Assembly (NCBI GenBank): GCA_037481875.1
Contig: JBBFKY010000001.1
Span: forward strand, 594,806 to 658,805
Reading direction: 5' to 3'
Length of the DNA stretch: 64,000 nucleotides
DNA from: Desulfosoma sp.
GTDB taxonomy: Bacteria; Desulfobacterota; Syntrophobacteria; Syntrophobacterales; DSM-9756
Shown here: positions 1-64,000 of the stretch, in pieces
Numbering within the stretch: position 1 is the first letter of the stretch
Layout of the letters: each line of letters opens with the position of its first letter
Notes under the pieces: generated by a model
What the model saw: only the letters and a program-made list of their open reading frames with translations
What the model was told of the DNA's origin: nothing
Databases searched by the model: none
Position numbers and translations under genes: made by a program

Positions 1-238
1 GAACACCGTGAATGGACTGGGTCAACTCCTCACGAACGCGATCGATGCGTTGCGTCAGTTCCTCTCGGATGCCGTCAATACGTCTGCTCTGATCCACCAG
101 ATGGGCGTTGAGATCGTCAAGGCGTTTGTGCACGGCTTCCAAGTGTGTTCTCATCTGTGACTGTTCCCGTCGGATGTGATCCAGCTCGGGCACAATCAGC
201 TCCTGTAGGGCCGCGCGAATGGCTTCTTTTATCTCCAT
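1..238 (-). CDS. Hypothetical coiled-coil protein (partial, C-terminus outside window)
   Basis: The gene reads leftwards from an ATG at 238 preceded by a GGGAGG ribosome binding site, and runs off the left edge after 79 codons. The visible part starts MEIKEAIRAALQELIVPELD and continues as a charged heptad-rich helix (RREQSQMRTHLEAVHKRLDD and similar) that should form a coiled coil. No catalytic motif or membrane segment is seen in this fragment. Small coiled-coil proteins of this style, often with a C-terminal membrane helix, are common in anaerobes and have no assigned role. A second protein of similar style lies at 27186-27563. Function not assigned. Confidence 0.6.
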   Translation of the reverse strand, partial: MEIKEAIRAALQELIVPELDHIRREQSQMRTHLEAVHKRLDDLNAHLVDQSRRIDGIREELTQRIDRVREELTQSIHGV

Positions 239-460
239 ACCCTACGCCTCCCGTCACCTTTATCTTTCCTCCACGTGTTCTCAATCCTAAAAGGGAAGAT
301 GTGCCGTCGTCAAGAAGCCCCGCTTCTCATTTGCCTACACTAGCGTTTCCTGGCTAATTTACAAATTTATCCATGTTCTGGTCTGTTAGGATGAGGCGAG
401 CCACGCCCCTACCTTGAGACGGCATGAACGACGATGTATTGAGACTTTTTGGACAAATTC

Positions 461-1573
461 CTAGACGGCATCCGGCCGGGTTGCTTTTTTCAGGAGACCT
501 AGTGGGGCAATGCAACGTTCGAGAATTTTATCTCTGGCACGGTCGATTCCGATGTGTTGATGTTCCTGGTGCAAGGCAACCAGCATGGCGGCCATTTCAT
601 GAAACTTTTGTTTGCCTTGCTGGCGGGCCGCTTCAATGAGTTCCCAATTTTGGAACTTCTTAAATTTTTGAAAGGCCTTAAGAATTTCAGGAAACATCAA
701 TCGCGTGAAAGGCCTGAGAAATGCCACGTAAAAGGCGAGGGCGGCGCGGTTCTTGTCTTCAATAATGTGTGTGAGAAGCCCCTTGTCGTCGGTGTCGGCA
801 CACAGGTCTTTGAGCACCCTGGCATAAATTTCAATAGGAGTGTTTGAGTAGGAAGCGACAATATCGTGCCACATATGGCCGCGAAAGGCTTCTTCGTGAA
901 ACTCGCCCAGTTCATGGTAGATCCACGTGTGGAGCTGGTTTCGAGCGATGGTTTTGAGTTGGTCGGCGTATCGCGCGGGGTTTCGAGCCACATCGGCCAC
1001 ATTGAGGTCGTAGACAGCAAAGGCGAAAGCAAGGGCCGATCGGGCGGAAGGCCTCATTTCAAAGATTTGATCCCACAGAAAGGCGAGCATGGGTTGGCGG
1101 CGTATGTAAATGCGAGGTCCTTGCCTCATGGCGGGTGCCGCAAACACGTCCCGGACCAGCTCCTCCGCAACGACAAACACAACGGCGCCGTCTATTTCCC
1201 AGGTTTCTTCAATGGTTCCAAGAAAAAAACTGGGCCTCAACCCTTCCACGAACCCCGCTCCATAAACCATTCCCGTGCCCGCCAGGAGGTCGTTGACGGC
1301 CTCCACATCAAAGGGATCCACAGTCATCCCATTCACAACCAAAGGCTGAAAATTCTTTTCCATCCAGGGATCCCACGAAGATTCCCTGTGTTCGATCCAT
1401 TCCAAAAGCACCGAAGGTTCGGGCTCCGCCCAAGGCAAAAGGCCCTTTTCCCATTTGAACAAATCTCGAAGCCGAAGAACCAGGCCGCATAGGGAAAAGG
1501 TGCCGGCATAGTTGGCTTCGGCGATAAGGCAATTGGCCAGGACCTGTTCTTGAAGTTTTATAAGGGTTTCCAT
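461..1573 (-). CDS. Conserved-looking hypothetical protein, 370 aa
   Basis: A full-length soluble protein of 370 residues starting METLIKLQEQVLANCLIAEA and ending KKATRPDAV. I do not recognise a family. It is rich in aromatic and charged residues (for example LFKWEKGLLPWAEPEP and WIEHRESSWDPWMEKNF) and looks mainly alpha-helical in its second half. No signal peptide, transmembrane segment, nucleotide-binding loop or metal cluster motif is visible. It stands alone: the upstream side is a repeat-bearing gap of about 650 bp and the downstream side is the separate coiled-coil gene. Length, codon use and lack of frame interruption argue that it is real. Function not assigned. Confidence 0.7.
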   Translation of the reverse strand: METLIKLQEQVLANCLIAEANYAGTFSLCGLVLRLRDLFKWEKGLLPWAEPEPSVLLEWIEHRESSWDPWMEKNFQPLVVNGMTVDPFDVEAVNDLLAGTGMVYGAGFVEGLRPSFFLGTIEETWEIDGAVVFVVAEELVRDVFAAPAMRQGPRIYIRRQPMLAFLWDQIFEMRPSARSALAFAFAVYDLNVADVARNPARYADQLKTIARNQLHTWIYHELGEFHEEAFRGHMWHDIVASYSNTPIEIYARVLKDLCADTDDKGLLTHIIEDKNRAALAFYVAFLRPFTRLMFPEILKAFQKFKKFQNWELIEAARQQGKQKFHEMAAMLVALHQEHQHIGIDRARDKILERCIAPLGLLKKATRPDAV

Positions 1574-2220
1574 GGAAAGCGCCGCTTTGTGCTAAAAGTT
1601 TTCCCGCCAGTTAGACTCGACTGAGTATAACGCGTGCAAGGCGAAAGAAAAGATGTGCGCAAATCCACTTTGGAAAACCTGTGGCGCTCGAAGACGTTGA
1701 GCGAGATTGACCTTTGCTGATGGCGCTGGAAGCTTGTCCTTGAGTTTAGTTAAAATGAGCCGTTGCAGGCCACGACGAAGAGGCGATGCACCGCTTGGCT
1801 CCTACGCTCCAAGATCTTTGCTTTCCTGGGAGCTCGTGACCTCCACCTGCCGTTTATGCGGATGGAATGCCCGTGTTTCCAGGGATATATTGTCGGTTGC
1901 CCTTTCCATGTCGAGCGGGCTGATATGTCTGCCCCTACAGATGGGACACCGGCAAAAACCTGCAAGCTTGTCCCAAAATGAAAAAAGACCTCGGCTTACC
2001 CGGAAGCTCGATTCCAGTCACGCTCATGATGGGCGCGGGAAGCCCCTGCGTTCAGGAATAAAGACTCGGCCCCCCTTGGGGAGCGGACCGATATGTCCGT
2101 CCCTAAGGCATTGAGGCACGAGAATCCTTTGGAACGGACGTACCGGTGCACCACGCATAGGGTACAGGCAGAAACCCACAAGCTTGCCTTTCAATAAACG
2201 GTAAAATCGGGTCGACCCCC
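1574..2220. other. Gap without a convincing gene; holds REP-like palindromes
   Basis: No reading frame here shows a recognisable protein. The stretch carries copies of a palindromic motif of the form GCGGACCGATATGTCCG (best copy 2083-2105). Two related short runs, around AACCTGCAAGCTTGTCCC (1959-1977) and ACCCACAAGCTTGCC (2173-2187), look like flanks of the same repeat. The palindromes are shared with other gaps of the window (6.1-6.3, 13.4 and 25.6 kb). A promoter for the gene at 2221 must lie here, but I could not choose one. Confidence 0.5.
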
Positions 2221-3039
2221 ATGAATGACGCTGATTTTCTCAACGTTTTAAAGGCCTTTGGATTGCTCTGGAGCGGATACCGCAAGGTGCGCAAAGGGGC
2301 GAAAAGACGTTTGACCGCCTTGATGACAGCGCGGGGACTATTTACCGTGACGGACCTTCTGGATCGGTGCTCCGAAGATGGGCGTCTTCGGGAAGAGGTG
2401 CGACGCGCTCTGGCGGTTCCCATCAGCCGATTCTTTCGAGATCAAAGGCTTTGGCTTGTTTTGGAAACGCAGGTGCTTCCCGGTGTTTGCACCTGGAGCG
2501 GGGAGACGCTTCGCGTGTGGTGTGCAGGATGCGCTCGCGGAGAAGAAGTCTACAGCCTGAAAATTCTTTGGCACGAATGGGCGCACCATGCTGCCCTTGT
2601 TCCGAGGTTGGAACTGTGGGCTACGGATTTCCACGAAGGAATGTTGGAGCCGGCCAAACATGGCGTTTATCACCGAAGCAGCCTCAAGGAGGTTTCCGCG
2701 CAGCGTCAAGCGGCGTGGTTTCGCCCCCTACAGGGGGACCTTTTCGCTGTTGCCGATGAACTCAAGCAGGATATTCACTGGCAATGTCACGACTTGGTGA
2801 CGGAAAACCCTCCGGCTCACGACTTTGATCTTGTGTTTCTTCGAAACAATCTTTTGACGTATTATGAAGGTGCCGTGCAACACAAAGCGTTCGAGGTCAT
2901 CGTGGCTTCTCTTGCGGAAGGAGGGTTTCTGGTTGTGGGCAGTCGTGAAAAGCCGCCTTTGGGTTCATGGCCTTTGCTTCCATGCGCTGCAGACACCCAC
3001 CTCTTTCGAAGAGTGCCTTTTCTTAATGATTTTTCCTGA
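2221..3039 (+). CDS. CheR-family protein methyltransferase
   Basis: A 272-residue protein with the layout of CheR chemotaxis methyltransferases, which transfer methyl groups from S-adenosylmethionine to glutamates of chemoreceptors. An N-terminal helical part (about 1-75) contains the typical ISRFFRD. A SAM-binding Rossmann domain follows with VWCAGCARGEEVYSL (motif I), ATDFHEGMLEPAKHGVY and the catalytic-region signature FDLVFLRNNLLTYY; in classical CheR the last is usually F-R-N-V-hydrophobic-IYF. No chemoreceptor, cheA or cheB gene lies nearby, so a signalling role outside chemotaxis is possible. It is followed at 14 bp by the nuclease gene, suggesting co-transcription. No clear ribosome site precedes the ATG. 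Confidence 0.85.
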   Translation: MNDADFLNVLKAFGLLWSGYRKVRKGAKRRLTALMTARGLFTVTDLLDRCSEDGRLREEVRRALAVPISRFFRDQRLWLVLETQVLPGVCTWSGETLRVWCAGCARGEEVYSLKILWHEWAHHAALVPRLELWATDFHEGMLEPAKHGVYHRSSLKEVSAQRQAAWFRPLQGDLFAVADELKQDIHWQCHDLVTENPPAHDFDLVFLRNNLLTYYEGAVQHKAFEVIVASLAEGGFLVVGSREKPPLGSWPLLPCAADTHLFRRVPFLNDFS

Positions 3040-3052
3040 CAAGGAGGCTTTC

Positions 3053-4645
3053 TTGAAAGTCACTGCCTATGGTGCGGCCGGATGTGTCACCGGTTCCTGT
3101 TTTCTCGTAGAAACCGACCAGCGGTTTCTTGTGGACTGCGGCCTGTTTCAAGGCGGTCAGGCCATGGATGCATTGAATCGACAACCTTGGCCCTTCGATC
3201 CGGCCGATCTTCAGGCGGTGCTGCTCACCCATGCGCATATCGACCACAGTGGTCGTTTGCCGAAACTGGTCAAGGATGGTTTTCGAGGTCCCATTTACAC
3301 CACGGCCCCTACGGCGGCCCTGAGTCGTATTCTTCTTTTGGATTCCGCTCATATTCAGGAAATGGAAGCCGAATGGAAGACTCGAAAGAACTTGAGAAAA
3401 GGCCGAGAGGCGGTTTCGCCCTTGTACACCACGGAGGATGCCGAAAAGACCGTCAGCCTTTTTCATCCGGTCTCTCAGAATGAGTTTCTGAGCTTATCCG
3501 ACGCGGTTCGTGTCAGGTTTCGAAATGCAGGCCATATTCTAGGATCTTCCATCTTGGAACTCTGGAAAGAGGGTTCGAACCAGGCCTTAAAGATCGTTTT
3601 CTCCGGGGATATCGGCCGAAAGGATCAGTTGATTGTCAAGGATCCGGATCCGATTTTTGAAGCCGACGTCCTATTTATTGAATCCACCTACGGCAATCGG
3701 CGCCATCGGGGTTTTAAAGAGAGTGTGGCGGAACTGGCCGAGGCCGTACGTTACAGCTATGAACATGGCCAAAAGGTTTTGATTCCGGCCTTTGCCGTGG
3801 AACGGACTCAGGAAGTGCTTTATGTTCTGGGGCAGCTCTTTCGTGAAGGCACCATCCCTCGTCTTCCCGTATATCTGGACAGTCCCTTGGCCATCGCCGC
3901 CACGGAAATTTTTCGGCAAATGGCACATGAGTTTGACGAGGAAACCCAAGAGATCATCAATCAAGGCCAAGATCCCTTTGATTTTCCGGAACTGGTCTTT
4001 TCTCGAACGGCTCAGGATTCCCAGGCCTTGAACGAACTCAAAGGCCCGGCGATTATCATCGCCGGAAACGGCATGTGCACGGCGGGCCGCATCTTGCACC
4101 ATCTGAAACATAATCTATGGCGTCGCGGTTGTTCTTTGGTCATTGTCGGGTATCAGGCCGAAGGATCCTTAGGACGACGCCTCATCGAAGGGGCGAAAAC
4201 CGTCAGGATTTTTGGGGAAGACATCATGGTGCGTGCCAAAGTCTTTACCATCGGCGGCTTTTCGGCCCATGCCGACCAAGAGGAGCTTCTTCAATGGCTT
4301 TCCCATTTCACCAACCCGAAACTCCAGGTGGTGGTGATCCACGGTGAAAAAGACATCGCCGCTGTTTTTGCCCAAACGGTTCGTGAGCGGTTGAAGTTTG
4401 AAACCATTGTTCCTTCTATAGGCCAGATCCTACTCTTTGAAGAAGCTGTACAGCCGACGATAGCCCCTGCGGTCGTGCATCCTCACTGGGACAAAGTCCT
4501 AGCGACGGTAGAAGCCCGAGTTGCCGCCGCACGACGCCGCCTGGAATCCTGGGCGGACCGGTTAGATACCGACGCTCGGGAAGAATTGGAAGCGGCTGTT
4601 CGCGTGTTCTTACGAACCCTGGAACGTTATGCGGGAAAAGCCTAA
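3053..4645 (+). CDS. MBL-fold/beta-CASP RNA-processing nuclease
   Basis: A metallo-beta-lactamase nuclease of about 530 residues with a beta-CASP insert, related to RNA-processing exonucleases and the CPSF-73 family. The zinc motif HAHIDH is at residues 60-65. Further signatures are NAGHILGSS, FSGDIGR, FIESTYGNR, the beta-CASP block with GNGMCTAGRILHHL, and the C-terminal GGFSAHADQEELLQWL and VVIHGE. I chose the TTG start at 3053 because AAGGAGG (3041-3047) sits five bases upstream and the protein then begins with the family-typical KVTAYGAAGCVTGSC. An in-frame ATG at 3026 would add nine residues and lacks a ribosome site. It lies between a methyltransferase gene and a macrodomain gene on the same strand. 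Confidence 0.9.
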   Translation: MKVTAYGAAGCVTGSCFLVETDQRFLVDCGLFQGGQAMDALNRQPWPFDPADLQAVLLTHAHIDHSGRLPKLVKDGFRGPIYTTAPTAALSRILLLDSAHIQEMEAEWKTRKNLRKGREAVSPLYTTEDAEKTVSLFHPVSQNEFLSLSDAVRVRFRNAGHILGSSILELWKEGSNQALKIVFSGDIGRKDQLIVKDPDPIFEADVLFIESTYGNRRHRGFKESVAELAEAVRYSYEHGQKVLIPAFAVERTQEVLYVLGQLFREGTIPRLPVYLDSPLAIAATEIFRQMAHEFDEETQEIINQGQDPFDFPELVFSRTAQDSQALNELKGPAIIIAGNGMCTAGRILHHLKHNLWRRGCSLVIVGYQAEGSLGRRLIEGAKTVRIFGEDIMVRAKVFTIGGFSAHADQEELLQWLSHFTNPKLQVVVIHGEKDIAAVFAQTVRERLKFETIVPSIGQILLFEEAVQPTIAPAVVHPHWDKVLATVEARVAAARRRLESWADRLDTDAREELEAAVRVFLRTLERYAGKA

Positions 4646-4673
4646 AAGGGGGTGCAATCTTAAGGAGCGAGCC

Positions 4674-5456
4674 GTGCAGGGGGAAATGGAAAAGTGGTTG
4701 GAGCATCGGGAACGAAAGATCCTGGAAGCGCAGTTAGCGCAGGCTCTTGAGCAGGTTCCACCGTCGTGTCGGGACAGGGTGCGGGATCTTCTTCAGGAAA
4801 GAGCGCAGCTACGTCGTTGGGAACACGGTGGCTCCTTTGTGGTGTTTCCTTTTGATGACGGCTGGCTTCCTTTGGATCGAGCCGTTGAGCGCCTTGTGGA
4901 GTCTTGGTGTCAGGATAAGGGAGGTGTCTCCATGGAAAGGAAGGTGGGCGATAAGGTTGTGGTCCTCGTTCAAGGCGACATCACTGAAATGGACACTGAG
5001 GCTATTGTGAATGCCGCCAACGCCGATTTGATTCTAGGAGGTGGTGTGGCTGGGGCCATACGGACTAAAGGAGGGCCGGAAATCCAGGAGGAATGTAACC
5101 GCATCGGGGGCACTCACGTGGGCGGTGCTGTGGTCACCACCGGTGGGCGCCTCAAAGCCCGCTACGTCATTCACGCCGTGGGCCCTCGATGGGGCGAAGG
5201 CAACGAAGAAGAAAAACTCAGGCAGGCCACCATGAACAGTTTGCGCCGGGCGACGGAAAAAGGGCTGCGGTCCATGGCGTTTCCGGCCATCAGCACGGGT
5301 ATTTTTGGATTTCCTAAAGATTTGTGCGCCAAGATCATGCTGGAAACCGTGCTGCGTTTCTTGGCCGAAGAGGACACAAGCCTGGAACGGGTGGTTTTTT
5401 GCTTGTGGTCTCAGGAGGATCTAAATCTTTTTCAAAAGACGCTGCAATCTTTATGA
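4674..5456 (+). CDS. Macrodomain (ADP-ribose-binding) protein
   Basis: The C-terminal two thirds is a macrodomain of the YmdB/Af1521 type, which binds or hydrolyses ADP-ribose derivatives: VVLVQGDITEMDTEAIVNAA, then ILGGGVAGAIRTKGGPE, and the phosphate-loop region MAFPAISTGIFGFPK. About 85 residues of charged helix precede it (KWLEHRERKILEAQLAQALE), which is an unusual N-terminal extension. I chose GTG 4674 because AAGGAG (4662-4667) lies six bases upstream. An internal ATG at 4932 would give only the macrodomain, so a shorter product is possible. It lies close behind the nuclease gene, probably in one operon. The target is unknown; an RNA-end or protein ADP-ribosylation role would be a guess from the neighbour. 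Confidence 0.85.
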   Translation: MQGEMEKWLEHRERKILEAQLAQALEQVPPSCRDRVRDLLQERAQLRRWEHGGSFVVFPFDDGWLPLDRAVERLVESWCQDKGGVSMERKVGDKVVVLVQGDITEMDTEAIVNAANADLILGGGVAGAIRTKGGPEIQEECNRIGGTHVGGAVVTTGGRLKARYVIHAVGPRWGEGNEEEKLRQATMNSLRRATEKGLRSMAFPAISTGIFGFPKDLCAKIMLETVLRFLAEEDTSLERVVFCLWSQEDLNLFQKTLQSL

Positions 5457-5658
5457 TCCATAGGGACCGATGCATGTCCGCATTCCTCTAGGGTCTCTCC
5501 GATAATTTGGAATGCATTGTTCCAGGCTGCACTCTGAGCACACGGCGCGCCGTACCCCTACCACCCTTGCTATTGTTGGGAGCGCGGGCCTTTGGCCCGC
5601 TCCTTGGACGCAAGGGCGGCCCGGGCTCTCGGAGCAAGGATGCCTTGCGGCCAGGTCC

Positions 5659-6072
5659 TTAAGCTGCGGGAAGGCGTAAGCCGTCCTCAGGCTGAAGCAC
5701 TTTTAAACTGGAAAGCAGCGTGTCGTAATCGGTGTCAGTGAGGGGTAGCAGGTCGACGGAAGGGGCGAAATGCACGAGGGAACTAGTTCGGGGTTCAAAG
5801 ATCTTTCCCGCTTGAAGAACAGGTTGCGGCAAGCGGTATCGAAAACCATGCCCCAGGTCCAAAATCAGGTCCAAGGATTCCTCATCTTCCAAAAGGGCGA
5901 CCAAGAGAACGTTGTGCACAAAAGCTCGACCGCGCAGGTGCTTTTGCCCCACTGCGTCGTTGTAAACCTCCAGGATGCCCTCGGTAAGTCTCACGGAACG
6001 ATTGAGAGGCGTGACCAGGTAAGAGTCTTCAATAAGATAGGTGCCTTCTCGAAAAGGAATCGAAACTGCCAT
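5659..6072 (-). CDS. Hypothetical protein, 137 aa
   Basis: A small soluble protein starting MAVSIPFREGTYLIEDSYLV, with many predicted beta strands (FVHNVLLVALLEDEESLDLI, GHGFRYRLPQPVLQAG). The start at 6072 is preserved by a CAGGAG ribosome site. A longer reading frame upstream runs into repeat DNA and is rejected. No family is recognised; the beta-rich pattern is compatible with a PilZ-like or SH3-like barrel, but the diagnostic residues of PilZ (RxxxR, DxSxxG) are absent. It is convergent with the macrodomain gene and stands alone on the minus strand. Function not assigned. Confidence 0.6.
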   Translation of the reverse strand: MAVSIPFREGTYLIEDSYLVTPLNRSVRLTEGILEVYNDAVGQKHLRGRAFVHNVLLVALLEDEESLDLILDLGHGFRYRLPQPVLQAGKIFEPRTSSLVHFAPSVDLLPLTDTDYDTLLSSLKVLQPEDGLRLPAA

Positions 6073-6817
6073 GGTCGGCTCCTGACTCATTGGAATTGGG
6101 GGGCGGACCCATGGGACCGCCCGTACAGGTGAAGGCGGATGGACCGAAACGAGAATCGGCATTGCCGCATTCTTTGCGCAAAATCATGGACCATGCCCCT
6201 ACCAACGTCTCCTTGTCTGGGCGTACCGATGCGAGCGCCCGAAAACGTCCCCCTGCCGGATGTTTTGGCGCGGACATACCGGTCCGCCCCTACGGAGTTT
6301 GGGAGTGGCCCATGGCCAATGGGGCCGGCTCGGTGGTCGGGGTCAGTATTGTGGGCGGTCGCATGGGGTCTCCCCTAGAGGTTCATGTCGAAGTCAACTT
6401 AAAACAGCCCTTGGCTCAAGGCAAGCAGTGTTGTCACCATCCTCTGCATCACGAAATCAGGACCGTTTCCAACCCATGAAACCATCTTTCCCACCCACGC
6501 TTTCACGACTGCGGCCTTCGGAATTGGACTCGACGTCTCTCAGTCTTCGACGATCTTTTTCAAGAAGGCATTTTTCTTGGAAGAGAAGGCGTCCCGCCCG
6601 CACCAATGGCCGGCTGAAGGCCCTCGCTTCCAGCAAAACCATCGCCTTTTGCTTTTCTGAGACAGGTTCTTGCGCGGCCCTTTTTCAACAGACCGTTCGC
6701 CTTTTTCCAAGGGACACAAGGCCCGCTTCACCACGCCACCAGCCCGTGCTTTCACGAGGTTACGACCTCACGATTGACGTTTCACGATTTCACGATTTCA
6801 CGACGATGGAGGAAAAC
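6073..6817. other. Intergenic gap with REP-like palindromes and a short TTTCACGA tandem
   Basis: No convincing gene. Two copies of the GGGCGGACCCATGGGACCGC-type palindrome lie at 6100-6127 and 6268-6295. Directly in front of the methyltransferase gene (about 6779-6805) is a run of short direct repeats built on TTTCACGAT. Reading frames that cross the gap are repeat-derived and do not look like protein. Confidence 0.5.
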
Positions 6818-7519
6818 GTGCACAACGGAGAACTCAATCGCATTTTGGCCGCCCTTGGGGCCAAGTACCGAACAGAAACAGTTGAAGTCAAAATCGGTTC
6901 GGACACTCTACGTATTCTGCAAATGGCCGATTTTGAAGACTACGTCGGGGAATTGGCCCAAAGGGATTATCTCACTTTAGAAGACCTGCCTTTGTGGGCC
7001 AAGGTTTGGGAAGCTTCCTTTGTCATGGCGAGCTACTGGGCGCATCAGCCTGTCGTTCCAGGCCGTCGCATCCTGGAAATCGGCACAGGGATCGGTGTTC
7101 TTGGGGTTTTTATGGCCTCCAAGGGCCATCGGGTCACCTTGTCCGACATCAATGAAGATGCTTTGCTGTTTGCCAAGGCCAACGTGCTTTTGAACGGCTG
7201 CGAACGTGTCGCAGATGTGCAGCGGATAGACTGGAACGACACCTTTGTCGGAGAACCGTATCATGTCATCGTGGGTTCGGAAGTGGTTTATGACCGCGCC
7301 ACGTATCCGGCTCTGGTACGATTCCTGGACCAGGCTCTGGTTCCTGGCGGCACCATCTTTCTTGCCAAAAACACCCAACTTCAAGCTCCGGGTTTCTTTG
7401 CCGAGCTGGTCACTCGATTCGCCTACAAGGAAAAGATCATTCCATTTGAAGGCCATGACGAGATTTCCGGTGTAGCGCTTTACGCTATTCGACGCCGTGG
7501 TGAAACGATGCGATCCTGA
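6818..7519 (+). CDS. Class I SAM-dependent methyltransferase, METTL21/Methyltransf_16-like
   Basis: A protein of about 233 residues with a Rossmann methyltransferase core. Motif I is RILEIGTGIGVLGVFMASKG, followed by VTLSDINEDALLFAKANVLLNG and YHVIVGSEVVYDRATYPALV. The last replaces the DPPY-type motif in the way seen in the lysine methyltransferase family Methyltransf_16. The N-terminal part (to about residue 70) contains the family-like LPLWAKVWEASFVMASYWA. I chose GTG 6818 because GGAGG (6808-6812) lies five bases upstream; an ATG at 6806 overlaps that site. The substrate is unknown, and in this family it is usually a protein lysine. The hydrolase gene follows after 17 bases. Confidence 0.8.
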   Translation: MHNGELNRILAALGAKYRTETVEVKIGSDTLRILQMADFEDYVGELAQRDYLTLEDLPLWAKVWEASFVMASYWAHQPVVPGRRILEIGTGIGVLGVFMASKGHRVTLSDINEDALLFAKANVLLNGCERVADVQRIDWNDTFVGEPYHVIVGSEVVYDRATYPALVRFLDQALVPGGTIFLAKNTQLQAPGFFAELVTRFAYKEKIIPFEGHDEISGVALYAIRRRGETMRS

Positions 7520-7536
7520 ACAATGGATAAAAAGGC

Positions 7537-8316
7537 ATGGGTATGGATTCAAGGGTGAAGCAGCCGGGTTTCGTTTTTAAAGAGTGCGTTCCTTCGAAGC
7601 GAGGGTGCGTGCCTGCGGTGGTGCATTCCCCGACAAGGTCTGCAGCGTTCGGTCATGGCAGCCCTGGGGTCGTGATCTGTTGTCATGGGCTCTTGAGCGC
7701 GAAAGACAGCCCGAAATTTGTGCAAATGGGCGAAAGATTGGCCGAGGAGGGGCTCTGGGTTCTTCGTTTTGACTTTACGGGCTGCGGTGAAAATACATGC
7801 AGCTTTAAAAGAAGCCTGTTGGAGACCCGGTTGGATGATCTTCAGAGTGTGGTGGATTGGGTTTGCGGGCCGAATCGTCCTTGGGGAGATCGACCCGTAG
7901 TGGGTCTTTTCGGGTCAAGCCTTGGAGGGTTTCTGAGTTATGTTTTTTCTGGGCGTTTTCCTGAAAGGATAAAGGCTACAGCTGTGTGGGCGGCTCCGGC
8001 TCGATTGCATGACATCGGTGCCGGTTCAAATCGTAGACCTTTGGAACTGGAACCCGCTTGGCCGTCCAAGCTTCCTCTGGGAACCCCGAACTCCATAGAT
8101 GCCCTGCCTTCTGTTTCCAATGTGCTCGTTCTACACGGCACAAAGGATGAGTTGGTTCCGTGGCACCATGCCACGGTCTTGTATCGAGCGGCCTCGGAGG
8201 AAAAACGGCTGATTCTTTTGGAAGATGCCGATCACCGGTTGACCGATGCCCAAGTTCGAGCCAAGGCGACGGAGCTGACGGCCTCTTGGTTGTTTTCCAA
8301 GCTCATGGAAAGGTAA
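7537..8316 (+). CDS. Alpha/beta hydrolase (serine esterase/peptidase-like)
   Basis: A 259-residue hydrolase of the S33/dienelactone-hydrolase type. The oxyanion region is VVICCHGLLSAKDSPK, the nucleophile elbow is GSSLG with Ser128, the acid is in HGTKDELVP (Asp204) and the base in EDADHRL (His233), so the triad looks intact. It has no signal peptide, so a cytoplasmic role is expected. It follows the methyltransferase gene by 17 bases and precedes an exonuclease gene, forming a loose plus-strand cluster without an obvious shared pathway. The substrate cannot be deduced; short acyl esters are typical of such proteins. Confidence 0.85.
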   Translation: MGMDSRVKQPGFVFKECVPSKRGCVPAVVHSPTRSAAFGHGSPGVVICCHGLLSAKDSPKFVQMGERLAEEGLWVLRFDFTGCGENTCSFKRSLLETRLDDLQSVVDWVCGPNRPWGDRPVVGLFGSSLGGFLSYVFSGRFPERIKATAVWAAPARLHDIGAGSNRRPLELEPAWPSKLPLGTPNSIDALPSVSNVLVLHGTKDELVPWHHATVLYRAASEEKRLILLEDADHRLTDAQVRAKATELTASWLFSKLMER

Positions 8317-8354
8317 AAGGCTGAAACACATTTCTATTCGGTGAGGAGTAGGAG

Positions 8355-8870
8355 TTGTCTCTTGACCCTTTGATTGAGCAGGACTTTGTGGCCATCGACT
8401 TTGAAACGGCGAACCCGGATCGGAACAGCGCCTGCGCCGTCGCCATCGTCAAGGTGCAGGATCATCAAATCGTTCGTCGAGCCTTTCGATTGATTCGGCC
8501 TCCGACGCCCAACTTTGTCTTTACCTATATTCACGGCATCACGTGGAAGGACGTACGGCATGAGCCCACTTTTAAAGAAATTTGGCCGGAACTGGAAGAG
8601 CTGACTCAAGGGGCCTTCTTTTTTGCAGCCCACAACGCTTCCTTTGATCGATCTGTGCTGCAGGCATGCTGTGCCACCTACAATCTACCCATGCCTTCCA
8701 TACCTTTTGTTTGCACCGTCCAACTGGCTCGGCGTTGCTGGCGTCTTTATCCCACCAAGCTACCCGATGTCTGCCGTCATCTGGGCATCGACCTAAGGCA
8801 CCACGACGCCGCCTCCGATGCAGAAGCCTGTGCCCGAATCGTCCTTCATGCCAGAGGCATCGAGCCTTGA
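8355..8870 (+). CDS. DnaQ-like 3'-5' exonuclease (DEDDh)
   Basis: A single-domain exonuclease of 171 residues related to the epsilon proofreading subunit of DNA polymerase III. The DEDDh residues are visible: Asp15 and Glu17 in VAIDFETAN, the aspartate in HNASFDRSVL, and the final His and Asp in RHHDAASDAEAC. The start is a TTG at 8355 with GAGGAG six bases upstream; no ATG fits. The stand-alone form without a helicase or polymerase is common. Its job would be trimming of DNA or RNA 3' ends. It is convergent with the hydrogenase operon. Confidence 0.85.
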   Translation: MSLDPLIEQDFVAIDFETANPDRNSACAVAIVKVQDHQIVRRAFRLIRPPTPNFVFTYIHGITWKDVRHEPTFKEIWPELEELTQGAFFFAAHNASFDRSVLQACCATYNLPMPSIPFVCTVQLARRCWRLYPTKLPDVCRHLGIDLRHHDAASDAEACARIVLHARGIEP

Positions 8871-9168
8871 CACACAGGCTCAGTTTCCAAGAAAACGGCA
8901 CCCATGCTGTGTTTCCACAGATCAAAAACAAACAAGGCTATTTGAGAACGAATTTTTCATCTGGGAACGCGAGCCTTTGGTTCACTATTTTCACGAGGCG
9001 TTCCGACCGCATGATCAGCGGGCCAGAGGTCTACGTTTCCGTAAAATGGGACGTATCAGATTCGTCGGGGCACGATGTACCGTGCGCCGACCGTAAAGGC
9101 ATTCTCACGGTGGTCCTTTTGCGTTCTTGGACGGCTTTCCGGCTTCAGGTCGCAATTAGAATATTGTT
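8871..9168. other. Convergent gap between exonuclease and hydrogenase genes
   Basis: Almost 300 bases separate two convergent transcription units. I see no gene and no clean intrinsic terminator with a T tract on either strand. Confidence 0.4.
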
Positions 9169-10458
9169 TCAGATCAGGGAAATTACATGCACAGCGCAGG
9201 AAATGCAGGGATCATAGCAGCGAATGATCTTTTCGGCTTCCCTGCGCAGAACATCAGTCGGCTCACTCGCGAAGCTTTCGAGAAACAGGCGCAGATCCAT
9301 TTCCATATGGGCCAGATTTTGCGATGTGGGTGGGATAATGGTGCAGCTTTCGATCCGTCCCGTGCTGCCGACTCGGTAACGATGCATGAGACTGCCTCGA
9401 GGGGCCTCGGTGATCCAGACCGCTTCCCCTTCCACAGGTTCGTAGGGGACAAAGGCCCGATCAGGTTCTTCATAGTCGGCAATAATTCTTAGGGCCTCAT
9501 AAAACGCATAAGCCAATTCCACGGCTCGAGCCACAATGGCCATGCGCGTGTTTCTTATGGGAACCGAAATGCCGGCATCTTTCAGAGCGCTTTGAATGGC
9601 CGTTGGAAGTTTGGCGTGATTGAGGTTAAGGCGGGAAAGAGGTCCTACCATGTAAGGGGTCTGAGACCCGTCGCGGATCCTACCGGCATGAAGCGCCGTG
9701 GAATGGGAAACCTGAAATTCGATGACGGTCTCAAGAAAGGCGTCCATGGAAAATGTCTCACCGGTGGAAAAGCCCATGGTCCCTTCGTTCATGGGGTATT
9801 CTTCATCGTGGACAAGAGACACCCACACCGTGTCCCATGCCGTTTCCGGAAAAGGAAGGGAAGCCGCCCAAGAAATTTCCTTCAGTGACTCTTCATAGGC
9901 GGTCTCCAGTTTCGGTGCCAGGGATAGCAAGGCTTTCTTTGACGGTGTGCGCGTAAAGCCACCAACACGGACGGACACAGGATGCACGGATCGTCCGCCG
10001 AGAACGGCCAGAAGTTCATTGCCCAATTTTTTGAAGCGAACGCCTCGCGCCAAGATGGATTGCTCGTTTTTGGATTCCCAAGCACTGTTGAGGCCGTAAA
10101 AGTCGGGACCATTCAGCAGATACATGTGCAGGGCATGGCTTTCGATCCATTCGGCGCAATAAAGAAGACGCCTCAGGTCTCGAAGAGGTTTTTCCACCTG
10201 GATGCCGAAGATTTTTTCCAAGGCATGCACCGACGACATCTGGTAAGCCACCGGACAAATGCCGCAAATTCTCGCCGTAAAATCCGGAACATCTTCATGA
10301 GGGCGACCGATCAGAAAGGCTTCGAAAAACCGAGGTGCCTCATGAATAGTGACGTGGACCTGAGTGGGAGCTCCGTGACGAATCTCGATAAAGATTCCCC
10401 CTTCACCTTCCACTCGAGCCAGTGATGGAACGTGGATGATCTTACGATCGGCTTTCAA
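9169..10458 (-). CDS. hydA: [NiFe]-hydrogenase large (catalytic) subunit, group 3b-like
   Basis: The 429-residue subunit carries the NiFe active site. The nickel ligands are in RICGIC (Cys65, Cys68) near the N-terminus and DPCISCAVH (Cys418, Cys421) at the C-terminus. After His424 there are only five residues (VISLI), the short peptide removed by a maturation endopeptidase in this enzyme class. It is the last gene of a four-gene minus-strand operon whose order (4Fe-4S subunit, FAD/NAD subunit, small, large) matches cytoplasmic group 3b NAD(P)-linked hydrogenases, also called sulfhydrogenases. Its start overlaps the end of the small-subunit gene. No maturation genes lie in the window. Confidence 0.93.
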   Translation of the reverse strand: MKADRKIIHVPSLARVEGEGGIFIEIRHGAPTQVHVTIHEAPRFFEAFLIGRPHEDVPDFTARICGICPVAYQMSSVHALEKIFGIQVEKPLRDLRRLLYCAEWIESHALHMYLLNGPDFYGLNSAWESKNEQSILARGVRFKKLGNELLAVLGGRSVHPVSVRVGGFTRTPSKKALLSLAPKLETAYEESLKEISWAASLPFPETAWDTVWVSLVHDEEYPMNEGTMGFSTGETFSMDAFLETVIEFQVSHSTALHAGRIRDGSQTPYMVGPLSRLNLNHAKLPTAIQSALKDAGISVPIRNTRMAIVARAVELAYAFYEALRIIADYEEPDRAFVPYEPVEGEAVWITEAPRGSLMHRYRVGSTGRIESCTIIPPTSQNLAHMEMDLRLFLESFASEPTDVLRREAEKIIRCYDPCISCAVHVISLI

Positions 10459-11206
10459 GGCGTGCCTTCCTGAAAGTATAGGTGTTCATTTTGTCCAGAA
10501 GAGCCTGACATTCCCTGGCGTTAAGCCCCATCTTTTCAAACCACGCGAGAAGCCCATCCACGTTGGCATCTTCTTTGGGACCAAAGCAGCCGTAGCAGGG
10601 TCTTTCCAGGGAAGGGCATAAAGCCTCACAGCCGGCCCGAGTCACGGGCCCAAGGCAAGGCTGCCCCTGAGACACCAAAAGGCAGGGAATGCCATGCCTT
10701 TTGCACTCCATGCACACACTGTATCCGCGAAGCATGGGGCGTCTTCCCAGCAGGAAGGCCACCAAGGTTTCGGAAAGGGCCTGAGTGGTGATGGGACATC
10801 CGTAGAGCTCATAGTCCACGTGGACATGTTCGCTGATGGGTGTGGATGTGGACAAAGCCTGAACAGCTTGAGGTGATGGATAGGTTGAGGCTTTATAAGA
10901 CGCTAGGTTCGCCCAGTTTCTTAAGGCCTGCAGGCCGCCGGAAGTGGCGCAGGAGCCCATGGCAATCAGGTGTCGAGATCTTTCCCGGATTTCCACAATC
11001 GTGTTTCTTTGTCGCGGCACAGAGACAGATCCTTCCACCAAAGCCAAGTCCAGCGTTCCCCGCAGGGGCTTGTCCATCGCTTCAGGGAAATAGGCCATTT
11101 CGAACAGGTCCACGAGCCGCACCAGGTCGTCTTCCAGATTGAGGACGGTGAGCTGGCAACCGTCGCAGGAAGTCAATTTAAAAATACCGAGCCGAGGTTT
11201 TTTCAT
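10442..11206 (-). CDS. hydD: [NiFe]-hydrogenase small (electron-transfer) subunit, group 3b-like
   Basis: A protein of 254 residues starting MKKPRLGIFKLTSCDGCQLT. The Cys14-x2-Cys17 pair and later cysteines (MGSCATSGG, YGCPI, CMECKRHGIPC, CLGPVTRAGCEALCPSLERP, CYGCFGP) are the ligands of iron-sulfur clusters that pass electrons between the NiFe centre and the diaphorase subunits. There is no twin-arginine signal, so the complex is cytoplasmic. I placed the start at ATG 11206; a TTG at 11260 that overlaps the upstream stop would add an untypical N-terminus. The gene is sandwiched between the FAD/NAD and large-subunit genes. Confidence 0.92.
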   Translation of the reverse strand: MKKPRLGIFKLTSCDGCQLTVLNLEDDLVRLVDLFEMAYFPEAMDKPLRGTLDLALVEGSVSVPRQRNTIVEIRERSRHLIAMGSCATSGGLQALRNWANLASYKASTYPSPQAVQALSTSTPISEHVHVDYELYGCPITTQALSETLVAFLLGRRPMLRGYSVCMECKRHGIPCLLVSQGQPCLGPVTRAGCEALCPSLERPCYGCFGPKEDANVDGLLAWFEKMGLNARECQALLDKMNTYTFRKARLESRS

Positions 11207-11256
11207 GGCTTTTTGGCCTTTTGTCACATTCGAACCCGTGAGTGTGAAAACGCAGA

Positions 11257-12117
11257 TCAAATTTCACGAACGTCCCAAAACATTTCGATATCGCTCAGGC
11301 GAAAGATAGGGCCGTCTTTGCATACGAACTTCGGCCCGAGCAGACAGTGGCCGCAGAACCCGGTACCGCAGTTCATGTTTCTTTCCGTGGACACAAAAAT
11401 TTTTTCCGAAGGAACGCCCTTGGCGGTGAGATCCCTGGCCAGAGAGGTCATCATCACTTCCGGCCCGCACATGAAAACGACGCTTCGCAATGGATCCAGG
11501 GAAAATTTCTTGAAAAGAACCGGAATCAACCCCACTTCCCCTTTCCAGTATTCTTCGGGGTCCGCCTTGTCCACGGTCAGATACACCTGAAAAATGTCCT
11601 TGTATCGAGGGAACTCGTCCCGAAAGATAATATCCTTGGGGGTTTTGGCACCGTAGAGAAGAATCTTTTTACCGGGCAGACTAGGACATGTGGAGAAGGC
11701 ACCACGGGAACTTTCGAGGACAATATGGCGAATGACGGATCTCAGCGGGGCAATGCCCAATCCTCCTGCGATGATCATCAGGTCGCGGTCTTCGACCTCA
11801 TCGAGAGGCCAGTGGTTTCCAAAGGGGCCTCTCATGCCGATTCCATCTCCAACGTTGAGCTTAGAAAGATGGGTGGTCACATCGCCTGCAATTCGAATGG
11901 TGTGCAGGATTTCCCTATCCTTGGGAGCGGAACTGATGGATATGGGAGCTTCCCCGATGCCGGGAAGGGACAGCATATTGAACTGGCCCGGTTGAAACGT
12001 ATAGCTTTTGGCGATGTCCCGGCTGGTAATCTTGAGGGCACAGCTAAAGGTATCCCGGGTTTCCTTTTTGATCCAGCGAATGGTCGTTTCAAAAGGAAGC
12101 ATGGCGTCATAGGTCAT
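11257..12117 (-). CDS. hydG: Hydrogenase FAD/NAD(P)-binding subunit (HydG-like)
   Basis: A ferredoxin-reductase-like subunit of 286 residues. The FAD part includes FQPGQFNMLSLPGIGEAPIS, and the NAD(P) part includes LMIIAGGLGIAPLRSVI and VFMCGPEVMM. A C-terminal 2Fe-2S binding loop has cysteines in NMNCGTGFCGHCLLGPKFVC. It would exchange electrons between NAD(P)H and the hydrogenase small subunit. The start ATG 12117 overlaps the upstream stop codon as ATGA and has AAGGAG nine bases earlier, so translation is coupled to the 4Fe-4S subunit gene. Confidence 0.92.
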   Translation of the reverse strand: MTYDAMLPFETTIRWIKKETRDTFSCALKITSRDIAKSYTFQPGQFNMLSLPGIGEAPISISSAPKDREILHTIRIAGDVTTHLSKLNVGDGIGMRGPFGNHWPLDEVEDRDLMIIAGGLGIAPLRSVIRHIVLESSRGAFSTCPSLPGKKILLYGAKTPKDIIFRDEFPRYKDIFQVYLTVDKADPEEYWKGEVGLIPVLFKKFSLDPLRSVVFMCGPEVMMTSLARDLTAKGVPSEKIFVSTERNMNCGTGFCGHCLLGPKFVCKDGPIFRLSDIEMFWDVREI

Positions 12118-13250
12118 GGCGTGCTCCTTGCCGATGCAAGGGCTTTGCATTCTTCTGTGATGTCGATACCCACCGGACACCAGGTGATACAGCGTCCGCA
12201 GCCGACGCATCCCAAGGTCCCGAATTGATCGACCCAGTAAGCCAGCTTGTGAGACACCCAATGTCGAAAGCGGGCTCTTCGCGACGGCCGAAAGTTGCCT
12301 CCATGCACCCTGGCGAAATTGACCGAAAAGCAGGAATCCCAGGTTCGGATTCTTGTGGAGGACACAACGCTTGATGTCTTGGAAACCCACGCCAAAGGAA
12401 CCTTGTCATGAGTTGTTGAGCAAAAACATGTGGGACACACCTGTGTGCAATTCCCGCAGCCAAGGCATCGAATGGCCGTTTCGGCCCATCGGGGGTGCTC
12501 CAGGTGGTTGAAGATGATGCGAGGCAGATCCTTCACCTGAATCATCTTGGGTATATGCTTGATGCAGTATTCCATTCTTTGAAACTTTTCGGTTTGGTGC
12601 TTTTCGTCGGCATGGGTGAGTTGGATGCCTCGAAGGAGATCTTTGGCTTTCTGTGAAGAGATTTCCACAAGGAAGGCATTTTCAAGTTCCGTGAGCGCGA
12701 TGTCATAACCACAGCGGGCTTCAGGACCTGTGCCCACGGAGTGGCAAAAGCACTGTTCGCCGGGGCGAACGCAGTTCACAGCTACAATAAAGATATTGTT
12801 TCTAACCGCCTCGTAGCGGCGGTCCTTAACAGGCCCTTTAAGGAAAACCTTATCGAGAATGTGAAGGGCTGCCAAATCGCAGGCTCGCATGGCGAAAAAC
12901 GCCAAAGGTTTCAGTGCAGGCGCTCCTGATGTCGGCAGCATCTGAAGTCGCCCCCTGGATCTTTTAGCAATGTATTCTTCGCGCACGGCAGGATGAAGAA
13001 AACGTTTAAAAGAATCAGGGCCAAGGGAGAAGGAGAAAAGAAGGCTTCCGTCGCCGGGGTCGAGTCGATAAAACCCTGGAGCCTGCCGATCTTCAAAGGA
13101 CAGGGGCATGTCCTGGAAAGTATCCAGTTCCTCGAGGACCACGACACCGGCCTTCACCTTAGGACCAATAATTGTAAAGGCGTCATGCAGAGCATCGAAG
13201 AGCCGGGGAAGGTCTTGTTTTGGTATCGTCGCTGTAATCATGGAAGACAT
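12114..13250 (-). CDS. hydB: Hydrogenase 4Fe-4S subunit (HydB-like)
   Basis: A 378-residue iron-sulfur subunit. Two ferredoxin-type motifs lie in the second half: CLGCGNCTQVCPTCFC (about residue 262) and CVGCGRCITWCPVG (about residue 345). The first half has additional cysteines (MRACDLAALH, CVRPGEQCFCHS) as in the beta subunit of group 3b hydrogenases and of anaerobic sulfite reductase subunit A. It is the first gene of the operon. AGGGGG lies immediately before the ATG at 13250 and ten bases before the ATG at 13241, so the protein may start at Met4. Its likely role is wiring electrons toward the diaphorase subunit. Confidence 0.9.
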   Translation of the reverse strand: MSSMITATIPKQDLPRLFDALHDAFTIIGPKVKAGVVVLEELDTFQDMPLSFEDRQAPGFYRLDPGDGSLLFSFSLGPDSFKRFLHPAVREEYIAKRSRGRLQMLPTSGAPALKPLAFFAMRACDLAALHILDKVFLKGPVKDRRYEAVRNNIFIVAVNCVRPGEQCFCHSVGTGPEARCGYDIALTELENAFLVEISSQKAKDLLRGIQLTHADEKHQTEKFQRMEYCIKHIPKMIQVKDLPRIIFNHLEHPRWAETAIRCLGCGNCTQVCPTCFCSTTHDKVPLAWVSKTSSVVSSTRIRTWDSCFSVNFARVHGGNFRPSRRARFRHWVSHKLAYWVDQFGTLGCVGCGRCITWCPVGIDITEECKALASARSTP

Positions 13251-14257
13251 TCCCCCTTATCGGCTCGTATCAAAAATTAAACTCACTAAAACATGCAGCC
13301 TTCGGTTCGGCAAGTCCTCTCAAGGCTCGCCCGGCATTGTTCCGCACATTTTCGAGCGTTCTCATGAAATACCTTCCTCCTCAACAGAGGAACCTCGGTG
13401 TCCTTCTTGTCTGCGCCCGGTAGAGGCGGACCGATGTGTCCGTCCCGTTTTCAACGACGGTTTCTGACCATTCCCTCCGTGTCGATTGTCACACGTCAAC
13501 GGTGCACCAATTTTTCACACAAAACGGAAAAGGTCGGAAACGGGCGGTGCGAAGATATAGAACAGCAACACCACATTGTGGGACGCTTCCGCAGCATCCC
13601 GGTTTCATCGGCGCATTTCATGCGCCCTACGGTGCGGGTTGAAGTATTCGGTCAAGCCGTGAGATTTGGATTGGTTTGATTGGCGCATTTCATGCGCCCT
13701 ACGGTGCGGACGCTTCAATTCCACGAACCTTCAATTGTTTCAACATCGTGGCGGCATGGTGAACGGCGCGCACAGATTCGGGAAGCCGATAACGACCGAT
13801 ACATTGTAGTCTGTAGGGCGCATGGAGGCGAAGCCGAAATGCGCCATCTCCCGGAATGCATGGGTGCATTGCTTACGGCCGACGGTTTCATCGGCGCATT
13901 TCATGCGCCCTACGGTGTGGATGCCCCAATTCCACGAAGCTTCCTGTGTTTCAACATCATGGCGGCATGATGGGCGGCGCGGAGAGGTTCGGGAAGACGA
14001 TAACGACCGATACATTGTAGTCTGTAGGGCGCATGGAGGCGAAGCCGAAATGCGCCATCTCCCGGAATGCATGGGTGCATTGCTTACGGCCGACGGTTTC
14101 ATCGGCGCATTTCATGCGCCCTACGGTGTGGGCTTTTACCGGAGCGTCATACAATGGTCCGAAAGTCGCGTATCATCGGCGCATTTCATGCGCCCTACGG
14201 TGGGGGTTGAAATATTCGGTAAAACCGTAACATTTGGATTGTTTTGATTGGCGCATT
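13251..14257. repeat. REP-like repeat cluster with a 211-bp tandem
   Basis: A gene-free kilobase between the hydrogenase operon and endonuclease V. The palindrome GGCGCATTTCATGCGCC occurs six times (starts 13610, 13682, 13893, 14104, 14178 and 14250), and two inverted relatives (GGGCGCATGGAGG...) lie near 13815 and 14026. Two nearly identical units of 211 bp run from about 13716 to 14137, and a third partial copy lies at about 14284-14370, inside the end of the endonuclease gene. One copy of the other palindrome family (TAGAGGCGGACCGATGTGTC) is at 13421. The promoter of the hydrogenase operon should lie at about 13251-13320; I did not identify it with confidence. Confidence 0.75.
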
Positions 14258-14947
14258 TCATGCGCCCCGCGGTGTGGATGGTCCAATTCCACGAAGCTTC
14301 CTGTGTTTCAACATCGTGGCGGCATGATGGGCGGCTCGCAGAGGTTCCGGAAGACGATAACGACCGATACACTTTTCCACAAGCTGAAGAGCCGAATCAC
14401 AGTCAGCCAAATGACCTGGGGAAACATAAAGGGGTTTGACTCCCGTTTTGGATCGGTACACGTAGCCGACCTGCATACCTTCGAGCCACAAAGGCCGTCT
14501 TTGTCCACGTTCCAGCCCCAACGGCTCATGGTCACCGCAAAGTCGTGTCTTGGCGCAGCCAACAGTTGGTTTTTCCAAAAGAACTCCCAGGTGACATGCT
14601 AGACCGAAGCGCCGTGGGTGCGCTAGCCCTTGGCCGTCGCACAAAAACACGTCCGGAGGGCGTCGAAGAAGCTCGTAGGCTTTCAAAACAGCCGGTATCT
14701 CCCGAAAACTCAAAAGCCCGGGCACGTACGGAAAGCGAATATCCGCTTGCACGTGCACCGTTTCCAAAAGCTTAAGGTCGGGCCAGGAAAACGTCATGAT
14801 AACGGCGATAAGTTGGTTGGTTTCCTTGATGTAAGAGAGGTCAGCCGCACCCAGAACGGAAAAGGAAACCGGCAAGTGACGCAGGCACACCCTGCCCGCA
14901 AGCTTTTCCTGAAGGGCACGAGCTTCTTTCGGTGATAACCGATCCAC
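14258..14947 (-). CDS. nfi: Endonuclease V (deoxyinosine 3' endonuclease)
   Basis: Endonuclease V cleaves DNA near deoxyinosine and acts in repair of deaminated adenine. The metal ligands are Asp36 (AADLSYI), Glu83 (PYVPGLLSFREIP) and Asp104 (DVFLCDGQGLAHPRRFG). The GVKPLYVSPGH and RLPEPLRAAH blocks near the C-terminus are also typical. The final residues after RAAH (about 18, from MLKHRKLRGIG on) are encoded by REP-like repeat DNA, and the stop codon falls inside a palindrome core. The natural end has apparently been replaced by repeat sequence. It lies downstream of nrdJ on the same strand, separated by 122 bases. Confidence 0.9.
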   Translation of the reverse strand: MDRLSPKEARALQEKLAGRVCLRHLPVSFSVLGAADLSYIKETNQLIAVIMTFSWPDLKLLETVHVQADIRFPYVPGLLSFREIPAVLKAYELLRRPPDVFLCDGQGLAHPRRFGLACHLGVLLEKPTVGCAKTRLCGDHEPLGLERGQRRPLWLEGMQVGYVYRSKTGVKPLYVSPGHLADCDSALQLVEKCIGRYRLPEPLRAAHHAATMLKHRKLRGIGPSTPRGA

Positions 14948-15069
14948 GGGACCTCTATGGAGAACCTTTGTCTCGGCTCAGTGTGTGGCAGTTTCCTCGC
15001 TCACCCTTGCTGCCGACTGTCCTATCCTGAAAAAGAGCCATTGGTCCAAACGCCAGGTGCGGTGCTGTG

Positions 15070-17364
15070 TTACGCGCACCTTGAAAAGCCGCAGGCTCGA
15101 CACACGATACATCCTCCGTCGTATTCCACGGAAGCTCCGCAATCGGGGCAGGCTCCCATCTCCTGCGTTGCAGAAGCCACATTGGCTTGAGCATGCCGGT
15201 TCAGGACCTTGGCAATGGCGTCCGTGCAGGAAAGGATCTGCTCTCCGTTTTGCCAGATGGGCGACGGGCATCGAATCCCCATGAGCTGGCGAATGATGGC
15301 CTCGATACGCACTCCAGAACGCAAAGCTAGAGAAATAAGCCGTGCTGTGGCTTCAATCTGGGAATAGGCGCAACCGCCGGCTTTGCCCATCTGAGCGAAC
15401 ACTTCACAAAAGCCGTATTCATCCCGATTGATGGTGACATAAAGTTTTCCACAGCCCGTATTGATGCGTTCGGTAGCCCCGATGGTCTTATCAGGGCGCG
15501 GCCTGGGCTCCACCTGACGAAATTCGGGTTTTTTCTGAATGTTAAGCACCTGCACATCTCGACTGCCGTCCCGGTAGACGGTCAGGCCCTTGCATCCGGC
15601 CTTAAAAGCCTGAAAGTAGGCGTTGTAAATGTCTTCAGGCGTCGCGCTGTTCGGAAAGTTGATGGTCTTGCTGACGGCATTGTCGGTGTATTTTTGAAAG
15701 GCCGCCTGAATACGTATGTGCCATTCGGGACCAATATCGTGAGCTGTGACGAAGACGCGGCGCACATCTTCCGGAATTTCAGAAAAAGCTTGCAGGCTTC
15801 CTCGAGCCGCAATTTTTTTCATGAGGCCTTCGGAATAGAATCTTTTCTCCTGAGCCACTTTTTGAAAAAGGGGATGCACCTCCAGGAGTTCTTCACCATC
15901 CAGCACCTTTCGAATAAAGGTGATGGCAAACACAGGCTCTACGCCACTGGAACACCCCGCCAAAATGCTGATAGTTCCCGTAGGGGCTATGGTCGTCGTG
16001 GTCGCATTCCTCATGAACGGATAGCTGCCGCCAGCTTCGGGATCATAGACGGATCCTTTGAAATTAGGAAAGTTCCCTCTTTTGGTGGCCAGATGGGCCG
16101 ACGCCTCTTTAGATTCCTTTTGAATAAAAGCCATCACTTCTTCAGCTACCGCAACGGCTTCGTCGGAGTTGTAAGGAATACCAAGGGCCATGAGCATATC
16201 CGCAAAGCCCATGACGCCAAGTCCGATCTTGCGGTTGGCTAACGTCATTTCTCGAATTTTGGCCAAAGGGTATTTGTTGACGTCGATGACATTATCGAGG
16301 AAATGAACCGCTTCCCAGACGACATCCTTAAGGCGTTCGTAGTTGATGCTGCCTTCCTGAACCATATGGAACAGGTTGATGGATCCAAGATTGCACGATT
16401 CGTAAGGCAGTAGCGGCTGTTCACCGCAAGGGTTTGTGCTTTCGATTATCCCCACGTGAGGGGTAGGGTTATGGCGGTTGATGGCGTCAATGAAAATGAC
16501 GCCGGGCTCCCCGTTTTTCCATGCCGACTGAACGATTTGATCGAAAACCTTGCGTGCCGACAGGGTCTTGGTGCGGGCGCCGGTTCGCGGATTAATCAGG
16601 TCGTAGTCCTCATTATTTTCCACGGCACGCATAAAGGCATCCGTGATAGCGACCGAGATGTTGAAATTGGTGAGCCGATCATTGTCGTGCTTGCAGGTAA
16701 TGAACTTTTCGATGTCCGGATGATCCACCCGCAGAATGCCCATGTTGGCACCGCGTCGTCGTCCTCCCTGCTTGATGGTGTCCGTGGCCGAATCAAAAAC
16801 GGTCATAAAACTCACAGGTCCACTGGCAACACCGTTGGTGCTCTTGACCACATCACCTTCAGGACGAAGCCGCGAAAAGGAAAAGCCTGTGCCGCCGCCG
16901 CTTTGATGAATCTTGGCGGCATGCTTGACGGCTTCAAAAATTTCTTCCAGCGAATCACCTACGGGAAGCACAAAACACGCCGACAACTGGCCCAGGTCGG
17001 TTCCGGCGTTCATGAGTGTGGGGGAATTGGGCAAGAAGTCCAAGGAAGTCATGAGGGCATAGAAACGCTGCGCCGTCTCCGCCGTTTCTTTTTCCGTCGC
17101 TCCGTAGAGAGCGTCCGCTTCAGCGACGGCTCGAGCCACCCGCCAAAAAAGTTCTTCCGGAGTTTCTACAGCCTCGCCCTTTTCGTCCTTTTTCAGGTAG
17201 CGTTTCTTTAAAACAACTAGGGCATTGGGGGTCAAAGGTATCGAGCTTCGAAGGGCAGAGCGTTTGGCGCGTTTCATGGTCGACTCTCCGGTCGGAACCG
17301 AGTTTCGCGACACGTCCTTGGCCTTTTCGTTGAGGGCGGCGTCTACCAAGCGTTCATCCGTCAT
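15070..17364 (-). CDS. nrdJ: Adenosylcobalamin-dependent (class II) ribonucleotide reductase
   Basis: A 764-residue class II reductase that makes deoxyribonucleotides with coenzyme B12 and so works without oxygen. Visible signatures are NSPTLMNAG and [14 protein letters not shown] near the N-terminus, the active-site stretch [31 protein letters not shown], and [23 protein letters not shown]-terminal zinc-ribbon-like region CPDCGA...[10 protein letters not shown] carries the cysteines that re-reduce the active site. The start at 17364 has GGGAG nine bases upstream. I looked for a cobalamin riboswitch or NrdR boxes upstream and did not recognise any. It is monocistronic or co-transcribed with nfi. 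Confidence 0.93.
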
Positions 17365-17718
17365 GACTTCGTAACTCCCTTAGGCAATTCGCAAAAGACA
17401 AAATGCTGTACCAGAGATGTGGGCTCCTTATGGATAAGGGGCATCACATTGTATACGGGGATCGGTGCAATGGCAAAAAAAGAAGAACCCATTGACTCCA
17501 AAAAGTCACGGGTAAACACTTAGATTCCATGGAAAAAATAGGGATCGCCTCAAGAAGTTTTTTTTCTTTTGCAGAAGCCCTGGACGCTTGGCCCCTGGGT
17601 GTCCCGGTTTCTTTCGCCGACGGCAAGATCATTGCGCCTTGGCGCTACTAAAGGTATGTTGTCCACGTTGTAGTCCGGAACAGGTTTTCTTTTGGTCCTT
17701 CGAAGGAACGGTGATCGA
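17365..17718. other. Divergent intergenic region between nrdJ and tatD
   Basis: This 350-base region separates divergent genes and must hold both promoters. A plus-strand frame of 40 codons (17529-17651, starting MEKIGIASRSFFSF) has no ribosome site and no recognisable relative, so I do not call it a gene. No riboswitch fold was recognised. Confidence 0.4.
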
Positions 17719-18525
17719 ATGTCTCACGTGACAGAATCCTCTAATGCTTGGCTTGTGGATACCCACGCGCATTTGGATTTTCCAGAACTTTCAACTGACT
17801 TGGAGGGGGTGTTTGAACGGTGTCGCGCGGCTGGGGTCGCCGTGATCATCAGTATCGGAATTGATGAAAAAACAAGCCGGGCCGCTGTTGAACTCAGTCG
17901 ACGCTACCCGCACGTCTACGCCACGGTGGGGCAGCACCCTCACGGTGCTCACAAACTCTCGGATGAGGAACTGCAAAAGCTGGCCGATTTGGCCTCTGAT
18001 CCCAAAGTGGTGGCCATTGGAGAAATGGGGCTGGATTATTACCGGGACAGACAACCGCGGCCTAGCCAAAAGGTGTGTTTGCAACAGCAATTGGAACTGG
18101 CCGTACAATGCCGAAAACCCGCAGTTTTTCACATTCGGCAAGCCCACGAAGACTTTCTCAAGATTGTGGCCCCCTATGTGGACCGTCTTCGACCCAGCGT
18201 GCTTCATTGTTTTTCCGGAGATTGGAAAATCGCCGTTCGTTGTCTGGATATGGGGTTTTATCTCTCCATTCCAGGAACAGTCACATACAAAAACGCCCAA
18301 GAGCAGCAGCTTGTGGTGCAAAAAGCTCCTTTGGACCGTCTTTTGCTGGAAACCGATGCTCCGTATCTCACCCCGGTTCCCTTTCGAGGAAAACCCAATG
18401 AACCCGCCTTTGTGCGCTACACGGCGGAAAAGATAGCGGAATTGAGGAGGTGTTCCTTCGAGGTGGTAGCCGAGGCGACCAGTCGCAATGCGGAAAGGGT
18501 TTTCGGTTTTGCCCGCTGCGTTTGA
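17719..18525 (+). CDS. tatD: TatD family metal-dependent DNase
   Basis: A TIM-barrel metallohydrolase of 268 residues. The metal ligands appear in DTHAHLD, IGEMGLDYY, the HIRQAHEDF segment, LHCFSGD and LLETDAPYL, all in the usual order. Members act as 3'-5' exonucleases or deoxyribonucleases in DNA repair and RNA quality control. ATG 17719 gives the family-typical start; an upstream TTG at 17692 would add nine residues. A gap of 144 bases with a weak REP-like palindrome separates it from the next gene. Confidence 0.9.
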   Translation: MSHVTESSNAWLVDTHAHLDFPELSTDLEGVFERCRAAGVAVIISIGIDEKTSRAAVELSRRYPHVYATVGQHPHGAHKLSDEELQKLADLASDPKVVAIGEMGLDYYRDRQPRPSQKVCLQQQLELAVQCRKPAVFHIRQAHEDFLKIVAPYVDRLRPSVLHCFSGDWKIAVRCLDMGFYLSIPGTVTYKNAQEQQLVVQKAPLDRLLLETDAPYLTPVPFRGKPNEPAFVRYTAEKIAELRRCSFEVVAEATSRNAERVFGFARCV

Positions 18526-18669
18526 AACGTTTTTTGAATGAATCCATGCAGTAGGTCCTTTAAGAGCGTACCGATGTGTATCGCCTTGAAAACAGTTACC
18601 GACGGAATGTTTTGGAATCGTTTTCAGGCAAACATCTAGGCTGTCAAGGCTTTGAGGAAAGGCGCAAAA

Positions 18670-19302
18670 GTGGCTCTCTATGTTGTTCGTGAGCCGTTGG
18701 TATTGGCTTCCGCATCTCCAAGAAGAAAGGAACTTCTGGCGCAGATGGGCCTGGAGTTTCGTGTGATTCCAAGCCCTGACGAAGAGCCCGCCATCGGTTT
18801 ACGGCCGGATGAAGGAGTGCGTCGATCCGCCTTGTTTAAGGCACGCACGGTAGCGCAGATGGAAACGACCTCGTGGGTTCTGGCGGCGGACACCATTGTG
18901 GTTTTGGGAGGCCATGTTTTTGGAAAGCCGTCGACGCCGCAAGAAGCCTACACCATGTTACGATCTCTTTCCGGCAGAAGCCACGATGTGTATACCGCCG
19001 TGTGTCTGACGCGAGCGGATAAAGGGTTTTGCCGGGTAGAAATCGTAAAGACTCGCGTGGAATTTCGTGAAATGACGGAAGCTGAAATCATCGCCTATGT
19101 GGGCACCGGTGAACCTATGGATAAAGCCGGCGCCTACGGCATTCAAGGGTTGGCCGGGGCCTTTGTCAAGGCCGTGTACGGCTCATACAGCAACGTTGTG
19201 GGGCTTCCCCTTGCAGAAACCCTTGGAATGCTCCAGAAAAACGGGATTATCATTCCTTCGGGGGTTGGGGAAAACCTTAAAACCGCATGGGGCGAGGGAT
19301 GA
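18670..19302 (+). CDS. maf: Maf-family nucleoside triphosphate pyrophosphatase
   Basis: A house-cleaning pyrophosphatase of 210 residues. The Maf signature LASASPRRKELLAQMGLEF is at the N-terminus. AADTIVVLGGHVFGKP and the GEPMDKAGAYGIQGLAGAFV block follow. Members hydrolyse dTTP, UTP or modified nucleotides. I chose GTG 18670, seven bases after AGGAAAGG; the TTG at 18652 overlaps that site. The stop codon overlaps the start of the next gene as ATGA, so the two are translationally coupled. Confidence 0.9.
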   Translation: MALYVVREPLVLASASPRRKELLAQMGLEFRVIPSPDEEPAIGLRPDEGVRRSALFKARTVAQMETTSWVLAADTIVVLGGHVFGKPSTPQEAYTMLRSLSGRSHDVYTAVCLTRADKGFCRVEIVKTRVEFREMTEAEIIAYVGTGEPMDKAGAYGIQGLAGAFVKAVYGSYSNVVGLPLAETLGMLQKNGIIIPSGVGENLKTAWGEG

Positions 19303-20018
19303 GTGTCCTGAAAGCCAATCTGGCTCAAATTCATCGCAGCCTGGAAGAGGCGTGCCGTCGTAGCGGGCGGGACGTCCACAGTATCCGGCTTATCGCCGTG
19401 ACCAAACAGGTTCCTGTGGAAAAGATTCGAGAAGCTGCAGCGGTAGGACTTCGTCTTTTCGGGGAAAACTATGTTCAGGAAGGATCCCGAAAGATCGAGG
19501 CTTTAAACGATCTTTCGTTGGAATGGCATTTCATCGGGCATCTTCAGACCAACAAGGTGAAAGCGGCACTTCAAAAATTTGACTGGATTCAAACCGTCGA
19601 TCGCTTGTCTTTGGCCCGTGAACTGGATAAACGCGGAGGAGCGCTAGGCAAAAGGGTTCCTGTTCTATTACAGGTGCATCTGGGTGACGAGGAAACCAAG
19701 GGAGGTGTGGCTCCCGACGATCTGGAATCCTTGTTCAAATCCGTGCAAATCATGGAATGGCTTGATGTTCGGGGTCTTATGGCCGTGCCCCCTTACTTTG
19801 AAGATCCCGAGGCGGTGCGGCCCTTTTTTAGAAGCCTTCGGCAGTGGTTGGAAAGGCTACGACAACAGGCTCTGCATCCCGAGCGTCTGACGGAGCTCTC
19901 CATGGGCATGAGCCACGATTTTCATGTGGCCGTCGAAGAGGGAGCGACCTTGATACGTGTAGGTACGGCATTATTTGGACCTAGGCCGTCAAAACCGAGT
20001 GCAAGCTTGTCCCCATGA
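19299..20018 (+). CDS. yggS: YggS-family pyridoxal-phosphate homeostasis protein
   Basis: A PLP-binding protein (COG0325, PLPBP) of 239 residues folded like the N-terminal barrel of alanine racemase. The PLP lysine is in RLIAVTKQVP, GENYVQEG and EWHFIGHLQTNK are family signatures, and LSMGMSHDFHVAVEEGATLIRVGTALFG binds the phosphate. It buffers PLP and affects amino-acid pools rather than acting as an enzyme. ATG 19299 overlaps the maf stop. The last dozen residues (PSKPSASLSP) read into intergenic-like DNA. Confidence 0.9.
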   Translation: MSVLKANLAQIHRSLEEACRRSGRDVHSIRLIAVTKQVPVEKIREAAAVGLRLFGENYVQEGSRKIEALNDLSLEWHFIGHLQTNKVKAALQKFDWIQTVDRLSLARELDKRGGALGKRVPVLLQVHLGDEETKGGVAPDDLESLFKSVQIMEWLDVRGLMAVPPYFEDPEAVRPFFRSLRQWLERLRQQALHPERLTELSMGMSHDFHVAVEEGATLIRVGTALFGPRPSKPSASLSP

Positions 20019-20068
20019 GCTTGTGGTGACCTCATTGAGATGGGCGCAACGTGGTTATCACAAAAACT

Positions 20069-20887
20069 TTACGGTTGACGATCCGACGAAAGGAGTGCTG
20101 TGCAGGTTTGCTGACGCCGTATTTCCGCTAGAGCCACGGCGGCGGCCACCGACGCATTTAGGGATTGCACGGGACCCGTTCCGGGTATTTTGACCAGAAA
20201 GTCGCAGGTTTTTTTCACCAAAGGTCGAAGCCCTGTGCCTTCGCTGCCCACAACCATAGCCACAGGCATGGTATACTGCATCTCATAAATGGTAGACGGT
20301 CCTTCCAAATCCAAACCCACGATCCAATAACCCACTTTCTTGAGTTCTTCCATGGCACGAACCAGATTAGTCACCTGAATCACGGGAAGATGCACCAAAG
20401 CTCCCGCCGAAGCTTTATACACGGTTCCTGTGACAGGAACGGAACGGTCTTTGGCGAAAATAACGGCTCGAGCCCCCAAAAAACAGGCACTGCGAAGGAT
20501 CGCTCCAAGATTGTGGGGGTCTTGAAGGCAATCCAGCAGAAGAACGGGAGGTTGTCCGGGATCTGGCCGTGTGAGGACCGTTTCCAGACTGTGGTACTGA
20601 AAAGCTTTCAGACGAGCTGCGATACCCTGATGGTGCTCATGACCGAGACGATCGGACAAAAGACGGCGCTCCACCTTGGAAACCGGAATCCCCTTGTTCC
20701 GGGCCGATTCCAGGATTTCTTGAACCCGTGTATCGTCACGAGAACAGACAATTTCACAAACATTTTCCGGCTGAGATTGCACACATTCCCGCACGGGATG
20801 CACGCCGTAAACCCAGAGTTCCTCTTGTTTAGTCTCTCGAAAGGATTTGACTGTGACGCGGCTTTCTTTGGAACGATCTTTTGCCAC
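20069..20887 (-). CDS. rlmB: TrmH/SpoU-family 23S rRNA 2'-O-methyltransferase (RlmB-like)
   Basis: A SPOUT RNA methyltransferase of 272 residues. An N-terminal substrate-binding part (WVYGVHPVRECVQSQPENV) is followed by the knotted SAM domain with motif 1 DPHNLGAILRSACFLGARAV, motif 2 VVGSEGTGLRPLVKK and motif 3 VQSLNASVAAAVAL. RlmB methylates the ribose of G2251 in E. coli 23S rRNA; assignment to that exact site is by family. It is the last gene of the long minus-strand operon, 22 bases after gmk. Confidence 0.88.
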   Translation of the reverse strand: MAKDRSKESRVTVKSFRETKQEELWVYGVHPVRECVQSQPENVCEIVCSRDDTRVQEILESARNKGIPVSKVERRLLSDRLGHEHHQGIAARLKAFQYHSLETVLTRPDPGQPPVLLLDCLQDPHNLGAILRSACFLGARAVIFAKDRSVPVTGTVYKASAGALVHLPVIQVTNLVRAMEELKKVGYWIVGLDLEGPSTIYEMQYTMPVAMVVGSEGTGLRPLVKKTCDFLVKIPGTGPVQSLNASVAAAVALAEIRRQQTCTALLSSDRQP

Positions 20888-20909
20888 GGCTGCTGCATTT
20901 CAAAAAAGG

Positions 20910-21524
20910 TTAGAGGAAGGGAAGGAAAGGTGCCAAAGCCCCGTAGGCTCGAAGGCGGCTGCAGCGTGTCGCACGCAGCACCGCCATGACGTCGGCGACC
21001 GCTTCTTCTAGGGCATTGTTGACAATCAGATAGTCGTACCAAGGAGCTTCCCGAATTTCCGCCTGAGCCGTCTCCAGGCGCCGTCGAATCACTTCTTCGG
21101 ACTCGGTACCGCGACGTCGCAGCCTCTGTTCCAAAGTGTCCATGTCAGGGGGCAGAATAAAGAGCGTGGTGACATCAAGGTCCGTTGCGCGGATTTTTCT
21201 TGCCCCCTGAACGTCAATTTCCAGAAGCACATCCAGACCTTGAGCCAGCCAGCTTTCCACAAGGCGTCGGTCGGTGCCGTAGTAGTTTCCGTAAACCTCA
21301 GCCCATTCAAGAAAGCGACCTTCGGCGATGCCGTTTTCAAAAGCTTCCCGAGTCAAAAAATAATAATCCACTCCGTGGGTTTCGCCGACTCGAGGAGATC
21401 GGGTCGTGCAGGAGACCGAAAAGCGTACATGGGGGTCTCGATCCAAAACGGCCCGCACAATGGTGCTCTTACCCACACCGGACGGAGCGGAGAGAACAAA
21501 CACGTGACCGGGAACTTTCGGCAT
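20910..21524 (-). CDS. gmk: Guanylate kinase
   Basis: Phosphorylates GMP to GDP. The P-loop SAPSGVGKST is at the N-terminus. The GMP-binding segment VSCTTRSPRVGETHGVDYYF and LLEIDVQGARKIR follow, and RLETAQAEIREAPWYDYLIVNN closes the core. Length (204 residues) is normal. It sits directly behind the remA-like gene (four bases), the common gmk-remA-yicC arrangement read in the reverse of its usual listing. Confidence 0.95.
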   Translation of the reverse strand: MPKVPGHVFVLSAPSGVGKSTIVRAVLDRDPHVRFSVSCTTRSPRVGETHGVDYYFLTREAFENGIAEGRFLEWAEVYGNYYGTDRRLVESWLAQGLDVLLEIDVQGARKIRATDLDVTTLFILPPDMDTLEQRLRRRGTESEEVIRRRLETAQAEIREAPWYDYLIVNNALEEAVADVMAVLRATRCSRLRAYGALAPFLPFL

Positions 21525-21528
21525 TCTG

Positions 21529-21810
21529 TCACTTTCCGCTCTTGGACGAGGCGCCGTCCTTTTGTCCCTGATCGTGCAAAAGTCTTTGAGCGATGGTTTC
21601 CGCCTGCACGCCGGACAGAATCACATGATCACTATCCGTGATGATAATAGCCCGTGTGCGTCGCCCCATGGTGGCGTCAATGAGCTTGTTGGCTTGCTTG
21701 GCATCTTCTTTGAGGCGTTTCATGGGCGCCGAACTTGGGGATACGATGGCCACGATACGGTTGGCCACCACGGTGTTGCCGAACCCGATGTTAAGCAGTT
21801 TAATGTCCAT
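21529..21810 (-). CDS. remA: RemA-like regulator (DUF370)
   Basis: A small DNA-binding regulator family (DUF370; RemA in Bacillus activates biofilm genes). The protein starts [20 protein letters not shown] and contains [20 protein letters not shown], both typical. It is somewhat longer than usual because of a lysine/serine tail ([11 protein letters not shown]). The start at 21810 was chosen over one four codons upstream because of the conserved N-terminus. It lies between yicC and gmk with near-overlap. Confidence 0.88.
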
Positions 21811-21818
21811 CGTTGGCC

Positions 21819-22706
21819 TCATTCAATGTTTTGAATCTGTTCCTTGATCTTTCCAATGGCATTTTTCATTCGAACCACGGCTTGCGTCACAATCAGGTCA
21901 GTGGTTTTCGACCCGATGGTGTTCACTTCTCGAAGCAGTTCTTGAGCCATAAAATCCAGACGACGTCCTTCGACGGGTTCTTCCGCCTCAATCCAGCCGA
22001 TCATTTGGTCCAAGTGACTTTTAAGCCGGACCAGCTCTTCGTTGATGGCCGTACGATCCATCTGGTAGGCCAGTTCCTGAAGCAGACGGTTTTCGTCCAC
22101 GGTGCCCTGAAGAGCGTTTAAAATATCTTGAATTTTGGTTCGAAGTTTTCCCAGGAGCTCCGCCGAAACCACTTGAGAGCGCTCTTCCACCAAAGCTCTG
22201 TCCTGCTGAAGCTCGTGAAGCCGATCCAAAATATCCCTTGCCAGAGCTTGCCCTTCCAGGGTGCGGGCTTCCACGAGTCGGTCCAGAGCCTCCTCGGTGG
22301 CTTGAGCCACCAGATCGCGTAGCTCTTCGGCTTGCGGTAAAGTGCTGTCTGTTTCCCAAACACCGGGGAGTTTCAAAAGATGTTCCAGTTGCGGGGGGTT
22401 GGAGCCCGGCAGTTTGAGATGGAGCTGATAGAGAGTATCCCAATAAGCCCGTGCCGTCTGAAAATGAAGTCGGGCCGCTCTCAGCCCTGATACCAGGGGT
22501 TCGATGGAAACATAACAGTCCACACGACCCCGTTGCAGCTTTCGACGCAGGACGTCTCGAACCACTTCCTCCAAATCCAAACGTTCTTTAGGAAGGCGAA
22601 TAAAAAGGTCTAGGTGCTTTCCGTTGACACTGCGCATTTCCACAACGGCTTCGTAGATTCCGTTGTTCGAGGCGGCACGCGCGTATCCTGTCATGCTTCG
22701 AATCAC
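21819..22706 (-). CDS. yicC: YicC/YloC-family endoribonuclease
   Basis: A 295-residue protein starting [11 protein letters not shown], the hallmark of the YicC/YloC family. Members are endoribonucleases involved in small-RNA and mRNA turnover. The N-terminal domain ([18 protein letters not shown]) and the C-terminal block ([22 protein letters not shown]) are both present and complete. Its start overlaps the stop of the DUF4416 gene, as expected for a coupled operon. Confidence 0.93.
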
Positions 22707-23269
22707 AGGCTGATCTCCTTAAGAGTCGGGAAGGAACGGGGCAGGCGACCGAGTCGATGTGCCATAAGGGTACCTCGCAGAAGTCCGAAAAACCTTCTTG
22801 TGTCTTCCTGAGCGTAGTCAGGGTAAGTCCAGGGAAGAGGGCGATAGGCGCCGTCTTGATAAAGAAGATGCAGGTCCGCGTAAATGCCGTCCCGAAGATA
22901 AATACGATGCCCTGCTTTTTTTCCCGTGGCCAGAATCAGGCTGTCTTCGCTCAAAAGGCCGGGATCCACATTGACGGTCCGGCGTCCATCTCGAGCCCAT
23001 TCCTGCTCCAAAAGATTGGTGCGACCCTTGATTTCAGCAAGGCGTTCGGGATCCACAGGCTCCACAAAGCTGCCGAAAAGCCTTAGAATTCCTGATCCCA
23101 TCTCTTTTTCATAGTAACGGGTGTAAGTGAATTCTTGCGATTTTGTCACGGCGTCCAAAGGTCCAAACATATCGGTCAGTTCGGATAGCACGTGCACTTT
23201 CTCGTCGTTTCGACGAAAAAGAAGCCCAAAAACCAGTTTGCAAGGTTTGGGAGCTTTGGGAACACTCAT
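22703..23269 (-). CDS. DUF4416 family protein
   Basis: A 188-residue protein starting MSVPKAPKPCKLVFGLLFRR and containing TRYYEKEMGSGILRLFGSF, NVDPGLLSEDSLILATGKKA and HRIYLRDGIYADLHLLY, the recognised pattern of DUF4416. The family is widespread in Desulfobacterota and Thermodesulfobacteria and has no established role. Both ends overlap the neighbours by four bases (hldE1 upstream, yicC downstream), so it is expressed as part of the operon. Confidence 0.85.
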   Translation of the reverse strand: MSVPKAPKPCKLVFGLLFRRNDEKVHVLSELTDMFGPLDAVTKSQEFTYTRYYEKEMGSGILRLFGSFVEPVDPERLAEIKGRTNLLEQEWARDGRRTVNVDPGLLSEDSLILATGKKAGHRIYLRDGIYADLHLLYQDGAYRPLPWTYPDYAQEDTRRFFGLLRGTLMAHRLGRLPRSFPTLKEISL

Positions 23270-24306
23270 GGCTCACAGCCTTCACCGTCTTGCAGGGCGG
23301 CTCGAAGACGATCATGTTCCACGACGGCTGTGCCCACTTCTCCAACCACAATACCTGCCGCGATATTCGCCAACACAGCGGCCTTGCGCATATCCAGGCC
23401 TGCCGCTACGGCCAGAGCCATAGCGGCGATAACGGTATCTCCCGCCCCGGTAACGTCGAAGACCTTTTTGGCAACCGTAGGAATGTGAAACGTGGGGGCT
23501 CCAGCCCCGAAAAGGCTCATGCCTTCGGGACCTCGAGTGATGAGCACATGGCGGCATTGAAGCTTTTCCAAGAGGTGACGGCCGACGGCTTCCAGGGAGG
23601 TTTCATCCGTCACCGTTTTGCCGGCCATGGCCGAAGCTTCCTGAGTGTTAGGGGTCACTAGAGTGACGTGATGGTAATAGGACGCATGAGGCACTTTGGG
23701 GTCCACGAAGATAGGAATCTCACCATCTTGCACCAGAGCCCGAAGAGTCTCCATAAGGTTGTAGGATACAACCCCCTTGGCGTAGTCGGAAACCACCACG
23801 ACATCCACACCGCGGATTTCGGTTTCCAAAGCCTGCTCTAAGGCCCGCAGGCTTTGAACGTCATAAGGGCCGGTTTCCTCTCGATCCACGCGCACGACCT
23901 GTTGATGATGGGCGATCACTCGGGTCTTGACGGTTGTGGGACGATGATGGACCGTGACCAAACCTTGGCAGGAAACCTGAACTTGTTCCAGAAGGTTTCT
24001 TATCTCCAAACCAAAGGAGTCATTTCCGATGACACCCACAACCCGAGCCTTTCCGCCCATGGCCACGATGTTATGAACAACGTTGGCGGCGCCACCCAAC
24101 CTGTGGGTTTCTCGGCGTACTTCCACTACGGGGACTGGAGCTTCCGGAGAGATTCGGCGCACATCGCCCCAGAGGAAAACATCCAGCATGAGATCCCCGA
24201 CGACGAGCACCGTGGCTTGGGCAAAACGATCCAGCCCTTGGAGAAGGTGGTGCTGGTTTTGGGTGAGGATGGCGGCGGCCATGGATTCTGAAAGGACCTC
24301 GATCAC
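23266..24306 (-). CDS. D-glycero-beta-D-manno-heptose-7-phosphate kinase (RfaE1/HldE N-terminal type)
   Basis: A PfkB-family sugar kinase of 346 residues that phosphorylates heptose 7-phosphate on the route to ADP-heptose for the LPS core. Signatures are VVGDLMLDVFLWGDVRRISP, HRLGGAANVVHNI, VVSDYAKGVVS, DPKVPHASYY, and the catalytic GAGD loop in VFDVTGAGDTVIAAMALA. The adenylyltransferase half found in bifunctional HldE is absent, so it is the split kinase form. This gene is one of the clearest signs of a Gram-negative host. Confidence 0.92.
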   Translation of the reverse strand: MIEVLSESMAAAILTQNQHHLLQGLDRFAQATVLVVGDLMLDVFLWGDVRRISPEAPVPVVEVRRETHRLGGAANVVHNIVAMGGKARVVGVIGNDSFGLEIRNLLEQVQVSCQGLVTVHHRPTTVKTRVIAHHQQVVRVDREETGPYDVQSLRALEQALETEIRGVDVVVVSDYAKGVVSYNLMETLRALVQDGEIPIFVDPKVPHASYYHHVTLVTPNTQEASAMAGKTVTDETSLEAVGRHLLEKLQCRHVLITRGPEGMSLFGAGAPTFHIPTVAKKVFDVTGAGDTVIAAMALAVAAGLDMRKAAVLANIAAGIVVGEVGTAVVEHDRLRAALQDGEGCEP

Positions 24307-24473
24307 GGCGCTGGTTTGGCTTCTTCCGGAAGCATGATGGGAATGCCGTCTCGAATTTCGTAAAGGAGCCGGCAGCGCTCGCAGACTAGGCCGTCTTGAG
24401 AATCCGTTAGGCGAAGGTCACCCTTACATTGAGGGCAGACGAGAATTTCGAGGAGTTCTTGGCTGATGCTCAT
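24303..24473 (-). CDS. Trm112-family zinc-ribbon protein
   Basis: A 56-residue protein starting MSISQELLEILVCPQCKGDL with a second pair of cysteines in VCERCRLLYEIRDGIP, forming a zinc ribbon, and ending with the family-typical GIPIMLPEEA. Related proteins partner or stabilise methyltransferases. I placed the start at 24473. An ATG at 24491 overlaps the upstream stop as ATGA and would add six residues. The gene overlaps the kinase start by four bases. Confidence 0.85.
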   Translation of the reverse strand: MSISQELLEILVCPQCKGDLRLTDSQDGLVCERCRLLYEIRDGIPIMLPEEAKPAP

Positions 24474-24487
24474 ACCCCTTACCCCCT

Positions 24488-24991
24488 TCATCGACTCAAA
24501 AGCGTCACCTTGCTCTCGATCCCGTCCTCTTCACGCACTGTCTCTTGATGGGCCTCCAGTAGCTGCCTGTAGGTTTCAATGGTCGATCGAAGTTTGGCTT
24601 CCAACTGAATACGCTGACGTTTGAGCTCGTTGATGTCTTGATGGAGTTGGGCCAGACGTTGATGGGCTGCTTGAAGGATTTTTTCCGCACGCAGTTCCGC
24701 ATCCGCGATAAGGAGTTTGGCTTCCTTTTCCGCGTTAGCTTTCATGATTTCGGAAGCTTTTTGCACGTTTGCAAGAACGTTACGAATGGTTTTTTCCCGA
24801 TCTCGATGTTCTGAGACTTCCTTGGTCAGTTCTTGAAGTTGTCGTTGCAGCGCGGCGTTGTCGGCTTTCAGTTTGTCCAGCTCGGACAGGGTCTGGTCGA
24901 CAAAAAGGTCCACTTCCTTTGGACTGTAACCTCTCCAAGCCAGACGAAATCTTCTGTTGTTTTTTTCAAGCAATGTCCATTCCATGACCAA
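24488..24991 (-). CDS. DivIVA-domain coiled-coil protein
   Basis: The N-terminal part (NNRRFRLAWRGYSPKEVDLFVDQ) is the DivIVA membrane-curvature motif, followed by about 120 residues of continuous coiled coil (ALQRQLQELTKEVSEHRDRE, IMKANAEKEAKLLIADAELR). Such proteins mark cell poles or septa and organise envelope growth in Gram-positive bacteria, and related ones occur in Desulfobacterota. Length 167 residues. It sits 55 bases behind yggT, in keeping with the common yggT-divIVA linkage. Confidence 0.88.
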   Translation of the reverse strand: MVMEWTLLEKNNRRFRLAWRGYSPKEVDLFVDQTLSELDKLKADNAALQRQLQELTKEVSEHRDREKTIRNVLANVQKASEIMKANAEKEAKLLIADAELRAEKILQAAHQRLAQLHQDINELKRQRIQLEAKLRSTIETYRQLLEAHQETVREEDGIESKVTLLSR

Positions 24992-25046
24992 TCACTGTCT
25001 TTTCACCGATGGAAGCGACTTGATGCCTTTGCCTTTTAGAAACCTC

Positions 25047-25355
25047 TTAGGCTCTTAGAACCAAAGCCAATTCCCTGAGTGAAGAAACAAGGAATCTCTG
25101 AAGGAATAGAACGGCCAAAATGACGATCATTGGAGAAAAGTCGATCCCTCCGAAGAAAGCGGGAATACGTTTTCGAACGGCGTAAAGAACCGGTTCCGTC
25201 ACACTATGGAGAAAGCGGACAATCGGGTTGTAGGGATCTGGGTTCACCCAAGAAAGAATCGCCCGGGCGACAATGATCCACATGTAAATGGTCAAGACGA
25301 TATTGAGAACCTCGGCGACGGCCATAAGAAGATTGCTCAGGACAAACATGGGCAT
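25047..25355 (-). CDS. YggT-family membrane protein
   Basis: A 102-residue integral membrane protein with two hydrophobic segments (LLMAVAEVLNIVLTIYMWII and PMIVILAVLFLQRFLV) and the family motif ARAILSWVNPDPYNPIVRFL followed by VTEPVL. YggT proteins are linked with cell division and osmotic stress and lie next to divIVA in many genomes. It is the first gene of the nine-gene operon ending in rlmB. Confidence 0.88.
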   Translation of the reverse strand: MPMFVLSNLLMAVAEVLNIVLTIYMWIIVARAILSWVNPDPYNPIVRFLHSVTEPVLYAVRKRIPAFFGGIDFSPMIVILAVLFLQRFLVSSLRELALVLRA

Positions 25356-25418
25356 CTCCGCTTAAGTTAGAAGTAAGAAATGGAGCTTTGTGGCTTTTTA
25401 AGCGTTTCTGACGCGCGA

Positions 25419-25447
25419 AAACTAGCCGTTTTCCGCTCCAGTGTCAA
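25419..25447 (-). promoter_or_regulatory. Candidate sigma-70 promoter of the yggT-rlmB operon
   Basis: On the minus strand a perfect TTGACA (25447-25442) is followed after exactly 17 bases by TAGTTT (25424-25419), which agrees with the -10 consensus at three positions. It lies about 65 bases upstream of the yggT start. The spacing and the perfect -35 support it; the -10 is mediocre. Confidence 0.45.
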
Positions 25448-25882
25448 CGAAGAAACCCCAAGCAAGGTTCCAGCACACAAAAGACACCCTTGAGCCTCTC
25501 CTGAGCACACCCCACTATCGAGTGCTCCGCAGGGTTGTTGCTCCTTGGTCCTGTAAGGGTGGCCCCATGTGTTCGCTCACGGTACCGACCCCGGCCATAG
25601 GACCGGCCTCATCGGCCATGGGCCATTCCCAACCCCCCGTAGGGGCGGACCCATGGGACTGCCCCAAAACCCGCGCCGGGGGAATATTTTCGGGGCGCAC
25701 AAGCCGATTTGCCCTTACAGGATTCAGGGCGATTCAGTGGCATCAAGGGCCATGCTCTCAGGCCGGCTTCTGATGCCGACGTGGAACTCCCGCGCTCCCA
25801 AGGGAAATAGGCCTTCTCATCCATGCTTCCAAGGGCACGGCGTGAATTTAGTGTCCCTTGCGCCGCACACCTCCAACGGGCT
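25448..25882. repeat. Gap with REP-like palindromes
   Basis: No gene is seen between the operon promoter and the end of the transporter gene. A good copy of the palindrome family (GGGGCGGACCCATGGGACTG) lies at 25640-25665, a weaker one around 25565, and another related unit (GGGCGCACAAGCCGATTTGC) at about 25697-25724. Confidence 0.5.
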
Positions 25883-26797
25883 CTACCCGTCGGCCGGCCT
25901 CCCGGCCTTCTGGGGTCGTTCAGAGGCCGCAAATCCGCAGGTGACAATACCAGCCGCCAGCAGGCACAGTCCTACGGCTGTAGGCAGAGACACTGTTTCA
26001 TGAAAAAGAAGATAGGCAAGCAGGGTGGCTCCTAAAGGTTCCCCTAAGGTCAGAACGGCTACCGCCGTGGCGTTCAGGTGTTTGAGGGCCCAGTTGAAGC
26101 TGGTGTGGCCGATCATCTGAGGAATGGCGGCAAGGAGAATGAGCACGGCATAAGTTTTAGGGGGAAAACCGAAAACAGGGGTTCGGCTCATGAGGCAAAA
26201 GAGTCCGAGAACCACACTGGCAAGGCCATAAGTCCAAAAGATGTAAGTGGAAAGGGGTAGGGTGGTTCGAGCATATCGGCCGGCAAGAAAATACCCGGAT
26301 GCCATCAAACCTCCGGCTAAAGCCAAGAGGTCCCCGATAAGAGAATTGGTTCCCAGGTGAAAATCCATGCCGGCCACGACAGCGGTTCCTACAAGACAGG
26401 CTCCAATGGCCACGGCCATGAGCGGCCGAAGACGTTCCCTCAAGAGAAAGGAAGACAAGACAGCCGTAAAGACCGGGCTGGTACTTACCAAGGTGACGGA
26501 ACTGGCCACAGAGGTCCTTTTCAGGGACTCGATCCAAAAGGCAAAATGCAGTGCCAGAAAAAAGCCGGAAAGCAGGACGGCTTTCCATCGCGGCGGCATG
26601 ACGAGGCCCGTTCGAAAGAAGGCATGAAGGGCCCAGGGCGCTACGCATGCTGCGGCGAGTGTGACTCGATAACTGGCGATGGCCAGGGAAGGTGCTTCGG
26701 CCAGCCGAATCAGTATAGAGGCACTGGAGATGGCCAAAATACCGGCGGAAACGACGCCCCACAGCATCCACAATGCAGGCTTTTTTTCATCATCCAT
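25883..26797 (-). CDS. EamA/DMT-family transporter
   Basis: An inner-membrane protein of about 304 residues with roughly ten hydrophobic segments in two EamA repeats. The first covers about 12-135 (GVVSAGILAISSASILIRLA to VAIGACLVGTAVVAG); the second covers about 145-295 (GDLLALAGGLMASGYFLAGR to TAVGLCLLAAGIVTCGFAAS). The family exports amino acids or other metabolites; the substrate cannot be deduced. ATG 26797 was preferred over 26809. It is divergent from the tRNA gene and not linked to other genes. Confidence 0.9.
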   Translation of the reverse strand: MDDEKKPALWMLWGVVSAGILAISSASILIRLAEAPSLAIASYRVTLAAACVAPWALHAFFRTGLVMPPRWKAVLLSGFFLALHFAFWIESLKRTSVASSVTLVSTSPVFTAVLSSFLLRERLRPLMAVAIGACLVGTAVVAGMDFHLGTNSLIGDLLALAGGLMASGYFLAGRYARTTLPLSTYIFWTYGLASVVLGLFCLMSRTPVFGFPPKTYAVLILLAAIPQMIGHTSFNWALKHLNATAVAVLTLGEPLGATLLAYLLFHETVSLPTAVGLCLLAAGIVTCGFAASERPQKAGRPADG

Positions 26798-26912
26798 AAG
26801 ACACCCCAAAAGACTCTGTGAAGAGTCGCTACCCTAAGCGAAAATCACCGCCTTTACAACGCCGCGTTGACGCCGCCCTAAAGATTGTGCTAATAAGCCG
26901 ACGTTAAACTAG

Positions 26913-26987
26913 GCTGGCGTAGCTCAACGGTAGAGCAGCTGATTTGTAATCAGCAGGTTGCGGGTTCGAATCCCATCGCCAGCTCCA
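26913..26987 (+). tRNA. tRNA-Thr (anticodon TGT), CCA encoded
   Basis: The acceptor stem GCTGGCG pairs with CGCCAGC at the 3' end. The D arm is GCTCAACGGTAGAGC. The anticodon stem GCTGA/TCAGC encloses the loop TTTGTAA with anticodon TGT, which reads ACA (Thr). The T arm contains the canonical TTCGAAT. The CCA end is encoded at 26985-26987. A hairpin terminator follows within ten bases. The defence region starts about 200 bases downstream, so the tRNA 3' end could be an island attachment site, but no direct repeat of it was found in the window. Confidence 0.95.
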
Positions 26988-26995
26988 GAAATCAA

Positions 26996-27030
26996 GGGGC
27001 TAGGTCTTAGGGCCTAGCCCCTGCTGTTTT
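26996..27030 (+). terminator. Rho-independent terminator of tRNA-Thr
   Basis: GGGGCTAGG and CCTAGCCCC form a nine-pair stem with an eight-base loop, followed by TGCTGTTTTG. Placement just after the tRNA supports a terminator. Confidence 0.75.
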
Positions 27031-27185
27031 GTGTGTCAAGTGTTAGGAAGGTGTCCAAAAGTGGCGGGCAGGTGCGGTTTTTTCTTGAAAAGTATGGCCC
27101 TTAAGCTGTGAGAAATGTGGCGTGGCTTCCGCGGATCAAGATAGGTCATCCATCAGATCCGAGAGGCGAAAGGGCGCGTGGATTG

Positions 27186-27563
27186 TTAGGGCCAAAGTTT
27201 CAGCGCACCCATGAAGGCTATCATCAGAGAAAAGCCCAGCCCCATCGTCCATTGAACCAGCACAAACCGCTTGTCCACGGCCTCGAACCTGGCTGTCATT
27301 TCACGCTGCAGCGCCTCGAAACGTTTCTCCGAAGCATTGAAGTGAGCGATCTGAATTTCCTTGAGGGCTTTGAGCTCTTCCTCAACGCGAATTACCCTTT
27401 CCATCAAAGAGAATTCCCGAGCTCGCTGTTCGTTTTCCTTAACAAAAACGGCGATCTTTTCAGCCAGGATCTCCTCCGCCTTTTCTCGAAGGATCTGCTC
27501 CGCGATCTGTGTGATCCATTGTTTGATTTCGCTCTCACTGGCCAAATGAGCGGATTCGGACAT
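27186..27563 (-). CDS. Coiled-coil protein with C-terminal membrane anchor
   Basis: A protein of 125 residues: a helical N-terminus (SEIKQWITQIAEQILREKAE), a long coiled coil (LMERVIRVEEELKALKEIQI, FEALQREMTARFEAVDKRF) and a single hydrophobic segment at the very end (MGLGFSLMIAFMGALKLWP). It resembles the CCDC90/DUF1640-like tail-anchored coiled coils common in anaerobes. The start MSESAHLASE (27563) follows a GAAGGAG ribosome site; the frame extends further upstream but without one. It sits between the tRNA and csx2. Role unknown. Confidence 0.65.
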   Translation of the reverse strand: MSESAHLASESEIKQWITQIAEQILREKAEEILAEKIAVFVKENEQRAREFSLMERVIRVEEELKALKEIQIAHFNASEKRFEALQREMTARFEAVDKRFVLVQWTMGLGFSLMIAFMGALKLWP

Positions 27564-27851
27564 GAGGAAGGCTCCTTCTTTCAGCGCGTTTTTCGGAAAC
27601 CTTAGCATCCGCCTGCTACGTTGACAAGACACTCCTGACAACAGGAACTCTCAAGCGAATGGTCCGCCGTGCTGTCAGCATCTCCTGCGAAAAAGATCAA
27701 TGGACGGTCTGATTTTTTGTAAAGTCCAACCCGAATGCCGTATTGATCGTTAGAACGGGTTGGGTGGGTAGGGTTTTGAAGTTCAAGCTTCTTCCGCATA
27801 AAAGGGCGGAAGTGGAAACCAGAACAGGTGTCGGGCATTGAGGAGGCTCCA

Positions 27852-29201
27852 ATGGCGAGAGTTTTTATCAGCCCTTTGGGTACCAACAAGTATCTACCGT
27901 GTTACTACGAAATTGACGGTCGAAGGTCGGCACGGCCGGTTAATTTTATTCAAGAAGCTCTTTTGGCCCACTGGTGTGTTTCATGGACCGCTGAGGATCG
28001 AATACTCATCTTGTGTACAAGAGAAGCCGAGGAAAGAAATTGGCTGAATGGTGGCAACTTTGAAAAGGGTTTGCGGACGCGCATCGAAGAGCTGAATCTT
28101 CCCGCTCAACGCCAGATGCTGCCTATTCCCGACGGCAAAAACGAAACGGAAATCATGGATATTTTCATGATCCTTATGGAAGCTCTTAAGCCTCAGGACC
28201 AGGTTTACCTGGACGTCACCCATTCCTTTCGATCTCTTCCTCTACTCCAAACAGTAATCCTCAACTATGCCAAAGTGCTCAAGGACATCCGCGTGGAACG
28301 CATTGTGTACGGTGCCTTTGAAACCATGGGAACACTGAAGGAAGTCGAGCAGAGACCCGTAGAACAGCGAATCGCCCCCGTGTTTGACCTCACCCCCTAC
28401 GACGCTCTCCTGGACTGGGCGAGAGCGGTTGATATTTTTCAGAAAGCCGGTCGTCCTCAGGAAATCAAGCGCCTTATAGGACGCAATCTTGGTGCTGTGT
28501 TCAATAAGCGACAAGAGCAGGATCAAAAGAAACTGGCGTGCTCTATGTCCACCCTAGGCAATCAGCTAGAAAACCTGTGCCTTAATCTGTCCGCCGCTCG
28601 AGGTCCTCATGTGCTCAAAGCTCAATCTTTCGACGAACAACTGGACGCGGTCGAAAACCAGAGGCTGATTCCCCCGCTGACGCCCCTTTTGGAGATCCTT
28701 CGCCGCAAAGTGCAAAGATTCAAGGTTCAGAACGAAACGACCAAAGGCTTTGAAGCGGCGGCCTGGTGCTTGGAACATGAGCTGATTCCCCAGGCGTACG
28801 TTCTGCTTCGAGAAACCATTCTGAGCGCTCTTTGTCGGTGGGCAGGTCAGGACCCTATGAACGAGAAAATGCGGGAAAATTTCTGGAGCGCCCTTTTACA
28901 TGTCGTGGCCACAGGCAAACCCGAAAAGGATTGGGAAGGTCTGCTTGCCCAAAAGCGGGACGAAGCCCTGCATGTTCTTAGGACTGGAGGTGAAGCGCTG
29001 AAGACGCTTGCCAAAAAGTTTGAAGCTTTAAGGGATCGCAGAAATGATCTGATGCATGCAGGCTGGAAAACCGATGCAAAATCTGCTCCGAGCCTTCTTC
29101 AATTCCTTCAGAACGGAGGACTGGAATCCCTTCGTACCGCTTGGGAAGCCTTTGAGGCAGCGGTTCCTCCACTTTCTCGTGGTCATGGAAAAGGGCAATG
29201 A
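27852..29201 (+). CDS. csx2: CARF-HEPN ribonuclease, Csx2 family (TIGR02221-like)
   Basis: A 449-residue type III CRISPR accessory effector. The N-terminal CARF domain (MARVFISPLGTNKYLPCYYE, with the ligand-loop DVTHSFRSLP at 121-130) should bind cyclic oligoadenylate. The C-terminal HEPN domain carries the RNase motif R-x4-H in RRNDLMHAGW (Arg397, His402). Activated relatives (Csx1/Csm6) cut RNA without sequence choice during infection. ATG 27852 is preceded by TGAGGAGG. The stop overlaps the csx20 start (ATGA), so both are made together. It is separated from the cas genes by the 18-kb array but belongs with the cas10 system. Confidence 0.9.
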   Translation: MARVFISPLGTNKYLPCYYEIDGRRSARPVNFIQEALLAHWCVSWTAEDRILILCTREAEERNWLNGGNFEKGLRTRIEELNLPAQRQMLPIPDGKNETEIMDIFMILMEALKPQDQVYLDVTHSFRSLPLLQTVILNYAKVLKDIRVERIVYGAFETMGTLKEVEQRPVEQRIAPVFDLTPYDALLDWARAVDIFQKAGRPQEIKRLIGRNLGAVFNKRQEQDQKKLACSMSTLGNQLENLCLNLSAARGPHVLKAQSFDEQLDAVENQRLIPPLTPLLEILRRKVQRFKVQNETTKGFEAAAWCLEHELIPQAYVLLRETILSALCRWAGQDPMNEKMRENFWSALLHVVATGKPEKDWEGLLAQKRDEALHVLRTGGEALKTLAKKFEALRDRRNDLMHAGWKTDAKSAPSLLQFLQNGGLESLRTAWEAFEAAVPPLSRGHGKGQ

Positions 29202-29593
29202 TGCGACAAGCGTTTGTTCTGCTCTCACACCGGCTCACTCCAGATCAGGAAAACGACTTGACACAAACGTGGCAAGCCTCTCAGGTGCGTGTCATGCCCG
29301 AAGAATTACAAAAGCTGTGGCAAGAAGTGCCCCCTGAAGCGGCTTCGGTTCGAGAATGGATTCAGCCTGTTTTGGAATGGTTGGCACAGGAAGCGGTTTC
29401 CGGCGATCTCGTCATCGTGCAAGGGGACTATGGAGCCACCTGTCTCACCGCATCATGGGCTTTGTCCAGAGGGCTCGTGCCGGTGTATGCCACCACAAAC
29501 CGAGTCCTTGAGGAAACGATTCAACCAGACGGTAGTGTGCTTCAAAAGCGCATTTTTCGACACATTCGGTTTCGACGTTATGAGTTCGTGTAA
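29198..29593 (+). CDS. csx20: Csx20-like CRISPR-associated protein
   Basis: A 131-residue soluble protein starting MMRQAFVLLSHRLTPDQEND, with LVIVQGDYGATCLTASWALS and a C-terminal QKRIFRHIRFRRYEFV. This pattern (an N-terminal SHxLTxxQ, a central QGDxGA and a final xFRHxxFRxY) matches what I remember of Csx20. Csx20 has recently been proposed, with Csx15 and Csx16, as a cyclic-oligoadenylate-degrading ring nuclease; I rely on memory for that. Its coupling to the csx2 gene fits an off-switch for the adjacent effector. Catalytic residues cannot be assigned from sequence alone. Confidence 0.75.
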   Translation: MMRQAFVLLSHRLTPDQENDLTQTWQASQVRVMPEELQKLWQEVPPEAASVREWIQPVLEWLAQEAVSGDLVIVQGDYGATCLTASWALSRGLVPVYATTNRVLEETIQPDGSVLQKRIFRHIRFRRYEFV

Positions 29594-29677
29594 AAGACGG
29601 GCTGCCTTCCCGAAAAACTCCTGGTGTATAAGCTTATCAATGAACTCATAATAACGAGATCCTTAATACCATGGCGG

Positions 29678-29700
29678 GGGGCGGGACGCTGCCTCGCCCC
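29678..29700. terminator. Possible bidirectional hairpin between convergent csx20 and Lon-like genes
   Basis: GGGGCG pairs with CGCCCC across an eleven-base loop in the 144-base convergent gap. No strong T tract follows on the plus strand, so terminator function is uncertain. Confidence 0.35.
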
Positions 29701-29737
29701 TTCAACGCAGCAAAGCTGACATCATCCATGTTTAAGC

Positions 29738-31870
29738 TTATCGATAGGTGAACGGAAACCATCTGGCGGGTTGATCGGCGACGGCTTCCACCACCTCCTG
29801 CCAAGAGGTTTTGGAAAGAAGCTCGGCAAAATGGGGCGTGTGAAGACGACCTTTGGCCACTTCTTCAAGGACCTTAAAAACCCCTTCCTCCAGCCACGAC
29901 GTTAAAGCAAGTCCCTCTCGATACAGCCAGGCCGCGTGCAAGAGAGCCATAGGTTGTGCCGTGGAACCCAATTTTGTGCAAAATCGAAGCCCCTGTTCCC
30001 AGGCGATTTTCTTTTCTTGACGTGCATGAAGCCATCGTCCCACATTCCAAAGCCACAGTTGCCAAGGGTGTTCTGCCGGGGAACGGTAGAGCTGTTCGCG
30101 GCACCACTTTTCGTAAACAGGCAGTCGAAAATCCGTCTCGGCGAGAAAGCGTGCCAAAGCTGCATGTTGGTAACGCTGAAGCCTTGCGGGGTTCACTTTA
30201 TCGAGAGGAGATTCAATGTAGTTTTCGAGGGCCTCTTGAGCTTTGCCAACCTGATTGGCGTCTAGATAGGCATAGACGAGGTAGTGGTATTGTCGAAGAC
30301 AATCCTTTTTGAATTCCTGGAGCCGCCATTCACCAAAGGCATTCCACGCCTTGGATACCGACTGAATAGAGTCCCGAAGGTAAAGGGGACCGCAAAAGCC
30401 GAAGTTTTGCGCGATGGTTCCATAAATTTTCCCCAAACTGGGCATTGCGGGTTTGAGGCCTTTGACGGCATGGCTTTCCCGAATGGATTCCAGATGGTCT
30501 TGAATGTCCGTAAGCCATTCAGGAAGCTTCGCGTCAAAATGATAACGGCCATGGTATAAGGTAACAAAAAGCCGATTCCAAAAATCAGCCAAACGATGAA
30601 TCCCTTCGAGATAAAGGGGAAGTTGTTGGGAAAAAGTGTCGCGGCAAAACTTAGCCCAACACAGCGCTTCTTCGGTATTCCCGCGTTGCCCTGCCACGGC
30701 CCAGAGAAGATGAGCCAGCCGAAAGGACGTAAGAAAGGATTGACGGGCCAGATCTTGGACGTCCTCAAAACTTATAGGATTCAGCAAAGTTTCGACCCAG
30801 CCGAGGTCTTCAGAGGCATCGGAGAAAAGCCTTTCCAGGGAATCCGTAAAACTTTCTGCATCTCGAGGGTTTTGTAAAATTTCTTTCACCGCATGAGCGT
30901 ACAATCCGGAAAAACCGCTCCACCCTCGAAGGCGCGGATCCAGGGAACGAAGTCCCAGGGCCAGCTCTTGGGGCGACCCAAGCTTTTCGAAATCTTTGGC
31001 AAACCCTTTTCCCGTCACATCCCCTTTAAGTTCCCACAGGCATTCTGCAGCCTGGATATTCCTCACTTGCTCAACCCGCAATCCTTGTGCCGACGCCTGC
31101 GTTTCCGCCAATTCCAAAGGGCATATCAAGGTCTGAAAGCCTAAGGCCGCCAAGGCCTTCGCTTTTTCCCTGACAAAACCCACAGGGAGCACACACCCCT
31201 GTTCGTCCACATCCCCACTTGCAGCCACATGAAGGCCTCTTCGACCACCCATAGCGCCCAAGTGAGCTTCCCAGGCTCCCAGATAAGCCGGCAAAGCCCA
31301 GGATGGTCCCTCAATGCATGGGCTCGGTTCAGACGGAGGAAGCAAAGGAATAAAAACCATGGCTTTCCCCGTTCTGTGCCTAAAGAGCTCATGAGCCCTT
31401 ACCAGAGCACCTTGTGCAGCGGCATCCAGTCGGTCCATGATCCAGGAGGGGCTATGAAATTGCGTGCTAGAGGGAAGGGCTCCTAAAAGAGCCCAAAACA
31501 CGTGCGCTTTCTTTCCCTGAACCGTCGGGAGAGCCACCAAAGCCCATTGAGCTTGCAGCACGTAGGCCCAGTCCAGGCAAAGGCCCACGTCATGCGGTGT
31601 CATGAGCCGCTGCAAGACCTGTAAAAAACTATGGGCTCCTTTTTCTTCTCGTCGTCCCAAGGCGGCGGCGAAAAAGGCGGTCAGAAGAAAACGAGACCAA
31701 GCTGGATCCAGACCTGTGTGCAAGATTTTTAAAATATATTCGGCTTTTTGCGGCTTTTCAGGCCAACGAAAATGCCATGGATTTGTCCACTGAAACTTTC
31801 GTTCTTCAAGGCAGCCCCATTCATGCCACACACGCATTTCTTCCAACGACCAGGAGGGAGAAACATTCAT
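29738..31870 (-). CDS. Lon-like serine protease with helical-repeat C-terminus (CalpL-like candidate)
   Basis: A 710-residue protein. Residues about 170-270 align by eye to the Lon (S16) proteolytic domain: EGPSWALPAYLGAWEAHLG (nucleophile Ser190 in GPS), then LHVAASGDVDEQGCVLPVGF and VREKAKALAALGFQTLICPL (Lys236). The Ser-Lys gap of 46 residues is close to E. coli Lon (679/722). No AAA+ domain, SAVED domain or signal peptide is recognised. About 350 helical residues follow, TPR-like in style (HYLVYAYLDANQVGKAQEAL). ATG 31870 overlaps the upstream stop (ATGA). It is the last gene behind sigma-like and anti-sigma-like genes, so it probably cleaves one of them. The protease call is my inference from motif order. 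Confidence 0.6.
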   Translation of the reverse strand: MNVSPSWSLEEMRVWHEWGCLEERKFQWTNPWHFRWPEKPQKAEYILKILHTGLDPAWSRFLLTAFFAAALGRREEKGAHSFLQVLQRLMTPHDVGLCLDWAYVLQAQWALVALPTVQGKKAHVFWALLGALPSSTQFHSPSWIMDRLDAAAQGALVRAHELFRHRTGKAMVFIPLLPPSEPSPCIEGPSWALPAYLGAWEAHLGAMGGRRGLHVAASGDVDEQGCVLPVGFVREKAKALAALGFQTLICPLELAETQASAQGLRVEQVRNIQAAECLWELKGDVTGKGFAKDFEKLGSPQELALGLRSLDPRLRGWSGFSGLYAHAVKEILQNPRDAESFTDSLERLFSDASEDLGWVETLLNPISFEDVQDLARQSFLTSFRLAHLLWAVAGQRGNTEEALCWAKFCRDTFSQQLPLYLEGIHRLADFWNRLFVTLYHGRYHFDAKLPEWLTDIQDHLESIRESHAVKGLKPAMPSLGKIYGTIAQNFGFCGPLYLRDSIQSVSKAWNAFGEWRLQEFKKDCLRQYHYLVYAYLDANQVGKAQEALENYIESPLDKVNPARLQRYQHAALARFLAETDFRLPVYEKWCREQLYRSPAEHPWQLWLWNVGRWLHARQEKKIAWEQGLRFCTKLGSTAQPMALLHAAWLYREGLALTSWLEEGVFKVLEEVAKGRLHTPHFAELLSKTSWQEVVEAVADQPARWFPFTYR

Positions 31871-33147
31871 CGGTCTACAACCAAGAGTCGAAGATCCTGA
31901 AGTAACGGCTGATATTTTTTCGAGACAGGAAAGAGCAATCGAAAATAGCCCGTGGATCCATCCAGAGCCGATTCCAGGGGCTCGAGTTCACCATCCGAAA
32001 CAATCCATAAACCGTAGATGGAAGCTACATCTGAAAGGGGTTCAAGAATCCTTCCTCCCACGAGAACCCCTTTCGCACTGGATTGAAGGACGGTGATTTC
32101 GGCGCCCGCAGGTTTCAGAACGGGTGCAGATTCGTCACTGAGGCGAAGGAGTCTGACTGGGACGGTTTCACGGGCCGGGGCGGCCGCCAGAGGCAGGACT
32201 TCTTCGACCCACGGCGCCGTGAGCAGTGTTTTCACAGTAGGTTGGCTGTCTGGATCCAGCTGAAGCCATGGACTGAAGGTTTTTCGAAAGGTTTTCCTAT
32301 CCCGAAAAAAGGAGTCCAAGGTCCAGGCCGTCGGGTTTTCTTGAAAAGCCATTAAAGTTTCCAGAGTGCGTTGAGCGAAAAAAGAAGCCACCTCTACCTC
32401 GAGACGCTGAAACGCCGAGAGGAACGATGCGAAAGGGGATTGCGTCGAGATTTCATCGCAGAGGACAGCCTGGGATAGGTTTTGGGCTTTTTGGTGAATG
32501 ACGTTCAAAAGGGCGTTGGACACCGTGAAGATGGGATCGCTCACATGCTCTTTCAAGCAGGCGAAGGTGTTCCACGGTTCGACAAAAATTCCGGGCAGAA
32601 CCTCTACATCGCCGGGACCGGCGAGATCGGGAAAGTCATGGACAAGAGCGACTCGAAAAGCCGATGCCGTCTCTTCTACGGACTCGAGGACCAGCACCAA
32701 AGGAGCGTTGTAGAATCGGGATCTAGGGCCCCAGCCGGCCAAATCGGGTTGAAGGCGAACCACGTCTCCAGGCCCTGGGGATTTTGACGCGTTTACGGCG
32801 GCCGGTTTGAAGTCCTTTGTGCGATCCGGATCGAAAATGTTGAGGCAAATTCCTGAGACCCCATCGCAGCGCGGATCTTTTCCTGAGAAGGCGGGCGCTT
32901 CGCCTGCGTCCTGAGCGATCCGGTGGCTTGGAGTTCCACAGAGAGCCTTGCCTTCGCTTTTGTGTGCACGGTTTCGAAGGAGGGCATCGCGCTCTTGGTC
33001 ACACCAGGGACACGCGCTCAGGTGGCGCTGAAGAGCCTCGGGTATGGGGTCGGCAAGAAGAACGGCTTCGGGTGGACAACCCCGAGCTCTTAGGGCTTCC
33101 TCCCAAGCCAAGCGCAGAACGGCGGCACTGTGCGAGCTTTGGGGCAT
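31867..33147 (-). CDS. Zinc anti-sigma/MazF-like protein (CalpT-like candidate)
   Basis: A protein of 426 residues with no family that I can name outright. Near the N-terminus is a zf-HC2-type anti-sigma pattern: Cys24, then HLSACPWCDQE with His42, Cys46 and Cys49. About 80 residues of low complexity follow, then a segment at 126-215 that reads like a MazF/PemK SH3-type barrel (GPGDVVRLQP, APLVLVLESVEETASAFRVA, PGDVEVLPGIFVEPWNTFAC). The C-terminal 200 residues are unassigned. A zinc anti-sigma domain with a sigma-like gene upstream and a Lon-like gene downstream suggests a cleavable sigma inhibitor. ATG 33147 was preferred; an upstream ATG at 33174 overlaps the previous gene. Confidence 0.55.
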   Translation of the reverse strand: MPQSSHSAAVLRLAWEEALRARGCPPEAVLLADPIPEALQRHLSACPWCDQERDALLRNRAHKSEGKALCGTPSHRIAQDAGEAPAFSGKDPRCDGVSGICLNIFDPDRTKDFKPAAVNASKSPGPGDVVRLQPDLAGWGPRSRFYNAPLVLVLESVEETASAFRVALVHDFPDLAGPGDVEVLPGIFVEPWNTFACLKEHVSDPIFTVSNALLNVIHQKAQNLSQAVLCDEISTQSPFASFLSAFQRLEVEVASFFAQRTLETLMAFQENPTAWTLDSFFRDRKTFRKTFSPWLQLDPDSQPTVKTLLTAPWVEEVLPLAAAPARETVPVRLLRLSDESAPVLKPAGAEITVLQSSAKGVLVGGRILEPLSDVASIYGLWIVSDGELEPLESALDGSTGYFRLLFPVSKKYQPLLQDLRLLVVDR

Positions 33148-33160
33148 AGGCACTATACCT

Positions 33161-34282
33161 TTAGAGAGATGCATCTGAATCCGTAGAACCTTTCATCCAT
33201 GAACTACGGCACTGCCAGGCCGATTTACAAGCTTTCAGGATTTCTTCGAGAAACTCCGCAGCCAGATCATGATCTTCGTCCCAGGAAGACAAACCCGACC
33301 AGAGCAGGCAAAAATCCTTGATGCGAAGAATAAGTTGCGTGAGAAGATACCTGGCGCCGGCAGCTCCTCGATAGCCTGTTTCTCGGGCGATGTCCGCTAA
33401 TGTCCAGCGCATGGCGTAGTAGGCGTAGAAAACGAAGCGCTCTCGATCATCCCAGTCGGCGATCAGTTTCTGAGCGAGACGTGGCAAGTCTTGGCGCAAA
33501 AGTTCCTTTTCTTGCGACCCTTCGACGGAAACCTCAAAGTCGAGAGGAGATGAGTCATTTTCGTTTTCGGAACTCAAGTCGGAAAACAGCACTTCCCGCT
33601 CCGACGGAGGCATGGGCAGGTGCGCCATGAGGTACCGAGTCAGTTCGCGCACGGGAACCCAACATGGTTTTCCGAGACGTCGAACGGCTTCGTGCCAAAA
33701 AGAGCAGGCTACATGAACCACCTTTTCTTTGGTCAAACCTTCGGGGTTCAAACGCAAAGAGGCTTCAGGAGGCGGCCACAGGTGATAATTTTCTGAATGC
33801 AGGACGGCCGGATCGTCTTGCAAGGCTTCTTTCAAGGGCTCCTGAGAACACGCATAAGAGGCATGGCCGCCCTTTATGTCATATTGCACCTTGTCATGGT
33901 TATGAAGGCATTGGCGAAGTCGTCGATACAAGGCCTTGCCCGGACTTATCTGTTGGGTTCTGGAAAGGTCCAGCAAATGGCGCGTGTAACGATGCGCCAC
34001 AAAAGCGGCAAGGCGATGGGCTCCTTGATCGTAAAGCGATGCGAAGGCGTATCGCTCCTCCCAGGCATCCGCTTGCTGATTGGCGTAGAGCCACAGGGTG
34101 TTCACCATGGCCTGAATGGATGAGGTGCCTCGCTGTGGATAGTCCTGATGGGGAATGCCGTTGGAATCCGGAAGCAGACTATGCGGGATGGCTTTTCTTC
34201 TGACCTGGTTGAGTACGATGCATGCGGCCCGTTCCAGGACGGGGTGGCATTGCGGGGATGAGAGCCAATCCTTCCAGTTCAT
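33161..34282 (-). CDS. Sigma-factor-like protein (CalpS-like candidate)
   Basis: A 373-residue protein whose C-terminal part (about 265-325) resembles sigma-70 region 4: DLPRLAQKLIADWDDRERFV, YYAMRWTLADIARETGYRGA, then a helix RYLLTQLILRIKDF. This is a helix-turn-helix typical of binding the -35 element. The first 225 residues are helical and contain KALYRRLRQCLHNHDKVQY; I cannot align region 2 with certainty. An acidic linker (SDLSSENENDSSPLDFE) joins the two. It could also be a plain HTH regulator. Overlap of its start with the previous gene (ATGA) and of its end with the anti-sigma-like gene indicates one transcript. Confidence 0.55.
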   Translation of the reverse strand: MNWKDWLSSPQCHPVLERAACIVLNQVRRKAIPHSLLPDSNGIPHQDYPQRGTSSIQAMVNTLWLYANQQADAWEERYAFASLYDQGAHRLAAFVAHRYTRHLLDLSRTQQISPGKALYRRLRQCLHNHDKVQYDIKGGHASYACSQEPLKEALQDDPAVLHSENYHLWPPPEASLRLNPEGLTKEKVVHVACSFWHEAVRRLGKPCWVPVRELTRYLMAHLPMPPSEREVLFSDLSSENENDSSPLDFEVSVEGSQEKELLRQDLPRLAQKLIADWDDRERFVFYAYYAMRWTLADIARETGYRGAAGARYLLTQLILRIKDFCLLWSGLSSWDEDHDLAAEFLEEILKACKSAWQCRSSWMKGSTDSDASL

Positions 34283-34725
34283 GGACCTTGTACCGGCTCA
34301 AGACACGTTTCAGGCACTTTACCCCAAAAGCTCAGTGGTTTCCAAAAGGCGGGATCCGATGGAAGCGGAAATCGAAAAGCTTCAATGAGGTAGCTTCGGC
34401 GATCCATGACCTTGCCCGTGATTTCCAAGGTACAGCCCTGGCGGATGAAGCGAGCGGCCATTCGGCCTTTGGTGGAGCAGGGGCAGACCTCGACGGCCAT
34501 GGGATGCGTGATCCTGAGGACAAATATAGGGTGTGTGCCGAAAGGATGTCGTTGACGTTCCGGGAAAAAGAACGTCTGTTTGAGAAGTTCTCGATCGGAG
34601 GCCCCACCGAAAAGCATGCGCTCTTCCCAATACATAGGCGACAGCCGTCGTAGGGCTGCGCCCAGGACCTCCCATAGTGAGGGTGGCTTTTTCACAGGAG
34701 GGTTTTCCTGTTCGGCTTGGCGCAT
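34279..34725 (-). CDS. Unknown small protein in the cad1-protease operon
   Basis: A protein of 148 residues from ATG 34725 (MRQAEQENPPVKKPPSLWEV). The core YWEERMLFGGASDRELLKQT, HPIFVLRITHPMAVEVCPCS and TLEITGKVMDRRSYLIEAFR looks like a beta-rich fold, with a CPC motif at its centre. A MazF-like barrel is possible but unproven. A longer version from ATG 34869 would add a strongly hydrophobic segment (RLACLVVSLLICLLSW) and make it membrane-anchored. Neither start has a good ribosome site. The stop overlaps the sigma-like start. No function assigned. Confidence 0.5.
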   Translation of the reverse strand: MRQAEQENPPVKKPPSLWEVLGAALRRLSPMYWEERMLFGGASDRELLKQTFFFPERQRHPFGTHPIFVLRITHPMAVEVCPCSTKGRMAARFIRQGCTLEITGKVMDRRSYLIEAFRFPLPSDPAFWKPLSFWGKVPETCLEPVQGP

Positions 34726-34904
34726 GTCGGAACCCACCCTAATGAAGGTACAAGCTCCTTGTCTATCCAGCCATCCTATCTCTCCACCACGATATTGGTT
34801 AGACCATGAAAGAAGACAAATCAAGAGAGAAACCACTAGGCATGCTAGCCTGGACAGCACTTGGCACATGGGTTGAGTTTGAGGCGAGCGATAAGAAAAT
34901 CAGG

Positions 34905-35501
34905 TTAGATGAGTTGCAGTGCGAGGCGGGACCAAAGCTCCAGGGGACGGTGGTGCACCTGTCTAAGAGGGATCCATTGAAACTCGTGCAGTTCGGTACC
35001 TGGCCGAAGGGCCTTGGGCGTCAAAACCTGCATGCGAAAGACGAGTCCAAGGTGAACGAGACCCACTGAGGATTCTTCCTCATTAATGATTCCCTTAAAG
35101 GTGAGTTGGCAATGTTCGGGCAGGGTCGTAAACTCTTCGGAAAGCTCGCGGTACAGACCTCGCTCCAGTTGGGAAGCTAATTCCCCCCTTCCTGCCTCGG
35201 CATCTTCACGAATCACATGGCCTCCCAAACCCACTGAGTCCCGGCCGTGGAGCCTTTTTTCCGAGCCTTTTCGCCGGTAACAACCCACCCGGCCATGGAT
35301 GTCCAACATGACCACGTAAGGGATGATCTGCTTGTACTGCTGGTCCTGTTCTACTTTCTCTCTGGGTTTGTAGCCGTAGCCTGCGGCCGCGATCACCTCA
35401 AGGCATTGCTCATAGCGCAGAGAAAGAGCGGTTCGCCTTTGGAGCCAGGGCTTAGGAAGAGCGTGCCGGGGTACACACAAGACATGTTCTTGTAAACTCA
35501 T
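34905..35501 (-). CDS. Nudix-like hydrolase coupled to Cad1
   Basis: A 198-residue protein with a Nudix fold signature: IIPYVVMLDIHGRVGCYRRK leads into GLGGHVIRED (93-100) and, after an insert of roughly 11 residues, YRELSEEF (117-124). The box G-x5-E...RE-x2-EE is recognisable, but the spacing between its halves is longer than standard. Nudix enzymes hydrolyse nucleoside diphosphate derivatives. The start ATG overlaps the cad1 stop (ATGA), so the two are made in fixed ratio. A natural guess is that it acts on the product of the deaminase (an inosine nucleotide such as ITP) or on cyclic/linear oligoadenylate. Confidence 0.7.
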   Translation of the reverse strand: MSLQEHVLCVPRHALPKPWLQRRTALSLRYEQCLEVIAAAGYGYKPREKVEQDQQYKQIIPYVVMLDIHGRVGCYRRKGSEKRLHGRDSVGLGGHVIREDAEAGRGELASQLERGLYRELSEEFTTLPEHCQLTFKGIINEEESSVGLVHLGLVFRMQVLTPKALRPGTELHEFQWIPLRQVHHRPLELWSRLALQLI

Positions 35502-37675
35502 GGGAGCAATCCTATGTCGAGCAGCTGAAGGATCTTATTTTCAGCCTCTCGTAGAAGTTTGTGCCGCGTGGGGGCGGTGGTGAAAGCAGCTTTGAAGGCA
35601 TTTCGGATGAGCAGCAGAATGTCCCAAAGGCTCAAACCGTTAGCGGTAAGCCGCCCTGCGCGGTGGTATTCGGTTGAAAAGTCGGTTCGTGAGATGCCAG
35701 GGTTGTCCGTGTTGACGGTCACCCGTAAACCCTGTTTTAGGTAGTTCAAGAGAGGGTAATGGGGGAGGGATGCCGTATTGGGCATGTGGGTGTCTCGAAA
35801 GCCTACGATTTGGCAGTTGCTAGAGGGGCACATCTCCAGTGCGATGCGCCGATCCCGGAGGCGTTCTAGAAGGTTTGGATTCTCATGAAGAGTCAGACCG
35901 TGACCAATGCGTTCGGCGTTGAGATGGTACACTGCCTGCCAGACACTGGAAGCGTCGGCAGTTTCGCCCGCGTGAATGGTGGCGTGCAAACACTTTTCCA
36001 TGAGAGGCAAAAAAGCCTCGCGTACCTTAGCTGGTGCCAGAACTCTTTCATTTCCGGCCAAATCGAAGCCAGCCAGCATTTGGGAGAGCAGATCTTCACG
36101 CTCTAAAACTTTTTTCGCTAAAGCCACATTTTTCTGCAGAGCCGACAAATCCCGATGGCGGCTACCGATAAGAATTAGAACTGTGGATTGAGAGCCCTCT
36201 CGAGTCAGTTCTTCAGCAATGATCTGAAGCACCTGGAGGGCATTTAGTCCTCCCCGCGAGTAATTCTTCGGTGAACAGCGCACTTCCAGGTGTAGCACGT
36301 TGTGTTCTCGTGCTTTACGGCCCAAGATTCGGCACGTTGCTCTTAGGGTTTCTTCGCTCTGTAGGAGGGCGGATCCCTGAAGATCGCCTAAGGCCTCGTA
36401 AGCTTCGTAGCCTATGCCGACAAAATTTTTTTCCTCGAGGTAGGTTCCGTAAATCATTTCCTCCAGAACATGAGGGCTCGATTCAAAAAGGAGAATAAAA
36501 GCGGCTACAGGAAGCGGTTCCGGAACGCCAGGGACGGCTTGCCGTAGCGTTTTCCAGTTCAACCCTTTGCTCAGATGGATGGGATCCATCGTATTGAGAC
36601 GCGATCTCCAAGCATTAAGCCAAGGGTCCAGTTGGTGCCGGTATTTTTGGATGTTTTCCCCAACGGATGAGGCCACTTCGATCATTTCCTTGACCGTTAA
36701 AGCTCCGCCTAAATGGCAGTGCAGTTCCGCTTTGGGGAGACGGCGAAGAAGTGAAATTTCTGCTTCAACTTGGTGGGGCTCTCTATTGAGGCCGACGAGG
36801 GTCTGCTTGAGCTTCTGAATAGTTCGGGGCGGGAGGCTGTAGAGGGCGAGAAAATTGGCCGAGGTTTCTGCTTGGATGATGTGGCTGGCGTGGTTAGCCG
36901 CGAGGTTTGAGGCCGCCTGGATACGCTTTTCCAGAGCATCAAGGAGTGGGGTTTCTTTTATAGGTAAGCAGTAATCCTGCCAAAAAACAAAGGATTCCAG
37001 CGCCTTCAGCAGGTTCGTGTGGATAAAGTCTTCCAGCGGCCTTTGCCAGGTTTCCTGGTAGTCCATGAGAGGGTTAGGAGTGTGTCGGGCCACCACTACA
37101 GGTGTTACTGCATCGGCAATAGGGGCGGGAAGAGGTTTACAGAAGTCGTGGATCTGCAGTTTCTTGAAGAGAGGCAGCTTATCGTCACGGCCGACCACGT
37201 GAACCAGGGCTCGGCACCCGAAAAAGGCGGCTGCCGTTTGCATGTCGCTGCTCATGGTCTTTCGGCCTCCCGTGAGCGACAAGAGCAGAGAACCATTGGG
37301 GCCTGCCTCCTTAGTACCACATAGGACCACCTGATGAATGGCTTCACTCATTTGACGGCATTCGGTCAAGGATGAGAGGTCCTGAAGGCCGTGAACCCTT
37401 ACCACACGGCATCGAAGCCGGTTGGATGCCGTGATGTTGAGCCAGTTTTTCAAGATGTCAAGGGCATTGATGATTTCCGGTCCATCTGTGGTGATAATCC
37501 AAAGACTTTGGATGGGCTTAATATCGTATTGGACGCGAAGAGACTCGAGTTCCTTTCGGTTAGGGTGGTGTTTATAGAGGTCGACCAAATCGGGGTTGGT
37601 CCATCCCAGAATTTCTGGAACAATTTCCCAGTTTTTTCCAAGTGTTGTGACGAGAACGTGGTTCATCGAAGTCAT
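35498..37675 (-). CDS. cad1: CARF-adenosine deaminase effector Cad1
   Basis: A 725-residue fusion. Residues 1-190 form a CARF sensor (MNHVLVTTLGKNWEIVPEIL; ligand loop LLLSLTGGRKTMSSDM at about 130-145). Residues 312-725 form an adenosine/AMP-deaminase barrel with all zinc and catalytic motifs: AELHCHLGGAL (His319, His321), HATIHAGETADASS, AERIGHGLTLH, EMCPSSN and VNTDNPGISRT. Cad1 (CAAD) proteins are cyclic-oligoadenylate-activated and convert ATP to ITP during type III immunity. The start is placed at ATG 37675; ATG 37723 or 37666 are alternatives, none with a clear ribosome site. It heads a six-gene operon and lies just downstream of the array in its direction of transcription. Confidence 0.9.
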   Translation of the reverse strand: MTSMNHVLVTTLGKNWEIVPEILGWTNPDLVDLYKHHPNRKELESLRVQYDIKPIQSLWIITTDGPEIINALDILKNWLNITASNRLRCRVVRVHGLQDLSSLTECRQMSEAIHQVVLCGTKEAGPNGSLLLSLTGGRKTMSSDMQTAAAFFGCRALVHVVGRDDKLPLFKKLQIHDFCKPLPAPIADAVTPVVVARHTPNPLMDYQETWQRPLEDFIHTNLLKALESFVFWQDYCLPIKETPLLDALEKRIQAASNLAANHASHIIQAETSANFLALYSLPPRTIQKLKQTLVGLNREPHQVEAEISLLRRLPKAELHCHLGGALTVKEMIEVASSVGENIQKYRHQLDPWLNAWRSRLNTMDPIHLSKGLNWKTLRQAVPGVPEPLPVAAFILLFESSPHVLEEMIYGTYLEEKNFVGIGYEAYEALGDLQGSALLQSEETLRATCRILGRKAREHNVLHLEVRCSPKNYSRGGLNALQVLQIIAEELTREGSQSTVLILIGSRHRDLSALQKNVALAKKVLEREDLLSQMLAGFDLAGNERVLAPAKVREAFLPLMEKCLHATIHAGETADASSVWQAVYHLNAERIGHGLTLHENPNLLERLRDRRIALEMCPSSNCQIVGFRDTHMPNTASLPHYPLLNYLKQGLRVTVNTDNPGISRTDFSTEYHRAGRLTANGLSLWDILLLIRNAFKAAFTTAPTRHKLLREAENKILQLLDIGLLP

Positions 37676-37907
37676 GTCACTTTTGAGGGTAGTAGTCTTG
37701 GTTATAAACGTGAGGTTGTTCATACCAGATACTAGAAAAGCCGTCCATGCCCAAGGGATGAGGCGGCAAGGTTGTCACATGTGGCGAGAGCCTTTTAGTA
37801 TCGCGTGATGTTTTGAACGATTCCTCCAGCGACACGGTCTGCCATGCTTTCTCGATAACGTTGGACGGGGATTGTTGGTTTGCGGAGCCGGCCGAAATAA
37901 CGGTTAA

Positions 37908-37943
37908 GTCTCAATCCCCTCAAATCGGGGCCTGCCTTCGGAC
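37908..37943 (-). CRISPR. Isolated consensus CRISPR repeat
   Basis: A 36-base repeat identical to the array consensus, standing alone 582 bases beyond the main array and about 230 bases upstream of cad1. It borders the phage-derived fragment directly. Its perfect sequence contrasts with the two degenerate repeats on the other side of that fragment. Confidence 0.9.
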
Positions 37944-38181
37944 CCTAACGGCTTGTAGTCCTCGGTGCGGGTCAGGTATTGGCCACCTCGCAACAGGTTT
38001 AGATCGATGGCCAGGCGGTGCCTGTGCAGGCTTGGGGGTACCCATAAGGGCACCTGGGATCTCTTTAGGCGTCGCCCAGAGTGACTTCGTAGCCAAGCTC
38101 TATGGCCTTGTCAATGAGGCTGGCCACCATTCGGGCAAAGATGCTCTGATGGACTCGAAGCGAGGCACTGTTACCAGGCAT
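37944..38181 (-). pseudogene. Phage endolysin (M15 peptidase) fragment, broken and cut off by a CRISPR repeat
   Basis: Reading leftwards from ATG 38181, the peptide MPGNSASLRVHQSIFARMVA continues to ELGYEVTLGDA, then meets a TAA (38065-38067) where the family has tyrosine (GDAYRDPR), then reads RDPR. After a frame change the next frame gives PSLHRHRLAIDLNLLRGGQY and LTRTEDYKPLG. This includes the SxHxxxxAxD zinc signature of phage VanY/M15 endolysins. The frame then runs directly into the isolated repeat, so about the last third is missing. The gene therefore has a premature stop, a frameshift and a truncation. A sequencing error could explain the first two defects, not the third. Confidence 0.7.
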
Positions 38182-38416
38182 TCCACTTCCTCCTGTCCTT
38201 GAGACCTTTATTGTCGTCCTCGAAAAGAGGCATGATCACCAAGTTGTTCTTTGAGCCTCGATATCCAAAGTAGGTGTTCCCTCGCTCAAGGTCATGCATG
38301 ATGAACGGGTTCCTTTGGCCTTGGGGCACGTAGAAAAAGTGCGGGTTCCCTCGCTCGTCGAAAACAACAACGAATGAAAGCATCAGTCCGAGGATTAGGC
38401 CTGTAAAGCGCTTCAT
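38171..38416 (-). CDS. Small exported phage-like protein (81 aa)
   Basis: Starts at ATG 38416 after a good AAAGGAGGG ribosome site. The first 20 residues (MKRFTGLILGLMLSFVVVF) look like a signal peptide or membrane anchor. The rest (DERGNPHFFYVPQGQRNPFI, NTYFGYRGSKNNLVIMPLFE) is hydrophilic and unassigned. Its end overlaps the start of the endolysin fragment, the arrangement expected of a phage lysis cassette. It lies inside the 582-base foreign segment between repeats. Confidence 0.55.
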   Translation of the reverse strand: MKRFTGLILGLMLSFVVVFDERGNPHFFYVPQGQRNPFIMHDLERGNTYFGYRGSKNNLVIMPLFEDDNKGLKDRRKWNAW

Positions 38417-38441
38417 GGTTTCCCTCCTTTGTTCCTTTGTT

Positions 38442-38462
38442 GGGGCCGCACGGGGCGGCCCC
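38442..38462. terminator. GC-rich hairpin upstream of the phage-like genes
   Basis: GGGGCCGC pairs with GCGGCCCC around a five-base loop. On the plus strand GCTGTTGGGTTTAT follows; on the minus strand AACAAAGG follows, leading to the ribosome site of the 81-residue protein. It may be a phage terminator carried in with the fragment. Confidence 0.4.
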
Positions 38463-38525
38463 GCTGTTGGGTTTATCTTAGAGCCCGAATCGAGCGGACC
38501 CGCTCCCTAGACCCGCCATCGAACG

Positions 38526-41500
38526 GTCTCAATCCCCTCAAATCGGGGCCAGCTTTCGGACGTAGCTCGGCTCTTGCGGGTCCATGTCCGAACAGTCTAT
38601 GTCTTAATCCCCTCAAATCGGGGCCAGCTTTCGGACTTACCACTCGGTCCAAGCTGAGGTCAAAGACACTTGCGTCTCAATCCCCTCAAATCGGGGCCTG
38701 CCTTCGGACTAAATATGCTCAAGCCATGAAAAAAGCTGGGGTTGAGTCTCAATCCCCTCAAATCGGGGCCTGCCTTCGGACAACAGGCTCATCGTCGAGC
38801 CTGTTACAAGCTCGCAAGTCTCAATCCCCTCAAATCGGGGCCTGCCTTCGGACCAAGACTTCTAGACCATGAATTCGGCCAAGCAGCAGGTCTCAATCCC
38901 CTCAAATCGGGGCCTGCCTTCGGACTACCCACGGGGGCCTTATGCACTACCGCCGCCGCGGGTCTCAATCCCCTCAAATCGGGGCCTGCCTTCGGACACC
39001 ACAAAGCCCCCGGGCAACCCCCGGGGGCTTTGGTCTCAATCCCCTCAAATCGGGGCCTGCCTTCGGACACAAACATCTCTGTAGCGTTCGGCGACAACGT
39101 CTGTCTCAATCCCCTCAAATCGGGGCCTGCCTTCGGACAGGGACATATCCGAGCAGGTCCCCCAGGGCCGATGAGTCTCAATCCCCTCAAATCGGGGCCT
39201 GCCTTCGGACGAGGGAACCCAACAGCCCGCCCGAGGCCACCACAAGTCTCAATCCCCTCAAATCGGGGCCTGCCTTCGGACCTATGAAGATCACATTCGT
39301 AAAAAGAAGGCAAGGGTGTCTCAATCCCCTCAAATCGGGGCCTGCCTTCGGACCTATCAAATGCTCGGGCTCGGGGCTTTGGCATGAAGGTCTCAATCCC
39401 CTCAAATCGGGGCCTGCCTTCGGACGTATTGAAAAAATGGGGGAGTTCCGAGCCATACCAAGTCTCAATCCCCTCAAATCGGGGCCTGCCTTCGGACCTA
39501 TTGCGCCTTTGTGCGCTCGGGCTGCGTCATCTGGTCTCAATCCCCTCAAATCGGGGCCTGCCTTCGGACCTGGTTAGAGTCTTCCGCACTAACGCCGCTG
39601 GGGAAGTCTCAATCCCCTCAAATCGGGGCCTGCCTTCGGACGAGGGAACCCAACAGCCCGCCCGAGGCCACCACAAGTCTCAATCCCCTCAAATCGGGGC
39701 CTACCTTCGGACAAGACTTGACAATGGCTTTGTCAAGTTGCCTGCAAGTCTCAATCCCCTCAAATCGGGGCCTGCCTTCGGACCTTCTAAATGCACAATG
39801 GCACAAGCACATAGTGCTTGTCTCAATCCCCTCAAATCGGGGCCTGCCTTCGGACCAACGTTGTAAAGACCCTCCTAATCGATCTTATGAGTCTCAATCC
39901 CCTCAAATCGGGGCCTGCCTTCGGACCAAAAGACGTACCAGCTACATATGGAGACTGGTTATGGTCTCAATCCCCTCAAATCGGGGCCTGCCTTCGGACG
40001 AGACCAAGTTTCAGAAAATACCGTGCGCGAATGGGTCTCAATCCCCTCAAATCGGGGCCTGCCTTCGGACGTCAAGTTTTGTGAAAGAGTTCTTGGGCTT
40101 TCTCAGTCTCAATCCCCTCAAATCGGGGCCTGCCTTCGGACACGAAAAGCTTGCCCGGGAGGTGCGGATTTGGTCCGGTCTCAATCCCCTCAAATCGGGG
40201 CCTGCCTTCGGACCTAATGAGTGGCCCGACGTAAAACTTACCCTCCGCGAGTCTCAATCCCCTCAAATCGGGGCCTGCCTTCGGACAAAGAAAGCAAATT
40301 ACTTCAGATATGCGAAACCATGTCTCAATCCCCTCAAATCGGGGCCTGCCTTCGGACAAAGCCTGCACAAGCAGCGCTTGGCCATTGACCTGGTCTCAAT
40401 CCCCTCAAATCGGGGCCTGCCTTCGGACCAAGGGAACCCAACCACAAGCCCGCCCCGAGGCCAAGTCTCAATCCCCTCAAATCGGGGCCTGCCTTCGGAC
40501 GCAAAGCGGCAAATGCCCGCTTCCACGACACCTACGAGTCTCAATCCCCTCAAATCGGGGCCTGCCTTCGGACCACCTAGGCGAGGGACCCCCTCGCCTG
40601 GAGTGGAAAAGTCTCAATCCCCTCAAATCGGGGCCTGCCTTCGGACTCTTCATGCGAAAGAAACTTGAAACTCCACCTAGGCGTCTCAATCCCCTCAAAT
40701 CGGGGCCTGCCTTCGGACTATGCAGAGAATAGCAAAACTCACCAAGATTAGAGGGTCTCAATCCCCTCAAATCGGGGCCTGCCTTCGGACGAAATTTCCG
40801 CTGCCGTAAAGTCAACCCCAGGCCAAGGGTCTCAATCCCCTCAAATCGGGGCCTGCCTTCGGACTCATCCTCAACACGGCGTGGTCCGGATCTTCCGGAC
40901 TGTCTCAATCCCCTCAAATCGGGGCCTGCCTTCGGACCAAGAATGGAGGTTCCGACTATGCAGAGAATAGCAAGTCTCAATCCCCTCAAATCGGGGCCTG
41001 CCTTCGGACGCTACGTCTCTCCACAACAAGCAAGCCAATTAATAAGTCTCAATCCCCTCAAATCGGGGCCTGCCTTCGGACCCACCCGCGTACAGGCACA
41101 AAGCTCAGAACTTCCGGCGTCTCAATCCCCTCAAATCGGGGCCTGCCTTCGGACAACAAAGCCCGCCCGAGGCCACTCCAAGCCGCCGCCGTCTCAATCC
41201 CCTCAAATCGGGGCCTGCCTTCGGACGAAAGGAAGGCCCAAGAAACCAGGAAGGCGCTGGTGTCTCAATCCCCTCAAATCGGGGCCTGCCTTCGGACCTG
41301 ATGGGATCACGGCCTTGTGGGCCACCCGCGAAGGTCTCAATCCCCTCAAATCGGGGCCTGCCTTCGGACCTGATGGGATCACGGCCTTGTGGGCCACCCG
41401 CGAAGGTCTCAATCCCCTCAAATCGGGGCCTGCCTTCGGACCCTTCCTGGCGCCCTCTGGGCGCTTTGCGACCACCGTCTCAATCCCCTCAAATCGGGGC

Positions 41501-44500
41501 CTGCCTTCGGACACAAGCCCCCGGGTAACCCCAGGGGCTTTGATCTTTGTCTCAATCCCCTCAAATCGGGGCCTGCCTTCGGACGTCGCTTTGCGACCAC
41601 CTCGCCTCTAATACCCTGCGTCTCAATCCCCTCAAATCGGGGCCTGCCTTCGGACTGAAATATTAACCCTAACCCACGGCGGCGTTGCACAGTCTCAATC
41701 CCCTCAAATCGGGGCCTGCCTTCGGACCCACAAAAAGCCCAAGCAGGGAGCGGGAAACAAGTACGTCTCAATCCCCTCAAATCGGGGCCTGCCTTCGGAC
41801 CAAGGACGATGCAGAAGAGGTTCTCTACTCAGCAGGGTCTCAATCCCCTCAAATCGGGGCCTGCCTTCGGACCACAACATTGGCGCCGTGGAGAGGGTTG
41901 GCGCCGCTGTCTCAATCCCCTCAAATCGGGGCCTGCCTTCGGACGCACGCCTACGTGCGCCTTGACGGAGGGGTCGGCCTGTCTCAATCCCCTCAAATCG
42001 GGGCCTGCCTTCGGACATTGCGGCGACGGGGACATGTTCCGGCCCGAGAAGTCTCAATCCCCTCAAATCGGGGCCTGCCTTCGGACACAAAGGGACCTTG
42101 GAGTATGAAAACGGTTGCTGAAGTCTCAATCCCCTCAAATCGGGGCCTGCCTTCGGACGCAAAGCGGCAAATGCCCGCTTCCACGACACCTACGAGTCTC
42201 AATCCCCTCAAATCGGGGCCTGCCTTCGGACACACGTAATTTGGGCAATCGGCACCAAGGCAGAAAAGTCTCAATCCCCTCAAATCGGGGCCTGCCTTCG
42301 GACAAATCAGGAAAGGAGGGCACTATGCTTGACATTGGTCTCAATCCCCTCAAATCGGGGCCTGCCTTCGGACCCCTTGGGGCTTTCCTCTTTTAGTCCC
42401 TCGTAAAGGTCTCAATCCCCTCAAATCGGGGCCTGCCTTCGGACCCGAACTGACCGGCAACGTCCCTGGTACTTACCAGGGGAGTCTCAATCCCCTCAAA
42501 TCGGGGCCTGCCTTCGGACCCCACGTCCAGGACCTCGGCTGGGCAAAGTTCAAGGAGTCTCAATCCCCTCAAATCGGGGCCTGCCTTCGGACATGTTATG
42601 TTCTGTCTTTCAAGAGGAATGGTGGTTGTCTCAATCCCCTCAAATCGGGGCCTGCCTTCGGACCTAATATCTCAAGGCCAAGGCCTTAGCGCCTTGGCCT
42701 TTGTCTCAATCCCCTCAAATCGGGGCCTGCCTTCGGACTTTTCGTGGGCGGACAGGAGGGATGTTTCACTGTAGTCTCAATCCCCTCAAATCGGGGCCTG
42801 CCTTCGGACTATGAAGAAAAAGACCAGCGCCAACACCGCACAGGTCTCAATCCCCTCAAATCGGGGCCTGCCTTCGGACCTAGCCACAAAGTGGCCTGAA
42901 GCCACCTTGTGCATGTCTCAATCCCCTCAAATCGGGGCCTGCCTTCGGACCATGAAAGACGACAGACTTTTCGGTCCGTATCGGACGTCTCAATCCCCTC
43001 AAATCGGGGCCTGCCTTCGGACGAAAATACCGTGCGCGAGTGGCTTCAAAAGCCGCTTGTCTCAATCCCCTCAAATCGGGGCCTGCCTTCGGACCCGAGG
43101 CTCCTTCCCAACCTCCCGACCTGCTCCGAGGGTCTCAATCCCCTCAAATCGGGGCCTGCCTTCGGACTAGAATATCCAAAAAAGAAGCTCATCATTCAGG
43201 GATCCGTCTCAATCCCCTCAAATCGGGGCCTGCCTTCGGACCCCTTGAGGACCCTGCGGGTCCCGCGGTGCTTGTCAGGTCTCAATCCCCTCAAATCGGG
43301 GCCTGCCTTCGGACAACGCGTACTGCACGCCAAGCAACTAACCTGCCCAAGGTCTCAATCCCCTCAAATCGGGGCCTGCCTTCGGACCCAACAAGGCGCA
43401 AGCGAAGCTTCGGATGGCCGCTCGGTCTCAATCCCCTCAAATCGGGGCCTGCCTTCGGACGACCACGTGCCGACTGAAATTCCTCCGCAGGGGATCGTCT
43501 CAATCCCCTCAAATCGGGGCCTGCCTTCGGACATCTCGGGCCAGATCAGCTTGCCTGGCAAACTCGCGTCTCAATCCCCTCAAATCGGGGCCTGCCTTCG
43601 GACACTCGGATCTATCAGGTAACGTAATCCTGACCAAGGTCTCAATCCCCTCAAATCGGGGCCTGCCTTCGGACTTCACCTACAAGTCTATCGAGTTCGA
43701 CGAAGATTTGGTCTCAATCCCCTCAAATCGGGGCCTGCCTTCGGACAGCGGATCGTGGCCCACCTGTGCCCGAAGCTGGAGGTCTCAATCCCCTCAAATC
43801 GGGGCCTGCCTTCGGACAGGGCGACCTCGGAGCCTAAGAGAAAGAAGGAACGGTCTCAATCCCCTCAAATCGGGGCCTGCCTTCGGACGCATCTATCGTC
43901 ACCAAGACCACAGGATACTCACCGTCTCAATCCCCTCAAATCGGGGCCTGCCTTCGGACACCATGAGAGGCGAAATTATCGACACGTTAGTTCTGTCTCA
44001 ATCCCCTCAAATCGGGGCCTGCCTTCGGACCATGCAGCTTACGGACTCGTGCGGATAACGCGCACTGTCTCAATCCCCTCAAATCGGGGCCTGCCTTCGG
44101 ACACACCTAACACCACATTAGAGAGGAGTTAACCATGTCTCAATCCCCTCAAATCGGGGCCTGCCTTCGGACCGACGAGCTCAGAGCTCTTGCCGACAGG
44201 CAAGAGCTCCCGATGAGTCTCAATCCCCTCAAATCGGGGCCTGCCTTCGGACTATGGCTGCCTTGCTCTATCCCGAAACCGTCGAGGAGTCTCAATCCCC
44301 TCAAATCGGGGCCTGCCTTCGGACAGTCTATGCCAACACAATAGGGCAAGAATGCCTACGTCTCAATCCCCTCAAATCGGGGCCTGCCTTCGGACACTAT
44401 GTCTCCCAGGGGCTTTTCTTTTGGTGCGCCTGTCTCAATCCCCTCAAATCGGGGCCTGCCTTCGGACTTGCAGGCCTCCCGGCCTCTATTCCGGCCTGTC

Positions 44501-47500
44501 GGGTCTCAATCCCCTCAAATCGGGGCCTGCCTTCGGACTTCCAAAGATCAGCCCTAGTGTTGGCGCAAGCCAAGTCTCAATCCCCTCAAATCGGGGCCTG
44601 CCTTCGGACGATAGAGGTGCCTGACAGGCTCAAGTGGCCTGCGGGTCTCAATCCCCTCAAATCGGGGCCTGCCTTCGGACTCAAGGCAGCCATAAGGCGC
44701 CTTGTCCATCCAATGTCTCAATCCCCTCAAATCGGGGCCTGCCTTCGGACTTGAGACATGTTTTCAGGGTGCGGGTGCTTGGGGAATTTGTCTCAATCCC
44801 CTCAAATCGGGGCCTGCCTTCGGACACCAGCTTCTCACGACTAAAGAGGCCGCCAGGTTCGTCTCAATCCCCTCAAATCGGGGCCTGCCTTCGGACCAAC
44901 AAAGTAAGTTGCTAGAAGGCTGTGGTGCAACAGTCTCAATCCCCTCAAATCGGGGCCTGCCTTCGGACTTTGTTAATCACGGCGATATCGAGATCCGGCT
45001 AAGTCTCAATCCCCTCAAATCGGGGCCTGCCTTCGGACTCAACCGTTCAGCTCTGATGTTGGCTTGCGCCAACGTCTCAATCCCCTCAAATCGGGGCCTG
45101 CCTTCGGACCTATGGAAAGAAAAGAAAAAGACTGGTTCTGGATCAGTCTCAATCCCCTCAAATCGGGGCCTGCCTTCGGACACAAGCCTGTAGACTAACC
45201 GCCTTGGGGTCCCGCAGTCTCAATCCCCTCAAATCGGGGCCTGCCTTCGGACTCAACCGTTCAGCTCTGATGTTGGCTTGCGCCAACGTCTCAATCCCCT
45301 CAAATCGGGGCCTGCCTTCGGACCTATGGAAAGAAAAGAAAAAGACTGGTTCTGGATCAGTCTCAATCCCCTCAAATCGGGGCCTGCCTTCGGACACAAG
45401 CCTGTAGACTAACCGCCTTGGGGTCCCGCAGTCTCAATCCCCTCAAATCGGGGCCTGCCTTCGGACAGATTGTGGTTCCGTGGTAAGGTTGTCTGGTTCC
45501 AGTCTCAATCCCCTCAAATCGGGGCCTGCCTTCGGACGGAAGATTTGTGAACAGTCAGGAGAAGAGTCCGCTGGTCTCAATCCCCTCAAATCGGGGCCTG
45601 CCTTCGGACTCGAGGCCGTGGACCGCTGGCTCCAATGGCGCAACAGTCTCAATCCCCTCAAATCGGGGCCTGCCTTCGGACACAATGTTCAAGCTAAGGA
45701 AATGGCACTATGAGGATGTCTCAATCCCCTCAAATCGGGGCCTGCCTTCGGACCATCCGCGGTATGGCTTGGTGCGCATCTTGCGCACGTCTCAATCCCC
45801 TCAAATCGGGGCCTGCCTTCGGACTTCAAATAACCAGCAAAGGAATCCTGAACCACGAACGTCTCAATCCCCTCAAATCGGGGCCTGCCTTCGGACGACA
45901 ACGGACCATGTGTCGACGTAGCCAAGGCCAAGTCTCAATCCCCTCAAATCGGGGCCTGCCTTCGGACGCACTTTACCGACTGCCGCCCCGAGCTTGCTTT
46001 GAGTCTCAATCCCCTCAAATCGGGGCCTGCCTTCGGACACATGCTCGATATAGACAACTGGACACGGTCCGAATGTCTCAATCCCCTCAAATCGGGGCCT
46101 GCCTTCGGACTATGAAGCTAATGATCCAAAAATCAAGCGAAAACTGTCTCAATCCCCTCAAATCGGGGCCTGCCTTCGGACACGAACCGAGTTCGTCCCA
46201 AGCGTTCACGGGATCGTCTCAATCCCCTCAAATCGGGGCCTGCCTTCGGACCTATGCTAGCGGTAGAATTTCCAAAAAAGAAGCTCCGTCTCAATCCCCT
46301 CAAATCGGGGCCTGCCTTCGGACGTTGACGAGACTATGCTAGCGGTAGAATTTCCAAGTCTCAATCCCCTCAAATCGGGGCCTGCCTTCGGACCCAGCAC
46401 TAGGTGACAACTTTGCAAAGGAGAAGAATTATGTCTCAATCCCCTCAAATCGGGGCCTGCCTTCGGACACGGCGCTTGTGGTGCCGTCTGCAAGCTTTGC
46501 TGGGTCTCAATCCCCTCAAATCGGGGCCTGCCTTCGGACATATGCGTGCGGGAAGAAGGCCTCAGACCGGCAATATGTCTCAATCCCCTCAAATCGGGGC
46601 CTGCCTTCGGACTCATCGCGTGGTATCCAGGTGACCCTGGAACCTACCGTCTCAATCCCCTCAAATCGGGGCCTGCCTTCGGACATTGCTATGCCGTAAA
46701 GGCATGGCGATCACGGGCGGTCTCAATCCCCTCAAATCGGGGCCTGCCTTCGGACGCACTTGTTGGGGCGTGTTGCGCAACGGGTCAAGCAGTCTCAATC
46801 CCCTCAAATCGGGGCCTGCCTTCGGACAAAGGATGGAAGACACTCCCGGCAGAGGAAGCCCGGTCTCAATCCCCTCAAATCGGGGCCTGCCTTCGGACAG
46901 GATTTGGTTTGGAATGTCTGCCTGGATCAAGCCGTCTCAATCCCCTCAAATCGGGGCCTGCCTTCGGACTATGCAAAGTCAGACTTTAACGAGGTTGCTG
47001 TTACGTCTCAATCCCCTCAAATCGGGGCCTGCCTTCGGACAAGCGGATTCGAGCATACAATATTTCACACGGAAAGTCTCAATCCCCTCAAATCGGGGCC
47101 TGCCTTCGGACATTGAGCATCGGCGGATTGAGGCAGACGAAGCATGGTCTCAATCCCCTCAAATCGGGGCCTGCCTTCGGACCTTATTCGATGTGCGCCG
47201 ATGGAAAGACGAAGAGTTTGTCTCAATCCCCTCAAATCGGGGCCTGCCTTCGGACATTCATCAAAACAAACTTCTAAGCCAAGACAAGTGTCTCAATCCC
47301 CTCAAATCGGGGCCTGCCTTCGGACATACCACCAATTCTGACGTGTCCAAACCACTCTGAGTCTCAATCCCCTCAAATCGGGGCCTGCCTTCGGACCTAC
47401 TACTCGCTGGATGCCCTTCGGGCCTTTGTTCTCGTCTCAATCCCCTCAAATCGGGGCCTGCCTTCGGACTTTTGTGCGTCCTATGCGCACTTGTTGGGGC

Positions 47501-50500
47501 GTGTTGTCTCAATCCCCTCAAATCGGGGCCTGCCTTCGGACCATCTATGAGCGAATTGAAGTGTCCCTCTTGTGGAGTCTCAATCCCCTCAAATCGGGGC
47601 CTGCCTTCGGACCCAAAGAGGCCGCCAGGTTCTTGTCGGAGGCCTTGTCTCAATCCCCTCAAATCGGGGCCTGCCTTCGGACCCCCTACAACCTGGCATG
47701 CTGGCGCTACAACGGGGTCTCAATCCCCTCAAATCGGGGCCTGCCTTCGGACTGACGGTTGAATGGCCATATTACAGCGTGTGGCTAGGTCTCAATCCCC
47801 TCAAATCGGGGCCTGCCTTCGGACACTTTGCCTCGAGGGTGGAGGTTCGGGACCTCCACGTCTCAATCCCCTCAAATCGGGGCCTGCCTTCGGACCAAGG
47901 CCTTCAGGCCTCTCAAAGCCGCCGCCTCGAGGTCTCAATCCCCTCAAATCGGGGCCTGCCTTCGGACATCGAGGGAACACAAAAGCCCGCCCAAGGCCTT
48001 CAGGTCTCAATCCCCTCAAATCGGGGCCTGCCTTCGGACTTTGAGTGGATCGAGTCCCGTTGGGTTTTGTACAGTCTCAATCCCCTCAAATCGGGGCCTG
48101 CCTTCGGACGTAGCGAGGCCGTGGAATGAGGCCAGAGTTGCTCACGTCTCAATCCCCTCAAATCGGGGCCTGCCTTCGGACACCTCTTGCCTGCCCTGAT
48201 TCCTCATGGGGACGAGTCTCAATCCCCTCAAATCGGGGCCTGCCTTCGGACTGTTGTTGCGTCTAGTGCAGAAACACAAAGAATCCGTCTCAATCCCCTC
48301 AAATCGGGGCCTGCCTTCGGACATGTGCCTTTGCTGTGGCGGTGGAGCGGTAGCGAGGTCTCAATCCCCTCAAATCGGGGCCTGCCTTCGGACGCCACAG
48401 CAGCCCTTTGGGTCCTTGAGGACCCGCAGGTCTCAATCCCCTCAAATCGGGGCCTGCCTTCGGACGAGGAACCATGGTAGAACAAGAATGCATCTTTCAA
48501 GTCTCAATCCCCTCAAATCGGGGCCTGCCTTCGGACAAACCCGGACCACGGGCGGGCGGGCGGCTCAAGCCCGTCTCAATCCCCTCAAATCGGGGCCTGC
48601 CTTCGGACCGCTATCGGGGCGTGGGGCCTCCCTTCGTGTCCGAAGGTCTCAATCCCCTCAAATCGGGGCCTGCCTTCGGACTCGAAATCCCGCTCGAGGC
48701 CGAAAACCCAACTGGTCTCAATCCCCTCAAATCGGGGCCTGCCTTCGGACACGGCATTTCGGCCCTATGGGCCACAAGAGTGGAGTCTCAATCCCCTCAA
48801 ATCGGGGCCTGCCTTCGGACAGATGGTGGGCCACAACGTGACCTACGATCAGACGTGTCTCAATCCCCTCAAATCGGGGCCTGCCTTCGGACATTGTGCG
48901 CGTGACTGCTATGCCGTGAAGGCATGGGTCTCAATCCCCTCAAATCGGGGCCTGCCTTCGGACTCGGGGCCTTCTCTTTTAGTCCCTTGCAAACGGAGTC
49001 TCAATCCCCTCAAATCGGGGCCTGCCTTCGGACACGGGCAGCTCCCTTGGAAGCTGTGGCGACGGGGGTCTCAATCCCCTCAAATCGGGGCCTGCCTTCG
49101 GACTTTTAGTTTGCCGAGCAATGTGACGAGCCTCACGGTCTCAATCCCCTCAAATCGGGGCCTGCCTTCGGACCATACCGCCAATTCTGACGTGTCCAAA
49201 CCACAAAGAGTCTCAATCCCCTCAAATCGGGGCCTGCCTTCGGACCTTATTAAGACGTGCGAAAAGATTCTTGGCGTCAAGTCTCAATCCCCTCAAATCG
49301 GGGCCTGCCTTCGGACATGAAGGAAGACACTCTTATTAAGACGTGCGAAAGTCTCAATCCCCTCAAATCGGGGCCTGCCTTCGGACATGAATCCAGGAAA
49401 GCTCATCGAATTCGGCGAGTCGTCTCAATCCCCTCAAATCGGGGCCTGCCTTCGGACGGAACCATGGTTATCACTCTGACGAAAAGATCCGAGTCTCAAT
49501 CCCCTCAAATCGGGGCCTGCCTTCGGACTAAACGACACGAGAAAACTAAGAACGATCATAACGTCTCAATCCCCTCAAATCGGGGCCTGCCTTCGGACTC
49601 AAGCCGCCGTCTCGAGGGCAACCACGGCCTCAGGGTCTCAATCCCCTCAAATCGGGGCCTGCCTTCGGACCTCGCCGGCTCCTCCGCCGCTGGACTACAC
49701 GCCGCGTCTCAATCCCCTCAAATCGGGGCCTGCCTTCGGACACAATTGTGCCGAATGTCCATGATATGTTCTATTGCGTCTCAATCCCCTCAAATCGGGG
49801 CCTGCCTTCGGACAAAAGGAACCACAACAATTGTGCCGAATGTCCATGAGTCTCAATCCCCTCAAATCGGGGCCTGCCTTCGGACATACAGGGAACACAA
49901 AAAGCCCGCCCAAGGCCAAGGTCTCAATCCCCTCAAATCGGGGCCTGCCTTCGGACAGATTGTCCCGCTCATAAACGGCCAAAAAACATCCTGGTCTCAA
50001 TCCCCTCAAATCGGGGCCTGCCTTCGGACACGAGGGTGGAGGTTCGGGACCTCCACGACCCCAAGTCTCAATCCCCTCAAATCGGGGCCTGCCTTCGGAC
50101 CTATGACATCCTCAAGGAGCATAAAACGCTCAAGTTGTCTCAATCCCCTCAAATCGGGGCCTGCCTTCGGACCCATCCACGACCGCACGTGAGGCGCTGA
50201 CATTGCGCGTCTCAATCCCCTCAAATCGGGGCCTGCCTTCGGACGCGCCGTGGCTATAGTTTCTCGGACTACCTGTTTTGTCTCAATCCCCTCAAATCGG
50301 GGCCTGCCTTCGGACCTCTCTCCAAAGCAGGTTGCAAAGCTAATCGCGCGGTCTCAATCCCCTCAAATCGGGGCCTGCCTTCGGACACAGTGTGACCGCT
50401 ACGGCCACAGCAAGCCCGCAAGTCTCAATCCCCTCAAATCGGGGCCTGCCTTCGGACTCATTCCCTACCATGTTTACAGCGATGACGGCACGAGTCTCAA

Positions 50501-53500
50501 TCCCCTCAAATCGGGGCCTGCCTTCGGACTCACACTGTGACCGCTACGGCCACAGCAAGCCCGCGTCTCAATCCCCTCAAATCGGGGCCTGCCTTCGGAC
50601 CCATTTGAATGGCGCGAGGAGATCCACGCTGGGCATGTCTCAATCCCCTCAAATCGGGGCCTGCCTTCGGACCATGGCATTACACATGGACAGGCAAAGT
50701 TTGGGTTGGTCTCAATCCCCTCAAATCGGGGCCTGCCTTCGGACTCATTGACACGCTAGTGCTTCGATGGAGCCGAAGCGGTCTCAATCCCCTCAAATCG
50801 GGGCCTGCCTTCGGACCGTTGTGGCAGTGATTCAGACAAGGACGTATGTGTTGTCTCAATCCCCTCAAATCGGGGCCTGCCTTCGGACTTCTTCTACTAT
50901 GAAGAGGAAGCCAAGCCCGAGACGAGTCTCAATCCCCTCAAATCGGGGCCTGCCTTCGGACATCATGGTAGGAGTGCTGAGACGTGTTTATGCGGGGTCT
51001 CAATCCCCTCAAATCGGGGCCTGCCTTCGGACCAATATGCCTAGCGAAATTCCTCCGCAGGGAATCATGGGTCTCAATCCCCTCAAATCGGGGCCTGCCT
51101 TCGGACTCAGAAGATACCGTGCGCGAATGGCTTAGCAAGCCGTGTCTCAATCCCCTCAAATCGGGGCCTGCCTTCGGACCTAAGCACCGATGGCTTCACG
51201 GCCTTGTGGGCCACGGTCTCAATCCCCTCAAATCGGGGCCTGCCTTCGGACTATCGGACGAGAATTGAAGTAAAGGACAACCAGGAGTCTCAATCCCCTC
51301 AAATCGGGGCCTGCCTTCGGACGGGATACGACAAGGCCGGCACGGCTGTCGGGCGGTTGGTCTCAATCCCCTCAAATCGGGGCCTGCCTTCGGACTTACG
51401 TGCGCCTTGACGGGGGCGTAGGCCTCGATGCGTCTCAATCCCCTCAAATCGGGGCCTGCCTTCGGACGACGTGGCGTTGTTTTTGCGCAAGAGAGAAGGC
51501 GTGTCTCAATCCCCTCAAATCGGGGCCTGCCTTCGGACGAACATATGAAGGAAGACGTTCTAGTAAAGAGATGTGTCTCAATCCCCTCAAATCGGGGCCT
51601 GCCTTCGGACGAACATATGAAGGAAGACGTTCTAGTAAAGAGATGTGTCTCAATCCCCTCAAATCGGGGCCTGCCTTCGGACCCAAGTAATAGGAGAAAG
51701 AACTATGAAGCGCGAGACGTCTCAATCCCCTCAAATCGGGGCCTGCCTTCGGACCACTCAAAGCCGCCGCCCCCAAGAGGGCAACACGGCCGTCTCAATC
51801 CCCTCAAATCGGGGCCTGCCTTCGGACATAGTACGGTTACATAAACAAAGAGGAGAGATCCATGTCTCAATCCCCTCAAATCGGGGCCTGCCTTCGGACT
51901 CGAAAAGGTGCGGGATGAAGGCATGACAGCCAAGTCTCAATCCCCTCAAATCGGGGCCTGCCTTCGGACCCAAAGACCTGCGAATCAACTACCAGACATC
52001 GGTTGTGTCTCAATCCCCTCAAATCGGGGCCTGCCTTCGGACCATGAAGAACCTCATCGAAGCATTTCTGAGCGAGAGTCTCAATCCCCTCAAATCGGGG
52101 CCTGCCTTCGGACCCAGCCCGAGGAGGCCCAAGAGGGGCAGGAGGCCCGTCTCAATCCCCTCAAATCGGGGCCTGCCTTCGGACAAGTCGGTAGGCTTGA
52201 TGACCGACTATGCAGGCTGTCTCAATCCCCTCAAATCGGGGCCTGCCTTCGGACATGCCGAAGGCCGGATCCGCAAGGAAATCCGGCTTGTCTCAATCCC
52301 CTCAAATCGGGGCCTGCCTTCGGACTTCATGAGGCCAAAGGGTGGGCAAGTGAAAAGATGGTCTCAATCCCCTCAAATCGGGGCCTGCCTTCGGACCCCA
52401 TGATTTCTTCTGGGCTCGTCTCAGGCCAATGCGTCTCAATCCCCTCAAATCGGGGCCTGCCTTCGGACACACAAGGCCAAGGTGCAACGCCTTGGCCTTT
52501 TTGTTGTCTCAATCCCCTCAAATCGGGGCCTGCCTTCGGACGCACGTGCAAAGACGGAAAAGGACGAAGAACACATTGTCTCAATCCCCTCAAATCGGGG
52601 CCTGCCTTCGGACACAAAGCCGCCGCCCCCAAGAGGGCAACACGGCCAAGTCTCAATCCCCTCAAATCGGGGCCTGCCTTCGGACACTTTCTCCAGCCGC
52701 GCCGACCAGAGCGAGGGCTGGTCTCAATCCCCTCAAATCGGGGCCTGCCTTCGGACTAGACCATGAAAAGAATTGCAATACGCTCGTGTCAGTCTCAATC
52801 CCCTCAAATCGGGGCCTGCCTTCGGACATTAGGGCAAGGACTGAGGGCGACGAAGAATTTATCGGTCTCAATCCCCTCAAATCGGGGCCTGCCTTCGGAC
52901 TCTGACGGCGGGCGGCTGATCTTATCGGCCACCCGACCGTCTCAATCCCCTCAAATCGGGGCCTGCCTTCGGACGAACCATGGTCGAACAAGAATGCATC
53001 TTTCAGAGGTGTCTCAATCCCCTCAAATCGGGGCCTGCCTTCGGACCATGAAGGAAACCAAAAAGCCTGCCCCGTGGCCAAGGTCTCAATCCCCTCAAAT
53101 CGGGGCCTGCCTTCGGACCTGCGCGTCGTCCTCTTCCGAGGGGACCGCTACCAAGTCTCAATCCCCTCAAATCGGGGCCTGCCTTCGGACCAATCTTCCT
53201 AATTAATGGCCTTATTGAGGGCGTGTGGTCTCAATCCCCTCAAATCGGGGCCTGCCTTCGGACCCATTCCTGGCCGGGAATGGCCTGAGGTCTTCCTTGT
53301 CTCAATCCCCTCAAATCGGGGCCTGCCTTCGGACTTGACAAGCTCGTTGACTGAGCCGTGAGGCAGCCTCAGTCTCAATCCCCTCAAATCGGGGCCTGCC
53401 TTCGGACCCATATGCGTACGGCAATGAGAAGCTGGACCGGACCGGTCTCAATCCCCTCAAATCGGGGCCTGCCTTCGGACGCTATCGGTGCCCGTGCCAA

Positions 53501-56150
53501 GCTCCGCTTGGCACTAGTCTCAATCCCCTCAAATCGGGGCCTGCCTTCGGACAAACCAAAAAGCCTGCCCCGTGGCCAAGGCCACAACGTCTCAATCCCC
53601 TCAAATCGGGGCCTGCCTTCGGACCTTGAACGTGTGCTAAGAACGAACGCCTACGGCCATGTCTCAATCCCCTCAAATCGGGGCCTGCCTTCGGACCGGA
53701 TGAACAGCGCGTAATATGGGTCAAAGGTTCCCTGTCTCAATCCCCTCAAATCGGGGCCTGCCTTCGGACTCACAAGGAAATTTTCAGGTTAATCGAACAG
53801 CCGCCTGTCTCAATCCCCTCAAATCGGGGCCTGCCTTCGGACAAACCAAAAAGCCTGCCCCGTGGCCAAGGCCACTCAAGTCTCAATCCCCTCAAATCGG
53901 GGCCTGCCTTCGGACCAAGGGAATCGGCCAAGGCCACGGGCGGGCATGGAGGTCTCAATCCCCTCAAATCGGGGCCTGCCTTCGGACCAAAGCCGCCGCC
54001 CCAAGGGAAAGTGGCCAAGGCCAAGTCTCAATCCCCTCAAATCGGGGCCTGCCTTCGGACTCAGGAAGGCCTTGGCGGGGAGCACAGCCCCCGCACGTCT
54101 CAATCCCCTCAAATCGGGGCCTGCCTTCGGACTCATACGAGCGTCTATGTGCTAGTGCACCAAAACAAGTCTCAATCCCCTCAAATCGGGGCCTGCCTTC
54201 GGACGCAATTTACCGAAGACCAGAGAACTCTCTCTACCCAGTCTCAATCCCCTCAAATCGGGGCCTGCCTTCGGACCCGTTGTCAACGGGGAACTGGTTT
54301 CATGGCGGAAGTCTCAATCCCCTCAAATCGGGGCCTGCCTTCGGACACTACGCCCCGCGGTTGGAGTGGATCATACGGGAAAAGTCTCAATCCCCTCAAA
54401 TCGGGGCCTGCCTTCGGACTCTGGAAGCAAGGGATTACGAAATGGCGGCAATGCATGTCTCAATCCCCTCAAATCGGGGCCTGCCTTCGGACGTTGGCTG
54501 AGTGGATACAAAGAGTGAAACAACAATCGTCTCAATCCCCTCAAATCGGGGCCTGCCTTCGGACACATGAGTGTGGCTAATCTGATATGGTACCCCAACG
54601 GTCTCAATCCCCTCAAATCGGGGCCTGCCTTCGGACTGCAGCCCTCGGGCTTCACGGGCTCGCTGACCTCCTGGTCTCAATCCCCTCAAATCGGGGCCTG
54701 CCTTCGGACTCTTGGACGAGTGCGGATTTTCATCCAGAGTGGAAGTCTCAATCCCCTCAAATCGGGGCCTGCCTTCGGACTCATGGTGTTCCCCTTCCCC
54801 TTACTGGCCCCCTAGTGTCTCAATCCCCTCAAATCGGGGCCTGCCTTCGGACATTCGCTTTGCGAAACAAAACAGCACCTTGATAAGCTGTCTCAATCCC
54901 CTCAAATCGGGGCCTGCCTTCGGACAATGGCCTCGTGAGGGTCACTCTCAGGAACCGCACGGTCTCAATCCCCTCAAATCGGGGCCTGCCTTCGGACTTA
55001 CTGTGTGGCGCTATCGGGGCGTGGGGCCGCACTGTCTCAATCCCCTCAAATCGGGGCCTGCCTTCGGACCCAGCAAATGGGTCATATCGATTCGCAAAGA
55101 GGCCCTGTCTCAATCCCCTCAAATCGGGGCCTGCCTTCGGACTAACGCACTACTCAAGGCCACAGGGGACAAGTCCCTGTCTCAATCCCCTCAAATCGGG
55201 GCCTGCCTTCGGACACACGCGATGCGGCCGCTCTGCTAAGCACCATGCTAGTCTCAATCCCCTCAAATCGGGGCCTGCCTTCGGACTTGAGGCCTTTGGC
55301 CTAGGGTCAGTCTTCGACCGTATGTCTCAATCCCCTCAAATCGGGGCCTGCCTTCGGACACTTCATGGGCCGAGGCCGTTCCCTCCATCGAAGGGGTCTC
55401 AATCCCCTCAAATCGGGGCCTGCCTTCGGACTCATGGGTCCCGCAGCTCTGGTTAGCACCGATAATGGTCTCAATCCCCTCAAATCGGGGCCTGCCTTCG
55501 GACCCACGCTTCAATGGCGCGGGGTATCCCAGCGCGAACTGTCTCAATCCCCTCAAATCGGGGCCTGCCTTCGGACGATCAACAAACCGCTAGTGGGTCC
55601 CGCCAACAAAGCGTCTCAATCCCCTCAAATCGGGGCCTGCCTTCGGACCTGAACGCCAGCCCCGTGGGCAACCCCCACGGGGTTTTGTCTCAATCCCCTC
55701 AAATCGGGGCCTGCCTTCGGACATTTTAACCCTGCTTCCGGGAAGCCAGTGGGTAGGTCTCAATCCCCTCAAATCGGGGCCTGCCTTCGGACTTGATGTC
55801 AATCAGGAGATCTCTAGGGCAGAGGCTTGGTCTCAATCCCCTCAAATCGGGGCCTGCCTTCGGACGATGAGGTGATCGCCAAGTGGGCCGAGGCTTACCC
55901 AGGTCTCAATCCCCTCAAATCGGGGCCTGCCTTCGGACACACCACCGAAGTCACCGAGTAAGGAGGCCAGACGTCTCAATCCCCTCAAATCGGGGCCTGC
56001 CTTCGGACACACCACCGAAGTCACCGAGTAAGGAGGCCAGACGTCTCAATCCCCTCAAATCGGGGCCTGCCTTCGGACAGAGGTGCCGGTGCACGTTGCA
56101 ACCGGTCTCACCGAGTCTCAATCCCCTCAAATCGGGGCCTGCCTTCGGAC
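38526..56150 (-). CRISPR. Type III CRISPR array, roughly 245 repeats
   Basis: A 36-base repeat (plus strand GTCTCAATCCCCTCAAATCG then GGGCCTGCCTTCGGAC) alternates with spacers of 34-39 bases over 17.6 kb. Twenty consecutive units average 71.9 bases, which gives about 245 repeats; I did not count all. The reverse complement ends in ATTGAGAC, a close relative of the ATTGAAAC crRNA handle, and contains a CCCC/GGGG hairpin just before it, so the array is read leftwards. In agreement, the leader side faces cas2, and the far-end repeats at 38526 and 38601 are degenerate (CAGCTTTCGGAC ending). One interior repeat (39677) has a single change. Spacer duplications: two single spacers at distance, three adjacent pairs, and one three-spacer block (about 45039/45253). 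Confidence 0.97.
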
Positions 56151-56521
56151 TCTTAGCTTGTCTGGGCGCTTACTGTCAAGCTTTCCAAGCCTGTTTCGGA
56201 GCATCCCGCGCCAAGGTTCCCCAGCTTAACGCAAAAACGAGCCTTCACTTTCGTTTAAAACCTCGTAAGCGTTTGACTCTACACTGTTATACTTTTGCGG
56301 AGCACCTCCCAGGCACCCCTCTCGAAAATTCAATACCTTAGTCACCAATGCCCAATATGCCCTAACATCCTCCGCATCTCTTGCAAAAATCTCAGTTTTT
56401 CATGGAAACTTGATGTGTTAAACCTTTCAACCCCGCTCCGGAATGTGCCCCGTAGATGGTTCGTCAACAACCCAAAATCGAGGAGTACAACAGTAGGCCG
56501 ATGGAAGTGCGTCTGCTACGG
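56151..56521 (-). promoter_or_regulatory. CRISPR leader
   Basis: About 370 gene-free bases lie between cas2 and the newest repeat. This is where transcription and spacer integration should be controlled. On the minus strand TTGACA (56179-56174) stands 23 bases before the first repeat, with CTAAGA after 17 bases abutting it; the -10 match is poor. A better -10-like TATAAC lies further up near 56285-56295 without a good -35. The promoter position is therefore open; the leader assignment rests on repeat polarity and on adjacency to cas1-cas2. Confidence 0.7.
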
Positions 56522-56806
56522 TTAGATAATGCCGTGACTTACCCTCTCCGGTGCCATGCCTGTTCCCACATGCTCAAAAGATCCAAGACACCGTTCGCAC
56601 TGTCGATAAAACCTCACCGTGTCTGTCGTGTGGTCGATGAGACGACTCAAACGATCCATGAGCGTCAGCAGCTTTTTTTCCGTAAGCGCCGGGCACTCAA
56701 AGACGGATTTCTGCACCCGGTACCCATAGCCCTTTAACACCTTAACAACCCGATACCTTGTGCGATCATCCGAAACGTCAAAACACACCACGTAGAACAT
56801 GGACAT
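56522..56806 (-). CDS. cas2: Cas2, CRISPR adaptation subunit
   Basis: A 94-residue Cas2 starting MSMFYVVCFDVSDDRTRYRV (the beta-1 strand and the conserved aspartate), with GYGYRVQKSVFEC and a C-terminal VRFYRQCERCLGSFEHVG. Cas2 dimers bridge Cas1 dimers and hold the spacer precursor. It is the gene nearest the leader. The gap of 58 bases behind cas1 suggests one transcript. Confidence 0.95.
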   Translation of the reverse strand: MSMFYVVCFDVSDDRTRYRVVKVLKGYGYRVQKSVFECPALTEKKLLTLMDRLSRLIDHTTDTVRFYRQCERCLGSFEHVGTGMAPERVSHGII

Positions 56807-56864
56807 GGCAGGCTTCCCTGGTTTGAGTCAGAGTCCAAAGCCCCGTCAAAAAAGCTTCTATCCC

Positions 56865-57911
56865 TTAAAATCGGGTCCACGGAAAAGGTTCATAGACCAG
56901 CGTTTCCCCCATAAGAAAACGCAGGAAACGACGTGCTTGATCCCGCACCACACCCCGATACGTGGTCATGGTCCCCTCAAAAGGACACCGTATCGGCGTG
57001 TTCATCCATCGTTCATAAGCGTCGACAAAAGCACGCGCCATACGAGGCTTCATCTCTACAGGCCGATGATCACGAAGATCCTCTTCATCAACACCATCGG
57101 TCGAAGACACCTCTTTTTGCACAAAATCATCAGGCCCAATGACGCGACGGTTAGTCAGGGCCAAAACCAAACGATCCCCCAAATGCACGCGCCATTCTTC
57201 CACAAGATCACATGCCAAGGACGGTCGCCCATATTCTTCCGTGTGCAGCGTCCCTAAATATGGATCCAGTCCGACTATCTTCACAGCCGTGAGCACCTCG
57301 TTGGTGAGCAGAGTGTACGTAAAAGAGAGTAAGGCGTTGATGGGGTCGAGCGGAGGTCTTTTGGTCCGCCCCGAAAAGGAAAAGCCCGGCACACGGATCA
57401 GCTCCCCAAAAACCCCGAAATACAAATTGGCGCCACGGCCTTCCAGCCCCCGCACCATGTCCATATCCTCCTCCATGGCCGCCATGCGGGCCAAACCTTG
57501 AATCTGCGCGGCCGTATCCCTGAGCCTTTCGGAACCGTATTCTCCCGCCCGTCGCGATAGAAAACGCGCCGCATTTCTCAGCTTAGCCTCCACCAGCAAT
57601 CTCGCAATCCGCACCGCCTCCTTCTCATCAGCGAATCTCAAATACTGCGCCTTGCGACGAGCCACATGCTTGTGTTCATCCACCACAAGACGGCCTCGAA
57701 AATGCCCCCACGGGCTTAAAAGAACCGTTTCCACACGACGCCGTACCAGTTCATGAACCACAGCACCACTTAAAGAGGCGCCAACCAATACCAGCTGCTC
57801 CAACCCTTCCAAGGGAATGCGCCCTATGGCTTCATCTTTGCGCCAGATGATCAGCTCTTCACCCTGTTTGCGCAGGTAAGTGCCGGGTTCCAACACGTAG
57901 TAGCGTTCCAT
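56865..57911 (-). CDS. cas1: Cas1, CRISPR integrase
   Basis: A Cas1 of 348 residues that inserts new spacers at the leader end. The N-terminal beta domain starts MERYYVLEPGTYLRKQGEEL. The helical catalytic domain has the glutamate in LEGRGANLYF and the histidine and acidic residue in LGTLHTEEYGRPSLACDLVE. ATG 57911 was chosen for its GGAGG ribosome site nine bases upstream. There is no fused reverse transcriptase. The gene follows the primase-polymerase gene closely. Confidence 0.95.
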   Translation of the reverse strand: MERYYVLEPGTYLRKQGEELIIWRKDEAIGRIPLEGLEQLVLVGASLSGAVVHELVRRRVETVLLSPWGHFRGRLVVDEHKHVARRKAQYLRFADEKEAVRIARLLVEAKLRNAARFLSRRAGEYGSERLRDTAAQIQGLARMAAMEEDMDMVRGLEGRGANLYFGVFGELIRVPGFSFSGRTKRPPLDPINALLSFTYTLLTNEVLTAVKIVGLDPYLGTLHTEEYGRPSLACDLVEEWRVHLGDRLVLALTNRRVIGPDDFVQKEVSSTDGVDEEDLRDHRPVEMKPRMARAFVDAYERWMNTPIRCPFEGTMTTYRGVVRDQARRFLRFLMGETLVYEPFPWTRF

Positions 57912-57993
57912 GAGGAATGTCCTCCAGTGTTCATCCGACTGTCGAGGAAAACACAACAGTCCACCCCTACAGGAACCTCTCCCCTTAGCATGG

Positions 57994-59634
57994 TTAGTCC
58001 AGAAAACGTTCCACCAGACGCACAGCTTCCTTAAGCGCGTTCAAAGCATCCCGAAGATTTTCTACCCTCTCCGCCTTCATCGCCCCTTCCGGCTCCTGCC
58101 ATTCAGGCCAGTGCAGCAGGGGATGCGCATAGCGGACATTAGGCCCGAAGTCACAGAAGGAGACCTCCATACCCAAAAGACGGTGAATCTTTTTACATCC
58201 GAGCGGCGTCCCTCGAAGCCGTGAAAGCTGGTAGTCTACATAGTGGGGATTGTATTCCGGAACATATTGAAACACATGGTGCAAAAGCACCTTGGCTCTT
58301 GGAAGAAACCCCAAAGTCCCCAACAGAATCTTTTCGGCTCGAACAGATAAGCTTCGTTGCTGCCTACATTCCACAAGAATCTGTCCCAAGGCCGCACATC
58401 GGTCCTCCAGAACAGCCAACTCCGGATAATCCGCCGCCCATTTTTCCCTCTTGGGATGCACGAGCACGGCAGCTCCTTCTGTCTCTGATTTCAGCTCCTG
58501 AAACACCTTGGCCGGAATGCGCCGTACCTTTTCTAAAACAGCCAATTGACCGTCCAGGGAACGATCCCGCGTGTTAAGAAAATAGGAAGGACGACCTGTA
58601 AGCCGATGAATGCCAAGGGGTAGTTTCACCAGATTCCCCAGCCCCTTGCCTTCCAATCGATCTTGCTTGGGAAAGACTTCCAGTTGAAAACAGGAAACGT
58701 CCGGCTGAAGACGCGCGGCCAATCGTTGCAGGACTGCACGCACCAGAGCTGCCGGCAGCGGCTCCTCAAGGAAAAACCAAAAATGAAACCCTTTGCCGCC
58801 ACTAAATTCCACTAGACACGGCAAATGCCAACTTTTGGCCGTTTCCATCAGACGTGTCAAAAGGTAGCGCTGCTCACGACGTACAAGATCCCGTTTTTGA
58901 GCCATGCCCTCCCGGTTCCGAAGTTCAAGACGCAGGTCCGCGTCCAGGACACCCAGTCGAACCCGACTGTCTTGTTGCAGCAAGTATATCCCATAAGTCT
59001 TTCGCCCCTGAAGATGATCCATGACATCGGCCATTTCCAAAGCACGACGAACCGGCACATAGCCCTGGGTTCCCTGGTTGCGATCCACCCATTGACGTGC
59101 AAAACAGTCCTCCCGCCCCTGAAACAAGGACATGTATCGTTGGACGGCGGCTTCTCGTTGTCTCAGCTCCCAAAAAGGCCCTTCGATTTGAGAAAAATCC
59201 TCGTTGGTAGCTTCCCCTTTTTCTTCGGCCTCTTCCATCCATGGCGGGGCATCCGACAAAACGTTCCGGGAAGAAGCATCCTCGGAAGAAGGCGGGTCCA
59301 TCTGGGATGCGAAGGCTTGCGTTGCATTCCGGCCCAAAACTTCAAGCAAGGCCACGCGTTCCCGCCAAGCTTCCATAAAATCCGGACAGTGTGTCGTAAG
59401 CCATTCCAATATGGCCAAGGCGGTGACGATATCCCCGGCAGCTTGGGCCAATCGCGCACATCGCAAAGCGTCCTGAGGCGGTAAAGCCCGCCAGAATTCG
59501 GGACGACGAATGATCCTCAGGATAGATTCCTGGTCTTTGTTTTCAGCGATGCCCTTTTCCAGGTTTCGAAGGACCAAGGCGTAGTCCACCTTGCTCTCGG
59601 ATGCCTCTTTTACGAAAGGTTTTCCCATGTCCAT
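57994..59634 (-). CDS. CRISPR-associated primase-polymerase (CAPP, AEP superfamily)
   Basis: A 546-residue archaeo-eukaryotic-type primase. The N-terminal 100 residues are helical and TPR-like (LRCARLAQAAGDIVTALAIL). The catalytic domain begins near YVPVRRALEMADVMDHLQGR. It carries the metal-binding Asp231-x-Asp233 (GVLDADL), the nucleotide-binding SGGKGFHFWF (Ser278 to His284) and KLPLGIHR. The last 150 residues with CKKIHRLLGMEVSFCDFG form a PriCT-like tail. Relatives next to cas1-cas2, such as the one from Marinitoga, have primer synthesis and polymerase activity and are thought to help make or repair spacer DNA. The start has GAGGGG five bases upstream. Confidence 0.85.
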   Translation of the reverse strand: MDMGKPFVKEASESKVDYALVLRNLEKGIAENKDQESILRIIRRPEFWRALPPQDALRCARLAQAAGDIVTALAILEWLTTHCPDFMEAWRERVALLEVLGRNATQAFASQMDPPSSEDASSRNVLSDAPPWMEEAEEKGEATNEDFSQIEGPFWELRQREAAVQRYMSLFQGREDCFARQWVDRNQGTQGYVPVRRALEMADVMDHLQGRKTYGIYLLQQDSRVRLGVLDADLRLELRNREGMAQKRDLVRREQRYLLTRLMETAKSWHLPCLVEFSGGKGFHFWFFLEEPLPAALVRAVLQRLAARLQPDVSCFQLEVFPKQDRLEGKGLGNLVKLPLGIHRLTGRPSYFLNTRDRSLDGQLAVLEKVRRIPAKVFQELKSETEGAAVLVHPKREKWAADYPELAVLEDRCAALGQILVECRQQRSLSVRAEKILLGTLGFLPRAKVLLHHVFQYVPEYNPHYVDYQLSRLRGTPLGCKKIHRLLGMEVSFCDFGPNVRYAHPLLHWPEWQEPEGAMKAERVENLRDALNALKEAVRLVERFLD

Positions 59635-59680
59635 GGAATTCCCCTCTTCTTCGCAAAGATCAAGCTCGAGTGTCGCCGGC

Positions 59681-61081
59681 CTATTCCCCTTGGGAGGACT
59701 CGTTTTTTGGCTTCATCTCCTGAAGGATTCGTTTCTTGAGCTCTTTAAGGTGCGGGTACACAGGCCGAAAGGCGCTTAGCTCTTCGGCCACTTGCCAAGC
59801 TTCTTCATATCGGCCCAGACGATAAAGAGCCGCCGATTCCCAGAACAGGGCCTCATCATGGGGATTTTGATAGGTAGACCGCGTGAAGGCGCTGGCTTCT
59901 CGAGCCCACTGCAGGCACTTTTCCAGAGCGTTTTGACGAAAACCGATTTTCGCCAAACGTACCAAAGCCTTGTGGCGGCCTCGACGGTCTTTTTCGGCCG
60001 CTTTCTTCAGCAACCCTTTCGCTTGGTCCAGACGCCCTTGGGCGACCAGAACATCCGCTTCCGTCCAAAGCACGTAAGGGCGTTTTCGGTGAGCCGGAAT
60101 ACGGCTCAAGGTTTTCTCGGCTTCTTCCACTTTGCCTTGAGCCAAAGCTACGCGGGCACGCAGTTCAAAAACGTAATCGTGATTCGCTGGATCCGCCTGG
60201 CTGGAGGCAAAGTCCAAAGCCTTTTCGGCTTCTTTCAAATCCCCCATGGCGTAATGCACCTTGCCCAAGGCAAAGTATTTATGAACCAAAGAAAGGTATT
60301 GACTTGCACTGTCCTCTTGCAGACATCGGGTTAAAAGGTTTAAAGCGCCTTTGGCGTCTCCCAATTCCAGCAGGCATGAGGCCCATTGGTAAAGGGATTT
60401 GATCGCGTTTTTTCTTTCCTGATGACGGCTCTTTCTTTGTTCCTCGTCCAAGGCGTCCCAGTTGCCTACGGCACTGCGAAAGAGAGGCAAAGCTCGGTCC
60501 GGCTTGTTCTGAATCTTCTTGTAAAGCATCCCCTGTCGGTAAAACTGGGTGACGTTGTCCGGACGTAGTTCTCGAGCCTTGGCGAAATGCTTGTGGGCCA
60601 GCTCCAGGCGGGCCTTTCGTTCTTCTGGATGCAGGAGCACTTCCCCGTTTTTCGCCGCATAGAGGCTCTCGTAAGCGATGTAGGCGACGCGGGCGTGAGC
60701 CTGATAGTCGTCGGGACATTCCTGAACACAACGACGGGCCAAGTCCAAGGCCGCATCGTGCTTTTTCAACTGACACAGAGCAAAAGCCGCTTCTCCCCAA
60801 AGCGCAGGACCAAACCCCGCTTCCACCAGCTCGGGAAAGCACTCTTCGGCCGGATGAATCAAATCCAAAACATCCTGCCATCGAGCTTCCGAGCGCAGGT
60901 TTTCCAATTCGCTCCACAGACGGCCGAAAGCTTTGGAAAGCCGCTCGGAAACCCTCTGCTGAACCGCCAGTTGATCCAAAAAGGACGAATCCTTGTCCAC
61001 CTCAGGCTTTTGGGAAGGATTTTCATCAGTTACGGATGCCGATACCGCCGAAGGCCAAGCAATGACAGTTTTTTCAGTCAT
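59681..61081 (-). CDS. TPR-repeat protein of the CRISPR adaptation operon
   Basis: A 466-residue soluble protein built of tetratricopeptide repeats from about residue 70 to the end (for example AAFALCQLKKHDAALDLARR, HYAMGDLKEAEKALDFASSQ, ADVLVAQGRLDQAKGLLKKA). No catalytic domain or CHAT protease motif is visible, so it is not a Csx29-type protein. It is the first gene of the TPR-CAPP-cas1-cas2 transcript, 46 bases before the CAPP gene, whose own N-terminus is TPR-like. A scaffold role for adaptation is plausible. ATG 61081 has AGGGAG eight bases upstream. Confidence 0.75.
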   Translation of the reverse strand: MTEKTVIAWPSAVSASVTDENPSQKPEVDKDSSFLDQLAVQQRVSERLSKAFGRLWSELENLRSEARWQDVLDLIHPAEECFPELVEAGFGPALWGEAAFALCQLKKHDAALDLARRCVQECPDDYQAHARVAYIAYESLYAAKNGEVLLHPEERKARLELAHKHFAKARELRPDNVTQFYRQGMLYKKIQNKPDRALPLFRSAVGNWDALDEEQRKSRHQERKNAIKSLYQWASCLLELGDAKGALNLLTRCLQEDSASQYLSLVHKYFALGKVHYAMGDLKEAEKALDFASSQADPANHDYVFELRARVALAQGKVEEAEKTLSRIPAHRKRPYVLWTEADVLVAQGRLDQAKGLLKKAAEKDRRGRHKALVRLAKIGFRQNALEKCLQWAREASAFTRSTYQNPHDEALFWESAALYRLGRYEEAWQVAEELSAFRPVYPHLKELKKRILQEMKPKNESSQGE

Positions 61082-61398
61082 GGTTGTGACTCCCTTGGAA
61101 AAGACGTCGAAAATTTTTTCCACAGCGTTTGCTAGTTAAGTTCCACGGCCTCAAGATCGATCTTTACAAAGGAAGCTATGGCATGAACCGCGAAAGGCTC
61201 TTGACACATGGTCACGAAAGCGGCCGCATCAAAACCCCGGGTGTCAAAAAAAGAGACCCTCCAATTCGGTCACCCCATGAAAAAATCCCATAAAGCCAAA
61301 CTTGACATTTTTTGCGGGTTTGTGAGAACGTTTTCACAATTCCTTTTTTGCAAAACGCTTCTCGAAGGCCGTTAGGTGGAAATGAGGGAGAAAGCACC
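61082..61398. promoter_or_regulatory. Divergent regulatory region of the adaptation and cas6-cas10 operons
   Basis: This region must drive both divergent cas transcripts. TTGACA at 61302-61307 (plus strand) is a good -35 for cas6-cas10, but no good -10 follows at 17 bases. Instead a nearly perfect 18-base palindrome TGTGAGAACGTTTTCACA lies at 61321-61338, where a -10 would be expected. It looks like a repressor or activator site. Confidence 0.5.
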
Positions 61399-62388
61399 AT
61401 GACGGCGAGACAATCCTTACGATTTTTACGGCTTCGAATGGAAATCAGAGCCCGCAAAAGGCTGGAACTTCCAAGCTACAAAGGCAGCACGCTTCGAGGC
61501 GCTCTGGGGATGGCGCTCAAGCACAGCTGCTGTGCTGCGCGACGACGTCCCTGTGAAACATGTTCTTTGCGGTTTTCTTGCCTCTACGTCTACCTTTTCG
61601 AAACCCCGATTGGAGGAGAAAACCCGGCAGACCTTCGGTATCGGAATGCGCCACACCCCTTTGTGCTGCAACTGGCCAAGGACGGCCCCGTGACCCTGGA
61701 GCCTGGTGAGCCATGGTCCTTTGATATGACCATCATCGGGCGTGCCATGCAGTGGACCCCTTATCTGGTTCTGGCGACGCAGCGCATGGGTGAGATCGGT
61801 GTGGGCAAGGGGCGGGGCACTTACGACTTGGAACGCGTGGTGTCCTTAGACGAAGCGGGAGAACCATGGGAAGAACTTTATCAGGACGGGCTGTTGCGGC
61901 TTCCCGAAAGGAGTCTCTCTTTGATAACGGACCCGATAGAAGTTCAGCCGTCCAGGAGGGAGTCACAAAGAGTGGATTGTTGGACCTTGGAATTTGTGAC
62001 GCCGATCCGGTTGGTTTCTCAGGGGGAACCGGTTCGACTTCCACACTTTCCTTTGTTCATGGCCACATTGCTTCGGCGTTTAGAGAATCTGTGTCGTTTT
62101 CATGGAGAAAACGGTTGTGAACCCAAGGTTCCGTATCGCGAGTTAATGGATCGGGCACAGTCCGTGCGCATGGTGGCAAATCGTACGCGATGGTTTGATT
62201 GGGAAAGGTACTCGCACCGTCAAGGGAGAAAGATGCATTTAGGAGGGCTTGTGGGGGACGTGGTTTACGAAGGGGACATAACCCCCTTTCGGCCTTATCT
62301 CCTCGCAGGCCGATGGGTGAACGTGGGAAAAGGAACCAGTTTCGGCCTCGGCCGCTACGAGGTGAGAACCAGCAGGGAGGGGGACTGA
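61399..62388 (+). CDS. cas6: Cas6, CRISPR RNA endoribonuclease
   Basis: A 329-residue Cas6 with two ferredoxin-like halves. The glycine-rich signature NVGKGTSFGLGRYEV closes the protein. The N-terminal half has SYKGSTLRGALGMALKHSCC and a cysteine cluster (CCAARRRPCETCSLRFSC) that may bind zinc, as in some Cas6 subfamilies. It would cut the repeat at the base of its hairpin to leave the eight-base handle AUUGAGAC. ATG 61399 follows GAGGGAG. The gene is three bases from cas10 and oriented away from the adaptation operon. Confidence 0.93.
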   Translation: MTARQSLRFLRLRMEIRARKRLELPSYKGSTLRGALGMALKHSCCAARRRPCETCSLRFSCLYVYLFETPIGGENPADLRYRNAPHPFVLQLAKDGPVTLEPGEPWSFDMTIIGRAMQWTPYLVLATQRMGEIGVGKGRGTYDLERVVSLDEAGEPWEELYQDGLLRLPERSLSLITDPIEVQPSRRESQRVDCWTLEFVTPIRLVSQGEPVRLPHFPLFMATLLRRLENLCRFHGENGCEPKVPYRELMDRAQSVRMVANRTRWFDWERYSHRQGRKMHLGGLVGDVVYEGDITPFRPYLLAGRWVNVGKGTSFGLGRYEVRTSREGD

Positions 62389-62391
62389 TTC

Positions 62392-64000
62392 ATGCTTTCC
62401 CGAGAAAAAAAACTTGCGTTGTGTATGGCGGGGCTTCTCCACGATGTGGGAAAATTCAGGCAGAGAGCCGAGTTTCCAGAAGATAAGGGGCTTACCCACG
62501 GTCAGATCGGCTATGAGTGGCTCAAACAACATTACGGAGAAACAGCCATTGAAGCCCTCGGAGCCGTGAACCATCATGCCACCGATGAGGAGGTATGGTC
62601 TGTCAACGAGCTCCTGATTCTTTACGAAGCCGACAATTGTTCGGCATCGGAACGACGGACCCATTACGATAAAACGAAGGACGTCTCCGCTGCCTGGCAT
62701 CGGCAGGTGCCTTTGGCCTGCGTCTTTTCCAGGGTACGTAATCCCCATGAAGAGATTCCGAAAAGGCTGCCGCTTAAGCCGGCTTACTGGCATCTGCCGT
62801 CGAAAGATGGGCTTATGGGCTGGCATCCTCCAGAAACCACGGAAAAAGCTAACACTGCTGAAAATTACAAGGAGTTGTGGAAGGCGTTTACTAACGAGTT
62901 TGATGCGCTCAGAGCGTGCGGGAATCACCGAAACCCGAATGTGCTTTTGCACCTTTTGGAAAAATACACCGGGGTCGTTCCCTCCATTACCCTTCGCATC
63001 AAGGGGGTGAATGACCAGGAAACCTATCGCAAGCACCCCGATATTTCCCTCTTTGATCATCTCAAAACCACGGCAGCTTTTGCTGTGTGCTTGGCCGAGT
63101 GGTGTCAGGAGCGTTACGCGGATCGGTGGGAAAAAGAGATCCTGAAAGAGGAGATAGCCGGGGAGGCCACTTGGGCACAGGATGCCGAATGTCCCTTTTT
63201 GCTCGTCGGTGGAGACCTTTCCGGCGTGCAGCGTTTCATCTACACCATTTCTTCTAAAGGGGCTTTGAAATCCCTGAAGGGCCGCTCCTTTTTCCTGGAG
63301 CTTTTTCTGGAACACGCTGTGGACTCCCTTTTGGAAGCCCTGGAGCTTTTCCGCTGCCATGTGATTTTTACAGGTGGCGGTCACTTTTACCTGGTGGCTC
63401 CCAACACCCCTAAGACGGCAGAAACCCTTCGCAGGGTGAGTCAACGCCTAAATGACTACCTTTTTAGAGATTTTAACGGAGCTTTGGAACTTTTCCTGCG
63501 TTGGGTGCCTTTTCGCAAAGCGGATCTGAGAGACGTCACACGCACCTGGACGCATCTTTCTCAGGAATTGGAAGAGGCGAAAAAAAGAAAGGGAGAGGCT
63601 TTTCTGAAAGACCTGCTCGGTGAGGCGCAAGAGCCTCACCCCGATTGCTACACGGACAAATGCCAGGTGTGCGGCCGCGAGGATCGACCTCTAGATAAGC
63701 TTACCATCGGCGAAGCCACCTTTCCCGTTTGCGATCCCTGTTACGACCAATACAATTTGGGGAATCTCCTTCAACAGGCAAGCCGAAAAGGACCCTACCC
63801 GGTGATTTATCGCTGGAAGGAGATTCCTGCGGGGCTAAAAAAGAATGAGTACATCAGCATTGATGACCGTTATTACCAACCTGTGCAAATGAGCTTTAAC
63901 GACAAAAGTCCGAAGAAGCTTCCGGAGAATGCTGAAGCCGTCTACCACTTGAATGATTGGGATCTGACCCACTACACCCACAAAGGTAGCCGCCCGCTTT
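62392..64000 (+). CDS. cas10: Cas10/Csm1, large type III subunit (partial, C-terminus outside window)
   Basis: About 536 residues are visible from ATG 62392, with GGGAGGGGG eight bases upstream. An HD nuclease domain opens the protein (MAGLLHDVGKF, His17-Asp18; VNHHATDEE; YEADNCSASER). The first Palm region follows with GDLSGVQRFIYTISSKGALK and RSFFLELF, which matches the Csm1 type (III-A) more than Cmr2. A zinc finger has cysteines in CQVCGRED and CDPCYDQ. The second Palm domain with the expected GGDD motif for cyclic oligoadenylate synthesis lies outside the window. The three CARF-linked effectors or modules in this island presuppose that activity. Confidence 0.95.
   Translation, partial: MLSREKKLALCMAGLLHDVGKFRQRAEFPEDKGLTHGQIGYEWLKQHYGETAIEALGAVNHHATDEEVWSVNELLILYEADNCSASERRTHYDKTKDVSAAWHRQVPLACVFSRVRNPHEEIPKRLPLKPAYWHLPSKDGLMGWHPPETTEKANTAENYKELWKAFTNEFDALRACGNHRNPNVLLHLLEKYTGVVPSITLRIKGVNDQETYRKHPDISLFDHLKTTAAFAVCLAEWCQERYADRWEKEILKEEIAGEATWAQDAECPFLLVGGDLSGVQRFIYTISSKGALKSLKGRSFFLELFLEHAVDSLLEALELFRCHVIFTGGGHFYLVAPNTPKTAETLRRVSQRLNDYLFRDFNGALELFLRWVPFRKADLRDVTRTWTHLSQELEEAKKRKGEAFLKDLLGEAQEPHPDCYTDKCQVCGREDRPLDKLTIGEATFPVCDPCYDQYNLGNLLQQASRKGPYPVIYRWKEIPAGLKKNEYISIDDRYYQPVQMSFNDKSPKKLPENAEAVYHLNDWDLTHYTHKGSRPL

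Follow-up and report, generated by a model that had tools for sequence, protein, structure and literature searches.

A gene of Desulfosoma sp., found in a 64,000-nucleotide stretch of DNA that we call the window, codes for TPR-Lon, a protein that by its predicted fold and its Ser-Lys dyad is an S16 peptidase. We consider it probable that TPR-Lon supplies the proteolytic step in a Calp-like transcription-signalling cassette of type III CRISPR, in which a TPR superhelix replaces the SAVED domain and target recognition leads to an active Lon domain, cleavage of an anti-sigma factor and release of a sigma factor. Direct support for this idea comes from the predicted fold, the conservation of the dyad, the operon, the linkage to type III loci and the presence of the same TPR module in other proteins. 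The CRISPR locus and the sigma/anti-sigma operon that surround the gene define what the protein is for. Since a protease with an invariant active site carries a repeat domain instead of a known sensor, and is encoded beside a sigma factor and a protein that is likely to inhibit it, TPR-Lon probably turns virus detection into a switch of gene expression, using a trigger that has not been described before. The protein and its parts are located in the window as follows:

29738..31870, minus strand: TPR-Lon protease, 710 aa, with a helical N-terminus (about residues 1-107), an S16 Lon domain (about 108-282) and a TPR part (about 290-710)
31025..31549, minus strand: S16 (Lon) proteolytic domain, residues 108-282, from the AlphaFold model and a VIA-align Z of 19 to Lon
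31301..31303, minus strand: codon of Ser190, the predicted nucleophile, invariant in 33/33
31163..31165, minus strand: codon of Lys236, the predicted general base, invariant in 33/33
29741..31003, minus strand: TPR module with the motif (Y/L)GTxAQNxxFCGP, a putative input or coupling part, matching MalT domain III and common to the DUF3800-TPR proteins
29741..29758, minus strand: FPF[TS]YR peptide, conserved in the alignment at the extreme C-terminus of TPR-Lon

The TPR-Lon gene has an ATG start, and its first 4 bp overlap the preceding gene at its stop codon. An AlphaFold2 model of the protein, made with an alignment of 14 relatives as input, has a pLDDT of 89, and its residues 108-282 superpose (VIA-align) onto BsLonBA with a Z of 19.4 and an rmsd of 2.6 over 166 residues, and onto E. 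coli Lon with a Z of 19.3, the rmsd to Lon domains ranging from 2.6 to 2.7. A Foldseek search with the model placed E. coli Lon at rank 1 and CalpL at rank 5. The S16 fold that the original prediction had proposed for residues 170-270 is thus predicted with high confidence. Assignment to Lon by sequence required a profile, because single-sequence searches of Pfam, NCBIfam, PADLOC and, by phmmer, the PDB gave sub-threshold Lon matches at best (Pfam Lon_C, E 0.14; PDB phmmer, E 0.24). The profile of the 14 relatives matched the Lon protease domain 1xhk in the PDB with an E of 6.2e-12, as well as many other Lon structures, and matched CalpL 7qda more weakly (E 0.0036). The absence of an AAA+ and of a SAVED domain, also part of that prediction, agrees with the model and with searches of the protein for AAA+ (Pfam at E<=1, NCBIfam at E<=0.1) and for SAVED (Pfam), which found neither; furthermore, no SAVED domain passed the Pfam cut-off in the 21 genomes searched. 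The proposed lengths of the flanking parts had to be revised. Since the Lon domain begins near residue 108, the unassigned N-terminal part is a stretch of about 107 residues, helical in the model, and not one of 165, and the downstream helical repeats, correctly foreseen as such, cover about 385-420 residues instead of about 350 and match a TPR superhelix. Residues 326-710 superpose on MalT domain III (VIA-align Z 18.4, rmsd 5.4 over 308 residues), and a Rap structure matches the C-terminal half with a Z of 16.9. Pfam TPR models had no match to TPR-Lon by sequence, and a profile of the TPR module had no sequence similarity to any PDB chain, Csx29 included.

Ser190, in the motif GPS, and Lys236, in REK, lie at the residues that had been given for them, and their conservation, proposed as a check, turned out to be complete: both are invariant in 33 of 33 relatives, including two with another C-terminus and several with about 25% identity. 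Such invariance in divergent relatives means, at the level of sequence comparison, that the dyad is genuine and that selection maintains it.

In the window the cassette has the order u196 - sigma - anti-sigma - TPR-Lon, with overlaps of 4, 14 and 4 bp. This order is repeated across the relatives, short contigs showing its downstream part only. The partners of TPR-Lon are:

31867..33174, minus strand: anti-sigma candidate, 435 aa, the presumed substrate, with a zinc-finger motif C33...H51xxxC55xxC58, a MazF-fold domain at 129-236 and a C-terminal beta domain
33161..34282, minus strand: sigma-factor-like protein, 373 aa, with region 4 (TIGR02937); its profile matches FliA/ECF sigma factors in the PDB
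34279..34869, minus strand: u196, the conserved first gene of the cassette, whose true start is probably near 34719

A C...HxxxCxxC motif is typical of zinc anti-sigma factors, and the equivalent of the anti-sigma candidate in a diverged locus, L075, matches Pfam zf-HC2 above the cut-off. In the model of the candidate (pLDDT 82) residues 129-236 superpose on E. coli MazF with a Z of 10.0 and an rmsd of 3.2 over 103 residues, a fold that is also a likeness to CalpT, reportedly a MazF homologue. The anti-sigma profile matched neither Csx30 nor, significantly, anything else in the PDB. The sigma-like protein matches TIGR02937 with an E of 0.0017, short of the curated cut-off of that model; its single-sequence Pfam match is weak (E 0.13), and its profile matches FliA/ECF sigma structures in the PDB with an E of 8e-5. 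A comparison of the u196 and anti-sigma profiles, seeking a shared MazF-like part, gave no match, and a search of the regions upstream of the operons for a common bipartite promoter motif gave none above shuffled sequence.

The cassette is placed among CRISPR genes, which in the window are:

27828..29201, plus strand: Csx1-type CARF-HEPN effector
29198..29593, plus strand: Csx20, above the NCBIfam cut-off
34905..35501, minus strand: NUDIX-like protein (Pfam NUDIX, E 0.05), adjoining cad1 also in L077 and L135
35498..37723, minus strand: CARF-adenosine deaminase of the Cad1 type (PADLOC CARF_ADA, E 4e-205)
38524..56340, plus strand: CRISPR array of about 246 repeats with the 36-nt repeat GTCTCAATCCCCTCAAATCGGGGCCTGCCTTCGGAC, end approximate
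56865..57956, minus strand: Cas1, homologous to the Cas1 part of a PADLOC-identified RT-Cas1 in L134, with relatives that adjoin the same cassette in L096 and L097
61312..62388, plus strand: Cas6, followed by cas10-csm3-csm4-csm5

Cas10 starts at 62392 and extends past the end of the window, with its HD and GGDD motifs intact, and is followed, beyond the window, by RAMP proteins that are, by their sequences, Csm3-, Csm4- and Csm5-like. With Cas10 and these proteins coming directly after Cas6, the locus is a type III CRISPR locus, most likely of subtype III-A.

Relatives of TPR-Lon came from an alignment-based scan of contigs, an earlier scan having returned none. Full-length relatives, with 27-55% identity, are present in 14 of the 39 genomes of the window's order, the nearest named MAGs being Desulfacinum, Desulfosoma and Syntrophobacteraceae, and also in further groups of Desulfobacterota. 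A scan of 84,980 species genomes for the motif [ILV]AQNxGFCG gave matches only in records of the Deltaproteobacteria / Desulfobacterota type, and collections of plasmids and of phages yielded no TPR-Lon. Of 31 TPR-Lon loci, 22 have one or more of the CRISPR markers that were searched for; the rest are contigs of less than 12 kb, plus L075 (Desulfofervidaceae), which has cmr3, cmr4 and cmr5 nearby. When at least 12 kb of sequence was available, CRISPR-associated genes were found in every locus (20/20, L135 counted). In the 11 genomes with lon and cas10 on one contig, the distance between them is 5-31 kb, a proximity with a chance of 0.2-1.8% in each. At the genome level, Cas10 is present in 10 of the 14 carriers within the order vs 9 of the 25 other genomes, a modest association (p 0.036), and the four carriers without Cas10 have their loci on contigs of 6-12 kb. 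The GGDD cyclase motif is intact in all 24 Cas10 proteins examined, nearly all of them from genomes with a TPR effector, and the HD motif was not seen in two of them. Two decayed copies of TPR-Lon were also observed, one a shortened frame of 212 aa (L032 8945-9583, in G005) and the other a fragment with internal stops (G011:C40:87553-88074).

Two further sets of loci bear on the TPR module. L095 and L099, in genomes G326 and G221, have the u196-sigma-antisigma-Lon cassette with the dyad intact and a C-terminus that the TPR profile does not match:

L095 5464-7584, minus strand: Lon with another C-terminal domain, its cassette lying outside CRISPR
L099 12604-14736, plus strand: Lon with another C-terminal domain, its cassette lying outside CRISPR

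Cas10 was not detectable in these two genomes, and was present in 5 of the 5 TPR-carrying genomes tested outside the window's order. The other set comprises four proteins with an N-terminal DUF3800-like domain and the TPR module, the genes of L075/L132 and L120 lying in the same cluster as TPR-Lon:

L075 3945-6125 (L075/L132), plus strand: DUF3800-TPR protein
L120 9981-12122, plus strand: DUF3800-TPR protein
L133 169-2376, plus strand: DUF3800-TPR protein
L142 9493-11685, minus strand: DUF3800-TPR protein

The module of TPR-Lon matches these proteins by hmmsearch (L142, 1.1e-13; L133, 3.8e-10) and by hhalign (91.5% for L075, 72% for L120), and reciprocally a DUF3800-TPR profile matches the TPR-Lon of genome G211 with an E of 1.4e-11. 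They have a GTxxQNxAFxAP-like motif and end in FTFNY[HYR] or LPFNYC; the tail of the shared module can be written FxF[TSN]Y. Pfam supports DUF3800 weakly (E 0.0066, for L120); the DESG motif is conserved. Their neighbours are cmr genes, Cas6 or Csx1/Csx20, and the TPR module thus occurs alongside both Csm and Cmr complexes. DUF3800-TPR is apparently an undescribed type III effector candidate. As one TPR module is found on Lon and on a DUF3800-like domain, it behaves like CARF or SAVED, one input serving several effectors. Taken with the cassettes of L095 and L099, this makes the TPR part look like the piece that couples TPR-Lon to its signal, a role that we read from comparison of the sequences. 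That the module represents a new kind of input is a realistic possibility. On a fuller proposal our judgement is evenly divided: the module would be a new type III CRISPR input, separate from both CARF and SAVED and interchangeable between Lon and a DUF3800-like domain, and would read a Cas10-made messenger or dock on activated Csm/Cmr, its conserved FxF[TSN]Y(R) tail taking part in the switching.

Several known systems come close to this arrangement. In the Calp system of Sulfurihydrogenibium (CalpL/CalpT/CalpS; PDB 7qda, 8b0r, 8b0u), which likewise combines an S16 Lon with an anti-sigma/sigma pair at a type III locus, CalpL activated by cA4 cleaves the anti-sigma CalpT and releases CalpS (PMC11417357, PMC12751052). 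However, CalpL ends in a SAVED domain, by which cA4 is bound and degraded, whereas TPR-Lon has a TPR superhelix of about 420 residues ending in FPF[TS]YR, and the TPR-Lon cassette has an extra conserved gene, u196. In the type III-E system Craspase/CASP (Cas7-11, TPR-CHAT Csx29, Csx30, Csx31, CASP-sigma), the TPR-CHAT protease acts with Cas7-11 and cuts the sigma inhibitor Csx30, so that a TPR-protease, a sigma inhibitor (the presumed substrate in our case), a sigma factor and an extra conserved gene are found in both systems (PMC10028731). Craspase differs in its CHAT cysteine protease, to be compared with the Ser-Lys site of Lon, and in its single-protein effector Cas7-11, in contrast to the Cas10 and multi-subunit Csm/Cmr of TPR-Lon loci, and the anti-sigma and TPR profiles have no sequence match to PDB Csx30 and to Csx29, respectively. 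The SAVED-CHAT CRISPR proteases are also type III-linked proteases fused to an input module, but with a different protease fold and a SAVED sensor (PMC11229360). Finally, Lon, LonB and MtaLonC have the same protease fold and Ser-Lys dyad, but TPR-Lon has no detected AAA+, carries the TPR module instead, and is in an operon with sigma and anti-sigma genes. TPR-Lon is therefore distinct from CalpL, as it has no SAVED, and from Craspase, as it has no CHAT and Cas10 is present, and it most likely works like both. No description of TPR-Lon or DUF3800-TPR in type III loci was found in the literature searched, although the supplements of surveys may list them.

From the match of the cassette to Calp and the parallel to Craspase we infer that target recognition would activate TPR-Lon, that the anti-sigma would be cut and that the sigma factor would be freed. 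In the resting state the zinc-finger/MazF-fold protein would hold the sigma factor and TPR-Lon would be inactive. Once a Cas10-Csm or Cmr complex recognises target RNA, the Ser190-Lys236 site would be turned on by way of the TPR module, the signal being a nucleotide made by Cas10 or contact with the complex in its activated state; TPR-Lon would then cleave the anti-sigma encoded one gene upstream, and the released sigma factor would redirect transcription. The proteolytic activity, its substrate, the use of the TPR part as a switch and the sigma response are inferred steps in this scheme, the anti-sigma being suggested as the target by gene order and by the Calp and Csx30 precedents.

Two alternatives question whether TPR-Lon is a CRISPR protease at all. 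Lon-like domains of RadA and ComM serve other roles, and they superpose nearly as well as Lon itself (ComM, Z 17.6; RadA, Z 17.3), so the domain might be a non-proteolytic scaffold; an invariant Ser190 and Lys236 in 33 divergent sequences would not be expected of a dead scaffold, however, and the partner is a candidate anti-sigma, as in the proteolytic Calp system, which makes this reading unlikely. The cassette could also be a general Lon-like protease/sigma system for stress response that lies near CRISPR genes by chance, as L095 and L099, which have it without CRISPR and without Cas10, might indicate. Yet precisely these two have a different C-terminus, the TPR-bearing versions lie within the short distance of cas10 given above where both are on one contig, and other type III-linked proteins carry the TPR module too, so that we consider a chance neighbourhood very improbable.

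If TPR-Lon is the protease arm of a Calp-like cassette, as we favour, its trigger may be of two kinds. The TPR module might dock on the Csm/Cmr ribonucleoprotein, target binding then activating the protease allosterically and without a second messenger, in the way that complex-activated TPR-CHAT/Csx29 of type III-E comes to cut the sigma inhibitor Csx30 (PMC10028731). A TPR superhelix with an invariant C-terminal peptide is suited to protein-protein contact, but the TPR profile resembles no PDB chain, Csx29 included, every Cas10 examined keeps its cyclase motif, and, as the module accompanies both Csm and Cmr, the docking surface would need to be conserved across subtypes; we hold this reading tentatively, at somewhat less than an even prospect. 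Alternatively, the module might sense cOA or SAM-AMP made by Cas10, as a functional equivalent of CARF/SAVED. The original prediction had set a nucleotide sensor aside, which goes further than the evidence allows: with GGDD kept in every Cas10 examined, a product of Cas10 may be what the TPR module senses. The CARF effectors Csx1 and Cad1, with Csx20, are found alongside in many loci, and one module serves two different effectors, as with CARF/SAVED. GGDD retention is in keeping with nucleotide signalling. The Csx1 and Cad1 of the same loci could account for it, however, and we know of no TPR that binds cOA; we hold sensing by the module as tentatively as docking. As for the wider claim of that prediction, TPR-like repeats are plausible regulators of the protease, a proposal that the exchange of the C-terminus and the shared module support by comparison.

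To our knowledge, every type III accessory effector with a known trigger either responds to a nucleotide made by Cas10, sensed by CARF, SAVED or one of a few other domains, or makes direct contact with the effector complex, as Craspase does. If two unrelated effectors in loci with Cas10 share a TPR module, it would add another signalling route to these. Sulfate-reducing bacteria carry TPR-Lon beside type III CRISPR immune genes, and after CalpL and Csx29 it would be a further CRISPR protease architecture ending on a sigma factor, which suggests that ways of reprogramming transcription in response to viruses have arisen repeatedly.

Other features of these loci were also observed. The Cad1-type and NUDIX-like genes recur side by side (window 34905-37723, L077 14151-16759, L135 3252-5961), which suggests a conserved pair; the substrate of the NUDIX enzyme might be the nucleotide after its deamination. 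A conserved trio, made up of Cas1, a TOTE-type archaeo-eukaryotic primase and a TPR protein, is found at 56865-61123 in the window and also in L028, L096, L097 and L135, and often adjoins the TPR-Lon cassette. In L134 a reverse transcriptase-Cas1 fusion (7897-10338, plus strand) lies directly downstream of the TPR-Lon gene. The CRISPR array of the window, with its roughly 246 copies of the 36-nt repeat, is very large.

Follow-up and report, generated by a model that had tools for sequence, protein, structure and literature searches.

The 64,000-nucleotide stretch of DNA analyzed here (the window) comes from Desulfosoma, a heat-loving sulfate reducer, and carries a long CRISPR array in which many spacers, when read on the plus strand, look like gene starts or transcription terminators. 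The question raised by this locus is whether this appearance reflects selection for RNA targeting or acquisition of spacers from transcribed ends with the help of the primase-polymerase that is encoded next to the array, both of which had been put forward in a preliminary description of this DNA. The spacers cited in that description are all present, with the Shine-Dalgarno/ATG or hairpin features assigned to them (the spacer given as 50961 is found at 50962).

The array (38526..56150, minus strand) was delineated by a repeat scan and consists of 246 repeats of 36 nucleotides, with the sequence GTCCGAAGGCAGGCCCCGATTTGAGGGGATTGAGAC, and 245 spacers, of which 237 are distinct. A solitary copy of this repeat, with unchanged sequence, is located 582 nucleotides to the left of the array (37908..37943, minus strand). 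Degenerate repeats are found at the left end alone (38526 and 38601), the cas2, cas1, and CRISPR-associated primase-polymerase (CAPP) genes are at the right end, and the 3' end of the repeat is ATTGAGAC when read on the minus strand, which together identify the minus strand as the crRNA strand, as proposed previously. The gap between the array and cas2 (56151..56521, minus strand) lies next to that end of the array at which the repeats are perfect and is a putative leader. The cas2-like ORF (56522..56806, minus strand; 94 residues, starting with MSMFYVVCFDVSDDRTRYRVVKVLK) is assigned from its translation, by sequence pattern and position. It is followed by cas1 (56865..57956, minus strand; PF01867, 1.4e-84), which encodes a plain 363-residue protein without a fused reverse transcriptase, and by the gene of a CAPP of type A1 (57994..59634, minus strand; NF040561, 568 bits), such that the CAPP gene adjoins cas1 and cas2 in a CAPP-containing adaptation module.

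Beyond this module are the genes of a TPR-repeat protein (59681..61123, minus strand; Pfam TPR matches), of Cas6 (61312..62388, plus strand; PADLOC Cas6, 9.2e-102), and of the type III-A protein Cas10/Csm1 (62389..64000, plus strand, running past the window; TIGR02578, 574 bits, G000:C1:657221-659707), after which csm3, csm4, and csm5 are found just outside the window (locus L218). To the left of the array are the genes of a Cad1-like CARF–adenosine deaminase effector (35498..37723, minus strand; PDLC01908 CARF_ADA, 3.9e-205; PF00962; PDB entries 8z3p, 9c67, and 9ebt), of Csx1 (CARF-HEPN; 27828..29201, plus strand; PADLOC), and of Csx20 (29198..29593, plus strand; PADLOC), and cyclic oligoadenylate signaling is predicted from the presence of these three genes. 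Judged by its gene content, with Cas10/Csm1 and the csm genes, its own Cas6, and an ATTGA-type crRNA 5' handle in the repeat, this is a type III-A CRISPR-Cas locus of Desulfosoma with predicted CARF effectors, Cas6, Cas1, Cas2, and CAPP.

The strand and the gene position of the spacers are deduced from composition, overlap, and codon evidence, rather than from mapped protospacers. No protospacer was found in viral_contigs with seven exact or degenerate spacer patterns, in phages and plasmids by megablast of the entire array, or in phages by blastn of most of the array; the best match in these searches was a single one of 85% identity over 40 nucleotides (E = 0.2). The right half of the array has no strong match in its own genome beyond the array, and no clear PAM or flank motif is seen by eye in 25 left and 20 right flanks obtained from overlapping spacers.

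The deduced orientation is strongly one-sided. Among the homologous or overlapping pairs of distinct spacers with a score of at least 15, 33 are on the same strand and one is on opposite strands, the latter being a palindromic hairpin, and at a score of at least 16 these numbers are 27 and 0. Adjacent spacers at 49246..49350 (plus strand; ATGAAGGAAGACACTCTTATTAAGACGTGCGAAAAG...), for example, overlap on the same strand at one viral gene start. On the plus strand, the spacers are richer in A (26.1%) than in T (19.7%), with 197 AAA and 92 TTT triplets, and of the combinations of a Shine-Dalgarno sequence and ATG (SD-ATG), nine lie on the plus strand versus a single one on the minus strand. When homologous pairs have mismatches, the plus-strand reading implies fewer amino acid changes in eight pairs and the minus-strand reading in none, with 17 pairs tied. 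Plus-strand spacers therefore have mRNA sense, and the crRNAs are antisense. Minus-strand counterexamples, named as a check in the preliminary description, amount in these counts to one pair out of 34 and one SD-ATG, and the data confirm, at the level of composition, overlap, and codon-level variation, that almost all guides of the array are complementary to viral mRNA.

The cause of this strand bias can be examined by comparison with other arrays. The comparison includes 54 other CAPP-linked arrays, a sister array with 163 repeats (from the Desulfosoma genome G316), 18 type III arrays in which tblastn finds no CAPP within about 20 kb (this group may hold unrecognized polymerases), and 32 arrays of the same phylum that are mostly of type I (not individually typed). 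In all statistics, the spacers of the same array are non-independent. In target sense, taken as the strand complementary to the crRNA strand, the purine ratio, (GAA + AAG + AAA)/(TTC + CTT + TTT), is 1.90 for the window and 1.28 for the sister array; with the strand set by composition and repeat-end orientation, it is 1.99 for the other CAPP arrays, 2.73 for the CAPP-free type III arrays, and 0.99 for the type I arrays. The type I-like array of G316 is also balanced (A/T 761/751). In the sister array, the purine bias is weak, yet its overlapping pairs are on one strand in 21 cases versus 4 (score of at least 15). Thus, the strand bias follows type III, not CAPP, and CAPP is rejected as its source, as the CAPP-free type III arrays are biased at least as strongly.

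By its sequence features, the strand bias of the window is the type III coding-strand bias that has already been published: type III spacers favor the coding strand (PMC8482600; Vink et al. 2021). For Thermus, both strands are the source of type III spacers as long as these are unselected, and the strand bias is created by selection (Artamonova et al. 2020, PMC7515739). What is shared with these systems is that the crRNAs are complementary to mRNA, explained by the RNA requirement of the effectors. The present data concern a single array with 237 distinct spacers, and the hairpin excess and the AT-rich spacer ends described below are features for which no counterpart was found in the parts of the two papers considered here. 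Selection for RNA targeting, as suggested previously, is the best explanation of the strand bias, and we infer that it is the cause; strand-specific acquisition could yield the same pattern, and a natural array cannot separate the two.

The second aspect of the initial proposal, a bias of the spacers toward start codons, is not borne out. The SD-ATG combination is found in 3.8% of the window spacers and in 4.0, 3.7, and 4.1% of random sense-strand windows of 36 nucleotides from the phages lambda, P2, and P23-45, respectively, such that the density of gene starts is not above that of uniform sampling. ATG is indeed frequent near the beginning of the spacers, being counted 39 times in the first seven nucleotides (18.2 ± 3.8 in shuffles) and, in the first six bases, 48 times versus 19.4 expected from the spacer interior. 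However, in the first six bases, CAT (38 versus 12.5) and TAT (31 versus 10.9) rise equally, and AT is followed by G in 48 of 110 cases at positions 1 to 6 versus 98 of 260 elsewhere (p = 0.30); for all CAPP arrays, these fractions are 0.303 and 0.297 (p = 0.79). The apparent preference for gene starts therefore results from a preference for AT-rich ends, which raises ATG, CAT, and TAT alike. It is most improbable that translation-initiation sites are truly preferred targets: the 13 spacers listed in the preliminary description, the excess of ATG at positions 1 to 6, and several families of overlapping spacers at gene starts would fit such targeting, but the SD-ATG rate equals that of uniform sense-strand sampling, the AT-to-ATG fraction is flat at the spacer ends, and the other CAPP arrays have no excess of early ATG (12.8 versus 12.9 per 100 spacers). 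The 5' ends of mRNAs, or leaderless starts, were rejected as the source of the spacers, as overlapping spacers show a Shine-Dalgarno sequence upstream of the same ATG.

The end preference itself is seen as a pyrimidine-A at spacer positions 2 to 3 in 30% of the window spacers, compared with about 9% inside the spacers. CAPP arrays as a group have AT-rich spacer ends, with a GC change of −0.091 in the last three bases and a change of +0.13 in A at position 3; in the CAPP-free type III arrays, these values are −0.017 (by array, p = 0.0006) and −0.002 (p = 0.011), in an exploratory comparison that is uncorrected for the number of measures tried. The CAPP-free type III arrays are mildly AT-rich at positions 3 to 5, and the type I arrays have a weaker GC drop in the last three bases (−0.058). 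The AT-rich spacer ends thus look CAPP-linked in this exploratory comparison.

The claim that other spacers are terminators holds in part. Hairpins, defined by a perfect stem of 8 bp or more and a loop of 3 to 10 nucleotides, are enriched in the window (11 of 237 spacers, 4.6%; 0.6 in shuffles) and more so in the sister array (17 of 161, 10.6%; 0.3 in shuffles), the background being 0.25 to 0.65% in windows of host DNA (two larger samples) and 0.46 to 0.71% in three phages. In type I spacers, the rate is 0.8% (p = 5.9e-5 versus the window and 3.9e-11 versus the sister array), and the type I-like array of G316 has one hairpin in 85 spacers (p = 0.008 versus the sister array). The excess stays when one spacer per family is counted (4.3% for the window and 8.7% for the sister array). 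Hairpin rates differ widely between individual arrays. As groups, the other CAPP arrays (2.5%) and the CAPP-free type III arrays (2.4%) have equal, moderate rates (p = 1), such that CAPP is not supported as the source of the excess. The hairpin excess is real, strong in Desulfosoma, and modest in type III generally. As to terminators, the hairpin spacer at 55649..55686 (plus strand; hairpin scan) has the terminator form in plus-strand sense (CCCCGTGGGCAACCCCCACGGGGTTTT), but most hairpin spacers of the window are without a T tract, and the hairpins have no fixed place within the spacer. Strict terminators are sense versus antisense in 2 and 0 cases in the window, 6 and 0 in the sister array, and 3 and 8 in the other CAPP arrays, and on these numbers, the hairpin excess does not appear to be a general signature of transcript 3' ends.

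The best overall explanation, which we consider very probable, is that of a type III-A array shaped by sense-strand selection and by AT-rich spacer ends, with a separate excess of hairpins. Ordinary acquisition by Cas1-Cas2, together with CAPP, would use prespacers with AT-rich ends, the preference being for a pyrimidine-A that lies two to three bases inside the leader-distal end, and this would place ATG, CAT, and TAT near that end, mimicking a preference for start codons. The minus-strand crRNAs would pair with viral mRNA because Cas10/Csm is triggered solely by complementary RNA; cells keeping RNA-targeting spacers would survive, other spacers would be lost, and those that remain would cover the sense strands of viral genes, including their starts, at a roughly even density. 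The hairpins would be a separate effect, arising either from nuclease-resistant structured fragments or from selection for structured viral RNAs that are abundant.

Both of these sources concern the hairpin excess only and are compatible with sense-strand selection and AT-rich ends. Selection for abundant structured viral RNAs, such as small RNAs or terminator-flanked transcripts, is a tentative reading that falls somewhat short of an even chance. Each Desulfosoma array contains one spacer family of 16 members, that of the window being centered on AAAGCCCGCCC, and in the sister array, overlapping spacers, including those of its family, repeatedly cover one terminator and the ribosome-binding site of the next gene, in related viruses. 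The presence of the excess in type III and its absence from type I also argue for this selection, but crRNA is expected to pair more poorly with structured targets, and most hairpins are single, outside the large families. Preferential capture of structured single strands, in which ssDNA or RNA protected by a hairpin escapes nucleases and is turned into prespacers before selection fixes the strand, is possible but doubtful. It is suggested by the contrast between the two long Desulfosoma arrays and the type I and type I-like arrays, by the persistence of the excess at one spacer per family, and by the priming and extension activity of CAPP on ssDNA (PMC8211822; Zabrady et al. 2021). The equal, moderate excess in CAPP-free type III arrays, the large differences between arrays, the variable position of the hairpins, and the lack of protospacers that would show such hairpins to be native to the virus speak against it. 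A combined version, in which type III adaptation, most of all that of Desulfosoma, favors hairpin sequences and CAPP adds the AT-rich ends, as the footprint of primase-polymerase prespacers made from structured single strands, is rather unlikely.

It is very unlikely that RNA or transcript ends are the source of the spacers, with CAPP converting the RNA into DNA and with the strand and end biases being set at acquisition. The strand bias, the hairpin excess with only sense terminators in both Desulfosoma arrays, and the CAPP-linked AT-rich ends could all be accommodated by such a mechanism, but the strand bias of CAPP-free type III arrays is no weaker, the hairpin rate is the same with and without CAPP, the terminators of the other CAPP arrays are mostly antisense, and an excess of start codons or 5' ends is absent. 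In addition, CAPPs are DNA-dependent and copy RNA templates inefficiently, as described in the part of the CAPP study considered here (PMC8211822), which argues against RNA as the CAPP template. The initial proposal that the primase-polymerase helps to acquire spacers from transcribed ends is not supported.

RT-Cas1 type III systems acquire spacers from RNA. The locus shares with these systems an RNA-directed type III array and an adaptation module that includes a polymerase, but here the polymerase is an archaeo-eukaryotic primase and Cas1 has no fused reverse transcriptase; among the neighboring genes scanned, no reverse transcriptase gene is present beside cas1. With CAPP-linked type III adaptation, the locus shares the type III setting and a CAPP A1 gene that neighbors cas1 and cas2; the available description is a biochemical study of DNA-dependent CAPPs (PMC8211822), in the considered part of which a spacer end or hairpin signature was not found. 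The start-codon look of a long type III array can thus be understood as sense-strand selection combined with AT-rich ends, and spacer content alone should not be read as acquisition from RNA ends. The hairpin excess and the AT-rich ends, the latter seen with CAPP and not clearly without it, may serve as testable footprints of how primase-polymerase adaptation modules make prespacers.

The adjacent overlapping spacers also differ in the direction of their displacement: three pairs in the window shift upstream, and among all 50 pairs, 22 shift upstream and 27 downstream.

The spacers of the 246-repeat type III-A array include a family of 16 related members, spread over 39211-53988 and following the pattern AAAGCCCGCCC...AAAGCCGCCGCC, which repeatedly samples a single viral region of about 75 nt. 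The spacers of this family vary in length, and this variation suggests that the source region is non-coding or repeat-rich. The array also contains a three-spacer block in tandem duplicate at 45039-45430, where 45253, 45324 and 45396 carry second copies of the spacers at 45039, 45110 and 45182. Several individual spacers also occur twice (41298/41370, 51539/51611 and 55939/56009). A solitary perfect repeat (37908-37943), located 582 nt past the leader-distal end, is possibly the leftover of an older array end.

In the sister Desulfosoma genome G316, the array linked to the CRISPR-associated primase-polymerase has 163 repeats (positions 7292-19059 of region L039), and strong hairpin spacers (perfect stem of at least 8 bp) make up 10.6% of it, including intrinsic terminators whose end coincides with the spacer end.

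The ORF at 34905-35501, immediately downstream of the Cad1-like effector gene, looks like a Nudix hydrolase when GGHVIREDAEAGRGELASQLERGLYRELSEEF is inspected by eye; an HMM search with this ORF gave no match at 0.001. An operon next to the Cad1-like gene (29738-34869) encodes three proteins that have no confident family assignment: a 710-residue protein that weakly matches Lon_C (E=0.14), a 435-residue protein carrying a CPWC motif and a 373-residue protein whose match to sigma-70 region 4 is likewise weak (E=0.13). This arrangement is reminiscent of the module of protease, anti-sigma and sigma factor (CalpL-CalpT-CalpS) that accompanies type III systems.
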